Below the pieces are notes generated by a model that was not told the DNA's origin, did no database searches, and saw only the letters and a list, made by a program, of their open reading frames with translations. A DNA stretch of 64,000 nucleotides from Limnochorda sp. LNt (GTDB lineage Bacteria; Bacillota; Limnochordia; Limnochordales; Geochordaceae), in contig NZ_CP141614.1 of assembly GCF_035593265.1 (NCBI RefSeq), positions 2,790,001 through 2,854,000 of the forward strand, read 5' to 3'. The position numbers were made by a program, and so were the translations under genes. Below, one piece after another: positions 1 through 64,000 of the stretch (positions are counted from its first letter, which is position 1; each line of letters opens with the position of its first letter).

Positions 1-474
1 GGCCTGCGGCGACGGCGGGCGGCTGGGCGGCTCCCCTCGCTCCACCGCTCCGAACCCCCACGCGTCGACCAGGGGTGCGACGGTCGGATCGAAGGCGCCA
101 CCGGTACGGCGCGCCACGTCGAGCGCCAGCGTGACGACCTCTCCTACCTCGGCCGGCACCTCGACCATCCCGCGACCGGCCTGGGCGTTGATGGCCGCGA
201 CGGGGCTCGTGGCATCGAACCGATTCAGCAGCCGGTCGAGACGCGCGACCTCTTCCAGCGCGGCGTCCGCGGCCGCCTGGGCGCCCGCACCCGCGGCCAC
301 CACCTGGACGAAGGTACCCATGGCGAAGCCGGCCCGCCGGACCACCGGCACATCCTGGTGCGCGGCCGCCGTCGACGATGGCCACGACCACCCACGAGCG
401 GCCAGCACCGCCGTGCAACCCAGGACCACCAGCGCGCCGGCCGCCAGCAGGCCGGCCGCCAGCGGGCGCCTCAT
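1..474 (-). CDS. apbE: FAD:protein FMN transferase ApbE (partial, cut by left edge)
   Basis: ApbE transfers FMN from FAD onto a threonine of target proteins, classically RnfG and RnfD/NqrB/NqrC. Only the first 158 codons lie in the window; the 3' end is beyond base 1. The N-terminus is a hydrophobic export signal, with a possible lipobox-like LGC near residue 20. The family signature follows: AMGTFVQV, then LDRLLNRFD, an IN dipeptide before a VEVPAEV stretch, and TGGAFDPTVAPLVDAWGFG. Its ATG overlaps the rnfB stop (ATGA), so it is the last visible gene of the rnf operon and most likely flavinylates the RnfG part of the complex. Identification is firm; the lipoprotein prediction is tentative. 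Confidence 0.85.
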   Translation of the reverse strand, partial: MRRPLAAGLLAAGALVVLGCTAVLAARGWSWPSSTAAAHQDVPVVRRAGFAMGTFVQVVAAGAGAQAAADAALEEVARLDRLLNRFDATSPVAAINAQAGRGMVEVPAEVGEVVTLALDVARRTGGAFDPTVAPLVDAWGFGAVERGEPPSRPPSPQA

Positions 475-1340
475 GCCCGGCCGACCCCGCCGGCGCGCTC
501 GTCACCGCTCCCGGTGACCGGGGCCGCCTGCGCCACCTCCACGCCGACCCCGACGATGGCGATGGCGTGCGTGGGGCACTTCTCGGCGCAGCGGCCGCAG
601 CCGTCGCAGAGCACGGGGTCGATGACGGCCAGGTTGTCGGTCACCCGGATGGCCCCCTTGTCGCATGTGCGCTCGCAGATCCGGCAGCCGATGCACCCGG
701 CCTCGCATACCTGGCGCACGAACTTGCCCGGCATGGTCGAGACGCACCGCACGTAAGAGGCGGCCAGCGGCATGACCCGGATGACGCCCCGCGGGCAGAC
801 CAGCTCGCACAGCCCGCAACCCGTGCACCGCTCCTCGTCGACGACCGGAAGCCCATCGGGGCCCATCGACAGGGCATCGAAGGGGCAGGTCTCGACGCAC
901 GTGCCGAAGCCCAGGCACCCCTGGGGGCAGCCCTTGGGCCCGCCGCCCAGCGCATCGGCCGCGCGGCAGTCCTGCACGCCGTCGTAGGCCGCCCGGCTCA
1001 GGGCCACCTGCCGTCCTCCCCCGCACAGCACCCGAGCCACCCGCCGACCGCCCGTCTCCACCCGCTGCCCCAGGATGGCCGCAAGGCGCTGAGCGGTCGT
1101 CTCGCCGCCTGCCCGGCACCCGCTCACGGGAGCGCTGCCGCCGACGAGCGCCCGGGCGAAGCCGCTGCAGCCCGAGAAGCCGCACGCCCCGCAGTTGGCC
1201 CCGGGCAGGCTCTCCATGACCTGACCCAGGCGAGGATCCTCCTCGACCCTGAGGAATCGCCCGGCCAGCGCCAGCCCGATGCCGAAGAGCAGCCCCAGCG
1301 AGCCCAGCATCCCGACGGCCCGCAAGATCCCCTCGATCAT
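471..1340 (-). CDS. rnfB: Rnf complex iron-sulfur subunit RnfB
   Basis: RnfB (289 aa) is the membrane-anchored subunit that accepts electrons from ferredoxin and passes them into the ion-pumping Rnf complex. One N-terminal transmembrane helix (GILRAVGMLGSLGLLFGIGLAL) is followed by the 4Fe-4S domain with NCGACGFSGC and a downstream Cys. Several ferredoxin-like clusters follow (CLGFGTCVETCP, CTGCGLCELVCP, CIGCRICERTCD, CDGCGRCAEKCP). The ATG at 1340 has a GGGGGAGAGAGG ribosome site; an open frame extends further upstream but has no membrane-anchor logic. It lies 61 bp after rnfA and overlaps apbE by four bases. Confidence 0.95.
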   Translation of the reverse strand: MIEGILRAVGMLGSLGLLFGIGLALAGRFLRVEEDPRLGQVMESLPGANCGACGFSGCSGFARALVGGSAPVSGCRAGGETTAQRLAAILGQRVETGGRRVARVLCGGGRQVALSRAAYDGVQDCRAADALGGGPKGCPQGCLGFGTCVETCPFDALSMGPDGLPVVDEERCTGCGLCELVCPRGVIRVMPLAASYVRCVSTMPGKFVRQVCEAGCIGCRICERTCDKGAIRVTDNLAVIDPVLCDGCGRCAEKCPTHAIAIVGVGVEVAQAAPVTGSGDERAGGVGRA

Positions 1341-1401
1341 CGCATCGCGACCTCTCTCCCCCGGCCCGTCGCCCTCAGGTGCAGCGACGTCGGCTCTCGG
1401 C

Positions 1402-1980
1402 TCACAGCGGCACCAGCCCCGCGAACCCCATGAACGACAGCGAGAGCAGCCCGGCGATGACCAGCGCCAGCGCCGTGCCCTCGAAGGCACGGGGGAGCCG
1501 TGCGTAGGCCAGCTCCTCCCGGATGCCCGCCATCAGTACCAGGGCCAACGTGAAGCCCAGCCCCGTGCCCAGGCCGAAGACCATGGTCTCCACCAGGTCG
1601 TACGCCCGGTTGGAGGCCATCAGGGCCAGCCCCAGCACCGCGCAGTTGGTGGTGATGAGGGCCAGGTAGATGCCGAAGGCGTCGTACAGCGAGCGGTTGG
1701 TCTTGCGGATCACCATCTCCAGGAACTGGACGAAGACCGCGATGACCAGGATGAAGGCCAGGGTGCGCAGGTATCCCAGGTCGAGCGGCTGCAAGACCAG
1801 GCGGTCCACCACCCAGCTCACGGCCCCGGCGCCGACCAGCACGAAGGTGGTGGCCAACCCCAGGCTGGCGCCGTCTTTGATGCTGCGGCTCATGCCCAGG
1901 AAGGGACACGTACCCAGGAAGCGCACCAACACGATGTTGTTGACCAGGGCCGAGCTGACCAGCAGCAAGATCCACTTCAC
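1402..1980 (-). CDS. rnfA: Rnf complex membrane subunit RnfA
   Basis: RnfA (192 aa) is an integral membrane subunit with about six helices that pairs with RnfE in the core of the ferredoxin:NAD+ oxidoreductase. The family hallmarks are clear: VNNIVLVRFLGTCPFLG near the N-terminus and LITTNCAVLG mid-protein. In known Rnf/Nqr structures these two Cys, with two from RnfE, hold an intramembrane [2Fe-2S] cluster. The start is a GTG whose last bases overlap the rnfE stop (GTGA), implying translational coupling. Length is normal for the family. Confidence 0.95.
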   Translation of the reverse strand: MKWILLLVSSALVNNIVLVRFLGTCPFLGMSRSIKDGASLGLATTFVLVGAGAVSWVVDRLVLQPLDLGYLRTLAFILVIAVFVQFLEMVIRKTNRSLYDAFGIYLALITTNCAVLGLALMASNRAYDLVETMVFGLGTGLGFTLALVLMAGIREELAYARLPRAFEGTALALVIAGLLSLSFMGFAGLVPL

Positions 1981-2681
1981 CGGCCACCGCCCCCCGCCAC
2001 CGGCATCCCGGCCAAGGCTGGCTCACCCGACGCCCTGCGGACCGCACGCCGACGAGCGGCCTCTTGGTACAACCGAGCGGCCCAGTTGAGGCCGGCGACC
2101 AGCACCCCGAGCGTGAGGAAGGCGCCCGGTGGCAGGCTGAAGACCCGCAGCGGCTCGAAACCACCCACCGTCACCCGATGGCCGAAGAGCGTGCCGGCCC
2201 CGAGCATCTCCCGAATGGCGGCCACCAGCGTCAGGCCCCAGGTCTCCCCCAGGCCCATCCCCAATGCGTCGGCCAATGCCCGCGGGACGGGTTGCTTGGA
2301 GGCAAAGGCCTCGGCTCTGGCCAGGATGAGGCAGTTGACGACGATGAGGGGGACGAAGATGCCGAGAGCTTCGTGTACCGCCGGCACCAACCCGGCGAGA
2401 AGTAGATCGGCCACCGTGACGGCCGTGGCGATGATCACCACGAAGACGGGGATGCGGACGTCGCCCGGAATGACCCGCCGCAAGGAGGAGACCACCAACG
2501 CGGTCACCATGAGGACGCCGGTCACCGCCATCCCCATGATGAGACCGTTGATGGCGGCGGTGGTGATGGCCAGCACCGGGCACATCCCGATGAGCATGCG
2601 CAGGGGCGGGTTCTCCGGCCAGATGCCGCGGAAGACGTCTTGCGCGAGCACCCGCACCCAGTGGCGGCTCATGAACCTCAC
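1977..2681 (-). CDS. rnfE: Rnf complex membrane subunit RnfE
   Basis: RnfE (234 aa) is the second RnfA/NqrD-type membrane subunit. It contains the Cys motifs GMCPVLAITTAAINGLIMG and VVNCLILARAEAFASKQPV, expected to share the intramembrane [2Fe-2S] cluster with RnfA. About six hydrophobic helices are visible. I use the GTG at 2681 because it overlaps the rnfDG stop (GTGA), as at the other junctions here. An ATG nine bases downstream (2672) is the alternative, with a GGGAGGGG ribosome site suitably placed for either. Confidence 0.94.
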   Translation of the reverse strand: MRFMSRHWVRVLAQDVFRGIWPENPPLRMLIGMCPVLAITTAAINGLIMGMAVTGVLMVTALVVSSLRRVIPGDVRIPVFVVIIATAVTVADLLLAGLVPAVHEALGIFVPLIVVNCLILARAEAFASKQPVPRALADALGMGLGETWGLTLVAAIREMLGAGTLFGHRVTVGGFEPLRVFSLPPGAFLTLGVLVAGLNWAARLYQEAARRRAVRRASGEPALAGMPVAGGGGR

Positions 2682-4183
2682 CGCCCCTCCCAGGCCTGGC
2701 GGGCCATCTCGATGGCGGCGTAGACGCCGTCGGCCACGCCCATCGAGGAGATGGTGGCACCCGATACGGCCTCGATGTCCTCACCCGGCATGAAAGGATC
2801 GTCCATCGACTTGCCCTCGAACTGCGCGAGGAAGGTCGCCTCGGTGATGCGGCTACCCAGCCCCGGCGTCTCGGACTGCTCCAGCACCCGCACGCCGATG
2901 AGGCGCTGCGCCTCCATGTCGAGCCCAACGGCCAGCCGGATGGGCCCGCCGTAGCCGTCGGCGTCCACGAAGAGGGCGAGGCCCAGCGGGCGACCCGAGG
3001 CATCCCGGGCCTCGTAGATGGGGGTCCCCTCCACCTCGGCCACCTGATCGAAGCTGGCAGCCTCCGGCAGGAGCCCCTTGAGCCCCACCTCGATGGCCCG
3101 CGCCTGCTGGCGTGAGGCGATGAGCGGCGACATCGCGTGGTAGAACGTGGCCAGCAACGCGCCGGAGACCGCCGTCACCACCACCAGCACCAGTACGGCG
3201 CGCAGATCGCGGGCCCACTGCGCACGCGTCGACACCTTCAAAGGCCTCGCCTCCTGCAGCGCCCGGAGTCGCCGACGACTCCAGGCGGCCGACATCCGGT
3301 TGATGAGAGGGGTGAGCGCGTTCATCACGAGGACCGCGAACGCGGCACCCTCGACGTAGGAGCCGTAGATGCGCAACAGGACCGTCAGGAGGCCGACCCC
3401 TGCCCCGAAGAGCAGCTGACCTCCGGCCCCTACCGGGGTGGTGACGGGATCGTGCACGAAGAAGGCCACGGTCAGAGGTGCGAGCCCGACCAGCCAGTGG
3501 AAGACCGGGTCCCACCCCAGGGCCATGGCCAGCACCGCGCTGCCGACGAAGAAGCCAGCCGGAGCCATCCACCTCCCGAGCCGCCAACCCAGCATCAGCA
3601 CCGCCGCCGCGTAGGCAGCCAGAGGCGCCGCGGCCCCCAGAGGTCCCGGCCCTCCCTGCCAGAGCAACGGCAGGTGGTCCGGCACGACCTCGCCCTGGCG
3701 GGCCAGGGCCAGCATGGGCTGCCGCCCGGCCCAACCGGCGGAGACGGCCGTGGTGAAGCTGGCCAGGAGGAAGACGTGGCCGACCAGCGCGGGGTTGAAG
3801 AGGTTTTGCCCCAGCCCCCCGAAGACGTGCTTGCCCAGGCCCACCGCCACCATGCCGCCCAGCACCGCCATCCACGGGGGCATGGAGGGGGGCAGGGTGA
3901 GGCTCAGCAGGAACCCCGTCAAGAGCGACGACATCCACGAGGGGGATGTCAGGCGCTCGCCCCGCGCCAGGCTGCACAGCGCCTCGGCGGCCACCGCGCC
4001 CGCGACGCCGGCGGCCAGCACGCCCACGGCCGCTGCTCCGTATCGGACGACGGCGGCCACGGTCGGTACCGAGACGGCAAAGAGGCTCATCGCCAGCATG
4101 CGATCGAGGGAGGCGCCCCGGGCGTGCACGTGCGGGGCGGGCTGGATCAGCAGGGAGGGCTGAAGAGGCGTCGCCCTGGCCAT
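2678..4183 (-). CDS. Fused Rnf subunits RnfD-RnfG
   Basis: A single 501-aa frame carries two Rnf subunits normally made separately. Residues about 1-310 are RnfD: many membrane helices, the GQNLFNPALVGHVFLLASF motif, a DPVTTPVGAGGQ loop and the family end YVEGAAFAVLVMNALTPLINR. After a basic linker, residues about 325-501 are RnfG: one transmembrane helix (AVLVLVVVTAVSGALLATF), then the FMN domain with GLDMEAQRLIGVRVLEQSETPGLG and the flavinylation motif AVSGATISS. In the RnfD half, the place where the family has an S/T-G-A-T-P-L flavin site reads AGRQPML, so that Thr is absent. The ATG at 4183 follows GGGAGGTGG and overlaps the rnfC stop. Confidence 0.93.
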   Translation of the reverse strand: MARATPLQPSLLIQPAPHVHARGASLDRMLAMSLFAVSVPTVAAVVRYGAAAVGVLAAGVAGAVAAEALCSLARGERLTSPSWMSSLLTGFLLSLTLPPSMPPWMAVLGGMVAVGLGKHVFGGLGQNLFNPALVGHVFLLASFTTAVSAGWAGRQPMLALARQGEVVPDHLPLLWQGGPGPLGAAAPLAAYAAAVLMLGWRLGRWMAPAGFFVGSAVLAMALGWDPVFHWLVGLAPLTVAFFVHDPVTTPVGAGGQLLFGAGVGLLTVLLRIYGSYVEGAAFAVLVMNALTPLINRMSAAWSRRRLRALQEARPLKVSTRAQWARDLRAVLVLVVVTAVSGALLATFYHAMSPLIASRQQARAIEVGLKGLLPEAASFDQVAEVEGTPIYEARDASGRPLGLALFVDADGYGGPIRLAVGLDMEAQRLIGVRVLEQSETPGLGSRITEATFLAQFEGKSMDDPFMPGEDIEAVSGATISSMGVADGVYAAIEMARQAWEGR

Positions 4184-5526
4184 CAGAGGCCACCTCCCTG
4201 GCCCGGCCGGCGGGCTCTCCCGTACTTGGCCAGCCGGATCCACTGGAGCAGTGGCCGATAGGAGGGACACAGCACCGTGCAGGCGCCGCACTCCAGGCAA
4301 TCTCGGGCGCCGAGGGCCCGTGCCTCGGCCATCTGACCCGCGGCCGCGGCGCGCGCGATGTAGAGGGGGAGCAGGCCTGCCGGACATGCCTCGACGCATC
4401 GGCCACACCGTACGCAGGCCGCCTCGGGCCGGAAGTGCATGGCGGGCGGCATGGCGGTGATGGCCGAGACCGACTTGGTCACCGGAAGCTGCAGGTCCGG
4501 CAGGGCCGCCCCCTGTAGCGGCCCGCCGACGAGGACGAGCACGGGGGTCGCGCCCGTCTGGCCGTCATCGTGCCCCTGCAGCAACGAGGCCACCGGCGTG
4601 CCGATGGGCACCCGCACCGCGCGCAGGCGCCCCCGGGCCGAGATGGTCACGAGCCGCTCCGTGACGGGCCATCCCTCCACCAGCGCCTCACCCGCGGCCA
4701 CGGCCGTCGCGGCCGACTCCACCATCATCGGCCGTGCCTCGCCGGACCGGCTCCCCCGCCGGCGGAGACCGGCGACGGCCAGCGCCTCGCGCGCCAGCAA
4801 GACAGGCACCCAAAACCAGTCGACGTCGGCCAGGCGGACGATCTCGACCGGCACCGGCCCCGTCCCCAGCTGCGGCTGCTCCGCCAGCGCCCCGGTGAGC
4901 GCCTCGTCGGCGGGATCGCCCCGGTGCACCGCCAGCAGCACGCGGCCGGCGCCCGCCGCCCGTCCCAGGGCGGCGGCCCCCAGCAGGGTGGCGGTGGGAT
5001 AGGTGGCCGCCTCCAACATGTCGCTGGGCAGCCCCGGCTCGCAGCCCACCGCGTTGACCACCAGGGTGCCGCCGCCCAATCCTCGCTCCAGCCGCTCGTA
5101 GAGCGACCCCTGTACCGGGCAGGGCGCCCCGTCGACCCCTGCCATCCGCAGGAAGCGCCGCAGCTCCTCGACGGGCCACTGCCCAGGCTGCCAGGGCTCC
5201 CACGGACGCGCCAGCGGCTCGACCCGCTCCCCGAGATCGTCGGCCTCCACCGTCACCGCCGGGGCCATGTCGCCGTCGGGCCCCAGGGCGGGTTGGACGT
5301 CGACGACCTTGCCGGAGACGGGACTGTGGACCGGGACGGACCCGGCGGTCTCGTCCCCTGGCTCCGGCCCGAACAGGACCTGGCCAGCGTGGACCCGGTC
5401 GCCTCGCTTGACCCGCACCGGCCCACAGTCCGAAGGGCCTTGCCTGCCGGTGATGACGAGACGAGAGGAGACGGCCGGCAACGTTTCGGCCACGCCGACA
5501 GCCAGGGCCGGGGCACCACCCTTCAT
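4183..5526 (-). CDS. rnfC: Rnf complex NADH-facing subunit RnfC
   Basis: RnfC (447 aa) is the peripheral subunit that binds NAD(H) and FMN and exchanges electrons between RnfB and nicotinamide. The N-terminal part holds a barrel-sandwich segment (VKRGDRVHAGQVL ... VHSPVSGKVVDVQ), then the nucleotide-binding region around LVVNAVGCEPGLPSDMLEAATYP. The C-terminus has two [4Fe-4S] motifs, CVRCGRCVEACPAG and CLECGACTVLCPSYRP. The nucleotide-binding motif differs from the textbook GAECEPYLT form, so this is a divergent member. It is the first gene of the rnf operon, with GGGAGGGTGG upstream of the ATG. Confidence 0.92.
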   Translation of the reverse strand: MKGGAPALAVGVAETLPAVSSRLVITGRQGPSDCGPVRVKRGDRVHAGQVLFGPEPGDETAGSVPVHSPVSGKVVDVQPALGPDGDMAPAVTVEADDLGERVEPLARPWEPWQPGQWPVEELRRFLRMAGVDGAPCPVQGSLYERLERGLGGGTLVVNAVGCEPGLPSDMLEAATYPTATLLGAAALGRAAGAGRVLLAVHRGDPADEALTGALAEQPQLGTGPVPVEIVRLADVDWFWVPVLLAREALAVAGLRRRGSRSGEARPMMVESAATAVAAGEALVEGWPVTERLVTISARGRLRAVRVPIGTPVASLLQGHDDGQTGATPVLVLVGGPLQGAALPDLQLPVTKSVSAITAMPPAMHFRPEAACVRCGRCVEACPAGLLPLYIARAAAAGQMAEARALGARDCLECGACTVLCPSYRPLLQWIRLAKYGRARRPGQGGGL

Positions 5527-5687
5527 GGCAGCATGCCACCCTCCCGCGCGATGCCGTGCTCGTGGTCACCTTCACGAATTGCCGCATTGGAAAAGGGCGC
5601 CCGTGCGTCTCGCCCCGCTCGGCTTCAGTCTCGCGCCCGCCACCGGGGCGATCAAGGTAAGGATGTCCTGACGCCCGCGGGCCCCCG

Positions 5688-6158
5688 TCACAACAAGCGC
5701 AGCCCTGCCAGCACCCCGGTGCTGACCAGCGTGACCACGATCCCCGCGGCCACCACCCCGGCACCGATCGCGACGAAGGCCCGGCCCGGCGGGACCCCCA
5801 TCACGAAGGCCAGGGCCGTGCCCGAATACGCGCCCGTCCCGGGCAGCGGCACCGCCACGAAGAGGGCCAGCCCCACGGCACCGTAGCGCCCCACCAGGCC
5901 GCGCCCACGCTGGCGCACCCTCTCCACGAGCCGGCCGACGAAGGTGCGGCGCAGGAGGCGCTCGTATCCCAGGTGGAGCACCAGCCAGACCGGCCAGAAG
6001 AGGGCCGCGTTGGCGGCCGTCGCCAGCAGGAAGACCCCGGGCCAGGGCAGCTCTAACGCCAGTCCCAAGGGGATGCTGCCCCGCAGCTCGATCCAGGGCA
6101 CCAGCGTCAGCAAGGCGACGGAGACCCACGGCGACAGCAGCGACTCGGGCAACGCCAT
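5688..6158 (-). CDS. COG2426/small multidrug export family membrane protein
   Basis: A 156-aa integral membrane protein with four to five hydrophobic segments. The pattern near the N-terminus (VPWIELRGSIPLGLAL) and the PLPGTGAYSGTALAFVMG loop are typical of the COG2426 family, often annotated as putative small multidrug export proteins; the real substrate is unknown. I chose the ATG at 6158 because GGAAGGG sits six bases upstream; the frame runs a further 12 codons without a good ribosome site. It lies 161 bp upstream of rnfC on the same strand; whether it is co-transcribed is unclear. Confidence 0.75.
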   Translation of the reverse strand: MALPESLLSPWVSVALLTLVPWIELRGSIPLGLALELPWPGVFLLATAANAALFWPVWLVLHLGYERLLRRTFVGRLVERVRQRGRGLVGRYGAVGLALFVAVPLPGTGAYSGTALAFVMGVPPGRAFVAIGAGVVAAGIVVTLVSTGVLAGLRLL

Positions 6159-6285
6159 CGATTCCCTTCCATGCGTCGCATGCGGTGAGGCCACCGCTGC
6201 GTCTCGGGCGCCGTGGCCCTATACGTTGCGGCCCCGTCGCGCCCCTGCAGCGAGCCGGCAGGGGCGGAGCCCGTCGAGTGCGAAC

Positions 6286-7599
6286 ATGGGCCGGGTGTCG
6301 ACGCGAGCGGGACGCCTCAACCACGTGACCTCCGCCCTGGGCATCGGCCGCCTCGACGAGATGCCGGCGGTGGTGCCGGTGCTGGCCCTCGGCGGGCTGG
6401 TCTTCACCTTTGGGTCCTCCTTCGTCTGGCCGGTCACCACCATCTACATCCACTTCGTGCTGGGCCGCTCCCTGGCCATGGCCGGGCTGGTCCTGATGCT
6501 GTCGTCGTCCTCCTCCCTGGCGGGGCAGCTGGCGGGCGGGGCCGCCTTCGACCGCTGGGGCGGGAGGCGGGTGCTGCTGGTGGGCCTGCTCCTGCGGGCG
6601 GCGGCCCAAACCGTCATCGCCCTGGTACCGCTCTGGCCCGTCTACGTGGCCGCGATGATGCTGGACGGCTGGTCCTACGGCCTCGTCGACCCCGCCACCA
6701 ACGCCCTCGTCTCCCGGGCCTGGCCCGAGGGCGGACGGAGGGGCTTCAACTTCCTGTACGTGGCGCGCAACGCCGGCGTGGCCCTCGGCACCGCCTTCGG
6801 GGGGCTGGTGGCCGGGTACTCGTTCACAGCCGCGTTCCTGGCCAACGCGGCCGCCTCCCTGGCCTACGCCGTCATGGTATGGCGGCGCGTGCCCGCTCAT
6901 CTCCCGGAGCCGGTAACCACGCGCCGCGCGCCGTCGCCCGACTCCCCCGCGGCCGCGGAGGTCCGCGCGCTCGCCCTCGGGACGCATCCCGCGGTCTCGG
7001 GCCGCTGGCCCCTGGCGGCGATGGGGGCGCTGGTGGTGGGCGTGGGGCTGGTATGGATGGCCTATGGACAGTGGCAGGCGGTCATCTCCGTCTACATGCA
7101 GGAGCTGGGGTACCCGCTCGCCTCCTACAGCGTTCTGTGGACCCTCAATGGGGTGCTCATCGTGGGCTCGCAACCGCTGGTGGGGTGGGTGACCCGGCGG
7201 GGCTTGAGCTCGGTGACGGCCCAGATGCTGGTGGGGACGGCGCTGTTCGCGGCTTCCTTCGTCCTGGTCTGGCGGTGGCCCCTCTATCCCGGCTTCGTGC
7301 TCGGCATGGTCGTCCTCACTCTTGGCGAGGTGCTGGCCTTCCCTGCCTTTCCCGCGGCGGCCGCGGTGCTGGCCCCGCCCGCCCGGCAGGGCTTCTTCCA
7401 GGGGCTCGTGGGCGGGGCGGTCTCGGCCGGGCGCATGCTGGGGCCCCTGGCCGGCGGCGCGCTCTACGACCGACTCTCGCCCCCGGTGGTGCTGGGGGCA
7501 GCCGCCGTCGTCTCGGCCACAGCCTGCGCCTGCTTCGATCTCTACCGCGCCCTGGCGAGGCGCGCCGGGACCGGGGCGGGCAGGAGGAGCGCCCGCTAG
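6286..7599 (+). CDS. Major facilitator superfamily transporter
   Basis: A 437-aa MFS permease with about 12 predicted membrane helices in two halves, split by a charged loop near residues 210-245. The N-half contains a motif-A-like loop between helices 2 and 3 (GGAAFDRWGGRRVLLVG), typical of drug and metabolite exporters. The substrate cannot be assigned. The ATG at 6286 has no strong ribosome site; ATG 6361 is a shorter alternative. It is transcribed away from the COG2426 gene, and its stop codon lies inside a GCTAGCG heptamer that recurs on the far side of the insertion element. Confidence 0.85.
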   Translation: MGRVSTRAGRLNHVTSALGIGRLDEMPAVVPVLALGGLVFTFGSSFVWPVTTIYIHFVLGRSLAMAGLVLMLSSSSSLAGQLAGGAAFDRWGGRRVLLVGLLLRAAAQTVIALVPLWPVYVAAMMLDGWSYGLVDPATNALVSRAWPEGGRRGFNFLYVARNAGVALGTAFGGLVAGYSFTAAFLANAAASLAYAVMVWRRVPAHLPEPVTTRRAPSPDSPAAAEVRALALGTHPAVSGRWPLAAMGALVVGVGLVWMAYGQWQAVISVYMQELGYPLASYSVLWTLNGVLIVGSQPLVGWVTRRGLSSVTAQMLVGTALFAASFVLVWRWPLYPGFVLGMVVLTLGEVLAFPAFPAAAAVLAPPARQGFFQGLVGGAVSAGRMLGPLAGGALYDRLSPPVVLGAAAVVSATACACFDLYRALARRAGTGAGRRSAR

Positions 7600-7601
7600 C
7601 G

Positions 7602-9034
7602 GCCCGTGTGGGTTTTCGCCGGAGCACCTGACAACGAAGGAGGGGAGTGGCCGATGATGCCCATGGCACCCGTCTGGGTAGGATCACAGGGCCCCTGCCA
7701 GAGCCCACTCCTCTCCTCGGGCCTCGTGTCGAGCGACGTCGGGGGCCAGGGGCCTTCGTCGGAACCGCACCCCGGCACGATCGAGCTTCAGCAGGTTGTG
7801 CACGGCACAGTCAAGCCGCCAAAGCGCCCGAACCTTCGCCAACCCCCGCAGCAGGAACTGGCGCAGCCGCCGGGCCTCCTTGATCTGCCCAAAGACGGGC
7901 TCGACCGACTGCTCCCGCTTCCGATACCGCGCGAGGACCTCGGGCATCTTCAACCAGTACCGCATCCACTCCCGCAGGGAAGCCCCCGGCGCCGGCGGAT
8001 CCGGAGGCGGCTGGGTGGTCCGGCGGTCCCGGTGACGCAACTTGTCCGCCGGAATCAAGACGCGAAGGCCCCGGGCTTGCAGCGTCTGAATGGCGTCCGT
8101 GTCAAAGTACCCGGCATCGGCCAGCCACTCCCCGGGGCGTCGGCCGGTATTGGCCTCCACCTGGTCGGCCATGGGGATCAGGTGCGGGGCATCGGCCGCC
8201 TGGTTCGTGAGGTCCGCCGCCACGATGATCTGGCTTTCGGTATCGACCACGGCTTGAGCGTTGTAGCCCTGGATGAAGCGCCCGTCCGGGTCTTTCATGA
8301 TCCGGGAGTCAGGGTCCGTGAAGTTGCGCTGGGCTTTGGGGGAGGGGCGGGCCTGCGCGGGGTCTCGCCGAGACCGGTAGCGCCGACCTTTGGCCTCCGC
8401 TTCGGCCCGACGCTTGGCCTGTTCGGCTGCAGCTTTTTGCCGGGCCTCCTCTTCCAACGCCCGCATGGCTCGGCGGATGGCCTCCCGGCGCTTTTCGACC
8501 GTCTTCAAGTGCTCCGGCAGTTCATCGCCCCGCCGGTCCCCAAACCGCCGATCCTCGTCCCGGTCCGTCGCCTCCACCTCGGCAAAGCACCGCTCGATCG
8601 CCTCCCGCAGCCGCTGCTCCTCTTGTTGCATGCGGGCGTAACTCATGGCGGCATGCTTCGAGGCGTAGGCTTTGATCTTGGTGCCGTCCAGGGCCACCTG
8701 GCCCAGCTTCACCAGGCCCGCCTTCTGGGCCAGGTGAACCGTCTGGACGAACAGCTCCCCCAGCGCTGGCAGGTGCCGGCGGCGAAACTCCGACAGCGTC
8801 CAGTGCTGGCCCCGGTCTTCCCCTTCGTAGGCCCGGAAGATGGCCGACAGATCCAGCTGGTCCACCGCCTCGTCGATGAAGTGGACCAGGTGGTCCGGTG
8901 GCAGCCAGTCCTTCGGCGAAGGGGGCAGCAGATAGGTCTGATGGGGACTATAGGGCTTAAACGGCTTCATGGGCGACGGGTTCGACACCGCCCCGAGATT
9001 TCATGCCAGTCGGCTGGCAATTCCCACACACGCT
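7602..9034 (-). mobile_element. IS1182-like insertion sequence, probably inactive
   Basis: One transposase gene lies between imperfect terminal inverted repeats. The left end reads CGTGTGGGTTTTCGCC and the right end, on the opposite strand, CGTGTGTGGGAATTGCC. Outside both ends lies GCTAGCG (7595-7601 and 9035-9041), which could be a target duplication or a coincidence. The element separates the MFS gene from a sugar permease gene that has lost its usual partners. Exact ends are inferred by eye. Confidence 0.5.
7684..8970 (-). CDS. IS1182 family transposase with internal in-frame deletion
   Basis: A DDE transposase of 428 aa. The N-terminus (MKPFKPYSPHQTYLLPPSPKDWLPPDHLVHFI) and the catalytic stretches (VALDGTKIKA, LADAGYFD, EPVFGQIKEARRLRQF) match IS1182 transposases closely, so the catalytic D, D and E are all present. 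After YEGEDRG (residue 54, near base 8808), however, the protein jumps straight to HWTLSEFRRRHL. The roughly 50-60 residues of the DUF772-type N-terminal domain that normally lie between are missing. The family is usually about 480 aa. The frame is intact but the protein is probably non-functional. I start at ATG 8970, where homology begins, rather than the GTG at 8988. Confidence 0.9.
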   Translation of the reverse strand: MKPFKPYSPHQTYLLPPSPKDWLPPDHLVHFIDEAVDQLDLSAIFRAYEGEDRGQHWTLSEFRRRHLPALGELFVQTVHLAQKAGLVKLGQVALDGTKIKAYASKHAAMSYARMQQEEQRLREAIERCFAEVEATDRDEDRRFGDRRGDELPEHLKTVEKRREAIRRAMRALEEEARQKAAAEQAKRRAEAEAKGRRYRSRRDPAQARPSPKAQRNFTDPDSRIMKDPDGRFIQGYNAQAVVDTESQIIVAADLTNQAADAPHLIPMADQVEANTGRRPGEWLADAGYFDTDAIQTLQARGLRVLIPADKLRHRDRRTTQPPPDPPAPGASLREWMRYWLKMPEVLARYRKREQSVEPVFGQIKEARRLRQFLLRGLAKVRALWRLDCAVHNLLKLDRAGVRFRRRPLAPDVARHEARGEEWALAGAL

Positions 9035-9076
9035 GCTAGCGACTTCACCACCTCGACGACCGCCACCCGGGTCACC

Positions 9077-10018
9077 GTGGCCCGCCCCGCCGGTGCGGCA
9101 ACGGGTGCCTCGTGGCAGCTCGCGCTGGGCCGCGCCGGGCTCGGCATCGGGCGGGGGATCGGATGGGTGGTGCTGGTCGCCTGGGCCATCGTCTCGCTGA
9201 TGCCGCTCTACTGGATGCTGACGACCTCCTTCATGCTGTCGGAGGAGGTCTGGCAGGTACCCCCGGCCTTCGTGCCCACGGTGGCCAAGGAGCTCCCTGC
9301 CCTGCTGCTGTCGGGGCGGTGGGCCGAGGCAGCGGCACTGTGGGGCGATGCGACGGAGAGCTACGTCTTCCTCTTCCAGTCGACCCCCATCTGGCGATGG
9401 TTCCTCAACTCCACCATCGTCTCCGGTGTCGCCACGCTGGGGGTGCTCCTGCTGGACTCGATGGCGGCCTACGCCTTCGCCAAGCGGCGCTTCCCGGGGC
9501 GTGAGCTGCTCTTCTGGATCATGATCAGCACGCTCATGATCCCGGGCCAGGTGACGCTGGTGCCCATGTTCATGATCGTGCGCAACGCCGGCCTGATGAA
9601 CACCCTCTGGGCGGTCATCCTGCCCGACCTGAGCATGGTCTTCGGCGTCTTCCTGTTGCGCCAGTTCATGCGGACCATCCCCACCGAGCTGGTGGAGGCG
9701 GCCACCATCGACGGCGCCTCGGAGTTCGTCATCTACAGCCGCATCATGGTGCCCCTGGCCAAGCCGGGGCTCGCCACGCTGGGCATCCTCACCTTCATGT
9801 CCACGTGGAACTCGTTCCTATGGCCGCTCATCGCGCTGCAGCGATCCGAGCTCTTCACCCTGACGGTGGGTCTCAAGACCCTCCAGGACAAGAACCTGGT
9901 GCAGTACGGGCTCCTGATGAGCGGCGCCACGGTGGCCGCCATCCCCATGGTCATCGTCTTCCTGATGTTCCAGCGCTACTTCGTCAAGGGGCTCACGCTG
10001 GGAGGCCTCAAGGGCTGA
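9077..10018 (+). CDS. Orphan ABC sugar transporter permease (MalG type)
   Basis: A 313-aa inner-membrane permease of the carbohydrate ABC importer family. Six hydrophobic segments are visible, with the coupling motif EAATIDGASEFVIYSRIMVPLAKPG and the typical C-terminus QRYFVKGLTLGGLKG. No binding protein, first permease or ATPase adjoins it; upstream is the insertion element and downstream a convergent gene. The 5' end is uncertain: GTG 9077 is the first plausible start after the element and has no ribosome site, so the gene may have lost its promoter and partners by insertion or deletion. Confidence 0.85.
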   Translation: MARPAGAATGASWQLALGRAGLGIGRGIGWVVLVAWAIVSLMPLYWMLTTSFMLSEEVWQVPPAFVPTVAKELPALLLSGRWAEAAALWGDATESYVFLFQSTPIWRWFLNSTIVSGVATLGVLLLDSMAAYAFAKRRFPGRELLFWIMISTLMIPGQVTLVPMFMIVRNAGLMNTLWAVILPDLSMVFGVFLLRQFMRTIPTELVEAATIDGASEFVIYSRIMVPLAKPGLATLGILTFMSTWNSFLWPLIALQRSELFTLTVGLKTLQDKNLVQYGLLMSGATVAAIPMVIVFLMFQRYFVKGLTLGGLKG

Positions 10019-10031
10019 GGGGCAGAGGGCC

Positions 10032-10047
10032 AGCCCCGCCGGGGGCT
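10032..10047. terminator. Possible shared hairpin between convergent genes
   Basis: A six-base stem (AGCCCC/GGGGCT) with a four-base loop lies between the ends of the sugar permease and the purine permease and overlaps the latter's stop codon. There is no T-run, so terminator function is only suggested by position. Confidence 0.35.
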
Positions 10048-11401
10048 AGCCCTCCCACAGGAAGCTCAGCACGAACAGCCCGGCCACCACCCACATCAGC
10101 CAGCGCACCTCCCGGGCCTTGCCGGTCAGGAGATTGACCATCACGTACGTGATGAAGCCGTAGCCGATGCCGCGGGCGATGTTGAAGGTGAGGGGGATGG
10201 TCAGCAGCGTCACGAAGGCCGGGAAGGCCTCCGTGTAGTTGTCGAACCGGATCTCCTTGACCACCGTGCTCAGCATGAGGAAGCCCACCACGATCAGCGC
10301 CGCGGCCGTCGCCTGCGGGGGCACGACCACCAGCACGGGCGTGAAGAGCACGGAGGCGAAGAAGAGCAGCGCCACCACCACCGAGGTGAGGCCCGTGCGC
10401 CCGCCCTCTCCCACGCCCGAGGCGCTCTCCACGTAGGTCGTCACCGAGCTGGCGCCAAACAGGCCGCCCAGCATGGCCGCCAGGGAGTCGACCAGCAGCA
10501 CCCGCTTGATGCCCGGCAGCCGCCCCTCGCGGTCCAGCAGCCGGGCCTCCCCCGCCACCGCGACGACCGTGCCCATGGTGTCGAAGAAGTCGGTCATCAG
10601 GAAGGCGAAGATGGAGCCCAGCAGCCCCACCTGCAGCGCACCAGCGATGTCGAGCTTGAAGAACGTCTCGAAGCTGGCCGCACCCGGCCAGGCCAGCCAC
10701 CGCTCGGGCAACGGGGTGATGCCGAGCGGGATGCCGGCCAGGGCCGTCAGGATGATGCCGCCCAGGATGGCGCCCCGCACCCGCAGCGCGAGCAGGGCAG
10801 CCGTCACCAGGATGCCGCCGAAGGTGAGCAAGACCCGCGGGTCGCCGAAGTCGCCGAAGGTGACCAGGGTCGACTCGCTGGCCACCACCACGCCCGACTG
10901 GGACAGCCCGATGAAGGCGATGAAGAGCCCGATCCCGGCGCCGATGGCGCGCTTGAGCTCGAGGGGGATGGCATCCATGACGGCCTCGCGCACGTTGCTC
11001 AGCACGAAGAACGTCACGATGGCCCCCTCGACGAAGATGACCCCCATCGCGACCGGCCACGGCACCCCTTGCCCCAGCACCAGCCCGAAGGCGAGGGCCG
11101 CGTTGAGGCCCATCCCCGAGGCCAGCGCGAACGGGTAGTTGGCGAAGAGGCCCATCGCCAGCGTGGCGAGTCCGGCGGCCATGGCCGTCGCGACCGCCAC
11201 CCCCTCCTCGGGGAGCCCGGCCGCGCTCAGGATGCTGGGGTTGACGAAGAGGATGTAGGCCATGGTCATGAAGGTGGTGACGCCGGCGACCACCTCGGTG
11301 CCGACGGTGGATCCCCGCTCCCGCACCCGGAAGCGCCGCTCAAGCCATCCTGCCAGCCCCAGCGCACGACTCTCCCCGGTGTCGGCCCGCACCGCGTCCA
11401 T
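10046..11401 (-). CDS. NCS2/AzgA-type purine permease
   Basis: A 451-aa polytopic membrane transporter of the AzgA branch of NCS2 (adenine, guanine or hypoxanthine uptake with protons). The family motifs include TEVVAGVTTFMTMAYILFVNP near the N-terminus, ASGMGLNAALAF, the TDFFDTMGTVVAVAGEA segment and ESASGVGEGGRTGLTSVV. Start ATG 11401 lies just after a GGAAGGGG site. The gap to lipA is 75 bp, too short for a classical purine riboswitch plus promoter. Which purine it prefers cannot be told. Confidence 0.9.
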   Translation of the reverse strand: MDAVRADTGESRALGLAGWLERRFRVRERGSTVGTEVVAGVTTFMTMAYILFVNPSILSAAGLPEEGVAVATAMAAGLATLAMGLFANYPFALASGMGLNAALAFGLVLGQGVPWPVAMGVIFVEGAIVTFFVLSNVREAVMDAIPLELKRAIGAGIGLFIAFIGLSQSGVVVASESTLVTFGDFGDPRVLLTFGGILVTAALLALRVRGAILGGIILTALAGIPLGITPLPERWLAWPGAASFETFFKLDIAGALQVGLLGSIFAFLMTDFFDTMGTVVAVAGEARLLDREGRLPGIKRVLLVDSLAAMLGGLFGASSVTTYVESASGVGEGGRTGLTSVVVALLFFASVLFTPVLVVVPPQATAAALIVVGFLMLSTVVKEIRFDNYTEAFPAFVTLLTIPLTFNIARGIGYGFITYVMVNLLTGKAREVRWLMWVVAGLFVLSFLWEG

Positions 11402-11476
11402 CGTTGGTCGTTCCCCTTCCGTGTTGATGCAGGTAACAGCAAAGAATGGTAGCACCTTCGGGACCCGCCGACAACG

Positions 11477-12418
11477 CTACCGGGCCCGGGCCTCCTTGAA
11501 GACTCGCTCGGCCCGGTAGGAGCTGCGCACCAGCGGCCCGCTGAAGACCTCCACGAAGCCCTCCTCGTATCCCCATTGCCGGTACCGGTCGAACTCGGCG
11601 GGCGTGACGTAGCGCTCCACCGGCAGATGGCTGGGGCTGGGGCGCAGGTACTGCCCCAGGGTCAGGATGTCGACCCCGACCGCTCGGAGGTCCCGCATGG
11701 CTTGTCGGATCTCCTCGTCGGTCTCGCCGAGCCCCAGCATCAGGCTCGACTTGGTCAGGACCTCGGGCCGGTACCGCTTGGCGAAGGCCAGCACCTGCAG
11801 GGTCTGGTCGTAGCCCGCCCTCGGGTCCCGCACGCGAGGTGTGAGGCGCCGCACCGTCTCCACGTTGTTGGCGAAGACGTCCAGGCCCGACTCCATGACG
11901 GTGGCCACCGCCCGCCGGTCGCCCCGGAAGTCCGGCGTCAGCGCCTCCACCCGGACCCAGGGGGCCCGTGCCTTGATGGCACGTACCGCCTGGGCGAAAT
12001 GTCCGGCCCCCCCGTCGGGCAGGTCGTCACGATCCACCGATGTCAAGACGACGTACTCCAGGCGCAGGCGCGCCACGGCCTCGGCGACCCGGTCGGGCTC
12101 GGTGGGGTCCAGCAGGCCCCGGGGGTTGCCCGTCGAGACGGCGCAAAACTTGCACGCCCGGGTGCAGACCGAGCCCAGGAGCATGAAGGTGGCGGTCCCG
12201 TGGCCCCAGCACTCCGCCACGTTGGGACAGCGTGCCTCCTGGCAGACGGTGAACAGCCCGAGCTGCTTGACCACCCCGGATACGAAGGCGTAGGTGGGCC
12301 CCCCCGGCAGGGGCACCTTGAGCCACTCGGGCTTGGGCCGGGGTCGGCCGTCGTCCAGCGGTCGCTTGCGAAGCCCTCCCGGGACCACCTTGACGCGGGG
12401 CGCCTCCATCGCGGGCAT
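11477..12418 (-). CDS. lipA: Lipoyl synthase
   Basis: LipA (313 aa) is a radical-SAM enzyme that inserts two sulfurs into protein-bound octanoyl groups to make lipoyl cofactors for 2-oxoacid dehydrogenases and the glycine cleavage system. The auxiliary-cluster motif [12 protein letters not shown] and the radical-SAM motif CTRACKFC are intact, as is the C-terminal RSSYRAE segment with the conserved Arg-Ser-Ser. Length is normal. The ATG at 12418 has GGGGAG five bases upstream. No lipB or lipoylated E2 gene is near; the upstream neighbour is the lut operon. Confidence 0.95.
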
Positions 12419-12434
12419 CCCGACTCCCCTTCCG

Positions 12435-14657
12435 TCACGCTCTCAGGTCGTCTCGTCGCGCGGCGTCGTCGTGGCCCCCCACGAGCACCACGTGCACCTG
12501 CGACGGGCCATGCACGCCCAGCACCAGGTCGTTTTCGATGTCGGCGCTGCGGCTCGGGCCGGTCACGATGGCCACTGACGAGGGCAGCGGCTCCGCCCCC
12601 AGGCGACGGGCCAGCTCCTCCAGGCTGGCTAGCACGTCGGACTCCCGCACGACGGTGACCTGCACCGCGGGCAGCAGGCTGGCCAGGCGACCCTGGCCCG
12701 GGCCGGCCAGCAAGACGACGCTGCCGGTCTCCGCTACCGCGTATCGTCCCACGGTGATGCCCACGGCGGCCCGCCGCGCCTCCGCTCGCCAGGCCTCGAC
12801 ACGGTCCGGGCCGGGCTCGGGCACGTCGCCCCCGCCCGTCCAGTAGAGCGAGAGACCCCGTCGCCTCAGCGCCTCGGCCAGCTCGCGGGGGGCCAGGTCC
12901 AGGTCGTCGGCCATCACGATCCGACCGCCCCGTGGCGCCACCGCCTCACATAGGCTTGCCAGTGCGGCCGGCAGCCCTTGCGCGTCGCCCACCCGATGGA
13001 CGCGGCCCCCGAGCCGCTCGACCATTTGCGTGAAGTGCGCGATGCGACGGGCCAGGTCCAGGGACGCCTGGCGGCTCGCCTCGCCCCCGGGCGCGGGCGG
13101 GTCATCTCGCGGTGGGCCGTCCGGGGGCGGCGGCTCCGGCGGCGTGCCCGACCGGCCACAGCCCGCCACGGCGCGACGCCCCTCTCCGAGGAGCACCTCG
13201 CCGCGCTGCCACAGCTCCCAGAAAGACCGCTGCGACGGCTCCGGCAGGTCCCGGCCCCACGTCCAGGGCGCCAGCGGCCCGGGCAGCGACGACAGCCAGC
13301 CGTCTCCGCCCGCCGCCCCCCATCGCCGGGCCGCCCGGGCCCCCATGCGAGCCAGGCGCAGGCTGGCCCGGTAGCGCCAGGGGCTCCTCCACAGCCATGC
13401 GCCCAGCTCGAGCGCCGTCCCGAAGCCCGCCGGCCCCCGGCCGACCGAGCGAACCCTGTCGGCCCGGTGGCGCAGGATCAGCTCGTGCAAGGGGATCCCT
13501 ACGGGGCAGACGTCCGTGCAGGCCGTGCAGAGGGAGCACGCGTCGAAGGGCAGGTCCGAGGCCCGCTCCCCCTCTAGCAGCGGGGCCAGCACCACCCCGA
13601 CGGGACCGCTGTAGACGGAGCCGTAGGCGTGGCCGCCCACCTGGCGGTAGACCGGGCAGTGGTTGAGGCAGGCGCCGCACCGGATGCAGGCCAGCACCTC
13701 CCGGTAGGGCGAGGCGAGGATACGGCTGCGGCCGTGGTCCATCAGGATGACGTGCAGCTCCTCGGGGCCATCCAGCTCGCCCGGCCCCCGAGGCCCCGTC
13801 ACCAGGTGCGTGTAGACGGTGATGGCTTGCCCCGTCGCGCTGCGTGCGAGCAACTCCAGGAAGACCGGCAGGTCGGCCAGCGACGGGATCACCTTCTCGA
13901 TGCCGGCCACCACCACGTGCACCGGCGGCGCCGAGCTGACCAGGCGCCCGTTGCCCTCGTTGGTGCAGATGACCACGCTGCCCGTCTCGGCCACCACGAA
14001 GTTGGCCCCGGACACCCCGATGTCCGCCTGCAGGAAGTCCTCCCGCAACACCTGTCGTGCCACCACCGCCAGGGACGGGGTGTCCGTGGGGACGGGCCGG
14101 CCCACCAGCCGGGAGAAGAGGGCCGCTATCTCGTCCCGGCTCTTGTGGATGCAGGGCGTCACGATGTGGGCGGGGCGCTCTCCCGCCAGCTGGACGATGA
14201 ACTCACCGAGGTCGGTCTCCACCACCTCCAGGCCCGCCGCCTCCAGGCGGGCGTTGAGCTCGACCTCCTCGGTGGCCATGGACTTGGACTTGACCAACCG
14301 CCGCGCGCCCCGCCGCTTCGCGATGCCCTCCACGATGCGCGCGACGTCCTCGGCGCGGGCGGCTCGCCAGACGTGCCCGCCCCGCGCCTCGATGGACGCG
14401 GCCGCCTTGGCCACCAGCCGGTCCAGGTCGTCGAGCGACGCCATCTTGATGGCATGCGCCCGGCGGCGCAGGGCCTCGAAGTCGCCCGGGGCCCACCCCC
14501 CGGCGGCCAGCTCGGCCAGCTGGGCGAAGGCCGCCCGTCGGGCCTCCACCTTGCCGTCGGCGGTGATGCGCACGGCCTGTCGGAGCCGCTCGTCCGCCAG
14601 GGCTCGCCGGGCTCGGTCGCGAAAGCTCTCCACGCCGGGGGGTCGGGTGTGTCTCAT
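12435..14657 (-). CDS. Fused LutB-LutC L-lactate utilisation protein
   Basis: One 740-aa protein combines two subunits of the LutABC L-lactate oxidation system. Residues about 1-450 are LutB: the N-terminal domain with [13 protein letters not shown] and [22 protein letters not shown], then two [4Fe-4S] motifs, [16 protein letters not shown] and [18 protein letters not shown] Pro/Gly-rich linker ([23 protein letters not shown]) follows at about 500-530. The C-terminal 200 residues are a LutC/YkgG domain with [31 protein letters not shown] and the end segment [26 protein letters not shown]. The ATG overlaps the lutA stop and has AGGAGG upstream. A fusion is unusual; in most bacteria lutB and lutC are separate genes. 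Confidence 0.92.
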
Positions 14658-15466
14658 GACCGGCCGCCTCCTGCCGGCCGGGCCGCCGCCCCTGCCGCGG
14701 CATCGGCTCGTAGTGCCGCGGCCCCCGACGGCGGAGCCAGCAGCCCCATCCCCTCCGCCAGCAGCTCCGCCACGTGCACGAAGCGCAGGCGCAGCCCCCG
14801 CCGCCGTGCACGGCCCATCAGGTGCAGCAGGCAGGAGCCGTCGGCCGAGACCACCACGTCGGCCCCCGCCGCCCGGATGGCGTCCAGCTTGTCGTCGGCC
14901 ATGGCCACCGACACCTCGGGCGACTTGACCGCGAAAGCCCCTCCGAAGCCGCAACACCGGTCGGCGCCCTCGAAGGGCACGAGCGTCAGCCCCCGCACGC
15001 ACCTCAGGAGCCGCTCCGCCGCCCCGGCGGCGCCCAGGAGACGGCTTGCGTGGCACGAGGTATGGTAGGCGGCGGTCACGGGGCATCGGGCCCCCAGATC
15101 CTCGACCCCCAGTACCTCCGTCACGAACTGCGTGAACTCGTAGGTGCGAACGCCCAGGGCCCGGCCCTGTCGCGCCGCTGCCGGGTCACCCGCCAGGAGG
15201 GCCGAGTAGTGCTCCCGGATCATGGCCACGCAGGAGCCGGTCGGAGCCACCACGTACTCCGCGGACTCGAAGGTCCGCAGGAAATGGCGGGCCAGGGCCG
15301 CGGCCTGCAGACGCTGGCCGCTGTTGAAGTGGGCCTGGCCGCAGCAGGTCTGCTGCTCGGGGAAGTGGACGCTCACGCCCAGGTGCTCGAGGATGCGGGC
15401 CGCTCCCACCGCGGCGCGAGCGAAGAAGACGTCGTTGACACAGCCGACGAAGAAGGCGACCCGCAT
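14654..15466 (-). CDS. lutA: LutA-type (Fe-S)-binding lactate utilisation protein
   Basis: LutA (270 aa) is the CCG-domain subunit of the L-lactate utilisation complex, resembling GlpC and heterodisulfide reductase HdrB. Both cysteine-rich motifs are present (EQQTCCGQAHFNSG and ADRCCGFGGAFAVK) along with the upstream FFVGCVND and TSCHASRLLG segments. It is the first gene of the pair and overlaps lutBC by four bases, so the whole Lut activity is encoded by two genes. No lactate permease or LutR-like regulator adjoins it. An Ala/Gly-rich tail of about 30 residues is unlike the family and may be neutral. Confidence 0.92.
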   Translation of the reverse strand: MRVAFFVGCVNDVFFARAAVGAARILEHLGVSVHFPEQQTCCGQAHFNSGQRLQAAALARHFLRTFESAEYVVAPTGSCVAMIREHYSALLAGDPAAARQGRALGVRTYEFTQFVTEVLGVEDLGARCPVTAAYHTSCHASRLLGAAGAAERLLRCVRGLTLVPFEGADRCCGFGGAFAVKSPEVSVAMADDKLDAIRAAGADVVVSADGSCLLHLMGRARRRGLRLRFVHVAELLAEGMGLLAPPSGAAALRADAAAGAAARPAGGGRS

Positions 15467-15558
15467 GGCTCACCGCCTGCCCTCGGCTTGGGCCGTGCCG
15501 CCAATGTTCGCCCTCCGCCGGGCGCTCCCTGCCGGGACGCAGCCGGCGGCCGCCCCGC

Positions 15559-16188
15559 TCAGTCGAACTCGGGAGGCAGCGACGGGTCGCGGTAGAGACG
15601 GTACAGGCGCCGGATCTGCTCTGCGGTGATCCGGGTCGGCGACAGCGGCGGCAGCTCCTCGACGGCGAACCAGCCCACGGCCTCGGTCTCGATGCTGGCG
15701 CGGGGCTGGCCGCCGGTCAGCTGGCAGGCGATGCAGATCTTGTAGACCGCGTAGGCCACGGGGCGGTCGTGGTGGCGGGAGTTGTCCCACACCGCGAGCA
15801 GGCGCACCGGGCGCACCACGTACCCGGCCTCCTCGGCCACCTCCCGTGCCGCCATCTCGGAGGGCGACGAGCCGACGTCGGCCCAGCCGCCAGGCAGCGA
15901 CCATCGACCGTCGGAACGCTCCTTGACCAGCAGCACGCGATCGCCGTCGAAGACCACCGACCGCACGTCCACCTTGGGGGTCGGGTAGCCGGCCTCCCCG
16001 GCGAAGAGCTCCTCCAGGCTTACGCGCTGGGCCTCGGATCCCAGCCCGCATTGGGTCGCCAGCATGTCGACCGCGATCCGGCGAAGCTCCCGGTACCGCT
16101 CCTGGTCGTAGGGGTCCGTGGCATAGGTCAGGCCCGCCTGGGCCAGCGCCTGGATGCGCTTGGCCCACCGGATCCACTGAGGCTCCAC
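15559..16188 (-). CDS. Nudix hydrolase with N-terminal HXLN-type domain
   Basis: A 209-aa Nudix enzyme. The N-terminal 60 residues (WIRWAKRIQALAQAGLTYATDPYDQERYRELRRIAVDML) match the helical domain found in hydrolases of X-linked nucleoside diphosphates, such as ADP-ribose-type pyrophosphatases. The Nudix box GWADVGSSPSEMAAREVAEEAGY has the catalytic REVAEEAG core intact. The likely substrate is ADP-ribose or a nucleotide sugar; this is inferred from the family. I start at GTG 16188, which has GGGAGGGG nine bases upstream and begins the conserved domain. Confidence 0.88.
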   Translation of the reverse strand: MEPQWIRWAKRIQALAQAGLTYATDPYDQERYRELRRIAVDMLATQCGLGSEAQRVSLEELFAGEAGYPTPKVDVRSVVFDGDRVLLVKERSDGRWSLPGGWADVGSSPSEMAAREVAEEAGYVVRPVRLLAVWDNSRHHDRPVAYAVYKICIACQLTGGQPRASIETEAVGWFAVEELPPLSPTRITAEQIRRLYRLYRDPSLPPEFD

Positions 16189-16367
16189 GCCTGCGCCCCT
16201 CCCACGACCGAGGCGCCGTCGCCTCAGCGGCGGCGCCCCGTCTTGCTTGCTCCATTGTACTCCGGGCCCGGCCTCGCCCGACGCCGCGACGCGGCTCGAG
16301 GAGGAGGAGCGTCGGCATCGTGCGAACAGCACTTGCCAATCCTGCGGGGACGGAAGGGAGCCAGGGG

Positions 16368-17420
16368 ATGCTCCACGGTGAGCGAAGCGCCCGTCTCAGG
16401 CCGGCCTGGTGGACGTCCGGCCGGGTGGCCTGGCGACCGTACGCCGGCGCCTTGGTGAGCGTGGCGGCCCTGGCCTGGCTGGTGGGCGCGTTGCGCCAGA
16501 GCGGCGCGGATGCGCGCCTGGTGCTCTCCCTGGTGGCCTGGGGGATCATGCTGGGGGGCATCGTCGGCCTGGGCGCCATCGGGCTGTCGCTGGTCTACGG
16601 CGTGCTGCGGTTCGGCAACTTCGCCCACGGCGACCTGATGACGGTGGGGGCGTACGCCGCCCTGGCGATCCTGCCCATGCTCCCCCAGGGGCCGCCGCTG
16701 CGTCCCCTGTCGTTCGGCTGGGAGATGATCCCTGCCCTGCTGCTGGCGATGGCCCTCACCGGCCTGGTGAGCGTGGCCATCGACCGGATCCTGTACCGGC
16801 CCCTGCGACGGCGACGCAGCTCGCCCGTGCTGGTGGCGATGGCCTCCCTGGGCGCGGCCTTCTTCCTGCGCAGCGCCCTCTACCTGGGCTGGGGCGCCGA
16901 CTTCCGCTTCTACTACACGGGGCGGGCCCGTCCGTCCATCGCCCTGCCTCTCGGGATCCGCCTGCGCCCCGACCAGATCTTCGTCATGGCGCTGGCGGTG
17001 GTGCTGGTGGTGCTCACCTACCTGCTGCTGACCCGCACGCGGCTGGGCAAGGCCATGCGTGCCACGGCCGACAACCCCGTGCTGGCCCGGGTCAGTGGCA
17101 TCGACACGGAGCGCATCGCCCGCTGGACCTGGCTCATCGGCGGAGCGCTGGCGGGGGCGGGCGGCGTCATGCTGGGGCTCGACGCGCAGCTGCGGCCCGA
17201 GATGGGATGGGCCCTGCTGTTGCCCATGTTCGCCGCCGCCATCCTGGGCGGCATCGGCAACCCGTACGGCGCCCTGGTGGGCGGGCTCGTCATGGGGGTC
17301 GTCCAGCAGGTCTCCACCGTGGTCGTCAACCCGGCGTACGCGCCGGGCGTCGCCCTGGTGGTGATGATCGCCCTGCTGCTCCTGCGGCCGCGGGGCCTGT
17401 TAGGGGGGGCGGCGGGCTGA
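16368..17420 (+). CDS. livH: Branched-chain amino-acid ABC permease LivH
   Basis: A 350-aa inner-membrane permease with about eight to nine helices. Family signatures are GAIGLSLVYGVLRFGNFAHGDLMTVGAY, GKAMRATADNPVLARVSGID and AILGGIGNPYGALVGGLVMGV. It pairs with LivM to form the translocation channel for branched-chain or related amino acids. ATG 16368 is preceded by GGAAGGGAG. The stop overlaps the livM start (ATGA). It is transcribed divergently from the Nudix gene. Confidence 0.92.
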   Translation: MLHGERSARLRPAWWTSGRVAWRPYAGALVSVAALAWLVGALRQSGADARLVLSLVAWGIMLGGIVGLGAIGLSLVYGVLRFGNFAHGDLMTVGAYAALAILPMLPQGPPLRPLSFGWEMIPALLLAMALTGLVSVAIDRILYRPLRRRRSSPVLVAMASLGAAFFLRSALYLGWGADFRFYYTGRARPSIALPLGIRLRPDQIFVMALAVVLVVLTYLLLTRTRLGKAMRATADNPVLARVSGIDTERIARWTWLIGGALAGAGGVMLGLDAQLRPEMGWALLLPMFAAAILGGIGNPYGALVGGLVMGVVQQVSTVVVNPAYAPGVALVVMIALLLLRPRGLLGGAAG

Positions 17421-18601
17421 TGCTGGGCCGGGTCGTCCTGCTCGCCGTCCCGCTGGCCATCTTGACGGTACGCCTGGTGCCCTGGCGCGGGTGGCTCCGT
17501 CTCGGGGCGGGGGTGATCGTGGCAGGCCTGGCCGCATGGCTCCTGGTGGCGCTGGCGCCGCCCGGCCTGCTCGCCTATCTGGTCTCCTTCGCCGTCATGG
17601 CCAGCATCTTCGCCATGCTGAGCCTCGGGCTCAACGTGCAGTGGGGCTACACCGGCCTCTTCAACATCGGCATCGCCGGCTTCTTCGCCGTCGGTGCCTT
17701 CACGTCGGCACTGTTCACGACGGCCATGCCCACGGGCCCGCTGGCGGCGTACAGCCAGCAGGCCTTCGGGCTCGAGGCGCCCTTCGTGGTGGGCGTCGGC
17801 GCCGCTGCCATCCTCTCGGGGCTCCTGGCGGCCGCCATCGGGCTGCTCACGCTGCGGCTGCAGCAAGACTACCTGGCCATCGCCACCATCGGCATCGCGG
17901 AGCTGGTGCGGCTCGTCTTCCAGAACGAGCGCTGGCTGGCCAACGGTCCCCAGCCGCTGCGGGGCATCCCCCGTCCCCTGGAGTGCCTGGTGCAGGATCC
18001 GCCGTGCAGATGGCTGCCGGGCCCTCTCCAGTCGGTGGTGGCGCCCCTGGAGCCCCGAGACTACCCGTACGTCTACCTGATGCTGGCCGTCCTCGGCGTC
18101 ACGCTGGTCTACGTGCTCATCGAGCGGGCCATCCGATCCCCCTGGGGCCGGGTGTTGCGGGCCATCCGCGAGGAGGAGACGTCGGCCGCCATGAACGGCA
18201 AGGACGTGCTCGCCTTCAAGCTCCAGGCGCTGGTGGTGGGCGCCGTGATCATGGGGGCCGCAGGGGCCTTCTACGCGCACTACCTGGTCTCCATCGACTA
18301 CGGCCACTTCACGCCGCTGTACGGGACCTTCCTCATCTGGGTCATGCTGATGCTGGGCGGCAGCGGCAACAATCGAGGGGCCGTCCTGGGCGCCTTCGTC
18401 GTCTGGGGGATCTGGACGGGGACCACCTTCGTCACCGACTGGCTCAACCCGCTGCTGGCGGCCGTCTCGCCGGACCTGCCCGCTCGCAGTCCCTACCTGC
18501 GCTACATGCTGGTGGCCGTCATGCTGGAGCTGATCATCCTCTTCCGACCGCAGGGCCTGCTGGGCGAGGAGCGCAAGGTCTCGGTCCTGTACGAGGGATG
18601 A
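17420..18601 (+). CDS. livM: Branched-chain amino-acid ABC permease LivM
   Basis: A 393-aa permease partner of LivH. It contains LNVQWGYTGLFNIGIAGFFAVGAF, the LRLQQDYLAIATIGIAELVRLVFQNE segment, the EAA-like stretch GRVLRAIREEETSAAMNGKDV and the family end LELIILFRPQGLLGEER. An insertion of about 35 residues (near PLECLVQDPPCRWLPGPLQ) forms an external loop that could be variable between members. The start overlaps the livH stop by one base. A strong hairpin follows the gene. Confidence 0.92.
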   Translation: MLGRVVLLAVPLAILTVRLVPWRGWLRLGAGVIVAGLAAWLLVALAPPGLLAYLVSFAVMASIFAMLSLGLNVQWGYTGLFNIGIAGFFAVGAFTSALFTTAMPTGPLAAYSQQAFGLEAPFVVGVGAAAILSGLLAAAIGLLTLRLQQDYLAIATIGIAELVRLVFQNERWLANGPQPLRGIPRPLECLVQDPPCRWLPGPLQSVVAPLEPRDYPYVYLMLAVLGVTLVYVLIERAIRSPWGRVLRAIREEETSAAMNGKDVLAFKLQALVVGAVIMGAAGAFYAHYLVSIDYGHFTPLYGTFLIWVMLMLGGSGNNRGAVLGAFVVWGIWTGTTFVTDWLNPLLAAVSPDLPARSPYLRYMLVAVMLELIILFRPQGLLGEERKVSVLYEG

Positions 18602-18610
18602 GGAGTCGAC

Positions 18611-18636
18611 GGGGGCGGCCAGAGCGGGCCGCCCCC
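18611..18636. terminator. Bidirectional hairpin between livM and livK
   Basis: A perfect ten-base stem (GGGGGCGGCC/GGCCGCCCCC) with a six-base loop lies between the convergent ends of livM and livK. No T-run follows on either strand, but the position fits a shared terminator in a GC-rich genome. Confidence 0.6.
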
Positions 18637-18652
18637 CGGTCGCATCGGCCGC

Positions 18653-19993
18653 TCACTCGGCGGGGATCTGGTCGGCACGCCGGATGGTCACCGTCTCGAT
18701 GGTGCCGCCCGCGTAGCGCCACACCTCGACGGGCGTCACCACGTCGCCGGCGTCGTCGAAGTCCACGGGGCCCGCGGCGCCCGTGTAATCCACGGACTGC
18801 CCCTGCTGGAGCAGGCGCAGCGCCCGCTCGAACTCGCCCGGCCCCACCCGCTCGCCCGGCGGGTTGGCGACCTGGCGCAGGCGATCCCGCAGCGCCGCGC
18901 CGGTGACGGCGACGCCGTCCAGGTGGGCCCGGGCGATGGCGAGCCCGATGACGGCCATCGCGTCGTACGCCGTGTCCATGTAAGGCAGGGGCGGGCGCTG
19001 GCCGTAGCGCGCCTCGTAGGCCTGCGCGAAGGCCCGGAAGCCCTCCCACTCGGGGTCCGATCCCGGTGCCGTCCCCAGCTGCCCCTCGACCACCGAAGCG
19101 CCCAGCACCCGGACGATCTCCTCCGACTTGGTGCCGTCCGTGTACTGGAAGTTGGAGAAGCCGAAGACCTCCACGGCCTCCTTCATGTAGACGACGGCCT
19201 GGCCCGGATAGGTGGCCGCGAAGATGACCTCGGGGTCGCCCCGCAAGGCCAGCGCCAGCTCGGCCGTGTAGGTGGGCTTGGGCTCCTCCGGCACCGGCAC
19301 CTGCGCGGTGACGATGCCGCCCCGCAGCTGGAAGGAGTGGGCGAATCCGTTGGAGAGCCCCTGGCCGTACGGGTTGTTGACGTAGATGGTGGCCGCCCGA
19401 CGGACGCGGTAGCCCTGCACGATCTCGCCGGCCGCCAGCTGCGCCGCCACTACGCCCTGGAGCGCGTCCGAGGCGACGGTGCGGAAGAGAAAGTCGCGCT
19501 GGGTGTCGGCCGGCAGGAAGGTGATGAGCGGGGACGTGCTGGCCTGCGAGATCTGCACGACCCCCGCCGGGATGGTGACCGACTCCGCCACCGGGATGGT
19601 GACGCCCGAGGCCAGCGAGCCGATGATGGCCGGCACCCGATCGACCTCGACCAGCTTGCGGGCCCGGTCGATGCCCACCGAGGCCGTCGTCCCCGAGTCC
19701 TCGTGGACCAGCTCCACCAGAGGCCCGCCCAGCACCCGCTGGGCCGCCTCGTTGAGCTGCGCGGCGGCCAGCTCGACGGCGTTGCGGTGGCTCGGCCCGA
19801 ACTCCGCCAGGGCCCCCGTGTAGTCGATGAGGGTCCCCACCCTGACGACGGCTGGCCGCGCCTGCGCCTGCACCCTGAGGGTCAAGGCGTGGGACCCGAC
19901 CAACGCCCCGCCCACGACGCCGAGCTGCTTGAGAAAGGCGCGACGGTGGAGCCGCCGGACGTCCCCCGCCTGCCCCGATCTCGACCCCTGCAT
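18653..19993 (-). CDS. livK: ABC transporter amino-acid-binding protein (LivK/Leu-Ile-Val-binding type)
   Basis: A 446-aa periplasmic-binding-protein family member that captures the substrate of the neighbouring liv transporter. The N-terminus has an RR-x-FLK pattern (HRRAFLKQLGVVGGALVG) before a hydrophobic stretch ending AQA, suggesting Tat export of a folded protein. The mature part has the type I fold signatures VRVGTLIDYTGALAEFGPSHRNAVELA and AIIGSLASGVTIPVAESV. GGGGAGGGGG precedes the ATG. It lies on the opposite strand from livHM and livGF, between them. The ligand could be a branched-chain amino acid, an amide or another small metabolite. Confidence 0.88.
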   Translation of the reverse strand: MQGSRSGQAGDVRRLHRRAFLKQLGVVGGALVGSHALTLRVQAQARPAVVRVGTLIDYTGALAEFGPSHRNAVELAAAQLNEAAQRVLGGPLVELVHEDSGTTASVGIDRARKLVEVDRVPAIIGSLASGVTIPVAESVTIPAGVVQISQASTSPLITFLPADTQRDFLFRTVASDALQGVVAAQLAAGEIVQGYRVRRAATIYVNNPYGQGLSNGFAHSFQLRGGIVTAQVPVPEEPKPTYTAELALALRGDPEVIFAATYPGQAVVYMKEAVEVFGFSNFQYTDGTKSEEIVRVLGASVVEGQLGTAPGSDPEWEGFRAFAQAYEARYGQRPPLPYMDTAYDAMAVIGLAIARAHLDGVAVTGAALRDRLRQVANPPGERVGPGEFERALRLLQQGQSVDYTGAAGPVDFDDAGDVVTPVEVWRYAGGTIETVTIRRADQIPAE

Positions 19994-20156
19994 CTTCGAG
20001 CCCCCTCCCCACGATTGGCGAGACGGACGGGCGGCGACCCGTCACGCTCGCCTCCCCCGGGCCGTACAGGTCGTGATGGGACTTTTGTCTAACGATCTGG
20101 CAAAGAGGGCCAGGCTGTCAAGATCGGTTCGCAACAATGCCACAGGCGGCGACCCG

Positions 20157-20186
20157 TGGACAGGGGACGCGGTTGCCCTCTATAAT
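20157..20186 (+). promoter_or_regulatory. Sigma-A-type promoter for livGF
   Basis: TGGACA (20157-20162), an 18-base spacer and a perfect TATAAT (20181-20186) lie 44 bases before the chosen livG start. Transcription would begin near 20193, which leaves the ATG at 20200 too close for a ribosome site and favours ATG 20230. Confidence 0.7.
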
Positions 20187-20229
20187 CGCAACAAGTCGCA
20201 TGACGACCAGCTGCCGGGGCGGGCGAGCC

Positions 20230-21024
20230 ATGCAACGTTCGGCGGGCTCCATCCTCGAGGTAAAGGACCTGACCAAGGAGTTCGGCGGCCTGCGGGCGGT
20301 CAACGGCTGCACGCTGGAGGTGCAGGCGGGTAGCATCACCGGTCTCATCGGTCCCAACGGCGCCGGCAAGTCGACGCTGTTCAACCTCATCACCGGATTC
20401 GAGACGCCCGACCGGGGCCGGATCCTCTTCCGCGGCGAGGACGTGACCGGCCTGCCGCCTCACCGCATCTTCCAGAGGGGGCTGTGCCGGACCTTCCAGA
20501 TCCCCCGTGAGCACCGCGGCATGACGGTGCTCGAAAACCTGATGCTGGTGCCCCCCTATCAAATCGGTGAGCGCCTGTGGAACCCGTGGCTGCGCCCTCG
20601 GGCCGTCCGGCGCCAGGAGATGGGCATCCGCGACCGGGCCCTCGCGGCACTGGAGATGGTGGACCTGGTGGCGTGGCAGGACCGCCCGGCAGGCGAGCTC
20701 TCCGGCGGGCAGCGCAAGCTCCTGGAGCTGGCTCGCACCCTGATGGCCGACCCCGCGATGATCCTGCTGGACGAGCCCGGTGCCGGCGTCAACCCCACCC
20801 TGATGCGCCGTCTCACGGCGGTGATCCAGCGGCTCCGGGAGGAGCGGGGGGTCACCTTCCTCATCATCGAGCACGACCTGGATCTGGTCACGCGCCTCTG
20901 CGACACCGTCATCGTGATGAGCGAGGGGGCGACGCTCGCCGAGGGGCCCCCCGACGCGATCCGGCGCGACCCGCGGGTGGTCGAGGCCTATCTGGGCGGC
21001 CAGTACGTGGCCGTGGAGGGCTGA
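20230..21024 (+). CDS. livG: Branched-chain amino-acid ABC ATPase LivG
   Basis: A 264-aa cytoplasmic ATPase of the liv importer. Walker A (GPNGAGKST), the Q-loop region CRTFQIPREHRGMTVLENL, the signature LSGGQRKLLELARTL, Walker B (AMILLDEPGAGVNP) and the switch His (LIIEHDLDLV) are all present. The C-terminal tail VVEAYLGG is typical of LivG. I chose ATG 20230 because an upstream consensus promoter makes the earlier ATG unlikely. Seven bases separate it from livF. Confidence 0.93.
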   Translation: MQRSAGSILEVKDLTKEFGGLRAVNGCTLEVQAGSITGLIGPNGAGKSTLFNLITGFETPDRGRILFRGEDVTGLPPHRIFQRGLCRTFQIPREHRGMTVLENLMLVPPYQIGERLWNPWLRPRAVRRQEMGIRDRALAALEMVDLVAWQDRPAGELSGGQRKLLELARTLMADPAMILLDEPGAGVNPTLMRRLTAVIQRLREERGVTFLIIEHDLDLVTRLCDTVIVMSEGATLAEGPPDAIRRDPRVVEAYLGGQYVAVEG

Positions 21025-21031
21025 GACCGGC

Positions 21032-21736
21032 ATGGCGCTGCTCGAGGTCCAAGATCTCCAGGCCGGCTACCACGACGTGCCCATCCTTCACGGCCTCGCC
21101 ATGAGGGTCGCTGAAGGCGAGCTGGTGGCCATCGTCGGCCCCAACGGCGCGGGCAAGTCGACCCTGATGAAAGCACTCTTCGGCCTGGTGCGGGTCATCG
21201 CTGGCAGCGTGCGGCTGGACGGCCAGGAGATCACCCACCTGCCGCCGGAGCGGCGGGTCCCCCTGGGCCTCTCCTACGTCCCGCAGGTCGACAACGTCTT
21301 CGCCTCGCTGACCGTCGAGGAGAACCTGGAGATGGGTGCCTACCTGGCCCCCTATGAGGTGCGGCCCCGCATGGAGCAGGTGCTGGAGCTCTTTCCGCTG
21401 CTGCGCCGGCGTCTGCGGCAGCGGGTCGGCACCATGTCGGGCGGAGAGCGTCAGATGGTCGCCATGGGCCGGGCCTTGATGTTGCGGCCTCGCCTGCTGC
21501 TCCTCGACGAGCCGTCCGCGGGGCTCGCGCCTTCCATGGTCGACGCGCTCTTCGCGCAGGTGCAGGCCATCCGGCGCTCCGGGGTGGCCATCGTCATGGT
21601 GGAGCAAAACGCCCGCCGTTCCCTGGAGATCGCGGACCGCGGCTACGTGCTGGCGAGCGGCCGGACGCGATTCGAGGGACGGGGCGCCGACCTGGCGTCC
21701 GACCCCGAGGTGGCACGCCTCTACCTGGGCGGGTGA
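21032..21736 (+). CDS. livF: Branched-chain amino-acid ABC ATPase LivF
   Basis: A 234-aa ATPase that forms the heterodimer with LivG. Walker A (GPNGAGKST), FASLTVEENLEMGAYL, signature MSGGERQMVAMGRAL, Walker B (LLLLDEPSAGLAP) and the switch motif (VMVEQNARRSLEIADRGYVL) are intact, and the length is standard. It ends the livGF operon, converging on the peptide transporter genes. Confidence 0.93.
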   Translation: MALLEVQDLQAGYHDVPILHGLAMRVAEGELVAIVGPNGAGKSTLMKALFGLVRVIAGSVRLDGQEITHLPPERRVPLGLSYVPQVDNVFASLTVEENLEMGAYLAPYEVRPRMEQVLELFPLLRRRLRQRVGTMSGGERQMVAMGRALMLRPRLLLLDEPSAGLAPSMVDALFAQVQAIRRSGVAIVMVEQNARRSLEIADRGYVLASGRTRFEGRGADLASDPEVARLYLGG

Positions 21737-21757
21737 CCCGCTCAGGCCGGGCCCCCA

Positions 21758-22615
21758 TCACGACGCGTCGACGCCTCCGCGCAGCCGCGGGTTGTAGACT
21801 TCGTCGAGGCTCGCGTTGAGCAGCTGCAGGCTGAAGGCGACCACGGCCAGTGCGACCGTCGGCGGCAGGAAGGCCCACCAGACCCCCTGGCGCACCGCCT
21901 CCCATAGCAGGGCCCACTGCAGCATCACGCCCAGGGAGACGCTATTGGACGGCCCCAGCCCCAGCATGGCGAGCGCGGCCTCGGTCAGGACCGCCGAGGC
22001 CAGCTGTAGCGTGAACGCCATGGCCAGGTAGGAGAGCATATAGGGGACGATGTCGCGCACGATGATCCCCGCCCCGCTCGCCCCCGACAGCCGCGCCACC
22101 CAGACGTGCTCGCGCGCCTTGAGGCTGGTGGCCTGGGCCCTGACGGCCCGGGCCGTCCACGGCCACGACGTGATGCCGATGATCAGGCCCATCGCCTGGA
22201 CGCTGCGCGACTTGAGCGCCACCGACAGCAGGATCAGGATGACGAACGACGGGATGGTGATGAGGACGTTGGTGAGGCCCATCAGCATCTCGTCGGTGAG
22301 CCCCCCGTAAAAGCCCGCGGCGGTCCCCACCACGGCTCCCAGCAAGACCGAGATGACCCCGGCCATGGCCCCTATCTGCAGCGACGTGCGGGTGCCGTGC
22401 ATCAAGAGCGTCAGCTCGTCTCGCCCGAAGTTGTCGGTGCCGAGCCACGCGTAGCGAGAGGGGCCCGCGAACGGCATGTCGACGATGGCGTAGGGATCCC
22501 GCCCCGACACGACGGGCCCCAGCATCCCGAACGCGACGACGCCGCAGACCAGCGCGAGGCTGACCGCCAGCCGGCGCGAACGCAACACCCGGATCCGACG
22601 CCCGGCGAGGCCCAT
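21758..22615 (-). CDS. Oligopeptide/oligosaccharide ABC permease, DppC/OppC type
   Basis: A 285-aa permease with six hydrophobic segments. It has the family features WLGTDNFGRDELTLLMHGTRTSLQIG, the coupling helix WPWTARAVRAQATSLKAREHVWVARLSGASG and the C-terminal region VFSLQLL-like before LRGGVDAS. ATG 22615 follows GGGGGAG and begins two bases after the dppB-type stop, so the two permeases are translationally linked. It may import peptides or, as in some related systems, beta-glucan oligosaccharides. No OppD/OppF ATPase is in the window, so these must come from elsewhere. Confidence 0.88.
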   Translation of the reverse strand: MGLAGRRIRVLRSRRLAVSLALVCGVVAFGMLGPVVSGRDPYAIVDMPFAGPSRYAWLGTDNFGRDELTLLMHGTRTSLQIGAMAGVISVLLGAVVGTAAGFYGGLTDEMLMGLTNVLITIPSFVILILLSVALKSRSVQAMGLIIGITSWPWTARAVRAQATSLKAREHVWVARLSGASGAGIIVRDIVPYMLSYLAMAFTLQLASAVLTEAALAMLGLGPSNSVSLGVMLQWALLWEAVRQGVWWAFLPPTVALAVVAFSLQLLNASLDEVYNPRLRGGVDAS

Positions 22616-22617
22616 CG

Positions 22618-23625
22618 CTATCGCTCCCCCAGCTGGACGGCCCGGATGCGGGGATCGATGAAGCCGTAGGCGATGTCGACCAGGAAGTTGGCCAGTAGCA
22701 CCGCCACGGCGATGCACAGGGTGACGCCCTGGATGAGCGGGTAGTCGTTGAGCGAGATAGCGTTGAAGAGCAGATAGCCAATCCCCGGGTACGAGAAGAC
22801 CAGCTCGGTGATGAGCGCGCCTCCCACCAGGGTGCCCAGCGCGAGCGCCAGCCCGGTCACCTGCGGGAGCATGGCGTTTCGGAAGACGTAGCGAAGCACC
22901 CGCGGCTGGGTCACGCCCATGGCGCGTGAGTAGCGCACGTAGTCGGCCCCCAGCTCGTAGATGGCCATCGAGCGCATCCCCACGGCCTGTCCGCCGATGG
23001 CCACCAGGACCAGCGACAGGAAGGGCAGGGCATAGTGGTGCAGCAGGTCCAGCACGAAGGCGGTGCTCCAGGAGGGCGTCAGCCCGAAGCTGTAGCCACC
23101 GGCTGACGGAAACAGCGGAACCGCCACCGCCAGAGCGTACAGCAGCAGGATGGCCATGGCGTAGTACGGGATGCTGGAGAGGGCCAGCGCGGCGACGAAC
23201 AGCCGCCCGTCGAACCGGCCTCCCCTGTAGGCGGCCACGGCGCCCAGCACGTTGCCCAGCAACCAGCCCACCAGGATGGCGGGCAGCTGCAAGGCCACGG
23301 TCCACGGGAGGGCCTGGCCGATCAGGTCCTGCACCCGGGCCGGGTAGTACGAGAAGGAGACCCCCAGGTTGCCGCGCAACACGTTGCCCAGGTAGGCGAC
23401 GAACTGTTGCCCCATGGGCCGGTCGAGCCCGAACTCTTCGAGGAACGCCTGGTAGACGCGCCCCGCCGCCTGGCCCTGCAGACCCCCCTGCAAGAAGCGC
23501 GCCACGAGGGCGTCGACGGGGTTGCCGGGAATCAGGCGGGGCAGCACGAAGTTGAGTCCCAACGCCACGAACAACGCCAGCGTGTACCACAGGAGTTTGA
23601 ACAGTACGTACCGACGCAGCCCCAT
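22618..23625 (-). CDS. Oligopeptide/oligosaccharide ABC permease, DppB/OppB type
   Basis: A 335-aa permease with the characteristic N-terminus (LFKLLWYTLALFVALGLNFVLPRLIPGNPV), the large external loop with FGLDRPMGQQFVAYLGNVLRGNLGVSF, the coupling motif RYSRAMGVTQPRVLRYVFRNAMLPQ and the LVGGALITELVFSYPGIGYLLFNAI segment. I use ATG 23625, where homology starts; the frame extends 21 codons upstream with a GGGAGGGG site, so the exact start is uncertain. It follows the binding-protein gene across an 84-bp gap that contains a strong hairpin. Confidence 0.88.
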   Translation of the reverse strand: MGLRRYVLFKLLWYTLALFVALGLNFVLPRLIPGNPVDALVARFLQGGLQGQAAGRVYQAFLEEFGLDRPMGQQFVAYLGNVLRGNLGVSFSYYPARVQDLIGQALPWTVALQLPAILVGWLLGNVLGAVAAYRGGRFDGRLFVAALALSSIPYYAMAILLLYALAVAVPLFPSAGGYSFGLTPSWSTAFVLDLLHHYALPFLSLVLVAIGGQAVGMRSMAIYELGADYVRYSRAMGVTQPRVLRYVFRNAMLPQVTGLALALGTLVGGALITELVFSYPGIGYLLFNAISLNDYPLIQGVTLCIAVAVLLANFLVDIAYGFIDPRIRAVQLGER

Positions 23626-23672
23626 GAACCGGTCACGACCCCTCCCGTCAGCGACGTGCGATCGGGCGAGGG

Positions 23673-23700
23673 GCGGGGTGCCCCTCACGGGGCACCCCGC
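23673..23700 (-). promoter_or_regulatory. Intercistronic hairpin between binding protein and permease genes
   Basis: A perfect 12-base stem (GCGGGGTGCCCC/GGGGCACCCCGC) with a TCAC loop. It lies directly after the binding-protein stop, within the operon and without a T-run. It probably protects the upstream message from decay or attenuates transcription so that more binding protein than permease is made, as known for other ABC operons. Confidence 0.65.
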
Positions 23701-23709
23701 CAGCCGTCG

Positions 23710-25410
23710 TCACCTGGGCCGGACCAGTCTCAGCACCGAGATGTAGAAGGCCGGTGGGGCCTTGGGATCGGAGGCGGTCGGGAACCCCGTCCAGTGGGTC
23801 TCGTTGAACTCGTAGAACGCCAGCGGCCGGTACATCAGGGGGATGGCCGGGACGTTCTCCATGAAGATGCGGTCCAGCTCGCCGTAGATCCGGCGCAGCT
23901 CCTCCACGCTCCCCGCCTGTGCCGCCTGGTCGAGCAGCCGTGCCACGTCAGGATGGGAGAAGCGCCCGTAGTTCTGGAAGGTCTGCTGGCCGATGGGGGC
24001 TGCCGCTCGGTCGTCCAGGACGTCGCGGAAGCGGGTCCACGGGCTGGCCGGCCCGACGCCCGAGACGTACCAGAGCGCCATGTCGAAGTTGCCCTCCTGG
24101 ACGTTGGACGTCACGACGGGTGCCTGGGGGAACTCGGTGCGCACTTCGATGCCGACCTGTCGCGCGCTCTGCGACACGATCTCCAGGGCGGCCATCCAGT
24201 CGGTCCACCCGTAGGGGGTCTGGACCGTGAAGCTCAGCCGCGTGCCGTCGGGCAGCACGTAGATCCCGTCGGAACCCTTGCGGGCCCCCAGCTCCCTCTC
24301 CAGGATCTCCACCGACCGAGCCGGGTAGTAGCGCCATCCGTAGCGATTGACCAGCTCCTCGTTGAAGAAGCGAGCCTCGACGCCCGCCGGGATGATGAGG
24401 CTGGACCTGGCCGGCTCGGAGTAGCGGGACATGGCGGTCCGGGCGATGAGCGCGTAGTCGATGGCGTAGGCCAGGGCTCGCCGCACCGCCACGTTGTCGA
24501 GGCCCTTGCGATGGACGTTGATGATGAGCAGCGGGATGGAGCCCGGGATGTGGTACGGCTCCTGCGCGAACCAGGTCTTGACGTTGGGCAGGGTCCAGAT
24601 CTGGGGTACGAACTGCTGCGACAGGTCCACCTCCGCCTGCCTCAAGGCCAGGTTGCCGGCGTCGTTGCTACGGAAGATGGGGTGGACCAGGTACCGGGGG
24701 GTCGGCATCCCGTAGATGGACCTGCCCCAGTACTCGTCGTACCGGCGCAGGATGATCCGCTCCGGGTTGTAGCTGTCGACGCGGTAGGGGCCAGATCCCA
24801 CCGGGTCCAGGTTCTCGAACTCGATCAGGGCGCTGCGCCCCCGATCGGCCAGGGGCCCCCAGATGTGCTCCGGCAGGATGAAGACGGTCGCCACGTACTC
24901 CTCCACCAGCAGGCGATTGGGGCGGGCCGGGTCCAGTCGGATCTCGACCGTCCGGTCGTCGACGGCCCTCACCGATTGGACGTGCTGCCAGAAGGGGCTG
25001 TAGCCCAGGCTGAACCGCCGTGCCAGCTCGAACGTGAAGACCACGTCTCGAGCCGTAAGGGGCCGGCCGTCTTGCCAGCGCGTGCCGGGCTGGAGCTGGA
25101 TTCGCATGGTGGCGGCGTCCACCCACTGGAAGCCCTGGGCCAGCAGCGGGTCGAAGCGGCCGTTGACGATGTCGTACAGGAAGAGGCTCTCGTAGATGTA
25201 CCCGCCGCCTCCCGGAGCCGTGGATCCCGTGCCGTTGACGGGCCAGGCGGGGCTGGGTGCCAGCGGGTTGAAGTTGGTGGGCGGACCCCACTGGTGCCCG
25301 GCGATGTACAAGGTCTCGTTGCGAGGCAGGGTACCGGCCAGGGCCAGCGAGGCGCCGGTGACGGCGACCAGCACGACGGCCCCCAACAACGCGACGAAGG
25401 ATCGCCTCAA
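23710..25410 (-). CDS. ABC transporter solute-binding protein, family 5
   Basis: A 566-aa extracellular binding protein of the oligopeptide/nickel/oligosaccharide family. A signal peptide (RRSFVALLGAVVLVAVTGASLALA) precedes GTLPRNETLYIAGHQWGPPTNFNPL. Other signatures are LQPGTRWQDGRPLTARDVVFTFELA and the VRRALAYAIDYALIARTA helix. The WGPPTNFNPL opening resembles binding proteins for cello- or xylo-oligosaccharides as much as for peptides. I start at TTG 25410, which has a textbook AGGAGGT seven bases upstream; the GTG/ATG-type starts further up would spoil the signal peptide. First gene of the operon. Confidence 0.88.
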   Translation of the reverse strand: MRRSFVALLGAVVLVAVTGASLALAGTLPRNETLYIAGHQWGPPTNFNPLAPSPAWPVNGTGSTAPGGGGYIYESLFLYDIVNGRFDPLLAQGFQWVDAATMRIQLQPGTRWQDGRPLTARDVVFTFELARRFSLGYSPFWQHVQSVRAVDDRTVEIRLDPARPNRLLVEEYVATVFILPEHIWGPLADRGRSALIEFENLDPVGSGPYRVDSYNPERIILRRYDEYWGRSIYGMPTPRYLVHPIFRSNDAGNLALRQAEVDLSQQFVPQIWTLPNVKTWFAQEPYHIPGSIPLLIINVHRKGLDNVAVRRALAYAIDYALIARTAMSRYSEPARSSLIIPAGVEARFFNEELVNRYGWRYYPARSVEILERELGARKGSDGIYVLPDGTRLSFTVQTPYGWTDWMAALEIVSQSARQVGIEVRTEFPQAPVVTSNVQEGNFDMALWYVSGVGPASPWTRFRDVLDDRAAAPIGQQTFQNYGRFSHPDVARLLDQAAQAGSVEELRRIYGELDRIFMENVPAIPLMYRPLAFYEFNETHWTGFPTASDPKAPPAFYISVLRLVRPR

Positions 25411-25744
25411 GGAAGCCACCTCCTCAGCTCGATCACGTGCCCACGACGGGGCCATGCGGCATCGCTACCGCAAGCGATGGACGACTCGCTCCCACCTCCT
25501 GGCGTCGAAGCGCCCGGGCGCCCTCGCCGTCTGAACCCGCTTTCTATCTTTGCTCCCATCGTGCCAGGGACCTGGCCATCCCCATGGGCGCGGAGGCCTT
25601 TCCTGGCTATGAAAGCCTTCTCGAACGCGCTTGCCACCTCCTGCCTGCCCGGTGACCCCACCGCGCAGGGATCGAGCAGGGCCCCGACGAAGCGCTCCGG
25701 TGCCGGCGATAGAGGCCGGTCATGCACCATCGAGACGGGAGGCG
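25411..25744. other. Divergent intergenic region, 334 bp, no gene seen
   Basis: This gap separates two divergent ABC operons and must contain both promoters, but no clear -35/-10 pair stands out. It holds an imperfect inverted repeat, GAGGCCTTTC (25593-25602) and GAAAGCCTTC (25611-25620), matching at eight of ten positions, which could be an operator. Short open frames here have no ribosome sites. Confidence 0.4.
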
Positions 25745-27073
25745 ATGTCGTCGATGACCTCGTTGTGCTCGTCGTCGCGATGGACGACCGCGTGTCTCGT
25801 CGTGGCCGTGCTGCTCGCCGGGATCGGCGTGGGGTCGTCGGCCCCGTCCGCGGCTGCGGTCGAGGCCACCTTCTGGAGCGCGCCCAATCCCACTCAGGAA
25901 GTGTTCTGGCGGGAGATGGCGCAGGCGTTCATGCGGGAGCGGCCCGACATCCGCATCGACGTGCGGGCCATGGTGGAGTCGCCGAGCTCGGAGGCCACCA
26001 TCCTGACGGCCATCGCGGGTGGCACGGCACCTGCCGGCTCGGAGAACATCTTCATCGGCTTCGGCGCCCAGCTCTACGAAAGCGGTGCCCTGGTGCCCCT
26101 CGACACCCTGCCGGGCTGGGACCAGATCATCCGGGCCCGCGGCATGGAGGAGGCCATCGAGGGCTGGCGCTTCCCCGACGGCCACTTCTACATCCTGCCC
26201 ATCTACTCCAACGCGATGCTCTTCGGCTGGCGCATCGACGTCTTGCGTGAGCTGGGCTACGCCGAGCCGCCGCGGACCTACTCCGAGGTGTTCGCCGTCG
26301 GCCAGCGGCTGCGGCAGGCCCGGCCCCGCTCCTTCCTCATGGCGCGGGCGGAGCTGCTGGATCCCACCTGGTGGCAGCGCTGGTTCGACTTCTTCATGCT
26401 CTACTACGCCGCCAGCCAGGGCGCCCCGTTCGTCGTGGGGCAGGACGTCACCGCCGACCGCGAGGCCGCCGTGGGCGTTTTCCGCTTCTACCAGGAGCTC
26501 AACCGGCGCAACCTGATCCTGACCCGCACCTCGACCGATCCCTTCCCGACCGGGCTGTCCATCTGGGCCGACATCGGTCCGTGGACCTTCCCCGACTGGA
26601 AGGAGCGGTTCCCGGAGATGCGGCTGGGCGAAACCTTCGCCTTGAGCCCCCCTCCGGTGCCCGACGGCTATCCTGCGGGCGAGCCCATCCGCACCTTCGC
26701 GGACGCGAAGGGCCTCGTGCTCTACGCGCAGGCTCCCAAGGAGCAGCGTGACGCAGTCTGGGAGTTCATCCGATGGGTCTTCACGCGGCCCGAGAGCGAC
26801 CTGCGTTGGCTCGAGGCCACGTCGCTGCCCCCCGTGAGGGGCGACCTCGCCACCTCCCCCGTCTTCTCCGGCTATCTGCGGCAGCACCCCGAGCTGGTGC
26901 CGTACGCCGAGGCGCTGCCCTACGCGGTGCCGCCCTTCGCCAGCCACCGCGTGACCGACGTGCAGACCGCGCTGGGCGAGGCGGGGCTGGTGCCGGCGGT
27001 GCGGGGGACCAAGACGCCCGAGCAGGCCTGGGAGGACGCCAGGGCGGCTATGGAGACCGTGCTCCGGCGCTGA
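25745..27073 (+). CDS. Sugar ABC transporter solute-binding protein, family 1
   Basis: A 442-aa extracellular sugar-binding protein. The signal peptide (TTACLVVAVLLAGIGVGSSAPSAAA) is followed by VEATFWSAPNPTQEVFWREMAQAF and, later, a domain with YILPIYSNAMLFGWRIDVLRELGY, a typical family 1 motif. A GGGAGG site lies two bases before ATG 25745 and eleven before ATG 25754, so either could be used. It heads an operon with two permeases and a GH3 beta-glucosidase, which points to beta-linked disaccharides or short oligosaccharides as cargo. No ATPase gene is present, so a shared MsmK-like ATPase is assumed. Confidence 0.87.
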   Translation: MSSMTSLCSSSRWTTACLVVAVLLAGIGVGSSAPSAAAVEATFWSAPNPTQEVFWREMAQAFMRERPDIRIDVRAMVESPSSEATILTAIAGGTAPAGSENIFIGFGAQLYESGALVPLDTLPGWDQIIRARGMEEAIEGWRFPDGHFYILPIYSNAMLFGWRIDVLRELGYAEPPRTYSEVFAVGQRLRQARPRSFLMARAELLDPTWWQRWFDFFMLYYAASQGAPFVVGQDVTADREAAVGVFRFYQELNRRNLILTRTSTDPFPTGLSIWADIGPWTFPDWKERFPEMRLGETFALSPPPVPDGYPAGEPIRTFADAKGLVLYAQAPKEQRDAVWEFIRWVFTRPESDLRWLEATSLPPVRGDLATSPVFSGYLRQHPELVPYAEALPYAVPPFASHRVTDVQTALGEAGLVPAVRGTKTPEQAWEDARAAMETVLRR

Positions 27074-27104
27074 GCCGGCACCTCCTCCGGCGGGCGGATG
27101 GCCG

Positions 27105-28013
27105 ATGGCCTCTCGTGCCGTGACGGGTGGACGGCTGCACCGGGCCGAGGAGGTGTGGGGGTGGCTGCTCGCCTCCCCCTACCTCCTCTTCGCCCTGGCC
27201 TTCTTCGTCGTGCCCTTCGTGTGGGCGTTGCTGCTGGTCTTCACCGAGTGGGACCTGATCTCGCCGCAACGTCAGATGGTGGGCCTGGCCAACTTCGTGG
27301 AGGCCCTGATGAGCCCCCGGGTGCGGGCGGCGTTCTGGACGCCCTTCAAGTTCATGGCAGTCTTCCTGCCGGCGGTGTTGGTCGCCGCCATGGCCATCGC
27401 CCTGCTGGTGCACTCGCTCGGACGCTGGGCCGGGGTGGTGGCCGTGGGCTTCTTCATGCCGTACCTGGCCTCGGGCGTGGCCATGGCCCTGGTGGTACAG
27501 GGCATCCTCTCCTACAACAGCCCCCTCAGCGACGCCTTCTTCTGGCTGATGGGCGACGTGCCCGACTGGTTCGGCGTGCCGGCCCTGGCCGTGGTGGTCA
27601 TCGCCCTCATGATGGCGTGGAAGTTCTCGGGGTACTACGCGCTCATCTTCCTCGCCGGCCTGCAGTCGATCCCCAAGGAGCTGTACGAGGCCGCCGAGAT
27701 CGACGGCGCCGGGTCCTGGACGTCCTTCTGGCGCATCACCGTGCCGATGCTGTACCCCGCGCTCTACTCGGTGATGGTGCTGGCCGTCGGCCTCATGTTC
27801 GGGGTCTTCACCGAGCCGTACATGCTGACCGGCGGCGGCCCGGATCTGGCCACTCACACGTGGCACCTCGAGATCTACTACCAGGCCTTCTCGAGCCTGC
27901 GGGCGGGGTACGCCTCGGCCATCGCCATTCTCAACGCGCTGAGCGTCTTCGTCGTGTTGACGGTGGTCCGGCGCGCGATGGAGTGGTGGGGGAGAGCCAA
28001 CGGATGGACGTGA
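27105..28013 (+). CDS. Sugar ABC transporter permease, MalF type
   Basis: A 302-aa permease with six hydrophobic segments (WGWLLASPYLLFALAFFVVPFVWALLLVF first). The coupling motif ELYEAAEIDGAGSWTSFWRITVPML contacts the ATPase. The C-terminal half carries YMLTGGGPDLATHTWHLEIYYQAF, a well-conserved feature. It follows the binding-protein gene by 31 bp and overlaps the second permease by 10 bp. Confidence 0.9.
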   Translation: MASRAVTGGRLHRAEEVWGWLLASPYLLFALAFFVVPFVWALLLVFTEWDLISPQRQMVGLANFVEALMSPRVRAAFWTPFKFMAVFLPAVLVAAMAIALLVHSLGRWAGVVAVGFFMPYLASGVAMALVVQGILSYNSPLSDAFFWLMGDVPDWFGVPALAVVVIALMMAWKFSGYYALIFLAGLQSIPKELYEAAEIDGAGSWTSFWRITVPMLYPALYSVMVLAVGLMFGVFTEPYMLTGGGPDLATHTWHLEIYYQAFSSLRAGYASAIAILNALSVFVVLTVVRRAMEWWGRANGWT

Positions 28014-28915
28014 GGGCGACGTCCGGCAGGGCCGGGATCGCGGGCGATCGCGTGCGTCGGGCCACAGCCGTCGCCACCCGCCGCCGTCGCGGGGGCAAGG
28101 TGGGCGTGCGGGTGGGCCGTGGCCTCCTGCTGGCCGCAGGCCTGACGATCTCGCTCTTTCCCTATCTGTATATGGTCCTGCAGTCCCTGGCTCCCTGGAA
28201 CCAGGTCAACCGCGTCCTCTTCCCGTCGGAGCTGACCTTGCGCTCGTACGATTGGCTGCTGCGCGGGTCGGCCATCGCGCTGGCGCGTCCGTGGCTGAGG
28301 GCCCTTGGCAACAGCGTGCTGGTGAGCGTCACGTCGACGGTGCTGGTGCTCGTCTCGGCGTTGCTGGTCGGCTACGCTCTGTCCCGCTTGCGCTTCAAGG
28401 GGCGGGGCTTCGTCTACCAAGCCCTGCTCTTCCAGATGTTCTACCCGGCCATCATCCTGCTGGTGCCGACCTTCCTCATCATCCGGTGGCTGGGCCTCTA
28501 CGACACCTACACGGCCATGATCCTGCCCAAGGCTGTCAACCTCTGGGCCATCTTCATGTACACCTCCTTCTTCCGGTCGCTGCCGCAAGAGGTGATCGAG
28601 GCTGCCCGCCTGGACGGCGCCAACGAGGCGCGCGTGGTCTTCGGCATCGCCCTGCCCATGTCGGTGCCCATCACCACGGTGGTCGGGCTCTTCGTCTTCA
28701 TGGAGCGCTGGTCCGAGCTGATGTGGGACCTGGTGGTGGTCAAGCGCTACGAGATGATGACGCTCAACGTCATGATCGCCACCATGAGCGGGCCGTACGC
28801 CAGCTATCCCGGCCCCCTCTACGCCGCCGGCACCCTCCTGACGCTGCCGATCCTGCTGGCCTTCCTGCTCGCGAGCCGGTACTTCACGCAAGGCATTCAA
28901 CTCGTGTTCAAGTAG
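28004..28915 (+). CDS. Sugar ABC transporter permease, MalG type
   Basis: A 303-aa permease, partner of the upstream MalF-type protein. A basic N-terminal tail of about 35 residues precedes the first helix. The coupling motif is VIEAARLDGANEARVVFGIALPMS, and the C-terminus LLASRYFTQGIQLVFK is typical. ATG 28004 lies inside the previous gene's end with GGGGGAGAG upstream. The GH3 gene follows after 37 bp. Confidence 0.9.
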   Translation: MDVRATSGRAGIAGDRVRRATAVATRRRRGGKVGVRVGRGLLLAAGLTISLFPYLYMVLQSLAPWNQVNRVLFPSELTLRSYDWLLRGSAIALARPWLRALGNSVLVSVTSTVLVLVSALLVGYALSRLRFKGRGFVYQALLFQMFYPAIILLVPTFLIIRWLGLYDTYTAMILPKAVNLWAIFMYTSFFRSLPQEVIEAARLDGANEARVVFGIALPMSVPITTVVGLFVFMERWSELMWDLVVVKRYEMMTLNVMIATMSGPYASYPGPLYAAGTLLTLPILLAFLLASRYFTQGIQLVFK

Positions 28916-28952
28916 ACCATCTGTGCAATGTGCAAGAGGAGGGGATGGGACC

Positions 28953-31193
28953 ATGCAGCCCGTCCAAGAGCTGGTCCGCCAGCTGACCCTGGAGGAGAAG
29001 GCCGCGCTGTGCTCCGGCGCCACGGCGTGGCGCACTGAGGCCGTCGAGCGACTCGGCATCCCGTCCATCGTCCTCTCGGATGGCCCCCACGGGCTCCGGC
29101 GCCCGGTCCGGGAGGACGAGCTGGGGGGCCCCAGCGTACCGGCCACGTGCTTTCCGACCGCATCGGCCATGGCCTGCTCGTGGGATCGCCAGCTCGTGCG
29201 CGAGGTGGCGCAGGCGCTCGGAGCCGAGGCGCGTGCCGCCGGGGTCCACGTCCTGCTGGGGCCCGGGGTCAACATGAAGCGGACGCCTCTATGCGGGCGC
29301 AACTTCGAGTACTTCTCCGAGGATCCCTACCTGGCGGGGGAGCTGGCCGCGGCCTACGTGGAGGGCCTCCAGTCCACCGGGGTGAGCGCCTGCGTCAAGC
29401 ACTTCGCGGCCAACAACCAGGAGACGGATCGCATGACCGTCGACGCCGTGGTGGACGAGCGCACGTTGCGCGAGATCTACCTGGCCGTCTTCGAGCGGGT
29501 CATCCGCAAGGCGCGTCCCTGGAGCGTCATGTGTTCCTACAACCGCCTCAACGGCGTCTACGCCTCCCAGCATCGATGGCTCCTGACGGAGGTCCTCCGG
29601 GAGGCGTGGGGCTTCGATGGCCTGGTGGTCTCCGACTGGGGTGCGGTCGAGGATCGGGTGGCGGGCCTGGCCGCGGGCCTGGACCTGGAGATGCCCGGCC
29701 CGTCGCCGGCCAACGACGCTCGCATCGTGGAGGCGGTGCGCACCGGGCAGCTCGACGAGGCTGTGCTGGATCGAGCCGTCGAGCGCATCCTCACCCTGGT
29801 GCAGAAGGTCACGTCGCCCTCCAACCCGGCCCCGCCGGTAGACGTCGACGCCCATCACCGGCTGGCCCGCCGGGCGGCGGCGGCCTGCATGGTCCTGCTC
29901 AAGAACGAAGGTGCGCTGTTGCCCCTCCAACCCGATCGGCACCGCTCCGTCGCCCTGCTGGGAGGCATGGCGGCCGCCCCTCAGTTTCAGGGCGGGGGCA
30001 GCTCTCGGGTCAACCCCACGCGCACCGAGAGCGCCCTGGAGGCGTGGCGCGAGGTTGCGCCCGAAGTGAGCGTGAGCTATCACCAGGGCTATCGTCAAGA
30101 CGGAGGCCGGGACGCAGCGCTGCTGCGCGCGGCGGTCGACGCGGCCCGCGTGGCGGACGTGGCCGTGGTCTTCGTCGGCCTGCCCGACGGGGTGGAGTCC
30201 GAGGGCTACGATCGCAAGGACATGGCGCTGCCGGAGGGCCACGTGGCCCTCATCCGGGAGGTGGCCAGGGTCCAGCCCCGTACGGTGGTCGTCTTGCACA
30301 ATGGCGCCCCGGTCGACATGGCCGGCTGGGTCGGACAGGTGCCGGCGGTGCTGCTGGCCGGCCTCGCCGGGCAGGCGTCAGGGGCGGCGGCGGTAGACGT
30401 CCTGCTGGGGCGGGTCAATCCGTCGGGCAAGCTGGCCGAGACCTACCCGACACGCCTGGAGCAGACGCCGGCGTTCTTCGACTTCCCCGGCGAGGGCGGG
30501 CACGTGCGGTACGGCGAGCGGGTCTTCATCGGCTACCGCTACTACGATGCCAGGGACGTCGAGCCGCTCTTCCCCTTCGGTCACGGCCTGTCGTACACGA
30601 CTTTCGCGTACGGGCCGCTCGCCCTCAGCCGCTCCACGATAGGGCCCGACGAGTCGCTGGATGTGACGCTGTGGGTGCGCAACACGGGCGAGCGGGCCGG
30701 CCAGGAGGTCGTGCAGCTCTACGTCGGCCCGCGCCAGGCCCGGGTGGCCCGGCCGGTCAAGGAGCTCAAGGGCTTCGACAAGGTGGCCCTGGCCCCGGGA
30801 GAGTCACGTCCCGTGCGCTTCGTGCTGACGGCCCTGGACCTGGCCTACTACGACCCCGCCCGCCGCGCCTGGGTGGCCGAGCCAGGCCTCTACGACATCC
30901 TGGTAGGCGCGTCCTCCCGTGACATCCGGGTGCAGGCCACGGTCGAGCTGACCCAAGGCCTGCACGCCGAGACGCGTCTCGACGAGGAGTCGACGGTGCG
31001 GGCCTGGATGCAGCATCCCGCCGGGCGGCTCGCCCTCGAGCGGGCGCTTCCGCCCGAGCTGTTCGGGCGGCTGGCGGGCCAGCCTCCCACGTCCTTCCTG
31101 TGGGAGCTCCCGCTCAAGAAGCTGTCGCTGTTGAGCCAGGGAGCGCTGGACGAGTCGGCCATCCGTCGGGTCGTCGCCGCACTCCGAGGCTAG
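28953..31193 (+). CDS. Glycoside hydrolase family 3 beta-glucosidase
   Basis: A 746-aa cytoplasmic enzyme without a signal peptide, cleaving terminal non-reducing beta-glucosyl or beta-xylosyl residues. Domains in order are the GH3 N-terminal barrel (KHFAANNQETDRMTVDAVVDERTLREIYL), the nucleophile loop VVSDWGA with Asp228, the GH3 C-terminal domain (LLKNEGALLPL ... GLAGQASGAAAVDVLLGRVNPSGKLAETYP) and a fibronectin III-like domain (VTLWVRNTGERAGQEVVQLYV). It ends an ABC sugar operon, so it probably processes the imported oligosaccharide inside the cell. ATG 28953 has GAGGAGGGG upstream. Its stop codon shares CTAG with the convergent hydA stop. Confidence 0.93.
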   Translation: MQPVQELVRQLTLEEKAALCSGATAWRTEAVERLGIPSIVLSDGPHGLRRPVREDELGGPSVPATCFPTASAMACSWDRQLVREVAQALGAEARAAGVHVLLGPGVNMKRTPLCGRNFEYFSEDPYLAGELAAAYVEGLQSTGVSACVKHFAANNQETDRMTVDAVVDERTLREIYLAVFERVIRKARPWSVMCSYNRLNGVYASQHRWLLTEVLREAWGFDGLVVSDWGAVEDRVAGLAAGLDLEMPGPSPANDARIVEAVRTGQLDEAVLDRAVERILTLVQKVTSPSNPAPPVDVDAHHRLARRAAAACMVLLKNEGALLPLQPDRHRSVALLGGMAAAPQFQGGGSSRVNPTRTESALEAWREVAPEVSVSYHQGYRQDGGRDAALLRAAVDAARVADVAVVFVGLPDGVESEGYDRKDMALPEGHVALIREVARVQPRTVVVLHNGAPVDMAGWVGQVPAVLLAGLAGQASGAAAVDVLLGRVNPSGKLAETYPTRLEQTPAFFDFPGEGGHVRYGERVFIGYRYYDARDVEPLFPFGHGLSYTTFAYGPLALSRSTIGPDESLDVTLWVRNTGERAGQEVVQLYVGPRQARVARPVKELKGFDKVALAPGESRPVRFVLTALDLAYYDPARRAWVAEPGLYDILVGASSRDIRVQATVELTQGLHAETRLDEESTVRAWMQHPAGRLALERALPPELFGRLAGQPPTSFLWELPLKKLSLLSQGALDESAIRRVVAALRG

Positions 31194-32959
31194 CCGGCCT
31201 TCGCCACGGGCACCGCGCGGGGCCGGTAGTGGGTGTGCAAGACCCTGTGGCTGCGCTCGCTCCCCGGTGAGCCCAGCCACTCCGCATAGAGGGCCTGTAC
31301 CTCGGGATTGTGGTGCGCACATCGCAGCGGGCTGGCCCGGTCGATGCCCGCCAGGGCCGACGCCCGGGCCAGCCGGGCCTCCACGCTGCCTGCCTCGCCG
31401 GCAGCGGGCCGGGGCTGGCCCCCACCCCCGACGCAGCCGCCCGGGCACGCCATCACCTCGACGAAGTCGAGACGCTCGAACTCGGGGCTCTCCAGGAGAG
31501 CCCGCGCGGCCCTCAGGCCGTCGACGATGGCGCATCGCAGCACCCGGTCGCCCAGAGCCACGTCCAGCCGACGGATGCCTCCGCCCGCCCCGAGCTCCGT
31601 CCACTCGAGGGCGTCGGGCGTCAGATCCTGACCCGTCGCCATGTGGTACGCGGTGCGCAGGGCCGCCTGGGCCACCCCGCCGCTGCCGCCGAAGATGACG
31701 GCCGCCCCCGTGCTCTGCCCCAGCAAGGGGTCCATCGGCTCGGGCGCCAGTCGGGTAACGTCGAGGCCGGCCTGGCGGAGCATCCGGATGAACTCGCGGG
31801 TGGTCAGCACGGCGTCGACCGCGCCGCCCAGCTCCTCCCGTCGGGCCTCGAACTTCTTGGCGGTGCACGGCATGATGGAGACCACGAAGAGACGCTCCGG
31901 GTCGATGCCCGCCCTCGCAGCGAAGTGCTGCTTGACGACCGCTCCCACCATCTCGTGGGGCGACCGGCAGGTGGAGAGGTGCGCCAGGCGCTCGGGGAAG
32001 TAGTGCTCGAGGTACTTGACCCAGGCGGGGCAGCACGAGGTGAGCAGCGGCAAGGGCTCCCTCGGGCCCGTGCCCGAGAGTCGCCGCAGGAGTTCGGCGG
32101 CCTCCTCCATCACCGTCAGGTCGGCGCCGAAGTTGGTGTCGAAGACATAGTCGAAGCCGAGCCAGCGCAGCGCAGCCACGATCTGGCCGGTCAAGGGGGC
32201 CCCCGGCGCCGTGCCGAAAGCCTCTCCCACCGAGACCCGGACGGCAGGTGCGATCTGCGCCACCACCCGGGTCGACGGGTCGTGCAGCGCCTGCCAGACC
32301 CGCTCGACGTGGTCCTGCTCGTAGAGGGCTCCGACCGGGCAGCGCAGCACGCACTGGCCGCAGTAGACGCAGCCCGACTCGGCCAGCGAGGCCCCGAAGC
32401 CGGGGGCTACGGTCACGTCGAAGCCCCGGCCCACGAAGTCGACGGCCCCGATCCCCTGCACCTCCTGGCAGACCCGCACGCACCGGCCGCAGAGGATGCA
32501 CTTGCCCGGGTCGCGCACGATGACCTCGCTCGAGACGTCGGGCGCCTCGTCCTGTGCCTTGCGCCGGGCGCCGACGTAGGCGCCGACCCGCGCCCCCCAC
32601 CGAGCCGCCAGGACCCGGAGCTCGCAGTCGTCGGAGCGCGCACAGCTGAGGCAGGCCTGGGGATGATCGGCCAGCAACAGCTCCAGCACCTGACGGCGCG
32701 CCTCCCGCACGGCCGGCGAGCTGGTCTGGATCTCCATGCCCTCCGCGACCGTCTGGGTGCAGGCCGTCACCAAGCGCCCGGACCCCGCCAGCTCCACCAC
32801 GCAGAGGCGACAGCCGCCGAAGGGCGGCAGGCCCTCCAGGTGGCAGAGCGTGGGGATCTCGTACCCCGCCGCTCGCAGGGCCGAGAGCAGGGTCTGTCCG
32901 GCCCTCGCCTCCATCGGACGGCCGTCCACCGTCAGGCGGACCGTCTCGGTCGTCCCCAT
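31190..32959 (-). CDS. hydA: [FeFe] hydrogenase catalytic subunit HydA/HndD
   Basis: A 589-aa iron hydrogenase. The N-terminal [2Fe-2S] domain (CHLEGLPPFGGCRLCVVEL) is followed by a His-ligated cluster motif (HPQACLSCARSDDC) and two [4Fe-4S] motifs (CILCGRCVRVCQE, CVYCGQCVLRCPVGAL). The H-cluster signatures are all intact: TSCCPAWVKYLE, MPCTAKKFEA and EVMACPGGCVGGGGQP. With HydB and HydC it should form the cytoplasmic complex that couples NADH and reduced ferredoxin oxidation to hydrogen evolution, or runs in reverse. ATG 32959 overlaps the hydB stop. The maturation genes hydEFG are not in the window. Confidence 0.96.
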   Translation of the reverse strand: MGTTETVRLTVDGRPMEARAGQTLLSALRAAGYEIPTLCHLEGLPPFGGCRLCVVELAGSGRLVTACTQTVAEGMEIQTSSPAVREARRQVLELLLADHPQACLSCARSDDCELRVLAARWGARVGAYVGARRKAQDEAPDVSSEVIVRDPGKCILCGRCVRVCQEVQGIGAVDFVGRGFDVTVAPGFGASLAESGCVYCGQCVLRCPVGALYEQDHVERVWQALHDPSTRVVAQIAPAVRVSVGEAFGTAPGAPLTGQIVAALRWLGFDYVFDTNFGADLTVMEEAAELLRRLSGTGPREPLPLLTSCCPAWVKYLEHYFPERLAHLSTCRSPHEMVGAVVKQHFAARAGIDPERLFVVSIMPCTAKKFEARREELGGAVDAVLTTREFIRMLRQAGLDVTRLAPEPMDPLLGQSTGAAVIFGGSGGVAQAALRTAYHMATGQDLTPDALEWTELGAGGGIRRLDVALGDRVLRCAIVDGLRAARALLESPEFERLDFVEVMACPGGCVGGGGQPRPAAGEAGSVEARLARASALAGIDRASPLRCAHHNPEVQALYAEWLGSPGSERSHRVLHTHYRPRAVPVAKAG

Positions 32960-34881
32960 CAGGCCACCTCCACCGCGCCGAACCGGCAGGTCTCGAGGCA
33001 CGCCCCACAGCGCACGCAGCGGTCGCTGAGGATGCGGTGGGGCTGACGTCTCTCGCCCACGATGGCCCCTTGCACGCATGCCTGCACGCACGCACCGCAC
33101 CCCGTGCAGGCGGACGGGTCGATGCGGTAGGCCAGGTACGCGGTGCACCGGCGCGCAGGGCACCGCCCCTCCACCAGGTGGGCCAGGTACTCGTCACGGA
33201 AGTAGCGCAAGGTGCTCAGCACGGGGTTGGCCGCCGTCTGCCCCAGGCCGCAGGCGGCCGTGGCCCTCAGCACCCGCCCCAGGGATTGGATCGAGGCCAG
33301 CAGCTCCTCCGCCTGGCGTGGATGCATCTTGCGGGGTCCCCCCGGCGGCGCCACGATGCGCTCCAACAGCTCGTAGAGCCGGGTCGTGCCCTCCCGGCAG
33401 GGGATGCACTTGCCGCACGACTCCTTGCGCAGGAAGTCGAGGAAGAAGCGCGCCACGTCGACCATGCACTTGGAGTCGTCCATGACGACGAGCCCGCCCG
33501 AACCCATCATGGCGCCCGTGCGGGCCAGCGACTCGTAGTCGATGGGGGTGTCCAGCAGGCTCTCGGGCAAACACCCCCCTGACGGCCCCCCGATCTGCAC
33601 CGCCTTGAAGGGCTTGCCCTGCTCGATGCCGCCCCCGATCTCGTAGACGATCTCCCGCAACGTGACGCCCATCGGTACCTCGATGAGGCCGCTGTCCACG
33701 ACCTCCCCCGTCAGGGCGAAGACCTTGGTGCCCTTGCTCCCCTCGGTGCCGATGGTGCGAAACCAGTCGGCGCCGTGGGCGATGATGGCCGGCACGTTGG
33801 CCAGGGTCTCGACGTTGTTGATGACGGTGGGATGGCCCCACAACCCCGACTCCACCGGGTAGGGCGGCCGGGGACGGGGCATGCCGCGGCCGCCCTCCAC
33901 GGAGGCGATGAGCGCCGTCTCCTCCCCGCAGACGAAGGCGCCGGCTCCGATGCGGATCTCCACCGTGAAGGCGAAGTCGCTGCCCAGGATGCGGGAGCCC
34001 AGCAGGTCCCGCTCCTCGGCCTGGAGGATGGCCCGCTGCAGTCGCTCGATGGCCAGGGGGTACTCGGCCCGGACGTAGACGAATCCCCGTCGGGCCCCTA
34101 CGGCGTAAGCGGCGAGGGCCATCCCCTCCAGCACGCGGTGGGGGTCGCCCTCGAGCACGCTGCGATCCATGAAGGCGCCCGGATCGCCCTCGTCGGCGTT
34201 GCAGACGACGTAGCGCACCGGATCCTCCTGCATGGCAGCCAGCCGCCACTTGCGCCCCGTCGGGAAGCCCGCGCCGCCTCGCCCTCGCAGACCGGCCCGC
34301 TCGATCTCGTCGATGACCTCTCGAGGCGTCATCGATCGGATGGCCCGCTCCAGCGCCCCATAGCCGCCCGAGGCGATGTACTCGTCGATGTCGCAGGGGT
34401 CGATCCGCCCGCAGTTGGCCAGCACGATGCGACGCTGCCTGCGCATCAGCGGCAGCTCGTCGACCCGGGGCAGACGCCGCAGGCCGGCCGCCGCAGCCCC
34501 GTCTCCCGTCTCGGAGGGGGACCGGGCCTGTCCGTCGTGGCCGGGGGGCCCCACCGGAGCCCGGACCTCGCCCTCGGGCTCCCCCAGGGCCACGCCCACC
34601 AGCAGGTCGTCTGGCACGATCCCGCCCGCCACGTACGTCGCGACCAGACGAGATGCCGACGCCGGGGTGACGGAGCCGAAGGTGAGGGCGGGCCGTCCCG
34701 GGAGCCGGACGTCGACCAGCACCTCCCGCTCGCACATGCCGATGCAGCCCACGGTCTTGACGCGGGCTCGCACGCCCGCCCGCTCGAGCTCCCGGCGGAG
34801 GGCCTCCACCACCTGCCCCGCGCCGGCCGCCAGGCCACAGCTGCCGGCCCCCACTCGGATCTCAACGGGCGTCGTGCTCAT
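32959..34881 (-). CDS. hydB: Bifurcating hydrogenase flavoprotein subunit HydB (NuoF-like)
   Basis: A 640-aa NADH- and FMN-binding subunit. Residues about 1-95 form a thioredoxin-like [2Fe-2S] domain (GSCGLAAGAGQ ... KTVGCIGMCEREV). The NuoF core has GRGGAGFPTGRKWRLA for NADH and FMN binding, NADEGDPGAFMDRSVLEGDPHRVLEGM, and the [4Fe-4S] motif SCGKCIPCREGT with a distal Cys in AACGLGQTAANP. The C-terminus adds two ferredoxin motifs, CTGCGACVQACVQGA and CVRCGACLETCRFGA. This domain order is that of HydB in trimeric bifurcating hydrogenases. ATG 34881 has GGAGGGAG upstream and overlaps hydC by 20 bp. Confidence 0.95.
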   Translation of the reverse strand: MSTTPVEIRVGAGSCGLAAGAGQVVEALRRELERAGVRARVKTVGCIGMCEREVLVDVRLPGRPALTFGSVTPASASRLVATYVAGGIVPDDLLVGVALGEPEGEVRAPVGPPGHDGQARSPSETGDGAAAAGLRRLPRVDELPLMRRQRRIVLANCGRIDPCDIDEYIASGGYGALERAIRSMTPREVIDEIERAGLRGRGGAGFPTGRKWRLAAMQEDPVRYVVCNADEGDPGAFMDRSVLEGDPHRVLEGMALAAYAVGARRGFVYVRAEYPLAIERLQRAILQAEERDLLGSRILGSDFAFTVEIRIGAGAFVCGEETALIASVEGGRGMPRPRPPYPVESGLWGHPTVINNVETLANVPAIIAHGADWFRTIGTEGSKGTKVFALTGEVVDSGLIEVPMGVTLREIVYEIGGGIEQGKPFKAVQIGGPSGGCLPESLLDTPIDYESLARTGAMMGSGGLVVMDDSKCMVDVARFFLDFLRKESCGKCIPCREGTTRLYELLERIVAPPGGPRKMHPRQAEELLASIQSLGRVLRATAACGLGQTAANPVLSTLRYFRDEYLAHLVEGRCPARRCTAYLAYRIDPSACTGCGACVQACVQGAIVGERRQPHRILSDRCVRCGACLETCRFGAVEVA

Positions 34882-35398
34882 GGCGCTCCCTCCGCGGCGC
34901 GGCCACACCCGAGCGGAGCCGGCGAATCAGCCGGGTCAACTCCTGACGGCCCACCCGACCGTGGACGGTCTCGTCGACCACCACCACCGGCGCCCGGCTG
35001 CAGCACCCCAGGCATGCCACGGTCTCGACGGAGAAGTCGCCGTCCTCGGTCGTCTCGCCGTCGCCCGCCCCCAGCAGATGCTCGACGTGGTCCAGCAGGG
35101 CAGCGGAGCCTCGCACGTGACATGCCGTCCCCCGGCAGATGCGGATGGTGTGCCGGCCGGGCGGCCTCAGCCGGAAGAAGTTGTAGAAGGTGGCCACGGC
35201 GTAGGCCTGGGTCACACTCATGCCGCAGGCTGCCGCGGCCTTGACCACCTCGTCGCGAGGAAGGTAGCCGAGGCGTGCCTGCACCTCTTGCAGGAGAGGG
35301 ATGATGCTGGGACGCTCCGGCGAGCTGGGGCTCCACAGCCAGCGGTGGCCGGAAGGACGCCCATTGGAGCTGGTCGGCAGATTCGCGCTCGCGGGCAC
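34862..35398 (-). CDS. hydC: Bifurcating hydrogenase [2Fe-2S] subunit HydC (NuoE-like)
   Basis: A 178-aa NuoE-type subunit with a helical N-terminal domain (IIPLLQEVQARLGYLPRDEVVKAAAACGMS) and a thioredoxin-like fold binding [2Fe-2S] through CRGTACHVRGS and ACLGCCSRAPVVVVDE. It relays electrons within HydABC. The GTG start at 35398 is chosen because GGGAGG lies exactly eight bases upstream; the frame also runs further 5' with other possible starts. It is the first gene of the hydCBA operon. I could not find a convincing promoter in the 155 bp before it. Confidence 0.93.
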   Translation of the reverse strand: MPASANLPTSSNGRPSGHRWLWSPSSPERPSIIPLLQEVQARLGYLPRDEVVKAAAACGMSVTQAYAVATFYNFFRLRPPGRHTIRICRGTACHVRGSAALLDHVEHLLGAGDGETTEDGDFSVETVACLGCCSRAPVVVVDETVHGRVGRQELTRLIRRLRSGVAAPRRERHEHDAR

Positions 35399-36697
35399 TT
35401 TCACGACCTCCCGGACCATTCTGCGCGCTGACGGCCCACGACCGCTATGGCCAGGGGTCCTGCGCCGAGAGGGACGAATGTCACCCACTCGGGACACACA
35501 CGTCGTCCCACTCGCCTCCCCGGGCGACGCGGGCCGGGCCGCCCTCCGGAGCCTCACGCGTACAGCAGGTACGGCAGGCGGGCCTCTGCAAACGCCCGGG
35601 TGCCCTGGCTCATGCGATCGAGGATCTCGTCCAGCGGAGCCCCACGATCCACCATCTTGCGCAAGGCGTCGGTGCCGGCCAGCCGGTCTACGCCGTAGGT
35701 GCCATCACCGAATCGCCGCCACTCGAAGGCCTCGGGGTGAAGGTCCCGCACCGTCTTGAGCAAGACGATGCCCGCCTTGACGGGCTCGTAGGCGTCACGG
35801 TCCACCACGTGCACCTGCCATCCCCGGCACAGCTGCCCGGCATGCTTGTCGAACATGGGGATGAAGTGGAGCTCCCGCACCAGCACCCCTTCGACGCCGG
35901 CCGCCTCCAGGTTGGCGTACAGCGCCCGCACCAGGCGTTCGGAGGTGAGCCAGGGAGCCCCGATGATCTCGAACGGCCGGCAGGTACCCCGGCCCTCCGA
36001 CAGGTTGGTGCCCTCGAAGAGCACCGTGCCGGGATAGACGGTGGCGGTCTCCAGCGTGGGCATGTTGGGCGACGGCATCACCCACGGCAGCCCGGTCTCG
36101 TCGAACCACATGGCCCGCCGCCACCCTTCCACGGGGACGACGTGCAGCGCCGCGCCCCACCCCTGCGTCGCGTCGACGTAGCGGGCCAGCTCGCCCATGG
36201 TCAGCCCGTGGCGAAACGGCAGCCCGTAGTCGCCCACGAACGAGGCGAAGCCCGGCTCCAACGTCGCCCCCTCCACACGGACACCGGTGATGGGGTTGGG
36301 CCGGTCCAGCACGACGAAGCCGAGCCCGTGGCGGGCCGCCTCCTGCAGGGAGTAGGCCATGGTGTAGGCGTAGGTGTAGAATCGCACGCCCACGTCCTGG
36401 ATGTCGAAGACCAGCGCCTCGAGGTCCCGCAGCATCTCCGGCTGGGGCCGCAACGTGCGACCGTAGAGGCTGTAGACCCGGATCCCCGTGCGCTCGTCGA
36501 CGAAGTCATCGGCCGGCAGCGCGTCCTGCAGCGCCCCCCTCACGCCGTGCTCCGGGCCGAACAGGGCCCGAAGCTGGACGCCGGCCTCCAGGAGCGCCTC
36601 CACGGTGCTGCGCAGGGTGCGGGTCGTCCCCGTCGGATTGGTGATGAGACCCACCCGTCGGCCCTTCAACAAGGCGGCTTGCTGCTCGAGCAGGACG

Positions 36698-40141
<3,444 letters not shown>

Positions 40142-40459
40142 GCCCCCATCTCCCCCTCTAGCTGGCGCGGCGCGTGCCGGTCCGTCGCTCGCTGCGCCTG
40201 ATGCCGATACGGTTTCGCGACATGCCGTGGCCTCTGGGCTGCGTCGTGGCGTCCCCGGCCTCCCGGGCCAGCGCCAGTATAGCACGCCGGTGTGCCGGCG
40301 CCAGACCTCGCCGGGCCGCCCCTCACGGGGAGGTGCGAGACTCCCTCGAGCCGATACCGCCCCGACTCGCCGCCCGTCCGGGCGAGCGAGGCCAGGCGCA
40401 CGCCTCGATGGGAAGGTGAAGCGACGTCATCCAGACGCGCCGTCAAGCCTGGGCTTTCG
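40142..40459. other. Intergenic region between lacI-type gene and treS, no gene seen
   Basis: This 318-bp gap lies between the end of the LacI gene and the start of treS. It contains the candidate treS promoter at 40276-40284 and a six-base hairpin, CGCCCG/CGGGCG (40371-40384), that may help terminate the LacI transcript. I see no supported coding region. Confidence 0.5.
40276..40284 (-). promoter_or_regulatory. Extended -10 promoter for treS
   Basis: On the minus strand TGC-TATACT forms an extended -10 element about 135 bases before the treS GTG. No good -35 is present, which is acceptable for TGn-type promoters. Transcription would start near 40269 and run through treS and probably namZ. 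Confidence 0.5.
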
Positions 40460-41548
40460 TCACCTCATCGGTGGCGCCGTCGATTGCCTGGGCAGGAGCC
40501 GGATGGGGAGCACGGACACGGCAACCGGCCCGCCGTGCGCGTGCGGGACGCCGACCTCGGCCAGGATCTCCCGCCCGGGTGGCCACTCCGAGGTGGTGCA
40601 GACGTACTCCCCCGCCACCCGACCCATCTCCCGCAGCGGGAGGCCGACGGTGGAGAGCGCCGGATGCATCTGGGCCGTGAGGGGGATGCCGCCGATCCCC
40701 ATGACGGCCATCTCCCCGGGCACGCGCACCCCGGCACGGAGCGCGGCTTGCAGCGCGCCGATGGCCATCTGGTCGTTGCAGGCCAGCACCGCGGTGGGGC
40801 GCTCCCTCGTGGGCCCCTCGGGGGGCGAGGCGAGCAGGCCGTACATGGCCTCGTACCCGCTGGCGACGTCGAAGGTGCCCGGCAGCTCCAGGCGCGGCTC
40901 CCACGTGCCCGCCAGTTGGAGCGTCCGGCGATACCCCCGTAGCCTCGCACGGGCGGCCTCGTTGCGCTCGGGGCCCGCGACGAAGGCGATGCGCCGGTGG
41001 CCCAGGCTCAGCAGGTACTCGGTGGCCAGTCTCGCCGCCTCGTCGTTGCGGATGCGGACCCGCGCCACCCCCGGGATGGTGCCGCCGATGAGGACGACCC
41101 GCACGCCCGCCTCCTGGAGCGGGCGCAGCCCATCCTCGCCGTACTCCTCCGCCCCCAGGGCGATGACGGCGGAGACCTGCAGTTCCCGGAGCTCCGTCAC
41201 GTACCGTGACTGTCGCTCGGCCGACCGATCGGTGTCGCACAGCACGACGCTGAAGCCGTGGCGGGAGACTTCGGACTCTATCCCCTTGACGATCTCATGG
41301 AAGTACGGGTCGGCGATGTCCGGCACCAGCAGCCCCACCAGGGTCGAGCGGCGCAGCACCAGCGTCCGGGCCAGACGGTTGGGGTGGTATCCGAGGGCGC
41401 GCGCCGCCTCCACCACGCGCCGGCGGGTCGCCTCGCTGACCGGTGCGCTGCGCCGCAAGGCCACGGACGCGGTGGTGACCGACACGCCTGCCAGGCGTGC
41501 CACGTCCTTGATGGTGACGCGCCGGAGGCCCGGGCGCGGCTCGCCCAT
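40460..41548 (-). CDS. LacI family transcriptional regulator
   Basis: A 362-aa repressor. The helix-turn-helix is canonical (VTIKDVARLAGVSVTTASVALRRSAPVSEATRRRVVEAARALGYHPN), followed by the hinge LARTLVLRRSTLVGLLVPDI and a periplasmic-binding-like sensor domain ending in VMGIGGIPLTAQMHPALSTVGLPLREMG. It is divergent from the DapA-like aldolase gene; a perfect CGAAACGTTTCG palindrome lies between them and is probably its operator. I use ATG 41548; a TTG at 41587 with GGGAGG upstream is a possible earlier start. The effector is unknown. Confidence 0.92.
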   Translation of the reverse strand: MGEPRPGLRRVTIKDVARLAGVSVTTASVALRRSAPVSEATRRRVVEAARALGYHPNRLARTLVLRRSTLVGLLVPDIADPYFHEIVKGIESEVSRHGFSVVLCDTDRSAERQSRYVTELRELQVSAVIALGAEEYGEDGLRPLQEAGVRVVLIGGTIPGVARVRIRNDEAARLATEYLLSLGHRRIAFVAGPERNEAARARLRGYRRTLQLAGTWEPRLELPGTFDVASGYEAMYGLLASPPEGPTRERPTAVLACNDQMAIGALQAALRAGVRVPGEMAVMGIGGIPLTAQMHPALSTVGLPLREMGRVAGEYVCTTSEWPPGREILAEVGVPHAHGGPVAVSVLPIRLLPRQSTAPPMR

Positions 41549-41649
41549 GCTCGTGCGATCCGCCTCCTCGCCGGGCGACAGGTTCAACCTGCGACCCGGC
41601 CTCCCCTCCGCGCCGGCAGGAGAGCGTTCTCCACCGCCGAATCAGGGAA

Positions 41650-41661
41650 CGAAACGTTTCG
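41650..41661. promoter_or_regulatory. LacI-type operator palindrome
   Basis: CGAAACGTTTCG, a perfect 12-base palindrome of the kind bound by LacI/CcpA-family repressors, lies between the divergent LacI gene and the DapA-like gene. It is placed to control both. The same 12-mer recurs at 55713-55724. Confidence 0.75.
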
Positions 41662-41697
41662 CTCCGGCAGCCGCCGCCTCGGAGGGGGGACCCCAGC

Positions 41698-42699
41698 GTG
41701 GTCGAGCACCTCTCGCTTGCGGACGTGGAGCGGCTCATCGCCCGCGGTCGCCGCATCCACGGCGCCGCGGCCGTCTTGCTGCCCCACCGCCCCGATGGGA
41801 CGCCGGACCCCGACGCCTTCGCCGAGATGGTCGCCTTCGTCTCGCGACAGGGCCTGACGCCGGCGGTCAACATGGACACGGGCTACGGCGAGCTCCTCAC
41901 GCCCGCGCAGCGACACGACCTGCTCCGCAGGGCGGCGCAGGTCCTCTCCGGTCGGCCGTTCATCGCGGGGGTGTACGTGGATCCCCAGTCGGCGGACCTT
42001 AGCGACGCCTACCGGCGGGGAGCCGACGAGATCCGGCAGCTGGGCGGCACGCCCATCCTCTTCCCGAGCCCCCGGCTCAAGGCCCTGGACGTGACCGAGC
42101 AGCGCGCCGTCTTTCGCCGCGTGGCCTCCGGAGGCGGCCCGCTGCTCGCCTTCGAGTTGAGCCCGGCCTTCTCGGGGGCCGGCTTTCTCTTCCCCGACGA
42201 GCTGTTCCGGGAGGTGCTGGAGCTTCCGGCCTTCGCGGGCCTCAAGCACTCGTCCCTGAGCCGGCGACTCGAGTGGAGACGGCTGGCCCTGCGCAACGAG
42301 GTGCGTGAAGGATTCCGGATCTACACGGGCAACGACCTGGCCATCGACATGGTCATGTACGGCAGCGACTACCTGCTGGGGCTCGCTGCCTTCGCACCCG
42401 ATGCCTTCGCCATCCGCGACACCCTGTGGGAGACGGGGGACGCCCGCTTCTTCGAGCTCAACGACGTGCTGCAATACCTGGGCCAGTTCGCGTTCCGGCC
42501 CCCGGTGCCGGCCTACAAGCACTCCGCCGCGCAGTTCCTGCACCTGCGAGGGCTCGTCCCGTCCGACACGCCGCACCCGCGGGGAGCGAGGCGGCCGGAG
42601 TCGGACCGGGCCGTCCTGGAGGAGATCGCCTCCCGGCTGCAGCGCCTGCTCGCCACCCTGCAGGACGTGACCCATCGGCAGCGCCCGGCGGGGAGCTGA
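41698..42699 (+). CDS. Dihydrodipicolinate synthase (DapA) superfamily aldolase
   Basis: A 333-aa TIM-barrel protein of the class I aldolase superfamily that includes DapA, N-acetylneuraminate lyase and 2-keto-3-deoxysugar acid aldolases. The probable Schiff-base Lys is in AFAGLKHSSLSRRLEW, and IYTGNDLAIDMVMYGSDYLLGLAAFAPD fits the loop that usually carries the GG-x-GC-type motif, but in divergent form. The context (LacI operator, IolB, sugar transporter) suggests sugar-acid breakdown rather than lysine synthesis. The GTG start follows GGAGGGGGG by eight bases. The exact substrate is unknown. Confidence 0.8.
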   Translation: MVEHLSLADVERLIARGRRIHGAAAVLLPHRPDGTPDPDAFAEMVAFVSRQGLTPAVNMDTGYGELLTPAQRHDLLRRAAQVLSGRPFIAGVYVDPQSADLSDAYRRGADEIRQLGGTPILFPSPRLKALDVTEQRAVFRRVASGGGPLLAFELSPAFSGAGFLFPDELFREVLELPAFAGLKHSSLSRRLEWRRLALRNEVREGFRIYTGNDLAIDMVMYGSDYLLGLAAFAPDAFAIRDTLWETGDARFFELNDVLQYLGQFAFRPPVPAYKHSAAQFLHLRGLVPSDTPHPRGARRPESDRAVLEEIASRLQRLLATLQDVTHRQRPAGS

Positions 42700-42704
42700 C
42701 CGAC

Positions 42705-42739
42705 GGGCGGCCGTCGCGCCCTGGGGCGCACGGCCGCCC
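42705..42739. terminator. Bidirectional hairpin between convergent genes
   Basis: A long stem, GGGCGGCCGT (42705-42714) with ACGGCCGCCC (42730-42739), continues past one bulged C into GCGCCC/GGGCGC with a two-base tip. It separates the ends of the DapA-like gene and iolB and has no T-run. Confidence 0.65.
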
Positions 42740-42753
42740 CGCACCGCCTCCCG

Positions 42754-43566
42754 TCAGGAGACGGGCATCTCGTGCACCCACGCGTGGGCCGGGTCGTCGT
42801 GGAAGCACAGCGCCCGCTCCTCACCCGCCAGGGCCCACAGGTAGTAGACCCGATACCCCGGCGCTGCCGCCACCGGGTGGTATCCGAAGGGCAGCAGCGT
42901 GACGTCGCCGTCCACGATGCGGTAGCAGGCCTCGACGCCGCGCGCCGGGCTGTAGACCACCTGCACCCCGAAGCCCTGCGGCGGCTCGACGCGGAAGTAG
43001 TAGACCTCCTCCAGCGGGATCTCGACGTCGGGAATCGCCTCGTCGTGCTTGTGGGGCGGATAGCTGGACCACTGGCCTGGACCATTGAAGGTTTCGCCGA
43101 CCAGCAGCCGCTGCGCCGGCACGCGCTCGTCGATGATGTCGTGCACCTCGCGCTCGAAGCCCGGGCGCCCGCGATGCTGCACCCGGACGTCTTGGGGCGT
43201 GACGACCACCGCCCCGGCACCCTTCCCTCGGGCGGCCGGCGAGCCGATGACGGCGAGATGGCAGGGCTCCGGCGCCTCCAGCTCGACCTGCTCCCCCGGC
43301 GGCAGGTAGAGGGCGCCGGCTCGTCCCTCGAAGACGCTCGGGCGGGGCCCCAGCTCCCTCCCCTCGAGCCCGTGCCCGTGCAGCCGGACGCGGCCCTCGA
43401 TCAGCACCAGCGCCAGCTCCTCGCCGTCGGAGCCGACCCGGTGCCGCTCGGCCGCCCCCAGCCGCAGTAGGCCGAAGGAGAGGTGACGCAACCCCTCCCC
43501 GGCCCGCACCACCGGCACGAATCCGGGCGTCTGGGGCGGTCTGCGGTGCAGGTCGAGCCGTTGCAT
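42754..43566 (-). CDS. iolB: 5-deoxy-glucuronate isomerase IolB
   Basis: IolB (270 aa) isomerises 5-deoxy-D-glucuronate to 5-dehydro-2-deoxy-gluconate in myo-inositol catabolism. The double-cupin family signature is present: LLVGETFNGPGQWSSYPPHKHDE (metal His), EIPLEEVYYFRVEPPQGFGVQVVYS and DVTLLPFGYHPVAAAPGYRVYYLWALAG with WVHEMPV at the end. It is the last gene of a long minus-strand operon with an ABC sugar transporter, a GH4 enzyme and a two-barrel fusion protein. iolC, iolD, iolE and iolG proper are not adjacent, so it may serve a related deoxyuronate pathway. Confidence 0.92.
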   Translation of the reverse strand: MQRLDLHRRPPQTPGFVPVVRAGEGLRHLSFGLLRLGAAERHRVGSDGEELALVLIEGRVRLHGHGLEGRELGPRPSVFEGRAGALYLPPGEQVELEAPEPCHLAVIGSPAARGKGAGAVVVTPQDVRVQHRGRPGFEREVHDIIDERVPAQRLLVGETFNGPGQWSSYPPHKHDEAIPDVEIPLEEVYYFRVEPPQGFGVQVVYSPARGVEACYRIVDGDVTLLPFGYHPVAAAPGYRVYYLWALAGEERALCFHDDPAHAWVHEMPVS

Positions 43567-43619
43567 GATGGCTTCGCTCCCTTCGCAACGGACGGTCGGG
43601 GGCGCTCGGCCTCCGGCCC

Positions 43620-45677
43620 TCAGGGCGCCGCCGACAGGCGCTCCACCAGGAAGCGCTCCTCGGCTCCTCGGGTCTGCACGAGATGGCGGACGGCATCGGC
43701 GGCCGTCGCCTGCTGGTGGATGATGAGGCTGATGGCCTCCGCCACGGCCCTGGGGTCGTCACGCCCCGGGAAGAGCACGTTGCGGCCCACCATGGCCCCC
43801 CGGACGTTGGGGCCCTCGGCCATGCCCCGCTCGAAGTCCTCCAGCAGGCCGACCGGACTGTCGAGCACCTCGCCCCCCAGGAGCAGGATGGGGAGGGTGG
43901 TGGCCCGCGCCACCCGGTAGAAGTCGGGCACGTACGGGATCTTGAGCCACAACCGGTCGGTCGCCTCCCCGATCCCCGCGGCGACCCCCACGGCCCGGAT
44001 CATCTCCTCGGTCTCCAGGCGCACCCGGTAGCGGCCCTCGACGCGCTCGACGGGCAGCACCTCCAGGAAGACCGGCAGACCAAGTCGCCGGCAGCTGCTG
44101 GCCGCCTGGGCCACGTAGGACATGGTCTGGATGGAGTAGCGGGAGTAGGGGCCCGGGTCGATGCGAAGCAGGAGCTTGCCCGCATCCAGCCCCCGCGCCT
44201 GAATGGCCTCGGGCGTGAAGGCCGTCAGGCGGTCCTCCATCTCGTACTCCACCCCGGCCAGGCCGGAGCGGTTCATGGAGCCCACGATCAGGCGCCCGTC
44301 CAGCAACCCCTGGTGCCCGTGCTGCTTGACCAGCCAGTCGACCAGGAGGAGCTCATCGACGACGTCGGGGGTCGCCATGACGCCGTCGACGAGGGGGCTG
44401 CTCAGCACACGCAGGATGCGGCCCAGGTACTCCAGGCGGTCGCCGAGGGCCACCGGATCGTCGCCGGCCGACGTGACGCGCCGTGCGGGGTGGTCGGCGG
44501 CCAGCACCAGCAGCCTGCCGTCGGCGGGGGTCAGGCCATCGGGGCGGCGACGGGCCCGGGCGGCCTCCTCCACGCGCTCGGCTCGTCGCACCCGGCTCTC
44601 GGCCAGCACCTGCCACAGCTCGTCCGTGAAGAACCGGCGCGTGTGCCAGTAGAACGAGCCCAGGGTGTAGTTGACGTCCAGTCGCTCCCGGGCGACGTCG
44701 TAGAGGGCACGGGTGCTCGTCAACACCGCCTCCGACAGCTCGCCCGGACGAGGCACGACCTCGAGCCCGATGGGGCCCTGGTAGCCGACGTCGACCAGCG
44801 CCGACAGGAAGCCCGCCAGCTGCTCCTCGCCGATGGCGCTGGCGGGATAGTCGAGCCGAGGGTGGCTGTCGCCGTACAGAGGATCTGCCGGATCCAGCAC
44901 CGCGCTGCCGATGTGCACGTGGACCAGGAACGGCGCGAGCAGCCGGATCGCGTCGGGCGTCTCCTCCTCGTCGCCGGGCCCCTTGAGCAGCCGCATGTGG
45001 GAGAGGTCGTAGAGCAGCCCGAAGTTGAAGTGGCCCAGATGGGCGCGCACGATCCGAGCCACGGCCAGCGCCTCGGTCGACGGGCCGATGAGCATGTTGC
45101 GGAAGCCGGGCTCGGTGCGGCGGTCGAAGCTCTCCAGCACTACCCACAGGGGCTCGCGCCCGAGGGCCTCGGCCCGCTCCCGGGCGTACCGGCAGATCTC
45201 GGCCAGGGACCGCACCAGGGCTTCGGTGGCCTCCTGACGCAGCCGGTTGCCCGGCGAGTCGCCCGGGTCGCGGCCGCTGAGCAGGCTCAACGAGACCGCC
45301 CCCAGCTCGTACGCCTCGTCGACGCAGCGCAGGAGCCGCTCCGCGGCCTGCCGCCGGTGGACCTCGTTGGCACTGGCGATGTCGGTGGGTGGGATCCATC
45401 GCTCCTCGTTGACGAGCTGCACGGGCTGCGCCCCGTAGTAGAGGCGTTTGCCGTAGCGGATAGCCATCTCGCGCACCTGCCGGCGCACGTCCGGGTCCTT
45501 GATGCGGGTCACCTCGATGCCGCCGAAGTAGGGATCCCGCAGCACCTGCTCGACGGTGCGCAGCACGTACGAGGCGGGGGCCTCTCCCCGCGCCACCGAC
45601 CGGGTGCTCCCCGGACCGGGAAAGACCATCCAGTGCACGACGGTCACCGGGTTGCGCTCCAACGCCACGAGTGTCAC
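43620..45677 (-). CDS. Two-barrel fusion: sugar-phosphate isomerase-like plus Cgl0159-like aldolase
   Basis: A 685-aa protein joining two TIM barrels. Residues about 1-375 resemble xylose isomerase-like sugar isomerases/epimerases (IolE/IolI group): FGGIEVTRIKDPD, WVVLESFDRRTEPGFRNMLIGPS, FGLLYDLSHMRLL, VHVHIGSAVLDPADPLYG and GLEVVPRPGELSEAVL. After RRRPDGLTP, residues about 395-685 resemble the Cgl0159-type beta/alpha barrel found with inositol genes in actinobacteria (RLLVLAADHPARRVTSAGDD, KLLLRIDPGPYSRYSIQTMSYVAQAAS, LLGGEVLDSPVGLLEDFERGMAEGPNVRGAMVGRNVLFPG), a likely aldolase. It lies between iolB and the secreted unknown. Start GTG 45677; GTG 45668 is better spaced from GGAGAGG. Confidence 0.82.
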   Translation of the reverse strand: MTLVALERNPVTVVHWMVFPGPGSTRSVARGEAPASYVLRTVEQVLRDPYFGGIEVTRIKDPDVRRQVREMAIRYGKRLYYGAQPVQLVNEERWIPPTDIASANEVHRRQAAERLLRCVDEAYELGAVSLSLLSGRDPGDSPGNRLRQEATEALVRSLAEICRYARERAEALGREPLWVVLESFDRRTEPGFRNMLIGPSTEALAVARIVRAHLGHFNFGLLYDLSHMRLLKGPGDEEETPDAIRLLAPFLVHVHIGSAVLDPADPLYGDSHPRLDYPASAIGEEQLAGFLSALVDVGYQGPIGLEVVPRPGELSEAVLTSTRALYDVARERLDVNYTLGSFYWHTRRFFTDELWQVLAESRVRRAERVEEAARARRRPDGLTPADGRLLVLAADHPARRVTSAGDDPVALGDRLEYLGRILRVLSSPLVDGVMATPDVVDELLLVDWLVKQHGHQGLLDGRLIVGSMNRSGLAGVEYEMEDRLTAFTPEAIQARGLDAGKLLLRIDPGPYSRYSIQTMSYVAQAASSCRRLGLPVFLEVLPVERVEGRYRVRLETEEMIRAVGVAAGIGEATDRLWLKIPYVPDFYRVARATTLPILLLGGEVLDSPVGLLEDFERGMAEGPNVRGAMVGRNVLFPGRDDPRAVAEAISLIIHQQATAADAVRHLVQTRGAEERFLVERLSAAP

Positions 45678-45699
45678 CTCTCCTGCTGCGATGCACCGG

Positions 45700-46599
45700 T
45701 CACGACTCCGGAGACCATTCGATGGCGACTCGGTCTCTCCATGCTTCGCCCCGTGAGATCCCGCTCAATTCCACGAAGAGCTTGCCTTCGTAGTAACCGA
45801 GGCTGCGCGCCATCTCCAGGAGCGCCCGCGGCTTGGTGGTAGCCCAGGCGTAGCCCTCTCGACGCTCCTTCTCGATCTCCCGGATGTCGCGCTTGACGAC
45901 TCCGTCACGGCCCGAGAAGATCGGCTCGTTGGTTCGCAGGTCGTAGAAGCGATACCAGATGACGCTGCCAGGCTCGTGGTAGAAGTACTGCTCCTGGGGG
46001 TCCCGTCGCACGTACCTGGTATCCGGCACCTTGGCTCGCTCGAACCACGCCAGAGCGCCACGTATGGCCTCTTGAATCTCTGCCGACGGAGACGGCTCCG
46101 CTCCATCCCACGGCCGCTTGTACTGCTCCTCCATGCCCTTGCTCCAACCGCCGTGGAGTTGCCATGTCAGAAGTGCGTCGGCCTGCTGGATGTCGCGGGT
46201 CAGGTCCCCCGTTTGATACGTGCCGGTGTACCACGGGATCGACGAGAGATCTCGGGGCGGCGGGGGCAGGGCACCGATCTTTAGGGTAACGATGGTCGCT
46301 CCGTCTCGATCCACCACCGAGCGATGGAGGACGGGCACCTCGACGAAGCCGGGATCGGGCTGCTGGGTTCGCAACACGCCGAACCACGGTGTGGTCGGCG
46401 CCTGTACGGTGATTGCGTGTGAGTCGAGACCATCGACCACGCCCTCCAGGACAAGTTCGATGGTCTCCGCCCCGGTGCGCGAGGCGCTCACGATCCGGGG
46501 CCCCCCGTCGGTTGTGGCCAGCGCTGCTGGCGCAGAGACCCCGCTCACCAGCAGTGCCGACACGGCCACGACACAGAGCCACCTCGCAACCGCACGCAT
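45700..46599 (-). CDS. Secreted protein of unknown function
   Basis: I do not recognise this 299-aa protein. It has a clear signal peptide (RWLCVVAVSALLVSGVSAPAALA), a beta-rich N-terminal region (IVSASRTGAETIELVLEGVVDGLDSHAITVQ), then a charged, Trp/Tyr-rich C-terminal half with WYTGTYQTGDLTRDIQQADALLTWQLHGGWS and GSVIWYRFYDLRTNEPIFSGRDG. No catalytic motif is obvious. GGGAGG stands seven bases before the ATG, so it is well translated. Its place in a sugar-uptake and GH4 operon suggests binding or processing of the same extracellular carbohydrate. Confidence 0.75.
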   Translation of the reverse strand: MRAVARWLCVVAVSALLVSGVSAPAALATTDGGPRIVSASRTGAETIELVLEGVVDGLDSHAITVQAPTTPWFGVLRTQQPDPGFVEVPVLHRSVVDRDGATIVTLKIGALPPPPRDLSSIPWYTGTYQTGDLTRDIQQADALLTWQLHGGWSKGMEEQYKRPWDGAEPSPSAEIQEAIRGALAWFERAKVPDTRYVRRDPQEQYFYHEPGSVIWYRFYDLRTNEPIFSGRDGVVKRDIREIEKERREGYAWATTKPRALLEMARSLGYYEGKLFVELSGISRGEAWRDRVAIEWSPES

Positions 46600-46630
46600 C
46601 GGTCAGCCTCCCTTGCTCTCCTCGGGTCCG

Positions 46631-47389
46631 CTACGCCCGCACCACCGTCACGCCCCAGCGGGTCAGCTGCTCGACGACCTGGGGGTCCGCCTCCATGTCG
46701 GTCACCAGGACGTCCATCTCGGAGACCGGCGCGACGAGGGCCCCTCCAGACCTCCCCAGCTTGGTGCTGTCGGCCAGGATGACGCACTGCTGGCTGCGGC
46801 GCATGCTCTCCAGCTTGACCAGGGACTCCTCGAGGTCACTGGTCCAGATGCCCTCCTCCAGCGAGATGCCCAGGGCTCCGAGGAAGACCTGGTCCGCATG
46901 GAACTGCTGGAGGAACCGCAGCACCAGGGTGCCGGCCGTGCTAGCGCTGCGCCGGACGCTGCCCCCCAGGAAGACGCAGTGGATGTGCGGATACTGGGCC
47001 AGTGCGAGAGCGATCCGCAGGTCGCGGGTGATGACCGTCAAGCCCCGCCGGGCCGCGAGATGATGCACCATCTGCTTGGTGGTCGTGCCGGCGTCGATGA
47101 TGATGACCGAGTCGTCCTTGACCATGGCGGCGGCCGCGGCGCCGATGCGCCGCTTCTCCTGCGCGCGGTGGCCCTCCCGGCTCTCCGGCAGGGGCAGCAC
47201 GCCGTCCTGGGCGAGCGGCATGGCCCCGCCCCGCACGCGGCGGATGAGCCCCATCTCCTCCAGCCGCACCAGGTCCCGGCGGATGGTCGCCGGCGAGACG
47301 CCGAGAGCGCTCGAGAGGTCCTCCACCGAGGCCCCCGCGTGCTCCCGGACGTTGTGGAGAATGCGCTGTTGGCGCTGCGTCACCAGCAC
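46631..47389 (-). CDS. DeoR family transcriptional regulator
   Basis: A 252-aa repressor of sugar catabolism. The N-terminal winged helix (QRQQRILHNVREHAGASVEDLSSALGVSPATIRRDLVRLEEMGLIRRVRGGAM) and the C-terminal sugar-phosphate sensor (KRRIGAAAAAMVKDDSVIIIDAGTTTKQMVHHL ... VILADSTKLG) are complete. The sensor normally binds a phosphorylated intermediate. I start at GTG 47389 because GGGAGG lies seven bases upstream and the family begins just before QRQQRIL; ATG 47404 is the alternative. It lies inside the operon after the GH4 gene and likely controls it. Confidence 0.92.
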   Translation of the reverse strand: MLVTQRQQRILHNVREHAGASVEDLSSALGVSPATIRRDLVRLEEMGLIRRVRGGAMPLAQDGVLPLPESREGHRAQEKRRIGAAAAAMVKDDSVIIIDAGTTTKQMVHHLAARRGLTVITRDLRIALALAQYPHIHCVFLGGSVRRSASTAGTLVLRFLQQFHADQVFLGALGISLEEGIWTSDLEESLVKLESMRRSQQCVILADSTKLGRSGGALVAPVSEMDVLVTDMEADPQVVEQLTRWGVTVVRA

Positions 47390-47410
47390 GGACTCGCCTC
47401 CCATGCACCG

Positions 47411-48736
47411 TCAGAACTGAGGCAGCCACCGGGCGTTGGCACGCAACAGCTCGTCGAGCATGGATCTCGCCGAGGCCGGGTCGCGTACCAGCGGGTCGTT
47501 GATCAGGGCCTGCAACGCCAGCTTGCGGTCGCCCCGAATGCCGGCCTGGACGGTCATCTCCTGGTTGATGACGTGCGGGTACACGCTCGCCAGGATGGGG
47601 AGGGGAAGCTCGCCCACCGAGATGGGATGGATCCCGGTCGGCCCGGCCACCGCGCTCGTCTCGACGATGACGTCGCGGGGCAGATTGGCGATCTGGCCGA
47701 CGTTGGGCAGGTTGACCACCGTTCGCACCGGCTCGCTGACCCCCTCGAGCGCGGCGATGATGTCGGAGAACTCCTCCCTGGAGCGCCCCAGCGGCACCCG
47801 CTCGCCCTCCCGCAACCAGGCCCGCACCCGCTCCCGGTGGGCCTCGGTGCGGCGCCGGCGCAGGTCGATGGGGGTCATCTCCACGTCGTAGTCCGCCCCG
47901 AAGCGCGTCTGCTCCTTCAGGAAGTAGGGGAAGAACTCGGCGACGTGCCGGTCACCGGCCCCGGCCAGGTAGCCCACCACGTCCAGGAGCGCCAGCTTCA
48001 CCTTCCAGTGGTCCTGGAAGGGCGATCGCTCCTCGAAGTCGGGCTTGAGCGGGATGGGCCTCCCCTCGGCGACGTGCCGGCGGACCCTCTCCACGCCGTC
48101 CTCGCCCTGGATCCGCAGCTGCACGAACCAGGGGAGGTGATTGATGCCGGCCACCAGTGCCTCCAGCTCGTCCGGGCGTGCCCCGAACATCCGCAGCAAG
48201 GTGGCCCGCGTGCTGTCGACCTCGTGGCACAGCCCCACGACCTTGATCCGCGTCGAGCAGGCGATGGCTCGGGTCAGGGTGGACATCGGGTTGGTCAGGT
48301 TGATGAGCCAGGCATCGGGGCAGACCGCCTCCATGGCGCGGGCGATCTCCAGCATGGGCGGGATGTTGCGCAGCGCCCGGCTCAGCCCGCCGGGACCCAC
48401 GGTGTCGCCTACCGTCTGATACACCCCGTACTTCAACGGGATCTCCAGATCGCAGGCCATGGTCTCGAGGCCGCCGGTGGTGATGGTGACCACCACGAAC
48501 TCGGCGCCGGCCAGTGCCGAGCGCAGGTCGGTCGTCGCCTCGACGGCGAAGCCCGCCTCGGCCTGCTCCATGATCTTGCGGCCGAGCCGCGCCATGTCGT
48601 CGAGGGCGACGGGGTCGACGTCGTGAAGGACCACGGTGCCGTCGAGCACCTCTTTCTTGGAGGCGATGTCCTTCAACAGCGTCGGGCCCCAGTTGTAGCT
48701 GCCGCCGCCTACGATGCAGATCCGTGTCGTGCGCAC
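47411..48736 (-). CDS. Glycoside hydrolase family 4 protein
   Basis: A 441-aa NAD+- and metal-dependent glycosidase. The N-terminal dinucleotide site is GGGSYNWGPTLLKDI. The metal-binding Cys-His pair is in GLCHEVD, the substrate-binding Asn is in LINLTNPMS and the His in GINHLPWFV. GH4 enzymes open alpha or beta glycosides by transient oxidation at C3 and elimination. CHEV and the absence of an obvious phosphate-binding signature suggest a non-phosphorylated glycoside such as an alpha-galactoside or alpha-glucuronide, but the specificity is open. The GTG start follows GGAAGGAGGAGG. It directly follows the sugar permease genes. Confidence 0.9.
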   Translation of the reverse strand: MRTTRICIVGGGSYNWGPTLLKDIASKKEVLDGTVVLHDVDPVALDDMARLGRKIMEQAEAGFAVEATTDLRSALAGAEFVVVTITTGGLETMACDLEIPLKYGVYQTVGDTVGPGGLSRALRNIPPMLEIARAMEAVCPDAWLINLTNPMSTLTRAIACSTRIKVVGLCHEVDSTRATLLRMFGARPDELEALVAGINHLPWFVQLRIQGEDGVERVRRHVAEGRPIPLKPDFEERSPFQDHWKVKLALLDVVGYLAGAGDRHVAEFFPYFLKEQTRFGADYDVEMTPIDLRRRRTEAHRERVRAWLREGERVPLGRSREEFSDIIAALEGVSEPVRTVVNLPNVGQIANLPRDVIVETSAVAGPTGIHPISVGELPLPILASVYPHVINQEMTVQAGIRGDRKLALQALINDPLVRDPASARSMLDELLRANARWLPQF

Positions 48737-48767
48737 CCAGCCTCCTCCTTCCAGCGGCTCGCGGCCA

Positions 48768-49607
48768 TCATCCCTTGAGCCCGGTCGTGGCGATCCCCTC
48801 GATGAAGTAGCGCTGCGCCACGAAGAAGACCGCCATGGTCGGCAGGATGGAGAGGAGCGACATGGCGAACATGCCGCCCCATGTCACCACCCCCGAGTTG
48901 TCGAGGAAGAGGCGCAACCCCAGAGGGATCGTGAACTTGCGGGGGTCGCTGAGGTAGACCAGGGGTTCGAGGAAATCGTTCCACGTCCACAAGAAGGCGA
49001 AGATCCCCGTCACCACCACGGGTGGCTTGGAGAGCGGGAGGATGACGCGCCAGAAGGTCTGGAAGGCCGAGCAGCCGTCGATGGCCGCCGCGTCGTCGAG
49101 CTCCCGCGGGATGCCCCGCATGAACAGGATCATCAAGAAGATGAAGAAGGCGCCGCCGAAGAACGGCGGGATGACCAGGGGGCGAAAGGTGTCGATCCAG
49201 TCCAGGTGGCGGAAGAGGATGTAGCGGGGCACCAGCAGGGCCTGCTCCGGCAGCATCATGGTCCCGAGCATGAGGGCGAAGAGCGGCTTGCGCAGCCGGA
49301 AACGTCGGCGAGCGAACCCGTACCCCACCACCGTGGCCGCCATCACCTGGCCGATGACCGTCATGCTGGCCACGAACAGCGAGTTGCGCGCGAAGATGGA
49401 GAAGGGGAGGCTGGGCATGGCGTACCAGCCCTTGACGTAGTTCTCCCACGCGAAGCGTGAGGGCCACAACCCCACGGTGGTGAAGATCTCGTTGTCGGGC
49501 TTGAGGCTGCTGGAGAGCAGCCAGAGCAACGGATAGACCATGACGGTGCCGAACGCGATGAGAAAGAGGTGACTGGCCAGGCTGGGCCAGTGGACGCGCA
49601 GCCTCAT
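48768..49607 (-). CDS. Sugar ABC transporter permease, MalG type
   Basis: A 279-aa permease with six hydrophobic segments. Motifs are KPDNEIFTTVGLWPSRFAWENY near the N-terminus, the coupling motif ELDDAAAIDGCSAFQTFWRVILPLSKP, the WTWNDFLEPLVYLSDPRKFTIPLGL segment and the end QRYFIEGIATTGLKG. ATG 49607 overlaps the MalF-type stop by four bases. It imports the substrate that the adjacent GH4 enzyme presumably hydrolyses. Confidence 0.92.
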   Translation of the reverse strand: MRLRVHWPSLASHLFLIAFGTVMVYPLLWLLSSSLKPDNEIFTTVGLWPSRFAWENYVKGWYAMPSLPFSIFARNSLFVASMTVIGQVMAATVVGYGFARRRFRLRKPLFALMLGTMMLPEQALLVPRYILFRHLDWIDTFRPLVIPPFFGGAFFIFLMILFMRGIPRELDDAAAIDGCSAFQTFWRVILPLSKPPVVVTGIFAFLWTWNDFLEPLVYLSDPRKFTIPLGLRLFLDNSGVVTWGGMFAMSLLSILPTMAVFFVAQRYFIEGIATTGLKG

Positions 49608-50557
49608 CGCCCCTGCCCCCCCTCCTCCGACTCTGCCTCGTAGTAGACCAGGCGTCCCGTCGACTTGAAGATGAGGGCCGTCACCCCCGCGATGAGCACC
49701 AGCAGGACCCACGCCATGGCCGATGCGTAGCCCATGTCGAAGTGCCGGAACCCCTTCTGATACAGATACAGGGAGTAGAAGAGGGTCTCGTCCATGGGCC
49801 CGCCGTTGGTGATGAGGAAGCCCTGCGTGAACACCTGGAAGGCGTTGATGGTCTGCATGACCAGGTTGAAGAAGATCACCGGCGAAAGCAGCGGCAGCGT
49901 GATGCGCCAGAACATGTGCCAGCGATTGCTGCCGTCGACGGCCGCCGCCTCGTAGTACTCGGCGGGGATCTGCTTGAGCCCCGCCAGGAAGATGACCATG
50001 GAGGAGCCGAACTGCCAGGCCGAGAGCCCCGCCAGCGTGTACAGGGCGAGGGACGGGTGCGTCAGCCAGTCGGGCCCGCGTATGCCCACCAGCCCCAGCA
50101 CCGCGTTGACCAGCCCGTCTCGGGCGAAGATCTTGCGCCACATGATGGCGACAGCCACCGACGAGCCCACCAGCGAGGGCAGGTAGTAGGCGACCCGGTA
50201 GATCCCAACGCCACGGAGCTTCTGCGCCAGCAGCATGGCGACCAGCAAGGCCACCGCCAGCTTGAGGGGCACCGATAGCACCGCATAGCGCACGGTGACG
50301 CTGACCGCCTTGATGAACCGAGGGTCGGCTACCATCTGGCGGAAGTTGTCGAGCCCGATGAAGCGTGGCGGCGTCAACAGGTCGTATCGGGTGAACGCCA
50401 GCCACAAGGACATGATCATGGGAAACAGAGTGAACGCCAGGAAGCCGACCACCCACGGCGAGACGAAGGCCAGACCCGTCAGCTCGTCGCGCCACGCCCT
50501 CGAGAGGCCCTGCCGGGCCAGCCCGGCGGGGGCCAGCACCTTCTCGCCCACGTTCAT
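49604..50557 (-). CDS. Sugar ABC transporter permease, MalF type
   Basis: A 317-aa permease with six hydrophobic segments. It has LAFVSPWVVGFLAFTLFPMIMSLWLAFTRYDLL, the coupling motif EYYEAAAVDGSNRWHMFWRITLPLLSP and FLITNGGPMDETLFYSLYLYQKGFRHFDMGYASAMAW, all typical of this family. It follows the binding-protein gene by 78 bp. Confidence 0.92.
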   Translation of the reverse strand: MNVGEKVLAPAGLARQGLSRAWRDELTGLAFVSPWVVGFLAFTLFPMIMSLWLAFTRYDLLTPPRFIGLDNFRQMVADPRFIKAVSVTVRYAVLSVPLKLAVALLVAMLLAQKLRGVGIYRVAYYLPSLVGSSVAVAIMWRKIFARDGLVNAVLGLVGIRGPDWLTHPSLALYTLAGLSAWQFGSSMVIFLAGLKQIPAEYYEAAAVDGSNRWHMFWRITLPLLSPVIFFNLVMQTINAFQVFTQGFLITNGGPMDETLFYSLYLYQKGFRHFDMGYASAMAWVLLVLIAGVTALIFKSTGRLVYYEAESEEGGQGR

Positions 50558-50635
50558 GGCGATTACCCCCCGTGGGGTCCGGGGCAGCGTGGGCCCCGGA
50601 CCCCTTGCAGCCTCATGGGGAGCACCCCGAGCGCG

Positions 50636-51937
50636 TCACTGCGAGGCGGCGCGCTGCAGGATGCGGGTCGCCTCGGCGATGAAGTACCGGGCCCCGTCCT
50701 CGGGCGTCCTGCGGCCGAACTGGACCTCCTCGCTGGTGCGCTCGAACAGATCCCGGATCTCCGCGCCGCCCTTGGGCGCCGGTGGCGGGACCGGGCCGGC
50801 GAAGGCCAGGATCTTGTCCTCGATGTCGAAGACCTTGACGTCGTACTGGCTGAGGCCCATCTGTTGCAGCAGGGCCCGACCCGCCGACGTGACCGGCGTG
50901 CCCCGATTGGAGCGCAGGATGTCGAGGGCCTCGGGGGCCTGGATGAACCAGTTGATGAACCGGGCTGCCTCTTCGGCGTGACGGCTGCGCGAGGAGACCG
51001 AGAAGAACATGGAGGACTTGGGGTAGTGCCCCTCCGCCTGGCCGCCTCGCGGCAGCGGCGTCATCACCATCTCGTCCTGCATCACCACGGCGAAGCGCTC
51101 GTGCTCGTTGGACCAGCCGCGATGGGCCACGGCCTGGCGCTTGACGATGAGGTAGTTATAGAGCTCGTCGGAGCTGGCCAGCGAGACCTCCGCGGGAGGC
51201 GCCAGGCCCTGATCCCGCAGGCTCTTCCACATGGCCCACCAGCTGGCGACGTCCTCCTCGTCGATGGCCAGGCGGTTACCCTGGTAGATGCCGGGCCGTC
51301 CTCGCTGACGCACCCAGTGCTCGAAGTAGTTGATCTCACCCGAGAAGTCGGCGCTGAACCAGACCTGGGGCCCCAGCGCGCCCGTCACCTTGCGGGAGTA
51401 GTCGAAGAAGTCCTCCCATGTCCAGTCCAGCGGCGGCAACTCGAGCCCGGCCTCCGACAGCAGCGTGCGGTTGACGTGCAGCACCTGGACGTTGAGCCCC
51501 AGCGAGATGGCGTAAAGCTTGCCGTCGACCATCCCCGCCTTGGCCAATTGCGGGTCCATGTCATCCAGCACCAGGGCGCTGCCGACCCACGGCGCCAGGT
51601 CCATCAAGGCGCCGCGCTGGGCGTACTCGAGCAGGTAGGCGTAATCCATCTGGATGATGTCCGGCGGGTTGCCCGAGGCGACCATCACCGCCAGCTTGTC
51701 CCAGTAGCCGCTCCAGGCGGTGAACTCGGGTGTGAAGCTGACGTGCGGGTTCTTGGCACGGTACGCCTCGAGCGCCTTGAGCGTGCGGTCGTGACGCTCC
51801 TGGTTGCCCCACCAGTAGATCCGCAGGTTGACCGGTTGCTGCGACGACCCCGCCAGTGCATCGACTCCCAGGGCCAACAGCCACGAGGCCATCATCACCA
51901 CGACGAGCCCTGACGCCCACCATCGTCTGAGGTGCAT
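50636..51937 (-). CDS. Sugar ABC transporter solute-binding protein, family 1
   Basis: A 433-aa exported sugar-binding protein: basic N-terminus, hydrophobic signal (ASGLVVVMMASWLLALGVDALA), then VNLRIYWWGNQERHDRTLKALEAYRAKNPHVSFTPEFTAWSGYWDKLAVMVASGNPPDIIQMDYAYL, a strong family signature. It heads the operon running through the permeases, GH4, DeoR, secreted protein, two-barrel fusion and iolB. ATG 51937 has GGGAGG twelve bases upstream. It is divergent from the Gfo/Idh gene. Confidence 0.92.
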   Translation of the reverse strand: MHLRRWWASGLVVVMMASWLLALGVDALAGSSQQPVNLRIYWWGNQERHDRTLKALEAYRAKNPHVSFTPEFTAWSGYWDKLAVMVASGNPPDIIQMDYAYLLEYAQRGALMDLAPWVGSALVLDDMDPQLAKAGMVDGKLYAISLGLNVQVLHVNRTLLSEAGLELPPLDWTWEDFFDYSRKVTGALGPQVWFSADFSGEINYFEHWVRQRGRPGIYQGNRLAIDEEDVASWWAMWKSLRDQGLAPPAEVSLASSDELYNYLIVKRQAVAHRGWSNEHERFAVVMQDEMVMTPLPRGGQAEGHYPKSSMFFSVSSRSRHAEEAARFINWFIQAPEALDILRSNRGTPVTSAGRALLQQMGLSQYDVKVFDIEDKILAFAGPVPPPAPKGGAEIRDLFERTSEEVQFGRRTPEDGARYFIAEATRILQRAASQ

Positions 51938-52138
51938 GGCAACGGCACACCTCCCGGACCACGAGTCGTCGGGGTCACAACCGGCCCGGCCACAGCCCCT
52001 CGGCCGCCCCACCCCCGCGGCGTCGACGAGGTCGGGCCCCGCGACGCGTCCTGTTTCGAGGCCACCCACCCGGGCGGTGCGCAGTATTCGCCGGATGGCG
52101 GTCACCATCCTGCAATCGGGGTCAAGTTACGCGCACAT

Positions 52139-52155
52139 TTCGATCAACTTCGATC
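52139..52155. promoter_or_regulatory. Paired TTCGATC repeats, possible regulator site
   Basis: TTCGATC occurs at 52139-52145 and 52149-52155, one helical turn apart, and the same bases can be read as the inverted pair CGATC/GATCG. They end eight bases before a -35 element, in the gap between the divergent transporter operon and the Gfo/Idh gene. Activator or repressor binding is a guess. Confidence 0.4.
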
Positions 52156-52163
52156 GCCCTATG

Positions 52164-52193
52164 TTGCCATTCCGCTCACGGCCGCGCCATAAT
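52164..52193 (+). promoter_or_regulatory. Promoter for Gfo/Idh operon
   Basis: TTGCCA (52164-52169), 18 bases, then CATAAT (52188-52193). The -10 overlaps the first in-frame ATG (52192), so if this promoter is real, translation must begin at ATG 52210 or later. Confidence 0.5.
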
Positions 52194-52209
52194 GGAGCGG
52201 GTGAAACCG

Positions 52210-53430
52210 ATGCGCGAGGGTCCCCTGCGGGTCGCGCTGGCGGGCGTGGCGGGTCACGGTGCCGCGCATGCCCGGCGGTTCTTGCAGATGCAGGCCACCG
52301 GATCGGTGCGTGTCGTGGCTTTCGCCGAGCCGGCCCCGGAGCGGCGGCCCGAGGTGGTGCGGGAGCTGTCGGATGCCGGCGCCATCCGCTACGACGACCT
52401 CTCCCACGTCCCCGACGGGGCCGGCGTCGAGGCGGTCGTCATCGCCACCCCGATCCACCTTCACCATCCCATGACCCTGCACGCGCTCGCGCGCGGCTGG
52501 CACGTCCTGTTGGAGAAGCCGGCGGCGCCCACGCCTCAGGAGCTGGCCGAGATGCTGGCCGCTCGACGCCGGTCCGGCCGCATCGTCGCCGTCAACTTCC
52601 AGCACACGGCCCGGCCGGGCTTTCGTCAGCTGCTGGCGCTCGTCCGGGTGGGTGCCATCGGCCCGGTGCAGCGGGTGATCGGGCGGGGCCTGTGGCTGCG
52701 GGACGCGGCCTACTACGCCCGCAGCTGGGCGGGGCGCCTGCGGGTCGATGGCCGCTGGGTGCTGGACGGCACGTTGATGAATCCCTTCGCCCACCTCGTC
52801 AACCAGGCCCTCATCGTCGCCTCGCCGGACCTGGACAGGCCGGCGGCGCCCGTGGCCGTGACGGCGGAGCTCTACCATGCCAACCCCATCGAGTCGGAGG
52901 ACACGGCCTGCGCCCGCATCCTGACCCGCGAGGGCGTCGAGATCCTGATCTACACGACCCTGACCTTCGCCGGCCAGCGTCTGCCGTCGCTCGAGGTGCA
53001 GGGATCGGAGGGGACGGCCCGGTGGGACTACCAGGACCGGGTGACGCTGGTGGGCCGGCACGGCGAGAGCCGGCCGCTCCCCACACTCCCGGCGGGGCCC
53101 GACGTGGCGGACAACTTCGTGGCGGCCGTGCGGGGCGAGCCCGTGGCGCTCTACAGCCCCCTCTCCCACAGCGTCTCGCACGTGCTGGTGGCGGCGGGTG
53201 CGTTCCTGTCGTGCTGGCCTCCGTCGCCCATCCCCGACGCCTTGCGGGAGCGCGTGCGCACCCCGCAGGGTACCCTCGCGTGGGCGGTGCCGGAGATCGA
53301 CCGGTGGATCGACGTCGCGTCCAGCCGCCACGCGCTCTTCAGCGAGGCGGGGGTCCCCTGGGCCCGGGCAGGCGTCACCGTCGGGCTCGAGCGCTTGCAA
53401 TCCTTCGCACCGCCGGGCGAGGGCCGCTGA
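52210..53430 (+). CDS. Gfo/Idh/MocA family oxidoreductase
   Basis: A 406-aa NAD(P)-dependent sugar or cyclitol dehydrogenase. The Rossmann half has RVALAGVAGHGAAHARRF in place of the usual GxGxxG loop, VVIATPIHLHHPM and the catalytic-Lys motif EKPAAPTPQE. The second half is the alpha/beta domain with DGTLMNPFAHLVNQAL, where a catalytic His normally resides. It leads a two-gene operon with a TIM-barrel isomerase, and the pair is divergent from the GH4 transporter operon. Oxidation of a glycoside, inositol or keto-sugar is likely. ATG 52210 is preferred over ATG 52192, which lies in the promoter. Confidence 0.85.
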   Translation: MREGPLRVALAGVAGHGAAHARRFLQMQATGSVRVVAFAEPAPERRPEVVRELSDAGAIRYDDLSHVPDGAGVEAVVIATPIHLHHPMTLHALARGWHVLLEKPAAPTPQELAEMLAARRRSGRIVAVNFQHTARPGFRQLLALVRVGAIGPVQRVIGRGLWLRDAAYYARSWAGRLRVDGRWVLDGTLMNPFAHLVNQALIVASPDLDRPAAPVAVTAELYHANPIESEDTACARILTREGVEILIYTTLTFAGQRLPSLEVQGSEGTARWDYQDRVTLVGRHGESRPLPTLPAGPDVADNFVAAVRGEPVALYSPLSHSVSHVLVAAGAFLSCWPPSPIPDALRERVRTPQGTLAWAVPEIDRWIDVASSRHALFSEAGVPWARAGVTVGLERLQSFAPPGEGR

Positions 53431-53440
53431 GGTGTCGGCG

Positions 53441-54253
53441 ATGCGTCTGGCCATCGTGACCGATGAGATCGCCCCCGATCCGGCGCGAGCCATCCGGCTG
53501 GGGCTGCAATGGGGCATCCGCGACTTCGAGTTGCGCAAGGTGTGGGACCGGCGCGTGCCGGATCTGGAGCGTCCGGATCTCGAGCGGCTGCTCTCCTTCA
53601 GGGCAGACGAAGGGGTGCGCTACACCGCCCTGTCGCCGGGGCTGTTCAAGCAGCCGTTGCAGCACCCCGACACCCGCCGTGACCTGACGGAGCGGCTGCC
53701 CCGCACCCTGGAGATGGCCACGCTCCTCGGGGTGGAGAAGATCATCGCCTTCGGCTTTCCCCGCGCGTCCGACGATCCGCCCGACGCGCCGGAGGCCATC
53801 GCCTCCCATCTGCGCCAGGCGGCCGAGCTGACCGCCAGCGCCGGTCTGCTCCTGTGTCTCGAGCCCGAGCGGGGCTTCTGGTGCAGCACGGGAGCCGAGT
53901 CGGCCCGCACGGTCCGGGCCGCGGGCCACCCGGCCCTGCGGATCAACTGGGACCCGGGCAACTGCGCGGCCGCCGGGGAGCGTCCCTACCCGGACGGGTA
54001 CGAGGCTGTCCGGGGTCTGGTGGCCCACGTCCACGTCAAGGACTACCGGCCCGGGGCCGGTGGTGGCCTCGGCCGGTGGGTGGCGCCCGGCGACGGCGTC
54101 GTCGACTGGCAGGGCCAGATCGCCGCGCTGGTGGCCGACGGGGCCGTCCCGTACCTGACCATCGAGACGCACTTCGGCCCGGCCATCGAAGCCAGCCGGC
54201 TCTGCGTCGAGCGCGTCAGGGCCTACCTGCGGGCCTGCGGCGCGGCGGCATGA
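53441..54253 (+). CDS. Sugar phosphate isomerase/epimerase family TIM-barrel protein
   Basis: A 270-aa xylose isomerase-like barrel. Typical metal-ligand strands are visible: LCLEPERGFWCST (Glu), INWDPGNCAAAG (Asp), VAHVHVKDY (His) and YLTIETHFGP (Glu). Members isomerise or epimerise ketoses; some act as dehydratases or as beta-eliminating enzymes on 3-keto-glycosides after a Gfo/Idh partner. The ATG is ten bases after the Gfo/Idh stop with GAGGTG upstream, so the two proteins probably act in sequence. Confidence 0.85.
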   Translation: MRLAIVTDEIAPDPARAIRLGLQWGIRDFELRKVWDRRVPDLERPDLERLLSFRADEGVRYTALSPGLFKQPLQHPDTRRDLTERLPRTLEMATLLGVEKIIAFGFPRASDDPPDAPEAIASHLRQAAELTASAGLLLCLEPERGFWCSTGAESARTVRAAGHPALRINWDPGNCAAAGERPYPDGYEAVRGLVAHVHVKDYRPGAGGGLGRWVAPGDGVVDWQGQIAALVADGAVPYLTIETHFGPAIEASRLCVERVRAYLRACGAAA

Positions 54254-54256
54254 GGC

Positions 54257-54300
54257 CCCGCCGCGCGGCGCCCCCGGGCCGGACCGAGCCCCGGGACCGC
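54257..54300. terminator. GC-rich hairpin region between convergent genes
   Basis: The gap between the TIM-barrel gene and the oxidoreductase gene contains the palindrome CGCCGCGCGGCG and a second stem of CCCGGGC with GCCCCGGG (one bulge). Either could act as a shared terminator; no T-run is present. Confidence 0.35.
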
Positions 54301-54304
54301 CCCG

Positions 54305-55765
54305 CTACGATCCGGTGCGCAGGGCTCGCTTGGCCTCCTCCAGCCGGGCGCGCTCGGGGCTCTCACGGTAGTGGCCGTCGAGAGGGTAGCAGCCGCTGGG
54401 GAGTCCGTTGCGAGGGGCCGTGGTGCAGTCGCTGAAGGTGCGGCAGATGCGGCGGCGGTCGGGCTGGCGGCCCTCCAGCACGTCGGACGGCAGCCACGGA
54501 TAGGCCAGCACCATGCGCCCGATGCCCACCGCGTCGGCCCAACCCTGCCGCACGACCGCCTGGGCGACGTTGGGCAGGAACTCCTGGAGGTACGTGTAGC
54601 CGGACCCCACCAGGACCATCTCCGGGTGGGCCGCTTTGAGCGCACGTACGGCCTGCACGTGCCGCGCCACCCCGGCCAGCGGCTCCTCGGGCGGCAGGTA
54701 GCCGTCCGACGGCGGGAAGAGGGCGGGCCGCTGGATGTGGGGCGTGTAGTAGGGGCTGCCTCCCGTGACGTTGACGGCCGCCACGCCCAGGCGCGCCATC
54801 AGGCCCAGCAGCGCGTCGGCCTCCTCCAGCGAGATGCGGGTGGGGTCGTCCGGGTCCACGCCGAAGCCGTAGCGGTAGGGCAGCAGGTGGCGGTGCGGCT
54901 CCGGCTCGCCCACCCCGTCGGGCCCCTTGCGGAAGGGCACCATGTCGAAGGCGCTCAGCCGCACGGCGATCAGCAGCTCCGGCGCCTCCCGCCGGACGGC
55001 GCCGATCACCTCCCGCAGCAGCCGGGTGCGCCCCTCGAAGTCGCCCCCGTACCGGCCCGGCCGGTTGCAGGCGCCCAGGAACTCGTGCAGCAGGTAGCCG
55101 TGGCAGTGCTTGATGTCGACGAAGTCGAAGCCTGCCTCCACGGCCAGACGGGCTGCCCGGGCGAAGTCTCCTATCAGGTCGTCGACCTCGGCATCGGTCA
55201 TCACGGGCCGGTGGTCGTCGGGGTCGATGCCGACCCGGCGGTCCAGGATGGGGTGGTGATAGGCGATGCGGGGCTCGAGGCGGTCGTGGGCGTTGGGCCG
55301 GCAAAACCGTCCCGAGTGCGTCAGCTGCAGGCCGATCAGCAGGTCGTCGGTGCGTCCGTGGCGCCGCCGGTGAGCCTCCACGAGCGTCTCGCGCAGCCGC
55401 GCCAGTGCCCCGACGGTCTGGGGAGCGATGACCAGCTGGTTGGGGTTGGCCCGTCCGTCGTGGCGGACCGCGGTCGCCTCACCGCCCCAGACGATCTTGG
55501 CGCCGCTCTCGCCGAAGCGCTGCCACCGGCGCAGGGTGCGCTCCGAGGGGCGGCCGTCGGGCGTGCCGTCCCACCCCTCCATGGGCTGCACGCACCACCG
55601 GTTGCCCGCCACCCGGCCCGCGATAGAGAGCGGACGGGCCAGGGGCGAATCGGGCGCCGGCAGCACCCGGTCGTCCACCGGGATCTCCAGCTGGAGCCGG
55701 GAGAGGTACGCACGAAACGTTTCGGCATCACGGAACGATGCGATCCTCGGGTAGCGCTCGGCCAA
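54305..55765 (-). CDS. Old yellow enzyme-family NADH:flavin oxidoreductase
   Basis: A 486-aa FMN-dependent ene-reductase-like barrel. Recognisable parts are the FMN-binding start ([46 protein letters not shown]), [59 protein letters not shown] with the active-site His pair, and the C-terminal [18 protein letters not shown]. It lacks the second FAD/NAD domain of dienoyl-CoA reductases. A Cys-rich tail ([24 protein letters not shown]) could hold a metal cluster. The TTG start follows GGGGAGG by seven bases. A CGAAACGTTTCG operator lies about 40 bases inside the gene, implying control by the LacI regulator 14 kb away. Confidence 0.87.
55713..55724. promoter_or_regulatory. Second LacI-type operator palindrome
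   Basis: CGAAACGTTTCG, identical to the palindrome at 41650-41661, lies inside the 5' end of the oxidoreductase gene. It is coding sequence there, so chance cannot be excluded, but a 12-base perfect match near a start codon is suggestive of repression by roadblock. Confidence 0.5.
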
Positions 55766-55814
55766 CGTCGGTCCTCCCCTCTTCCTCGGGGCCACGGGAT
55801 GCCGGGCCCGCCGC

Positions 55815-56678
55815 TCAGCGCGCCGCTCCCTCGCCGACGCCCCCCACGACCCGGCTGCCGCCCGCGTAGCCCAGGGCGTGGGAGACGGCATGGGCCGTCT
55901 CGACGACGGCCCGGCCCAGCTCGTCGACGCGATCCAGCGTGACGGAGAAGATGGGCCCCGAGACGCTGACGGAGGCCACGACGCGTCCGCCGTGCCCGTA
56001 GACCGGGGCCCCCACGCAGCGGATGCCCTCTTCGTTTTCGACGTTGTCGATGGCGAAGCCGCGTGCCCGAGTCGCGGCCAGCTCCTGGCGCAGGGCCTCC
56101 ACGGTGGTGATGGTCTGGGGCGTGCGGGGGAGGAGGCGCGTCCGCTGCAGGATGGCCTCCCGCTCGCGCTCGGGCAGGACCGCCAGGATGGCCTTGCCCA
56201 GGGCGGTGCAGTAAGCCGGGCTGCGCGTGCCCACGAAGGAGGCCATCCGCAGGTTGGCCGGGGAGTCCAGCTTCTCCACGTAGACCACGTCGGTGCCGTC
56301 CAGGACGGCCATGTGCACCGTCAACCGGGTGCGGTCCCGCAGGTCGGCGAGATACGGACGGGCCACCTCGCGCACGTCGAGCCGCGCCAGCACCCGTCCG
56401 CCCAGCTCGAGCAGGCGCAGCCCCAGACGGTAGCGGGCGCCGTCGGGTCCCAGCTCCACCAGCCCCAGCTGCAGCAAGGTCTTGATCAGCCGGTGCACGG
56501 TGGCCTTGTGAAGGCCCGTGGCTCTCGCCAGCTCCGAGATACCGGCGTCGTGGCGCGCCAGCACGTCGAGCAGCCGTACCGCTCGCTCGACGGCCTGGAC
56601 GGAGTGAGTGCCGTCCCGCTCGGCGGACGGCACTTCGATGGACGCGGCCGGCGCCGCCGGGTCTCGGGTCCTGGGCAT
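55815..56678 (-). CDS. IclR family transcriptional regulator
   Basis: A 287-aa regulator with the IclR winged helix ([52 protein letters not shown]) and GAF-like effector domain ([39 protein letters not shown] ... [37 protein letters not shown]). IclR proteins often control aromatic or sugar-acid catabolism. It is 49 bp upstream of the oxidoreductase gene on the same strand, so it may regulate it. ATG 56678 is used; a GTG directly before it is equally possible, and no strong ribosome site is present. Confidence 0.93.
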
Positions 56679-56792
56679 CACGGGTTACCCGTCGCGATGG
56701 AGGCTGGCCTCGGCTTCGACGGGATGAGCCCTTTCCCCTCCCGTGCACCGGGCGGCGCCGGCCGCTCGTCGTCGGCTGCCGGCGTCTCCGGC

Positions 56793-57962
56793 TCAGTAGA
56801 GGAACATCGGCACCCCCAGGAAGTCCTGCACGCGGGGCCGGTAGTTGTCGACGTCGTAGAGGCGCTCGACGTCGACGCGCTTCTTGCCCGAGGTGATCTC
56901 GGCGATGGGCACCGTGGTGTACTTGCCGCCCTGCAGCGCCACCATCTTGCCCGTCTCGCCCCGCTGCACCAGCTGCACGGCCAGGTTGCCGAACGACATG
57001 GCCACCATGCGGTCCAGCGAGTCGGGCGCCCCGGACCGCATCAGGTAGCCCAGCTGCTGGTACATCACGTTTTGGCCGGTGAGCCGCTTGATGGCCTCGG
57101 CGGTGACCAGTCCGATGCCGCCCAGCTTGCGGTGACCGTAGGCGTCGGCCTCGCCGCTCTGGACCATCTCGCCGCCCTCCATCACGGCGCCCTCGGAGAT
57201 GGTCATGATGGCGTAGTTGGATGGGTTGCTGCGCTTGTCCTCGAGCAGGAACTCGGCCAGCTTCTCCACGTCGAAGGGCACCTCGGAGATGATGGCCCGG
57301 TCGACGTAGGCCAGGTAGGCGCTGATGAGGCTGGTCTCGCCCGAGTAGCGGCCGAAGAGCTCGACCACCGCGATGCGCTCGTGCGAGCCGGCCGAGGTGC
57401 GCATGTTGGTGATGAACTCCACGCTGCGGGTGACGGCCGTCGAGAAGCCGATGCAGTAGTCGGTGCCGAAGACGTCGTTGTCCATCGTCTTGGGGATGCC
57501 GATGACGGGCACCCCCTCCTTGTCGAGGCGGACGCTGTAGCTGAGGGTGTCGTCGCCCCCGATGGTGATCAAGACGTCGATACCCAGGTGCTCGATCACC
57601 TTCAAGACGTAGTCGGTGTAGTCGCGCGTGCCCTTGTCGTCGATCACCTTGCCCCACGACAGCGACTTGAGGAATCCGGGCGCCGCATCGGGCGCGACGT
57701 TTTGAGGATTGGTCCGCGAGGTATGGAGGATGGTGCCGCCCGTGCGGTCGATGGTGCGCACGTCGTTGCGGCTCAGCTCCCGGACGTAGTAGTCCCGGGT
57801 GGAGGGCTCGTCGAGATTGTAATGCAGCAGCCCGGCCCACCCGCGTCGCACCCCGAGCACGCGGTAGCCGGCATCCAGCGCCCCCAGCACCACCGCCTTG
57901 ATGCACGGGTTGAGGCCGGGCACGTCGCCCCCGCCGGTGAGCACTGCGATCGTCTTGCGCAT
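56793..57962 (-). CDS. pfp: 6-phosphofructokinase, pyrophosphate-dependent type by motif
   Basis: A 389-aa phosphofructokinase for the committed step of glycolysis. The phosphoryl-donor loop reads [11 protein letters not shown] (GGDD at 135-138) and the substrate loop GIPKTMDND (157-163). In characterised enzymes Asp after GGD and Lys in place of Gly in PGTxDND select pyrophosphate over ATP, so this is probably PPi-dependent and reversible. This is motif inference; some enzymes of the group still use ATP. Other family segments are [26 protein letters not shown] and [28 protein letters not shown] 57962 has GGAGGGG eight bases upstream. Confidence 0.9.
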
Positions 57963-58235
57963 CGCCTGCACCCCTCCACCACGAAGGTCTTTTTAGGATT
58001 GAGAGTGAGTCCGATTGGAAAGACGCCTCCGGAATCGCAGGCGCCTTCCTGATACCCGATTACAGCGCACCGGCGACGAAAACCTTCCGACTCCCTGCCC
58101 GATGGGGCCCGCGTCTTCAAGAAAGGGCTTCCATATCCATCCACCCGGCCACCGTGGGGCGAGAGGGGCGCTCCCGCCACCCGTCGAAGGAGGCGAAACG
58201 CGAGCGGCCCCACGGAAGGGATGAGAGGCCTCCCC

Positions 58236-59426
58236 ATGTCAGACGGACGCCGCACCGGGACCTCCGGCCGTGCCCCGCGCCGGGCATCGCTCCAGCGTAT
58301 CGTGGTGGCGCCCGATTCGTTCAAGGGCAGCGCCTCGGCCCGGGAGGTGGCGGAGGCCATCGCGGAAGGGTTGCGGCGGGCGCTTCCGTCCGTCGAGATC
58401 GAGACCGTGCCCATGGCCGACGGCGGCGAGGGCACCGTCGAAGCCCTGGTGGAGGCGACCGGCGGACGCTACGTGGAGGTCCAGGTGACCGGTCCCCTCG
58501 GCGAGCCGGTGTGCGCTCGCTTCGGGCTCTTGGGCGACGGGGAGACGGCCGTCATCGAGATGGCCGCGGCGTCGGGCCTGCCCCTGGTGCCGCCCCATCG
58601 GCGGGATCCGATGGTCACCACCACGTACGGCACGGGCGAGCTGATCCGGGCAGCTCTGGACCGGGGCGCTCGACGCATCGTCATCGGCATCGGCGGCAGT
58701 GCCACGGTCGACGGCGGGGTGGGCATGGCGCAGGCGCTCGGCGCCCGCTTCCTCGACGCCGGCGGCCGCGACATCGGCCCCGGCGGCGGGACGCTGGCGC
58801 ACCTGGACCGCATCGACCTGTCGGGCCTGGATCCGCGCCTGCGTGCCACGGAGGTCCTCGTCGCCTGTGACGTGACCAACCCGCTCTACGGCCCCGACGG
58901 GGCGGCGCCGGTCTTCGGCCCCCAGAAGGGGGCGACGCCCGAGATGGTCGCCGTCCTCGATGCCAACCTGCGGCACCTGGCTGACGTCATCCGCCGGGAC
59001 CTGGGGCTCGATGTCTCGACCCTGCCGGGCGGCGGGGCGGCCGGGGGGCTGGGGGCCGGCCTGGTCGCGTTCTGCTCGGCCCGGCTCCGCCCCGGCGTGG
59101 AGCTCGTCATCGAGACCGTCGGGCTCGAGCGCCGTTTGCAGGGTGCCGACCTGGCGGTCACCGGCGAGGGCGCCCTGGATCGCCAGACCCCCTACGGCAA
59201 GACCCCGGCCGGGGTCGGACGCCTGGCCCGGCGCCTGGGCATCCCGGCCGTGGCCATCGTCGGCAGCATCGGAGAGGGGGTGGACCGGGAGATCCTGGAC
59301 GCGTGCGGCCTGTCGGGCGTGCTCTCCATCGTACCTCGTCCCATGGCGCTGGAGGCGGCCGTGCGCCAGGCCGTGCCGCTGCTTCGCCAGGCCGCCGAGC
59401 GACTGGGCTGGCTGCTGGCGCTCTGA
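58236..59426 (+). CDS. glxK: Glycerate 2-kinase (GlxK/GarK type)
   Basis: A 396-aa kinase phosphorylating D-glycerate to 2-phosphoglycerate, which then enters lower glycolysis. The family motifs are VVAPDSFKGSASAREVAEAIAEGLRRA, PMADGGEGTVEALVEATGG, IEMAAASGLPLVP, TYGTGELIRAALDRGARRIVIGIGGSATVDGGVGMAQALG, FGPQKGATPEMV and VTGEGALDRQTPYGKTPAGVGRLAR. It would link uronate, glucarate or glyoxylate breakdown to glycolysis, in keeping with the sugar-acid genes upstream. ATG 58236 has GAGAGG seven bases before it; ATG 58221 is less well spaced. Confidence 0.93.
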   Translation: MSDGRRTGTSGRAPRRASLQRIVVAPDSFKGSASAREVAEAIAEGLRRALPSVEIETVPMADGGEGTVEALVEATGGRYVEVQVTGPLGEPVCARFGLLGDGETAVIEMAAASGLPLVPPHRRDPMVTTTYGTGELIRAALDRGARRIVIGIGGSATVDGGVGMAQALGARFLDAGGRDIGPGGGTLAHLDRIDLSGLDPRLRATEVLVACDVTNPLYGPDGAAPVFGPQKGATPEMVAVLDANLRHLADVIRRDLGLDVSTLPGGGAAGGLGAGLVAFCSARLRPGVELVIETVGLERRLQGADLAVTGEGALDRQTPYGKTPAGVGRLARRLGIPAVAIVGSIGEGVDREILDACGLSGVLSIVPRPMALEAAVRQAVPLLRQAAERLGWLLAL

Positions 59427-59440
59427 GCCGGGGGCTTTGC

Positions 59441-59773
59441 TCAGCGCCGGACCAGCGACTCCAGCAGCGCCTGGCCCCCTGCGACGGCCAGCACGAGCAG
59501 CAAGCCGTCGGTGACGGGCGACGGCCAGAGGCGCTGCAGCGCCAGCAACCCCATCGCCACCCAGATCCCGGTGCACCAGTAGCATCCCACCAGATCCGAC
59601 AGCCACCGCCGCACCGGTCCCGGCCCTGCCCCGGCCCTCACGCCGGGCGCGGGCGCCCCCCGCAGCCACCTCCGGAGCGGCTCGAGGATGGAGTCGAATA
59701 CGAAGAGGTGGGTGAGCCGGAAGCTGGCCAGCACCAGCACGACGAAAGCCAGCACGTCGACGTCGAGCATCAT
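59441..59773 (-). CDS. DUF1360 family small membrane protein
   Basis: A 110-aa membrane protein with an N-terminal helix ([28 protein letters not shown]), a central [19 protein letters not shown] segment with the family's C-x-x-C pair, and a C-terminal helix. DUF1360 members occur in Bacillus, including the sporulation-associated YjcA; the function is unknown. It is convergent with glxK and divergent from hutU. The Cys-Tyr-Trp-Cys motif might bind metal or be redox-active. Confidence 0.75.
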
Positions 59774-59891
59774 CCGCGGCCCCCGTCTCGGTAGACGACC
59801 CGCTCCAGGCTATGCCGGACCGCCCGTTCGGCCACGACCGGCCCCCGGATGGCGACCGGAGCCCCAGCTCCCCGAGGGAGGTCGACCCGAG

Positions 59892-61559
59892 ATGAGTGGA
59901 TCCAGGACTACCCGGATCGTGCGAGCCCCTCGCGACACCCATCTCTCCTGCAAGGGCTGGCAGCAGGAGGCCGCCCTGCGCATGCTGATGAACAACCTGG
60001 ACCCGGAGGTGGCGGAAAAGCCCGAGCAGCTCATCGTGTACGGCGGCGCCGGCAAGGCCGCCCGCGACTGGGAGGCCTTCGATGCCATCGTGGCGGCCTT
60101 GCGGCGGCTCGAGTCCGACGAGACCCTGCTCGTCCAGTCGGGCAAGCCCGTCGGCATCTTCCGCACCCATCCCGACGCGCCCCGCGTCCTCATCGCCAAC
60201 AGCCTGCTGGTGCCGGCCTGGGCCACGTGGGAGAAGTTTTGGGAGCTGGAGGCCATGGGGCTGACCATGTACGGCCAGATGACGGCCGGCAGCTGGATCT
60301 ACATCGGCACCCAGGGCATCCTGCAGGGCACCTACGAGACCTTCGCGGCGTGCGCGGCCCAGCGGTTCGGCGGCACGCTGCGGGGACGGTGGGTGCTGAC
60401 CGGCGGCTGCGGCGGCATGGGCGGCGCCCAGCCCCTGGCCATCACCATCAACGAGGGCGTGGCCCTGGTCGTCGAGGTGGACCCGGCCCGCATCCGGCGC
60501 CGCCTCGAGACGGGCTACTGCGACCGCATGACGGCCGACCTGGACGAGGCCCTGGCCTGGGTCGAGCGGGCCGTGGCGGAGCGGCGGCCTCTCTCGGTGG
60601 GGCTGGTGGGCAACGCCGCGGAGGTCTTCCCGGAGCTGGTACGCCGCGGCCGCATCCCCGACGTGGTGACGGACCAGACCTCCGCCCACGATCCGCTCAA
60701 CGGCTACGTCCCCACCGGCCTGGGACTCGACGAGGCCGCCGAGCTCCGGCGCCGGGATCCGGAGGAGTACGTCCGGCGGGCCCGGGCCTCCATCAAGGTG
60801 CACGTGCAGGCCATCCTCGACATGCAGGGGCGGGGCGCCGTGGCCTTCGACTACGGCAACAACATCCGCCAGCAGGCCAGGGAGGCCGGCCTCGAGCGGG
60901 CCTTCGACTACCCGGGCTTCGTCCCGGCCTTCATCCGGCCTCTCTTCTGCGAGGGAAGAGGGCCGTTTCGCTGGGTGGCCCTGTCCGGGGATCCCGCCGA
61001 CATCCACCGCATCGATGACGCGGTCGTCGAGACCTTCCCCGACGACGAGCGGCTGGTGCGGTGGATCCAGACGGCCCGTGAGAAGGTGGCCTTCCAGGGC
61101 TTGCCGGCGCGCATCTGCTGGCTCGGCTACGGGGAGCGGGCCCGCATGGGGCTCGTGATCAACGAGCTGGTGCGCCGCGGCGAGGTCAAGGCCCCGGTGG
61201 TCATCGGGCGGGATCACCTCGACGCCGGCTCGGTGGCCTCCCCCAACCGCGAGACCGAGGGCATGCGGGACGGCAGCGACGCCATCGCCGATTGGCCCAT
61301 CCTCAACGCGCTCCTCAACACGGCGGCCGGCGCCACCTGGGTCTCGGTGCACCACGGCGGCGGGGTCGGGATCGGCTACTCGCTGCACGCCGGGATGGTG
61401 GTCGTGGCCGACGGCACCGACGACGCCGCCCGGCGGCTTCAGCGCGTGCTGACCTGCGACCCCGGGCTGGGCGTGGTGCGCCACGCCGACGCCGGCTACG
61501 ACAGGGCCGTGGAGACGGCCCGCCGTGCGGGCATCGACATGCCGATGCTGCCGCGTTAG
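59892..61559 (+). CDS. hutU: Urocanate hydratase
   Basis: HutU (555 aa) converts urocanate to imidazolone propionate in histidine breakdown, using tightly bound NAD+ as an electrophile. Highly conserved stretches are present: [74 protein letters not shown] and the active-site region [20 protein letters not shown] with Cys409. [14 protein letters not shown] ends the catalytic core. No hutH, hutI or hutG is nearby, so the rest of the pathway must be elsewhere. ATG 59892 has GGGAGG upstream. Confidence 0.96.
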
Positions 61560-61573
61560 CCCATCCCGGCGCG

Positions 61574-61582
61574 TGGTAGAAT
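61574..61582 (+). promoter_or_regulatory. Extended -10 promoter for GAF protein gene
   Basis: TGG-TAGAAT, an extended -10 form, lies just after the hutU stop and about 33 bases before the GTG of the GAF gene. No good -35 is visible. Confidence 0.45.
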
Positions 61583-61614
61583 GGCGCCGAGATCCCACGG
61601 GCGGGGGGAGACCG

Positions 61615-62112
61615 GTGACTCTGTCGCAGCAGCAGCAGGAGAGCGTCGACCTCGTACGCCACTGGGTCGAGGAGGGCCGCCCGCTGCGCGAGCTCTGCCA
61701 GGACGTGGTCTCGCACCTGCGGGCCGGCTACCCGCACTACAGCTGGGTGGGCGTCTACATGGTCGAGGGTGCGGTGCTGCGGCTGTGGGCATGGGACGGG
61801 CCTGCCCCTACCCAGCACGTGGAGATCCCCCTCCACTCCGGCGTCTGCGGGTGGGCCGCCTCGACGGGCGAGACGGTCAACGTGCCCGATGTCAACCAGG
61901 ATCCCCGTTACCTCCAGTGCTTCTTGCAGACGCGCAGCGAGCTGGTGGTGCCCATCCGCCGGGGCTCGACCGTCTACGGCGAGATCGACATCGACAGCGA
62001 CGCGCTGGCCGCCTTCGGGCCGCAGGACGAGGCCTTCGTGCAGGCCATCTGCGACCTGCTGGCCCAGCGGGCGGCCGCCGAGGCGTTGACGGGCCGCACC
62101 CTGGGCGCTTGA
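61615..62112 (+). CDS. GAF-domain protein, probable free methionine-(R)-sulfoxide reductase
   Basis: A 165-aa single GAF domain. The pattern YSWVGVYMVEGAVLRLWAWDG, GVCGWAASTGETVNVPDVNQDPRYLQCFLQTRSELVVPI and GEIDIDSD follows free methionine-(R)-sulfoxide reductase (fRMsr, E. coli YebR type). The Cys in GVCG and in YLQC occupy the places of the two key redox cysteines of that enzyme. If correct, it repairs free oxidised methionine with thioredoxin. A sensory GAF protein is the alternative. The GTG start follows GGGGGGAG. Confidence 0.7.
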   Translation: MTLSQQQQESVDLVRHWVEEGRPLRELCQDVVSHLRAGYPHYSWVGVYMVEGAVLRLWAWDGPAPTQHVEIPLHSGVCGWAASTGETVNVPDVNQDPRYLQCFLQTRSELVVPIRRGSTVYGEIDIDSDALAAFGPQDEAFVQAICDLLAQRAAAEALTGRTLGA

Positions 62113-62132
62113 GCCGGGGTCCCTCGCTCCGG

Positions 62133-62252
62133 ATGCTCGAGCGGCATCTGCTCCACGGCGTGGCGGTGCTAAAGTGCCACGTCAACCGGAGGACCGGCCG
62201 GCGCAGCGACGAGTTCTTCGAGCAGGCCTACGTCGGGCGAAAGGTCTCGTGA
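62133..62252 (+). CDS. Possible 39-residue small protein
   Basis: A short frame (MLERHLLHGVAVLKC, then a basic stretch NRRTGRRSDEFFEQAY) fills most of the gap between the GAF gene and the M16 peptidase gene. The composition looks protein-like and one Cys is present, but the ribosome site is weak and I know of no homologue. It may be spurious. Confidence 0.25.
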   Translation: MLERHLLHGVAVLKCHVNRRTGRRSDEFFEQAYVGRKVS

Positions 62253-62295
62253 GGCTTTCGCCGAATGCGGGTAGCCGTCGAAGGAGGTGCCTTCC

Positions 62296-63702
62296 ATGCC
62301 GGCCAGGAGCCGCCGGCGGCAGGCCGCAGCCACCGCCGTCCTGATGGCGGCCATCGTCGCCACGACCCTCATCGACGTCCCTGCAGCCGCGGGCTCGAGC
62401 TCGGGGCCATCGTTTGCGGTGAGGCACGGCCGCCTCGCCAACGGGCTGGAGATCTACGTCTACGAGGATGCCACCGTGCCGCTGGTCTCGGTCTCGCTCT
62501 GGTACCGGGTCGGCTCCCGTGACGAACCCGTGGGCCGCCGGGGCATGGCCCACCTGATGGAGCACATGATGTTCAAGGGCTCGCGCCGCGTCGGCCCCGA
62601 GGCGCACGCGCGGCTCATCCAGGAGGCGGGCGGCATCGCCAACGCCTTCACCACCACCGATGCGACGGTCTACTGGGAGAAGGTGCCGTCCAGCCAGCTC
62701 GCTCTGGCCCTGGCCCTGGAGGCCGAGCGGATGGCCTACCTGGTCATCACGCCCGAGCACCTGGCCTCCGAACGGGAGGTCGTCAAGGAGGAGTACCGGC
62801 TCCGCGCCCAAAACGACCCCATCGGCGTGGCGCTGGATCGGTTCCACGCCCTGGTCTTCGAGGGCACCCCGTACGCGTGGACCGCGCTGGGCTTCCTCGA
62901 CGATCTCGATCGCGTCACCGTCGAAGACCTCGAGGCCTTCTACCGCCGCTACTACGTCCCCAACAACGCGGTGCTGGTGGTGGCGGGCGACACCACCCTG
63001 GAGGAGGTCCTGCGGCTGGCCGACCACTACTTCGGCCCGATCCCGGCCGGAGAGGAGCCGCCCCGCCCCGTCATCGCCTTCGAGGCGCCGCGCTCCAGCG
63101 CCGCGGAGGGCAGCTCGACCCTGGGCCGGTTCGGCACGTTGCCGATGGCCATCCAGGTACCCGGGGTCCTGGCCGGCTTCGCGGTACCGGGGGCGGCCCA
63201 CCCCGACAAGTACGCCCTGGGCGTCGCGACGCTGGTGTTGAGCGCCGGGGAGACGTCCCGGCTGCACCAGCGCCTGGTGCGGGAGCAGCAGCTGGCGGTG
63301 GTCGCCTCGGGCGGCCCGGTCTTTTACGCCGATGCGGGGACGTTCCTGGCCTTCAGCTTCTACCTGCCCGGCCACTCCCCCGAGGCCCAGGCGGAGGCGT
63401 TACTGGCCGAGGTGGAGAGGCTCGCCCACGAGCCGCCTACGCCCGAGGAGCTCGAGCGGGCCCGCAACCAGCTGGCCGCCTCGGTGGCCTTCCAGTTCGA
63501 CTCCCTGGACGGGGTGGCCAACCTCATCGGCTCGGCCGTGGTGATGGAGGGCGGCATCGAGGCCTTCACCGATGGCATCCAGCCCTACCTGAGCGTAACG
63601 GCCGAGCAGGTGCAGCGGGTGGCAGGCCGCTACTTCGTGCGAGACAACGCGACGGTCGTCGCCATCGTGCCCGAGGCTGCAGCCGGCCTCGGCCAGCCGT
63701 GA
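62296..63702 (+). CDS. M16 family zinc metallopeptidase
   Basis: A 468-aa insulinase/pitrilysin-family protein. A signal peptide (AAATAVLMAAIVATTLIDVPAAAGS) precedes the catalytic half with the inverted zinc motif HLMEH (His86, Glu89, His90) and a downstream Glu in SEREVVKEEYRLRAQND. The second half (PVFYADAGTFLAFSFYLPGHSPEAQAEALL) is the non-catalytic M16C fold. It probably acts outside the membrane on peptides. ATG 62296 is set by AAGGAGG eight bases upstream rather than the GTG nine bases earlier. Another M16 gene follows 19 bp later; such pairs often make a heterodimer of active and inactive subunits. Confidence 0.92.
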   Translation: MPARSRRRQAAATAVLMAAIVATTLIDVPAAAGSSSGPSFAVRHGRLANGLEIYVYEDATVPLVSVSLWYRVGSRDEPVGRRGMAHLMEHMMFKGSRRVGPEAHARLIQEAGGIANAFTTTDATVYWEKVPSSQLALALALEAERMAYLVITPEHLASEREVVKEEYRLRAQNDPIGVALDRFHALVFEGTPYAWTALGFLDDLDRVTVEDLEAFYRRYYVPNNAVLVVAGDTTLEEVLRLADHYFGPIPAGEEPPRPVIAFEAPRSSAAEGSSTLGRFGTLPMAIQVPGVLAGFAVPGAAHPDKYALGVATLVLSAGETSRLHQRLVREQQLAVVASGGPVFYADAGTFLAFSFYLPGHSPEAQAEALLAEVERLAHEPPTPEELERARNQLAASVAFQFDSLDGVANLIGSAVVMEGGIEAFTDGIQPYLSVTAEQVQRVAGRYFVRDNATVVAIVPEAAAGLGQP

Positions 63703-63721
63703 AGCGAGGGGGCATGCGGAG

Positions 63722-64000
63722 ATGAGAGCCGACGACTCGACGACACCGGGGCGCCCGACTCGCCCGGCACCCGGATGGATGCAGGCGACGGCTGTCCTGA
63801 CGGCCTTGGTGGCCGCGGCCTCCCTCGCCGTGGCGACGGCCCCGTCAGGCATGGCGGCGCGGACGGCCGGCGACGTGGCCGTGGAGCTGCCCCCCATCCC
63901 CGAGGTGGCCCTACCCGAGACCATCGAGGCCGTCACGCTGCCGCCGGTCACCACGTTCACCCTGGCCAACGGCCTGCAGGTCGTGGTGGCGGAGCGCCGG
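63722..64000 (+). CDS. Second M16 family peptidase (partial, cut by right edge)
   Basis: The first 93 codons of a second M16 protein. A signal peptide (TAVLTALVAAASLAVATAPSGMAA) is followed by a Pro/Val-rich stretch and the family opening TFTLANGLQVVVAERR. The zinc motif would lie beyond the window, so whether it is catalytic cannot be told. It follows the first M16 gene in the same operon. Confidence 0.85.
   Translation, partial: MRADDSTTPGRPTRPAPGWMQATAVLTALVAAASLAVATAPSGMAARTAGDVAVELPPIPEVALPETIEAVTLPPVTTFTLANGLQVVVAERR

Follow-up and report, generated by a model that had tools for sequence, protein, structure and literature searches.

A genuine LutB-LutC fusion gives a two-gene LutABC set in a Limnochordales genome

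The lutA and lutBC genes described here form a two-gene LutABC set, arising through a genuine fusion of LutB with LutC. They lie on the minus strand of the window, that is, the whole stretch of 64,000 nucleotides that was analysed. Because LutB and LutC are encoded by one open reading frame (ORF), the locus is a variant and not the canonical three-gene LutABC/LldEFG. The original prediction of a 740-residue LutB-LutC fusion overlapped by lutA was exact in its coordinates, two LUD domains and Fer4_8 being found in a single ORF and an ATGA joining the two genes. The features of the locus are as follows.

15559-16332: Nudix hydrolase gene, before lutA
14654-15466, minus strand: lutA, 270 aa, two CCG cysteine-rich domains (PF02754, 112 bits, 2 stretches)
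14654-14657, minus strand: ATGA shared by the lutA stop and the lutBC start, read from the sequence
12435-14657, minus strand: lutBC, one ORF, 740 aa plus stop
13740-14411, minus strand: LUD domain of the LutB part, residues 83-306 (Pfam, over cut-off)
13494-13697, minus strand: two 4Fe-4S cysteine motifs, Fer4_8, residues 321-388 (Pfam)
13203-13400, minus strand: weak LutB_C-like C-terminal part of LutB, residues 420-485 (20.7 bits against a cut-off of 26.8)
13080-13193, minus strand: proline-rich linker, residues 489-526, predicted disordered (pLDDT <50), variable
12480-13043, minus strand: second LUD domain, the LutC part (111 bits, cut-off 22.6; match to 2G40)
12504-12560, minus strand: LutC signature, residues 700-718 (H716 corresponds to H201 of 2G40)
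11477-12418, minus strand: radical-SAM protein, lipoyl synthase-like (lipA), 16 nt downstream of lutBC

The 740-residue protein thus reads, from its N-terminus, LUD, two 4Fe-4S motifs, a weak LutB_C-like region that stays below the Pfam threshold, linker and LUD. Its LutB part passes the equivalog cut-off of TIGR00273 (LutB/LldF) over residues 22-472, with 480 bits against 444.8, and its second LUD domain carries the LutC signature GPSR(T/S)ADIE...(V/A)HGP. Beyond the two domains of lutBC, PF02589 (LUD) had no match in the 3,019,339-base single-contig genome, which bears out the prediction that the system is reduced to two genes. Membership of the lipA-like neighbour in the lutA-lutBC system was unsupported by any test. 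The lipA-like and Nudix genes also flank the fusion in G001 (L143), and no match to them was found in the flanks retrieved from G002 and G003. In the window, Rfam and tRNA searches each gave 0 matches. Elsewhere in the window, a 714-residue open frame (43620-45764, minus strand) combines AP_endonuc_2 (xylose-isomerase-like) and Cgl0159-like domains and is itself a possible two-gene fusion.

The frame of lutBC is continuous. GC3 stays between 0.81 and 0.97 in every interval along the ORF, the linker included, and neither a stop nor a frameshift interrupts it. A single uninterrupted lutBC ORF is present in all four genomes of the family, G000 and G001 belonging to one genus and G002 and G003 to another. 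Compared with G001, differences are greatest at third positions (0.48-0.61). Amino-acid identity to G001 is 71% in LutB, 38% in residues 486-545, the linker region, and 55% in LutC; the corresponding values for G002 are 63%, 29% and 47%. The codon pattern and the identity profile across the family together show a frame that is maintained and a linker that drifts. The linker had been described as proline-rich. This is so at residues ~489-526 in the window genome, but the poor conservation of the region means that the term, judged from these alignments, is suited to this linker and not to LutB-LutC linkers generally. One '1 TAG' in G001, considered as an internal stop, proved to be the ordinary stop that ends a shorter LutC tail (833-residue ORF).

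It is scarcely conceivable that lutBC is an assembly or frame error merging two genes. Artefacts of this kind do occur, a run of N having produced one false fusion elsewhere (L080, see below), but the finding of the same ORF in four of four genomes from two genera counts as refuting a frame error, the codon-position signal is continuous across lutBC and the window genome is a single contig. The check for a frame error proposed with the original prediction therefore revealed none. A second lutA-lutBC copy is present in G001 (L146, contig C20), interrupted inside LutB by the end of the contig. The G001 assembly is a fragmented one, with 800 contigs and 4% contamination, so that this copy may derive from another strain.

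The lutBC product was modelled as a single chain with AlphaFold2 from 32 aligned rows. The model has a mean pLDDT of 84.6 and a pTM of 0.85, with residues 489-526 below 50. Foldseek and VIA-align 2 showed that it resembles two entries: LutB as placed in 9a6l, which is an integrative model of LutA with LutB, and the crystal structure of LutC in 2G40. With VIA-align 2, residues 8-488 superimpose on LutB of 9a6l with Z 37.8 and rmsd 5.3 over 458 aligned residues, and residues 532-727 on 2G40 with Z 14.9 and rmsd 2.4 over 160. In a separate alignment with 2G40 the putative catalytic H201 corresponds to H716, and R204, which belongs to a trio of putative active-site residues, to S719; the 2G40 numbering carries a 12-residue offset deduced from the residues named in the accessible part of PMC3924224. 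A high pTM for one chain is, for a predicted model, no proof by itself of a LutB-LutC interface.

Profile searches, suggested as a check on the fusion, brought up further cases in a second Bacillota genus (g35), in the G330 family and in the family around G633. A fusion was called where both domains lay within one frame. Within the order, 8 of 14 genomes had a LUD match: the four from this family carry the fusion, lutB and lutC are distinct neighbours in G004, G005 and G012, and G010 shows a lutB alone, at the end of a contig. The two genes are also separate in G020, from another family of the class. Separate adjacent lutB and lutC in sister families point to the fusion as the derived state. 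Across the phylum, 141 of the 299 genomes sampled had a LUD match, and among the matches listed the common two-gene form is LutB-LutA with a separate LutC. LutB-LutC fusions were found in g35 (4/4 genomes) and in the G330 family of Bacillota MAGs, where five of six genomes have a LUD match and all five are fused. In the Pseudomonadota family around G633, 36 of 69 genomes had a match and at least six are fused according to the ORFs inspected, one of these, G947, reaching the contig end ahead of the LutC signature; possible further cases are G941 and G938.

Among 349 genomes sampled from Pseudomonadota, 54 had a match, and among the matches listed both domains stood in one frame only in G633. 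In the sample of the phylum of G330, 55 of 199 genomes had a match and six are true fusions (G330, G340, G387, G426, G515 and G522), all being genomes already counted under the same or other handles. Long open frames surround LutC in the high-GC genomes G792 (714), G546 (1045) and G391 (914), with LutB in a different frame, so that the length of an open frame alone was not taken as proof. A LutC-LutB-LutA triple fusion was also rejected: the 871-residue ORF of L080 (G159:C40) passes through a run of N and is an artefact, and in the relatives G087 and G125 the genes overlap but are separate. Six-frame scans across N-runs can generate false fusions, the case seen here lying between LutC and LutB-LutA. 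On plasmids, 384 records matched, and among the 30 matches listed none was recognised as a fusion by annotation: 25 have two differently named features, four are unannotated (H2, H4, H5, H7) and the remaining one, H6, is annotated 'lactate utilization protein (x2)'.

Contig C1 of G218 carries a fused gene twice (L076 and L077), with equal scores and near opposite contig ends. This placement would be expected of a circular assembly whose overlap of ~31 kb had been left untrimmed, and the gene was counted once. In G945 (L168) and G947 (L169), RHSGESRNL...DPGFRRGDEEGG repeats belong to an in-frame stretch that lies within the LUD domain of LutC, immediately ahead of the signature; the stretch may be a translated interspersed repeat element. 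Overall, the LutB-LutC fusion is an uncommon but recurrent architecture of an ordinary family.

In a tree of LutB (52 rows), the 15 LutB-LutA fusions form one clade with a support of 100/100. The Pseudomonadota LutB-LutC fusions are nested in Pseudomonadota, beside a separate-gene relative, and those of Bacillota fall into three clades, each well supported. A single origin of all LutB-LutC fusions is rejected (AU p 2.33e-25, 20 rows against 32), and one origin for the three Bacillota groups is not (AU p 0.161). L146 carries the script label 'separate' due only to the contig end inside its LutB, and the tree without it needs 3 label changes. By this tree, LutB and LutC were fused at least twice independently, perhaps up to four times.

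The N-terminus of LutC was compared between free and fused forms. An N-terminal helix of the type sREaILArIRarL is present by pattern in 14 of 15 free LutC proteins, the exception being L142; as the motif was defined on this very set, the count is partly so by construction. In a hold-out of 28 loci (27 LutC rows), the profile matched all eight free LutC of Pseudomonadota, including 5/5 independent ones (8.4-13.9 bits) that remain after exclusion of L158, L164 and L166, which come from training-set genomes. Among the LutB-LutC fusions the helix was found in 0 of 19 by pattern, with a best profile score of 1.3 bits, the 19 being relatives within four groups and not independent cases. This absence is a new observation of the present analysis. 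In g1, the residues EVLLG... are a possible degenerate remnant of the helix.

A docking role for the helix was inferred from a passage of PMC10090944, in which the predicted B. subtilis model places the N-terminal region of LutC on LutB. We propose that in the fusions tethering makes the docking helix of free LutC unnecessary, and that the helix is missing for this reason. In its full form, the proposal is that free LutC docks on LutB through this amphipathic helix and that each fusion, of at least two origins, has swapped it for a variable disordered tether; we regard this as conceivable but somewhat doubtful. LutC partners of LutB-LutA also lack the helix: the pattern matched 1 of 15 (L043, inside the LUD domain) and 0 of 19 in a second set with overlapping genomes. 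Helix loss is therefore not specific to LutB-LutC fusions, which weakens the tether argument. If the proposal holds, the fusions would be natural tethering experiments, LutC would need to be held on LutB in order to act, and the helix would serve for nothing else.

We consider that the locus probably encodes a flavin-free iron-sulphur 2-hydroxyacid (L-lactate) dehydrogenase of the LutABC (LldEFG) type, with LutB and LutC as one polypeptide. The electrons of LutABC are thought to pass from lactate to LutB Fe-S, then to the LutA CCG motifs and menaquinone (PMC9888536, in its accessible part, citing Taylor and Kelly 2019). In the present system, the C-terminal LUD domain would be kept beside the LUD/Fe-S part of LutB by the flexible tether of ~40 residues, the substrate would be oxidised at the LUD domain or domains, and the electrons would travel from the LutB Fe-S clusters via the CCG clusters of LutA to menaquinone. 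The fusion would set LutB and LutC at 1:1, and the ATGA overlap would keep the production of LutA in step with that of LutBC. The change of R204 to S719 and the sub-threshold LutB_C region were counted against this reading.

The LutC half might instead be a passenger without function, the chemistry being done by LutA and LutB. LutC does evolve faster than LutB, as the identities to G001 and G002 given above indicate, R204 is changed and the N-terminal part of LutC is truncated in the G330 family. But ten signature residues, namely G700, P701, S702, D706, I707, E708, G714, H716, G717 and P718, are invariant in 10/10 aligned fusions, including the equivalent of H201, and the fold model is confident. 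A passenger role is improbable on these grounds. The LutB cysteines C324/327/330/334 and C377/380/384 are likewise invariant in the alignment of ten fusions.

The name 'lactate utilisation', given in the original prediction, fits by homology (TIGR00273 and the LutC signature) but is overstated as a description of physiology. The host bacterium (genome G000) is heat-loving and is likely, by inference, Geochorda subterranea (LN). According to the accessible part of PMC11456536, LN and L945, the two cultured species of the family, did not use lactate as electron donor when tested with fumarate, although lactate dehydrogenase is said there to be present in both genomes. PMC11456536, in the same part, covers three closed Limnochordales genomes and gives a GC content of 70.96%, with which the 70-73% of the window agrees; it reports the Calvin cycle as missing in LN and present in L945, MAG Bu05 and L. 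pilosa. In keeping with that prediction, PF00016 is absent from G000 and present in G002, G003 and G005; it is also present, with a weaker match, in G001.

The PF02652 lactate permease had 0 matches in the window's genome in a search that was positive in 4 of 14 control genomes, the association of such a permease with LutABC being frequent but not obligatory. No lactate genes were seen among the neighbouring ORFs inspected beside lutA-lutBC. The lactate-negative phenotype, reported for the likely host as for its cultured sister species, the missing permease and the missing gene context were all counted against the dehydrogenase reading. A fair contender, though one we do not favour, is that the fusion is real and that the system serves re-oxidation of lactate made in the cell or oxidation of another 2-hydroxyacid, not growth on lactate. 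The phenotype, the missing permease and the lack of lactate genes nearby agree with it; set against it are a LutB that exceeds the TIGR00273 cut-off, an intact LutC signature, published growth tests under few conditions and a permease search made with the PF02652 family alone. A LutABC-type dehydrogenase remains the preferred reading, and its natural substrate here may be something other than imported lactate, namely lactate formed internally or a different 2-hydroxyacid. The genes, set beside the published lactate-negative phenotype, pose a testable physiological question.

The fusion had been put forward as evidence that LutC works directly with LutB. Its recurrence fits this idea, but a LutA-LutB-LutC complex of B. 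subtilis is already supported by cross-links (LutA-LutB), co-fractionation (LutB-LutC) and AlphaFold in the accessible text of PMC10090944; the fusion is added support and not the first evidence. What each of LutA, LutB and LutC does precisely is, according to the available passages of PMC3924224, unclear. A single-chain LutBC makes the LutB-LutC interface, and the need for LutC in catalysis, testable without co-expression. LutB-LutA fusions are published (PMC9888536 and PMC5910564, and as LldH in PMC4481167, each from its accessible portion). The refuting case named with the original prediction, many unrelated taxa already described, applies as far as occurrence goes: the LutB-LutC fusion occurs in at least four taxonomic groups with at least two origins. 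No description of it was found in the literature searched, subscription papers being outside its scope. The words 'fusion' and 'fused' are absent from the text available of PMC3924224, the LUD paper, where the architecture is possibly drawn in the domain figure. For annotators, an ORF of ~650-1000 aa with LUD-Fer4 may be LutB-LutC and not the better-known LutB-LutA.

Compared with LutABC of B. subtilis and LldEFG of Shewanella, the locus shares LutA with two CCG domains, LutB with LUD and two 4Fe-4S motifs, the LUD domain of LutC and the order A-B-C. It differs in that B and C are one polypeptide where those systems have three separate subunits, in the absence of the free-LutC helix and in having no PF02652 permease. 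LutC of Deinococcus radiodurans (2G40) shares the LUD fold and the conserved histidine; it is free-standing, is described as a dimer in the accessible part of PMC3924224 and has R204 in place of S719. Closest in gene number is the LdhH, Lut[BA] or DVU3033 type (NF045670; PMC4481167 and PMC9888536, as far as accessible), likewise two-gene by fusion and likewise with a LutC without the N-terminal helix. That type, however, joins B to A and leaves LutC separate, whereas the window locus joins B to C and leaves LutA separate; accordingly lutBC reaches 449.5 bits on NF045670 (LdhH, LutB-LutA) against a cut-off of 800, over profile positions 2-456 of 706 only. The fusions of g35, the G330 family and the G633 family have the same order, LUD-Fer4-(LutB_C)-linker-LUD, in one ORF with LutA separate. 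Their linkers differ from that of the window in length and sequence, the N-terminal half of LutC is reduced in the G330 family, and G945 and G947 have an extra stretch within the LutC part.

Follow-up and report, generated by a model that had tools for sequence, protein, structure and literature searches.

An isomerase-like barrel fused to a Cgl0159-type aldolase barrel in Limnochorda sp. LNt

The window analysed here, a 64,000-nucleotide stretch of the Limnochorda sp. LNt genome, contains a gene whose 685-residue product joins two enzyme-like barrels and which lies beside a gene of the IolB family. Which reactions might the two barrels carry out, and on which sugar? The first-pass annotation had taken the first barrel to be of the IolE/IolI type and had suggested that the pair catalyses isomerisation and carbon-carbon cleavage in sequence, replacing missing IolE, IolC and IolJ steps.

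A two-barrel fusion in an operon with sugar-transport genes

The fusion is genuine and is no artefact of assembly or reading frame, since many independent assemblies hold full-length, uninterrupted copies of it. Here it is a single uninterrupted frame of 685 codons with GTG as its start codon, and its GC content at third codon positions (GC3) of 0.93 is that of normal genes in this DNA (GC by codon position). Translation may instead begin at residue 4 (GTG at 45668), the point at which most homologues start.

43620..45677, minus strand: fusion protein, 685 aa (isomerase-like barrel and Cgl0159-type aldolase barrel)
44673..45677, minus strand: N-half, AP_endonuc_2 barrel (Pfam)
43620..44669, minus strand: C-half, Cgl0159-type class I aldolase barrel (Pfam)

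A Pfam search places AP_endonuc_2 (PF01261) at residues 65–317 (65.5 bits against a cut-off of 31.1) and a full-length match to the Cgl0159 domain (PF22649) at residues 387–645 (235.8 bits against a cut-off of 27). The first-pass description of two fused barrels in 685 residues, the second of Cgl0159 type, is thus borne out by the ORF coordinates, by these matches and by the recurrence of the fusion in other assemblies. The halves are joined with almost no linker: a standalone N-half ends near residue 330, and a standalone C-half starts near residue 337. An AlphaFold model built from a three-sequence alignment was poor (pLDDT 47), and our conclusions are drawn without it.

From 52108 down to 42754 all genes lie on the minus strand, mostly 6–80 bp apart, in the order sugar-binding protein, two permeases, GH4, DeoR, PL10-like piece, fusion and IolB. 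The operon itself contains no kinase; two kinase genes of interest lie elsewhere in the window.

50636..52108, minus strand: ABC extracellular sugar-binding protein (PF13416/PF01547)
49604..50557, minus strand: ABC sugar transporter permease (typed by eye from the sequence)
48768..49604, minus strand: ABC sugar transporter permease (tail of a 575-aa ORF; start judged by eye)
47411..48736, minus strand: GH4 glycosidase (best solved relative the alpha-galacturonidase LplD, 3fef, 243 bits; next 174)
46631..47404, minus strand: DeoR-family regulator (PF00455/PF08220)
45700..46599, minus strand: secreted-looking PL10-like protein (PF09492, 99.9 bits, positions 194–291 of 292; PDB 1r76, 1gxm)
42754..43566, minus strand: IolB/KduI-family isomerase, proposed uronate isomerase (PF04962, 261 bits; TIGR04378, 231.6 bits)
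56793..57971, minus strand: phosphofructokinase-family kinase, candidate sugar-acid kinase
58221..59426, plus strand: glycerate kinase (TIGR00045, 511 bits against a cut-off of 168)

The PL10-like gene matches PL10 pectate lyase only in its last third; its N-terminal part is unrecognised, with a signal-peptide-like start, and its GC3 (0.78) is below that of its neighbours. We regard the 575-aa frame across the permease region, like other long ORFs that overlap, as a shadow frame. The phosphofructokinase-family kinase was rejected as an orthologue of the PPi-PFK found beside standalone Cgl0159 genes, to which it is 26% identical. Elsewhere in the window we observe a weak DUF993 (PF06187) match between the LacI and IolB genes (41698–42699, plus strand), an ORF of 528 aa that matches nothing in NCBIfam at E ≤ 1e-20 and adjoins an IclR regulator nearest KdgR (54305–56681), and an NADH-dependent [FeFe] hydrogenase, group A6-like (31190–33163).

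Within the class and phylum, 22 genomes hold the fusion, at 49–79% identity: 17 of 73 class genomes, four from a 398-genome phylum sample and one MAG (L002). Judged by their equal lengths, L003 and L004 seem to be contigs of G017 and G063, and they add nothing to this total. An apparent frameshift breaks the frame in G063, and in G001 the gene is truncated at a contig end. The fused N-halves fall in one clade of the tree (96/100), and this monophyly suggests that the present type of fusion arose in a single event. Both halves also occur as neighbouring separate genes with a 34-bp gap (G183) and at two separate loci (G066). G238 carries a different fusion, independent of the main one, in which an IolO/epimerase-like barrel is joined to the same type of Cgl0159 aldolase (L080 3862–5862); an ADP-PFK/GK-type kinase lies downstream of it and an IolG-like dehydrogenase upstream. 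We found no phage carriage, and no published description of an isomerase-aldolase fusion in the literature searched.

Relatives and catalytic residues of the two halves

The N-half aligns with IolO at the metal and catalytic positions (hhalign, 99% probability), and the Glu-Asp-His-Glu metal site of IolO is present in it as E182 (45132–45134), D224 (45006–45008), H255 (44913–44915) and E306 (44760–44762), all aligned and invariant, as are H227, H253, D270 and H272. IolO (TM0416, 2zvr) and D-tagatose 3-epimerase are its nearest solved relatives, but its score against the IolO model NF041099 is only 26.3 bits and that of standalone homologues 35–52 bits, below the cut-off of 300, and in the tree the N-half forms its own group, separate from IolO. 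It shares a superfamily with hydroxypyruvate isomerase (Hyi, TIGR03234), and its neighbour genes are compatible with a hydroxypyruvate product; however, N-halves score 22–37 bits (21.9 for the present one) against a Hyi cut-off of 353, and are closer to IolO than to Hyi. The IolE model TIGR04379 gives no match to the fusion at E ≤ 1, and IolE falls outside the N-half group in the tree. As judged from sequence, the N-half is an unnamed subfamily nearest IolO/D-tagatose 3-epimerase and distinct from IolE, and neither the label IolE/IolI-type nor the proposed replacement of IolE can be kept. The reaction of this half is one that we infer.

The closest solved relative of the C-half is Cgl0159 of C. 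glutamicum (PDB 3fok), with DhnA, LsrF and LacD as remote relatives. The C-half matches the whole Cgl0159 domain and keeps the catalytic lysine and acid residues proposed for Cgl0159 and the DhnA/LacD class I aldolases; the C. glutamicum protein, however, is a single barrel, whereas the present domain has an isomerase barrel as its fusion partner and is encoded outside an inositol operon. K501 (44175–44177) and E539 (44061–44063) align with the LacD pair and are present in 25 of 25 aligned rows, and K579 (43941–43943), present in 24 of 25, aligns with a lysine of LsrF that we take to be its Schiff-base lysine. The proposed catalytic residues are thus retained in each of the two barrels, in all or almost all of the sequences aligned. 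It was by the Lys/Glu pair of LacD that DUF2090 was recognised as an alternative IolJ, and the IolC-DUF2090 fusion likewise joins an IolJ-type, LacD-related barrel with this pair to an enzyme of the same pathway, although its partner is the kinase IolC and not, as here, an AP_endonuc_2 barrel (PMC9007349).

Gene neighbourhoods narrow the likely chemistry of the C-half. Streptomyces and Tsukamurella plasmid records hold a homologue in the order iolC-aldolase-(iolA)-iolB-iolD, and in Pseudarthrobacter it lies immediately 3' of iolC. Standalone relatives at about 48% identity have IolO on one side and a PPi-PFK-family kinase on the other in IolN-IolO clusters, and aldolase relatives adjoin a sugar kinase, which belongs to the FGGY, the PPi-PFK or the ADP-PFK/GK family, three families that are unrelated. 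Together these neighbours suggest that what is cleaved is a phosphorylated 5-keto-hexonate. Sequence comparisons give good support for an aldolase, and since its actinobacterial relatives sit in iolC-aldolase-iolB-iolD operons the C-half most probably acts, like IolJ, on the phosphate of a 5-keto-aldonate. We predict with reasonable confidence a keto-acid-phosphate aldolase that forms DHAP; its exact substrate we infer. A replacement of IolC is not supported, as the fusion contains no kinase barrel and its relatives have sugar kinases beside them. In five loci (L082, L084, L085, L086 and L088) the Cgl0159 aldolase and a PPi-PFK-family kinase lie inside Thermotoga-type IolN-IolO inositol clusters, an arrangement that suggests a Thermotoga-type IolN-IolO pathway with a phosphorylating end.

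Inositol and uronate markers in the host and its relatives

The inositol pathway that would accompany an IolJ, marked by IolD and IolC, was not found in the host, where neither IolD (best 224 bits against 715) nor IolC (223 bits against 300) exceeds its cut-off. The host IolB (231 bits) belongs to a group scoring 203–239 bits that is found in 10 class genomes lacking IolD over cut-off; IolB genes adjoining IolD mostly score 313–347 or 86–124 bits, and G006 has one copy from the 203–239-bit group and another of 313 bits. Five of the 17 class fusion genomes have an IolD above its cut-off, with G013 additionally carrying it in two pieces, and many genomes without the fusion have IolD too; the distribution of the fusion therefore fails to follow that of inositol catabolism. 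A shortened inositol pathway, with the fusion standing in for IolE, IolC and IolJ beside IolB, would accord with the adjoining IolB-family gene, with the Cgl0159 aldolase in true iol operons of actinobacteria and with the few fusion genomes that do have IolD. We nevertheless consider it highly improbable, given the missing host markers, a fusion with no kinase barrel and no IolE match in its N-half, and a host IolB from the group without IolD among pectin-type neighbours. What stands of the first-pass proposal is the pair of fused barrels beside an IolB-like gene, both with their proposed catalytic residues, and a C-half that is most probably IolJ-like; its inositol context is not supported.

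A uronate is, in our judgement, the somewhat more probable substrate of the host operon than inositol, a reading supported by the presence in one gene run of a GH4 nearest LplD, a PL10 piece, a transporter and IolB. E. coli KduI, which shares a Pfam family with IolB, aids hexuronate breakdown (PMC3578941). The uronate isomerase UxaC (PF02614) gives no match above cut-off in any of the 17 class fusion genomes. Only some of the class fusion genomes searched, the host (G000) among them, hold the altronate/galactarate dehydratase domain GD_AH_C, so an altronate route is possible in the host. At the other fusion loci examined we found neither GH4 nor pectate-lyase genes, apart from one distant GH4 match in L088, and the link to uronates therefore comes from one operon together with the IolB and UxaC patterns. 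The literature searched held nothing relevant on a kinase or phosphate of tagaturonate or fructuronate.

A proposed route and the order of the two reactions

Standalone N-half genes adjoin a PRK13243-type dehydrogenase, of the glyoxylate/hydroxypyruvate-reductase type, in 15 genomes, identified by tblastn on the loci (G060, G038, G066, G084, G385, G341, G364, G103, G073, G238) or by the coordinates of separate searches (G061, G062, G002, G003, G144); in no fewer than nine further genomes that have a standalone N-half, the stretch examined shows no such dehydrogenase. A hydroxyacid dehydrogenase homologue occurs in 23 of 23 genomes searched, none picked for absence of the fusion, so its mere presence is weak evidence; the host homologue, at C1:2386061–2387029, is 65% identical. 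In one locus of G238 (L095 7373–10505), a transketolase C-terminal-type subunit, a hydroxyacid dehydrogenase and a standalone N-half lie in a row. Directly upstream of the fusion, 12 genomes carry a class I aminotransferase gene (L059–L063, L066–L069, L073, L076, L077), often amid chaperonin-type housekeeping genes, and in many relatives, where the fusion lies amid chaperonin, His-tRNA synthetase and GMP synthase genes, this is its sole metabolic neighbour. Other genomes have kinase, IolB and DeoR genes beside the fusion. The phosphosulfolactate phosphatase gene ComB, also a neighbour, is probably tied to the adjacent chaperonin genes, as it remains beside them where the fusion has another location (L061). 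For the FGGY kinase found next to the fusion in relatives, the host has a homologue of 70% identity (G000:C1:2664993–2666483) beside a PfkB kinase.

We tentatively propose, at somewhat less than an even chance for the scheme as a whole, that the fusion is a bifunctional enzyme of sugar-acid catabolism on a phosphorylating route, with retro-aldol cleavage, from a hexuronate to DHAP and tartronate semialdehyde, its N-half acting after the aldolase. The sugar would most likely be galacturonate, imported as oligogalacturonides by the ABC transporter, trimmed by the GH4 enzyme and converted to tagaturonate by the IolB/KduI-type enzyme. A kinase encoded outside the operon, for which the host FGGY homologue is the best candidate, would phosphorylate tagaturonate. 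The C-half, a class I (Schiff-base) aldolase like IolJ, would then split the 5-keto-hexonate 6-phosphate into DHAP and a three-carbon semialdehyde, which from phosphorylated tagaturonate would be tartronate semialdehyde. In a hydroxypyruvate-isomerase-like reaction the N-half would turn this into hydroxypyruvate, to be reduced to glycerate by a 2-hydroxyacid dehydrogenase and then phosphorylated, or, in other species, converted to serine by the aminotransferase. The glycerate kinase, 12.5 kb away, is uncertain as the last step of the pathway.

The order of the two reactions is the part on which the evidence pulls both ways. An N-half acting after the aldolase, which we put a little short of even, is supported by the dehydrogenase beside standalone N-half genes, the aminotransferase upstream of the fusion and the glycerate kinase in the window. 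That the N-half is nearer IolO than Hyi, and that G238 independently joined an epimerase-like barrel to Cgl0159, would instead favour an isomerase acting before the aldolase, by IolO-like epimerisation of a 5-keto-hexonate (5-keto-gluconate, tagaturonate or fructuronate, free or phosphorylated) to the stereoisomer cleaved by the C-half; separate IolO genes, moreover, directly precede Cgl0159 genes in IolN-IolO-Cgl0159-PFK clusters. This order seems to us doubtful, because standalone N-half genes are paired with a 2-hydroxyacid dehydrogenase and not with keto-hexonate genes, the N-half group is separate from IolO in the tree, and G238 retains an N-half homologue beside the dehydrogenase even though its aldolase already bears an epimerase-like barrel. 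The order aminotransferase-fusion, shared by 12 genomes and in several of these set amid housekeeping genes, and the occurrence of the fusion in genomes of differing sugar-acid gene content would suit a broader core role, for example the synthesis or cleavage of keto-sugar phosphates to supply serine, with the place in the host operon a recent local use. Such a role is unlikely, as most class genomes lack the fusion, which is hence not essential, and the kinase, IolB and DeoR genes beside it in other genomes also speak against it.

Returning to the proposed scheme with the N-half after the aldolase, an IolB/KduI-type isomerase, a keto-hexonate 6-kinase and the fused aldolase-isomerase would form a hitherto undescribed hexuronate pathway to DHAP and hydroxypyruvate that by-passes altronate, mannonate and KDG, an idea that we hold as a possibility with the chances against it. 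It would have its starting sugar and tagaturonate in common with the UxaC-UxaB-UxaA pathway, but UxaC is absent here, and the keto acid would be phosphorylated and cleaved with no dehydration. As a Rosetta-stone clue, the fusion itself is strong. The solved structure of the Cgl0159 family is labelled 'uncharacterized', and we found no paper naming this aldolase family in the literature searched; if our reading is right, it would assign the family a function. It would also explain the IolB genes of genomes that have no inositol catabolism, and would add a uronate route whose split of energy and carbon is unlike that of the KDG routes.
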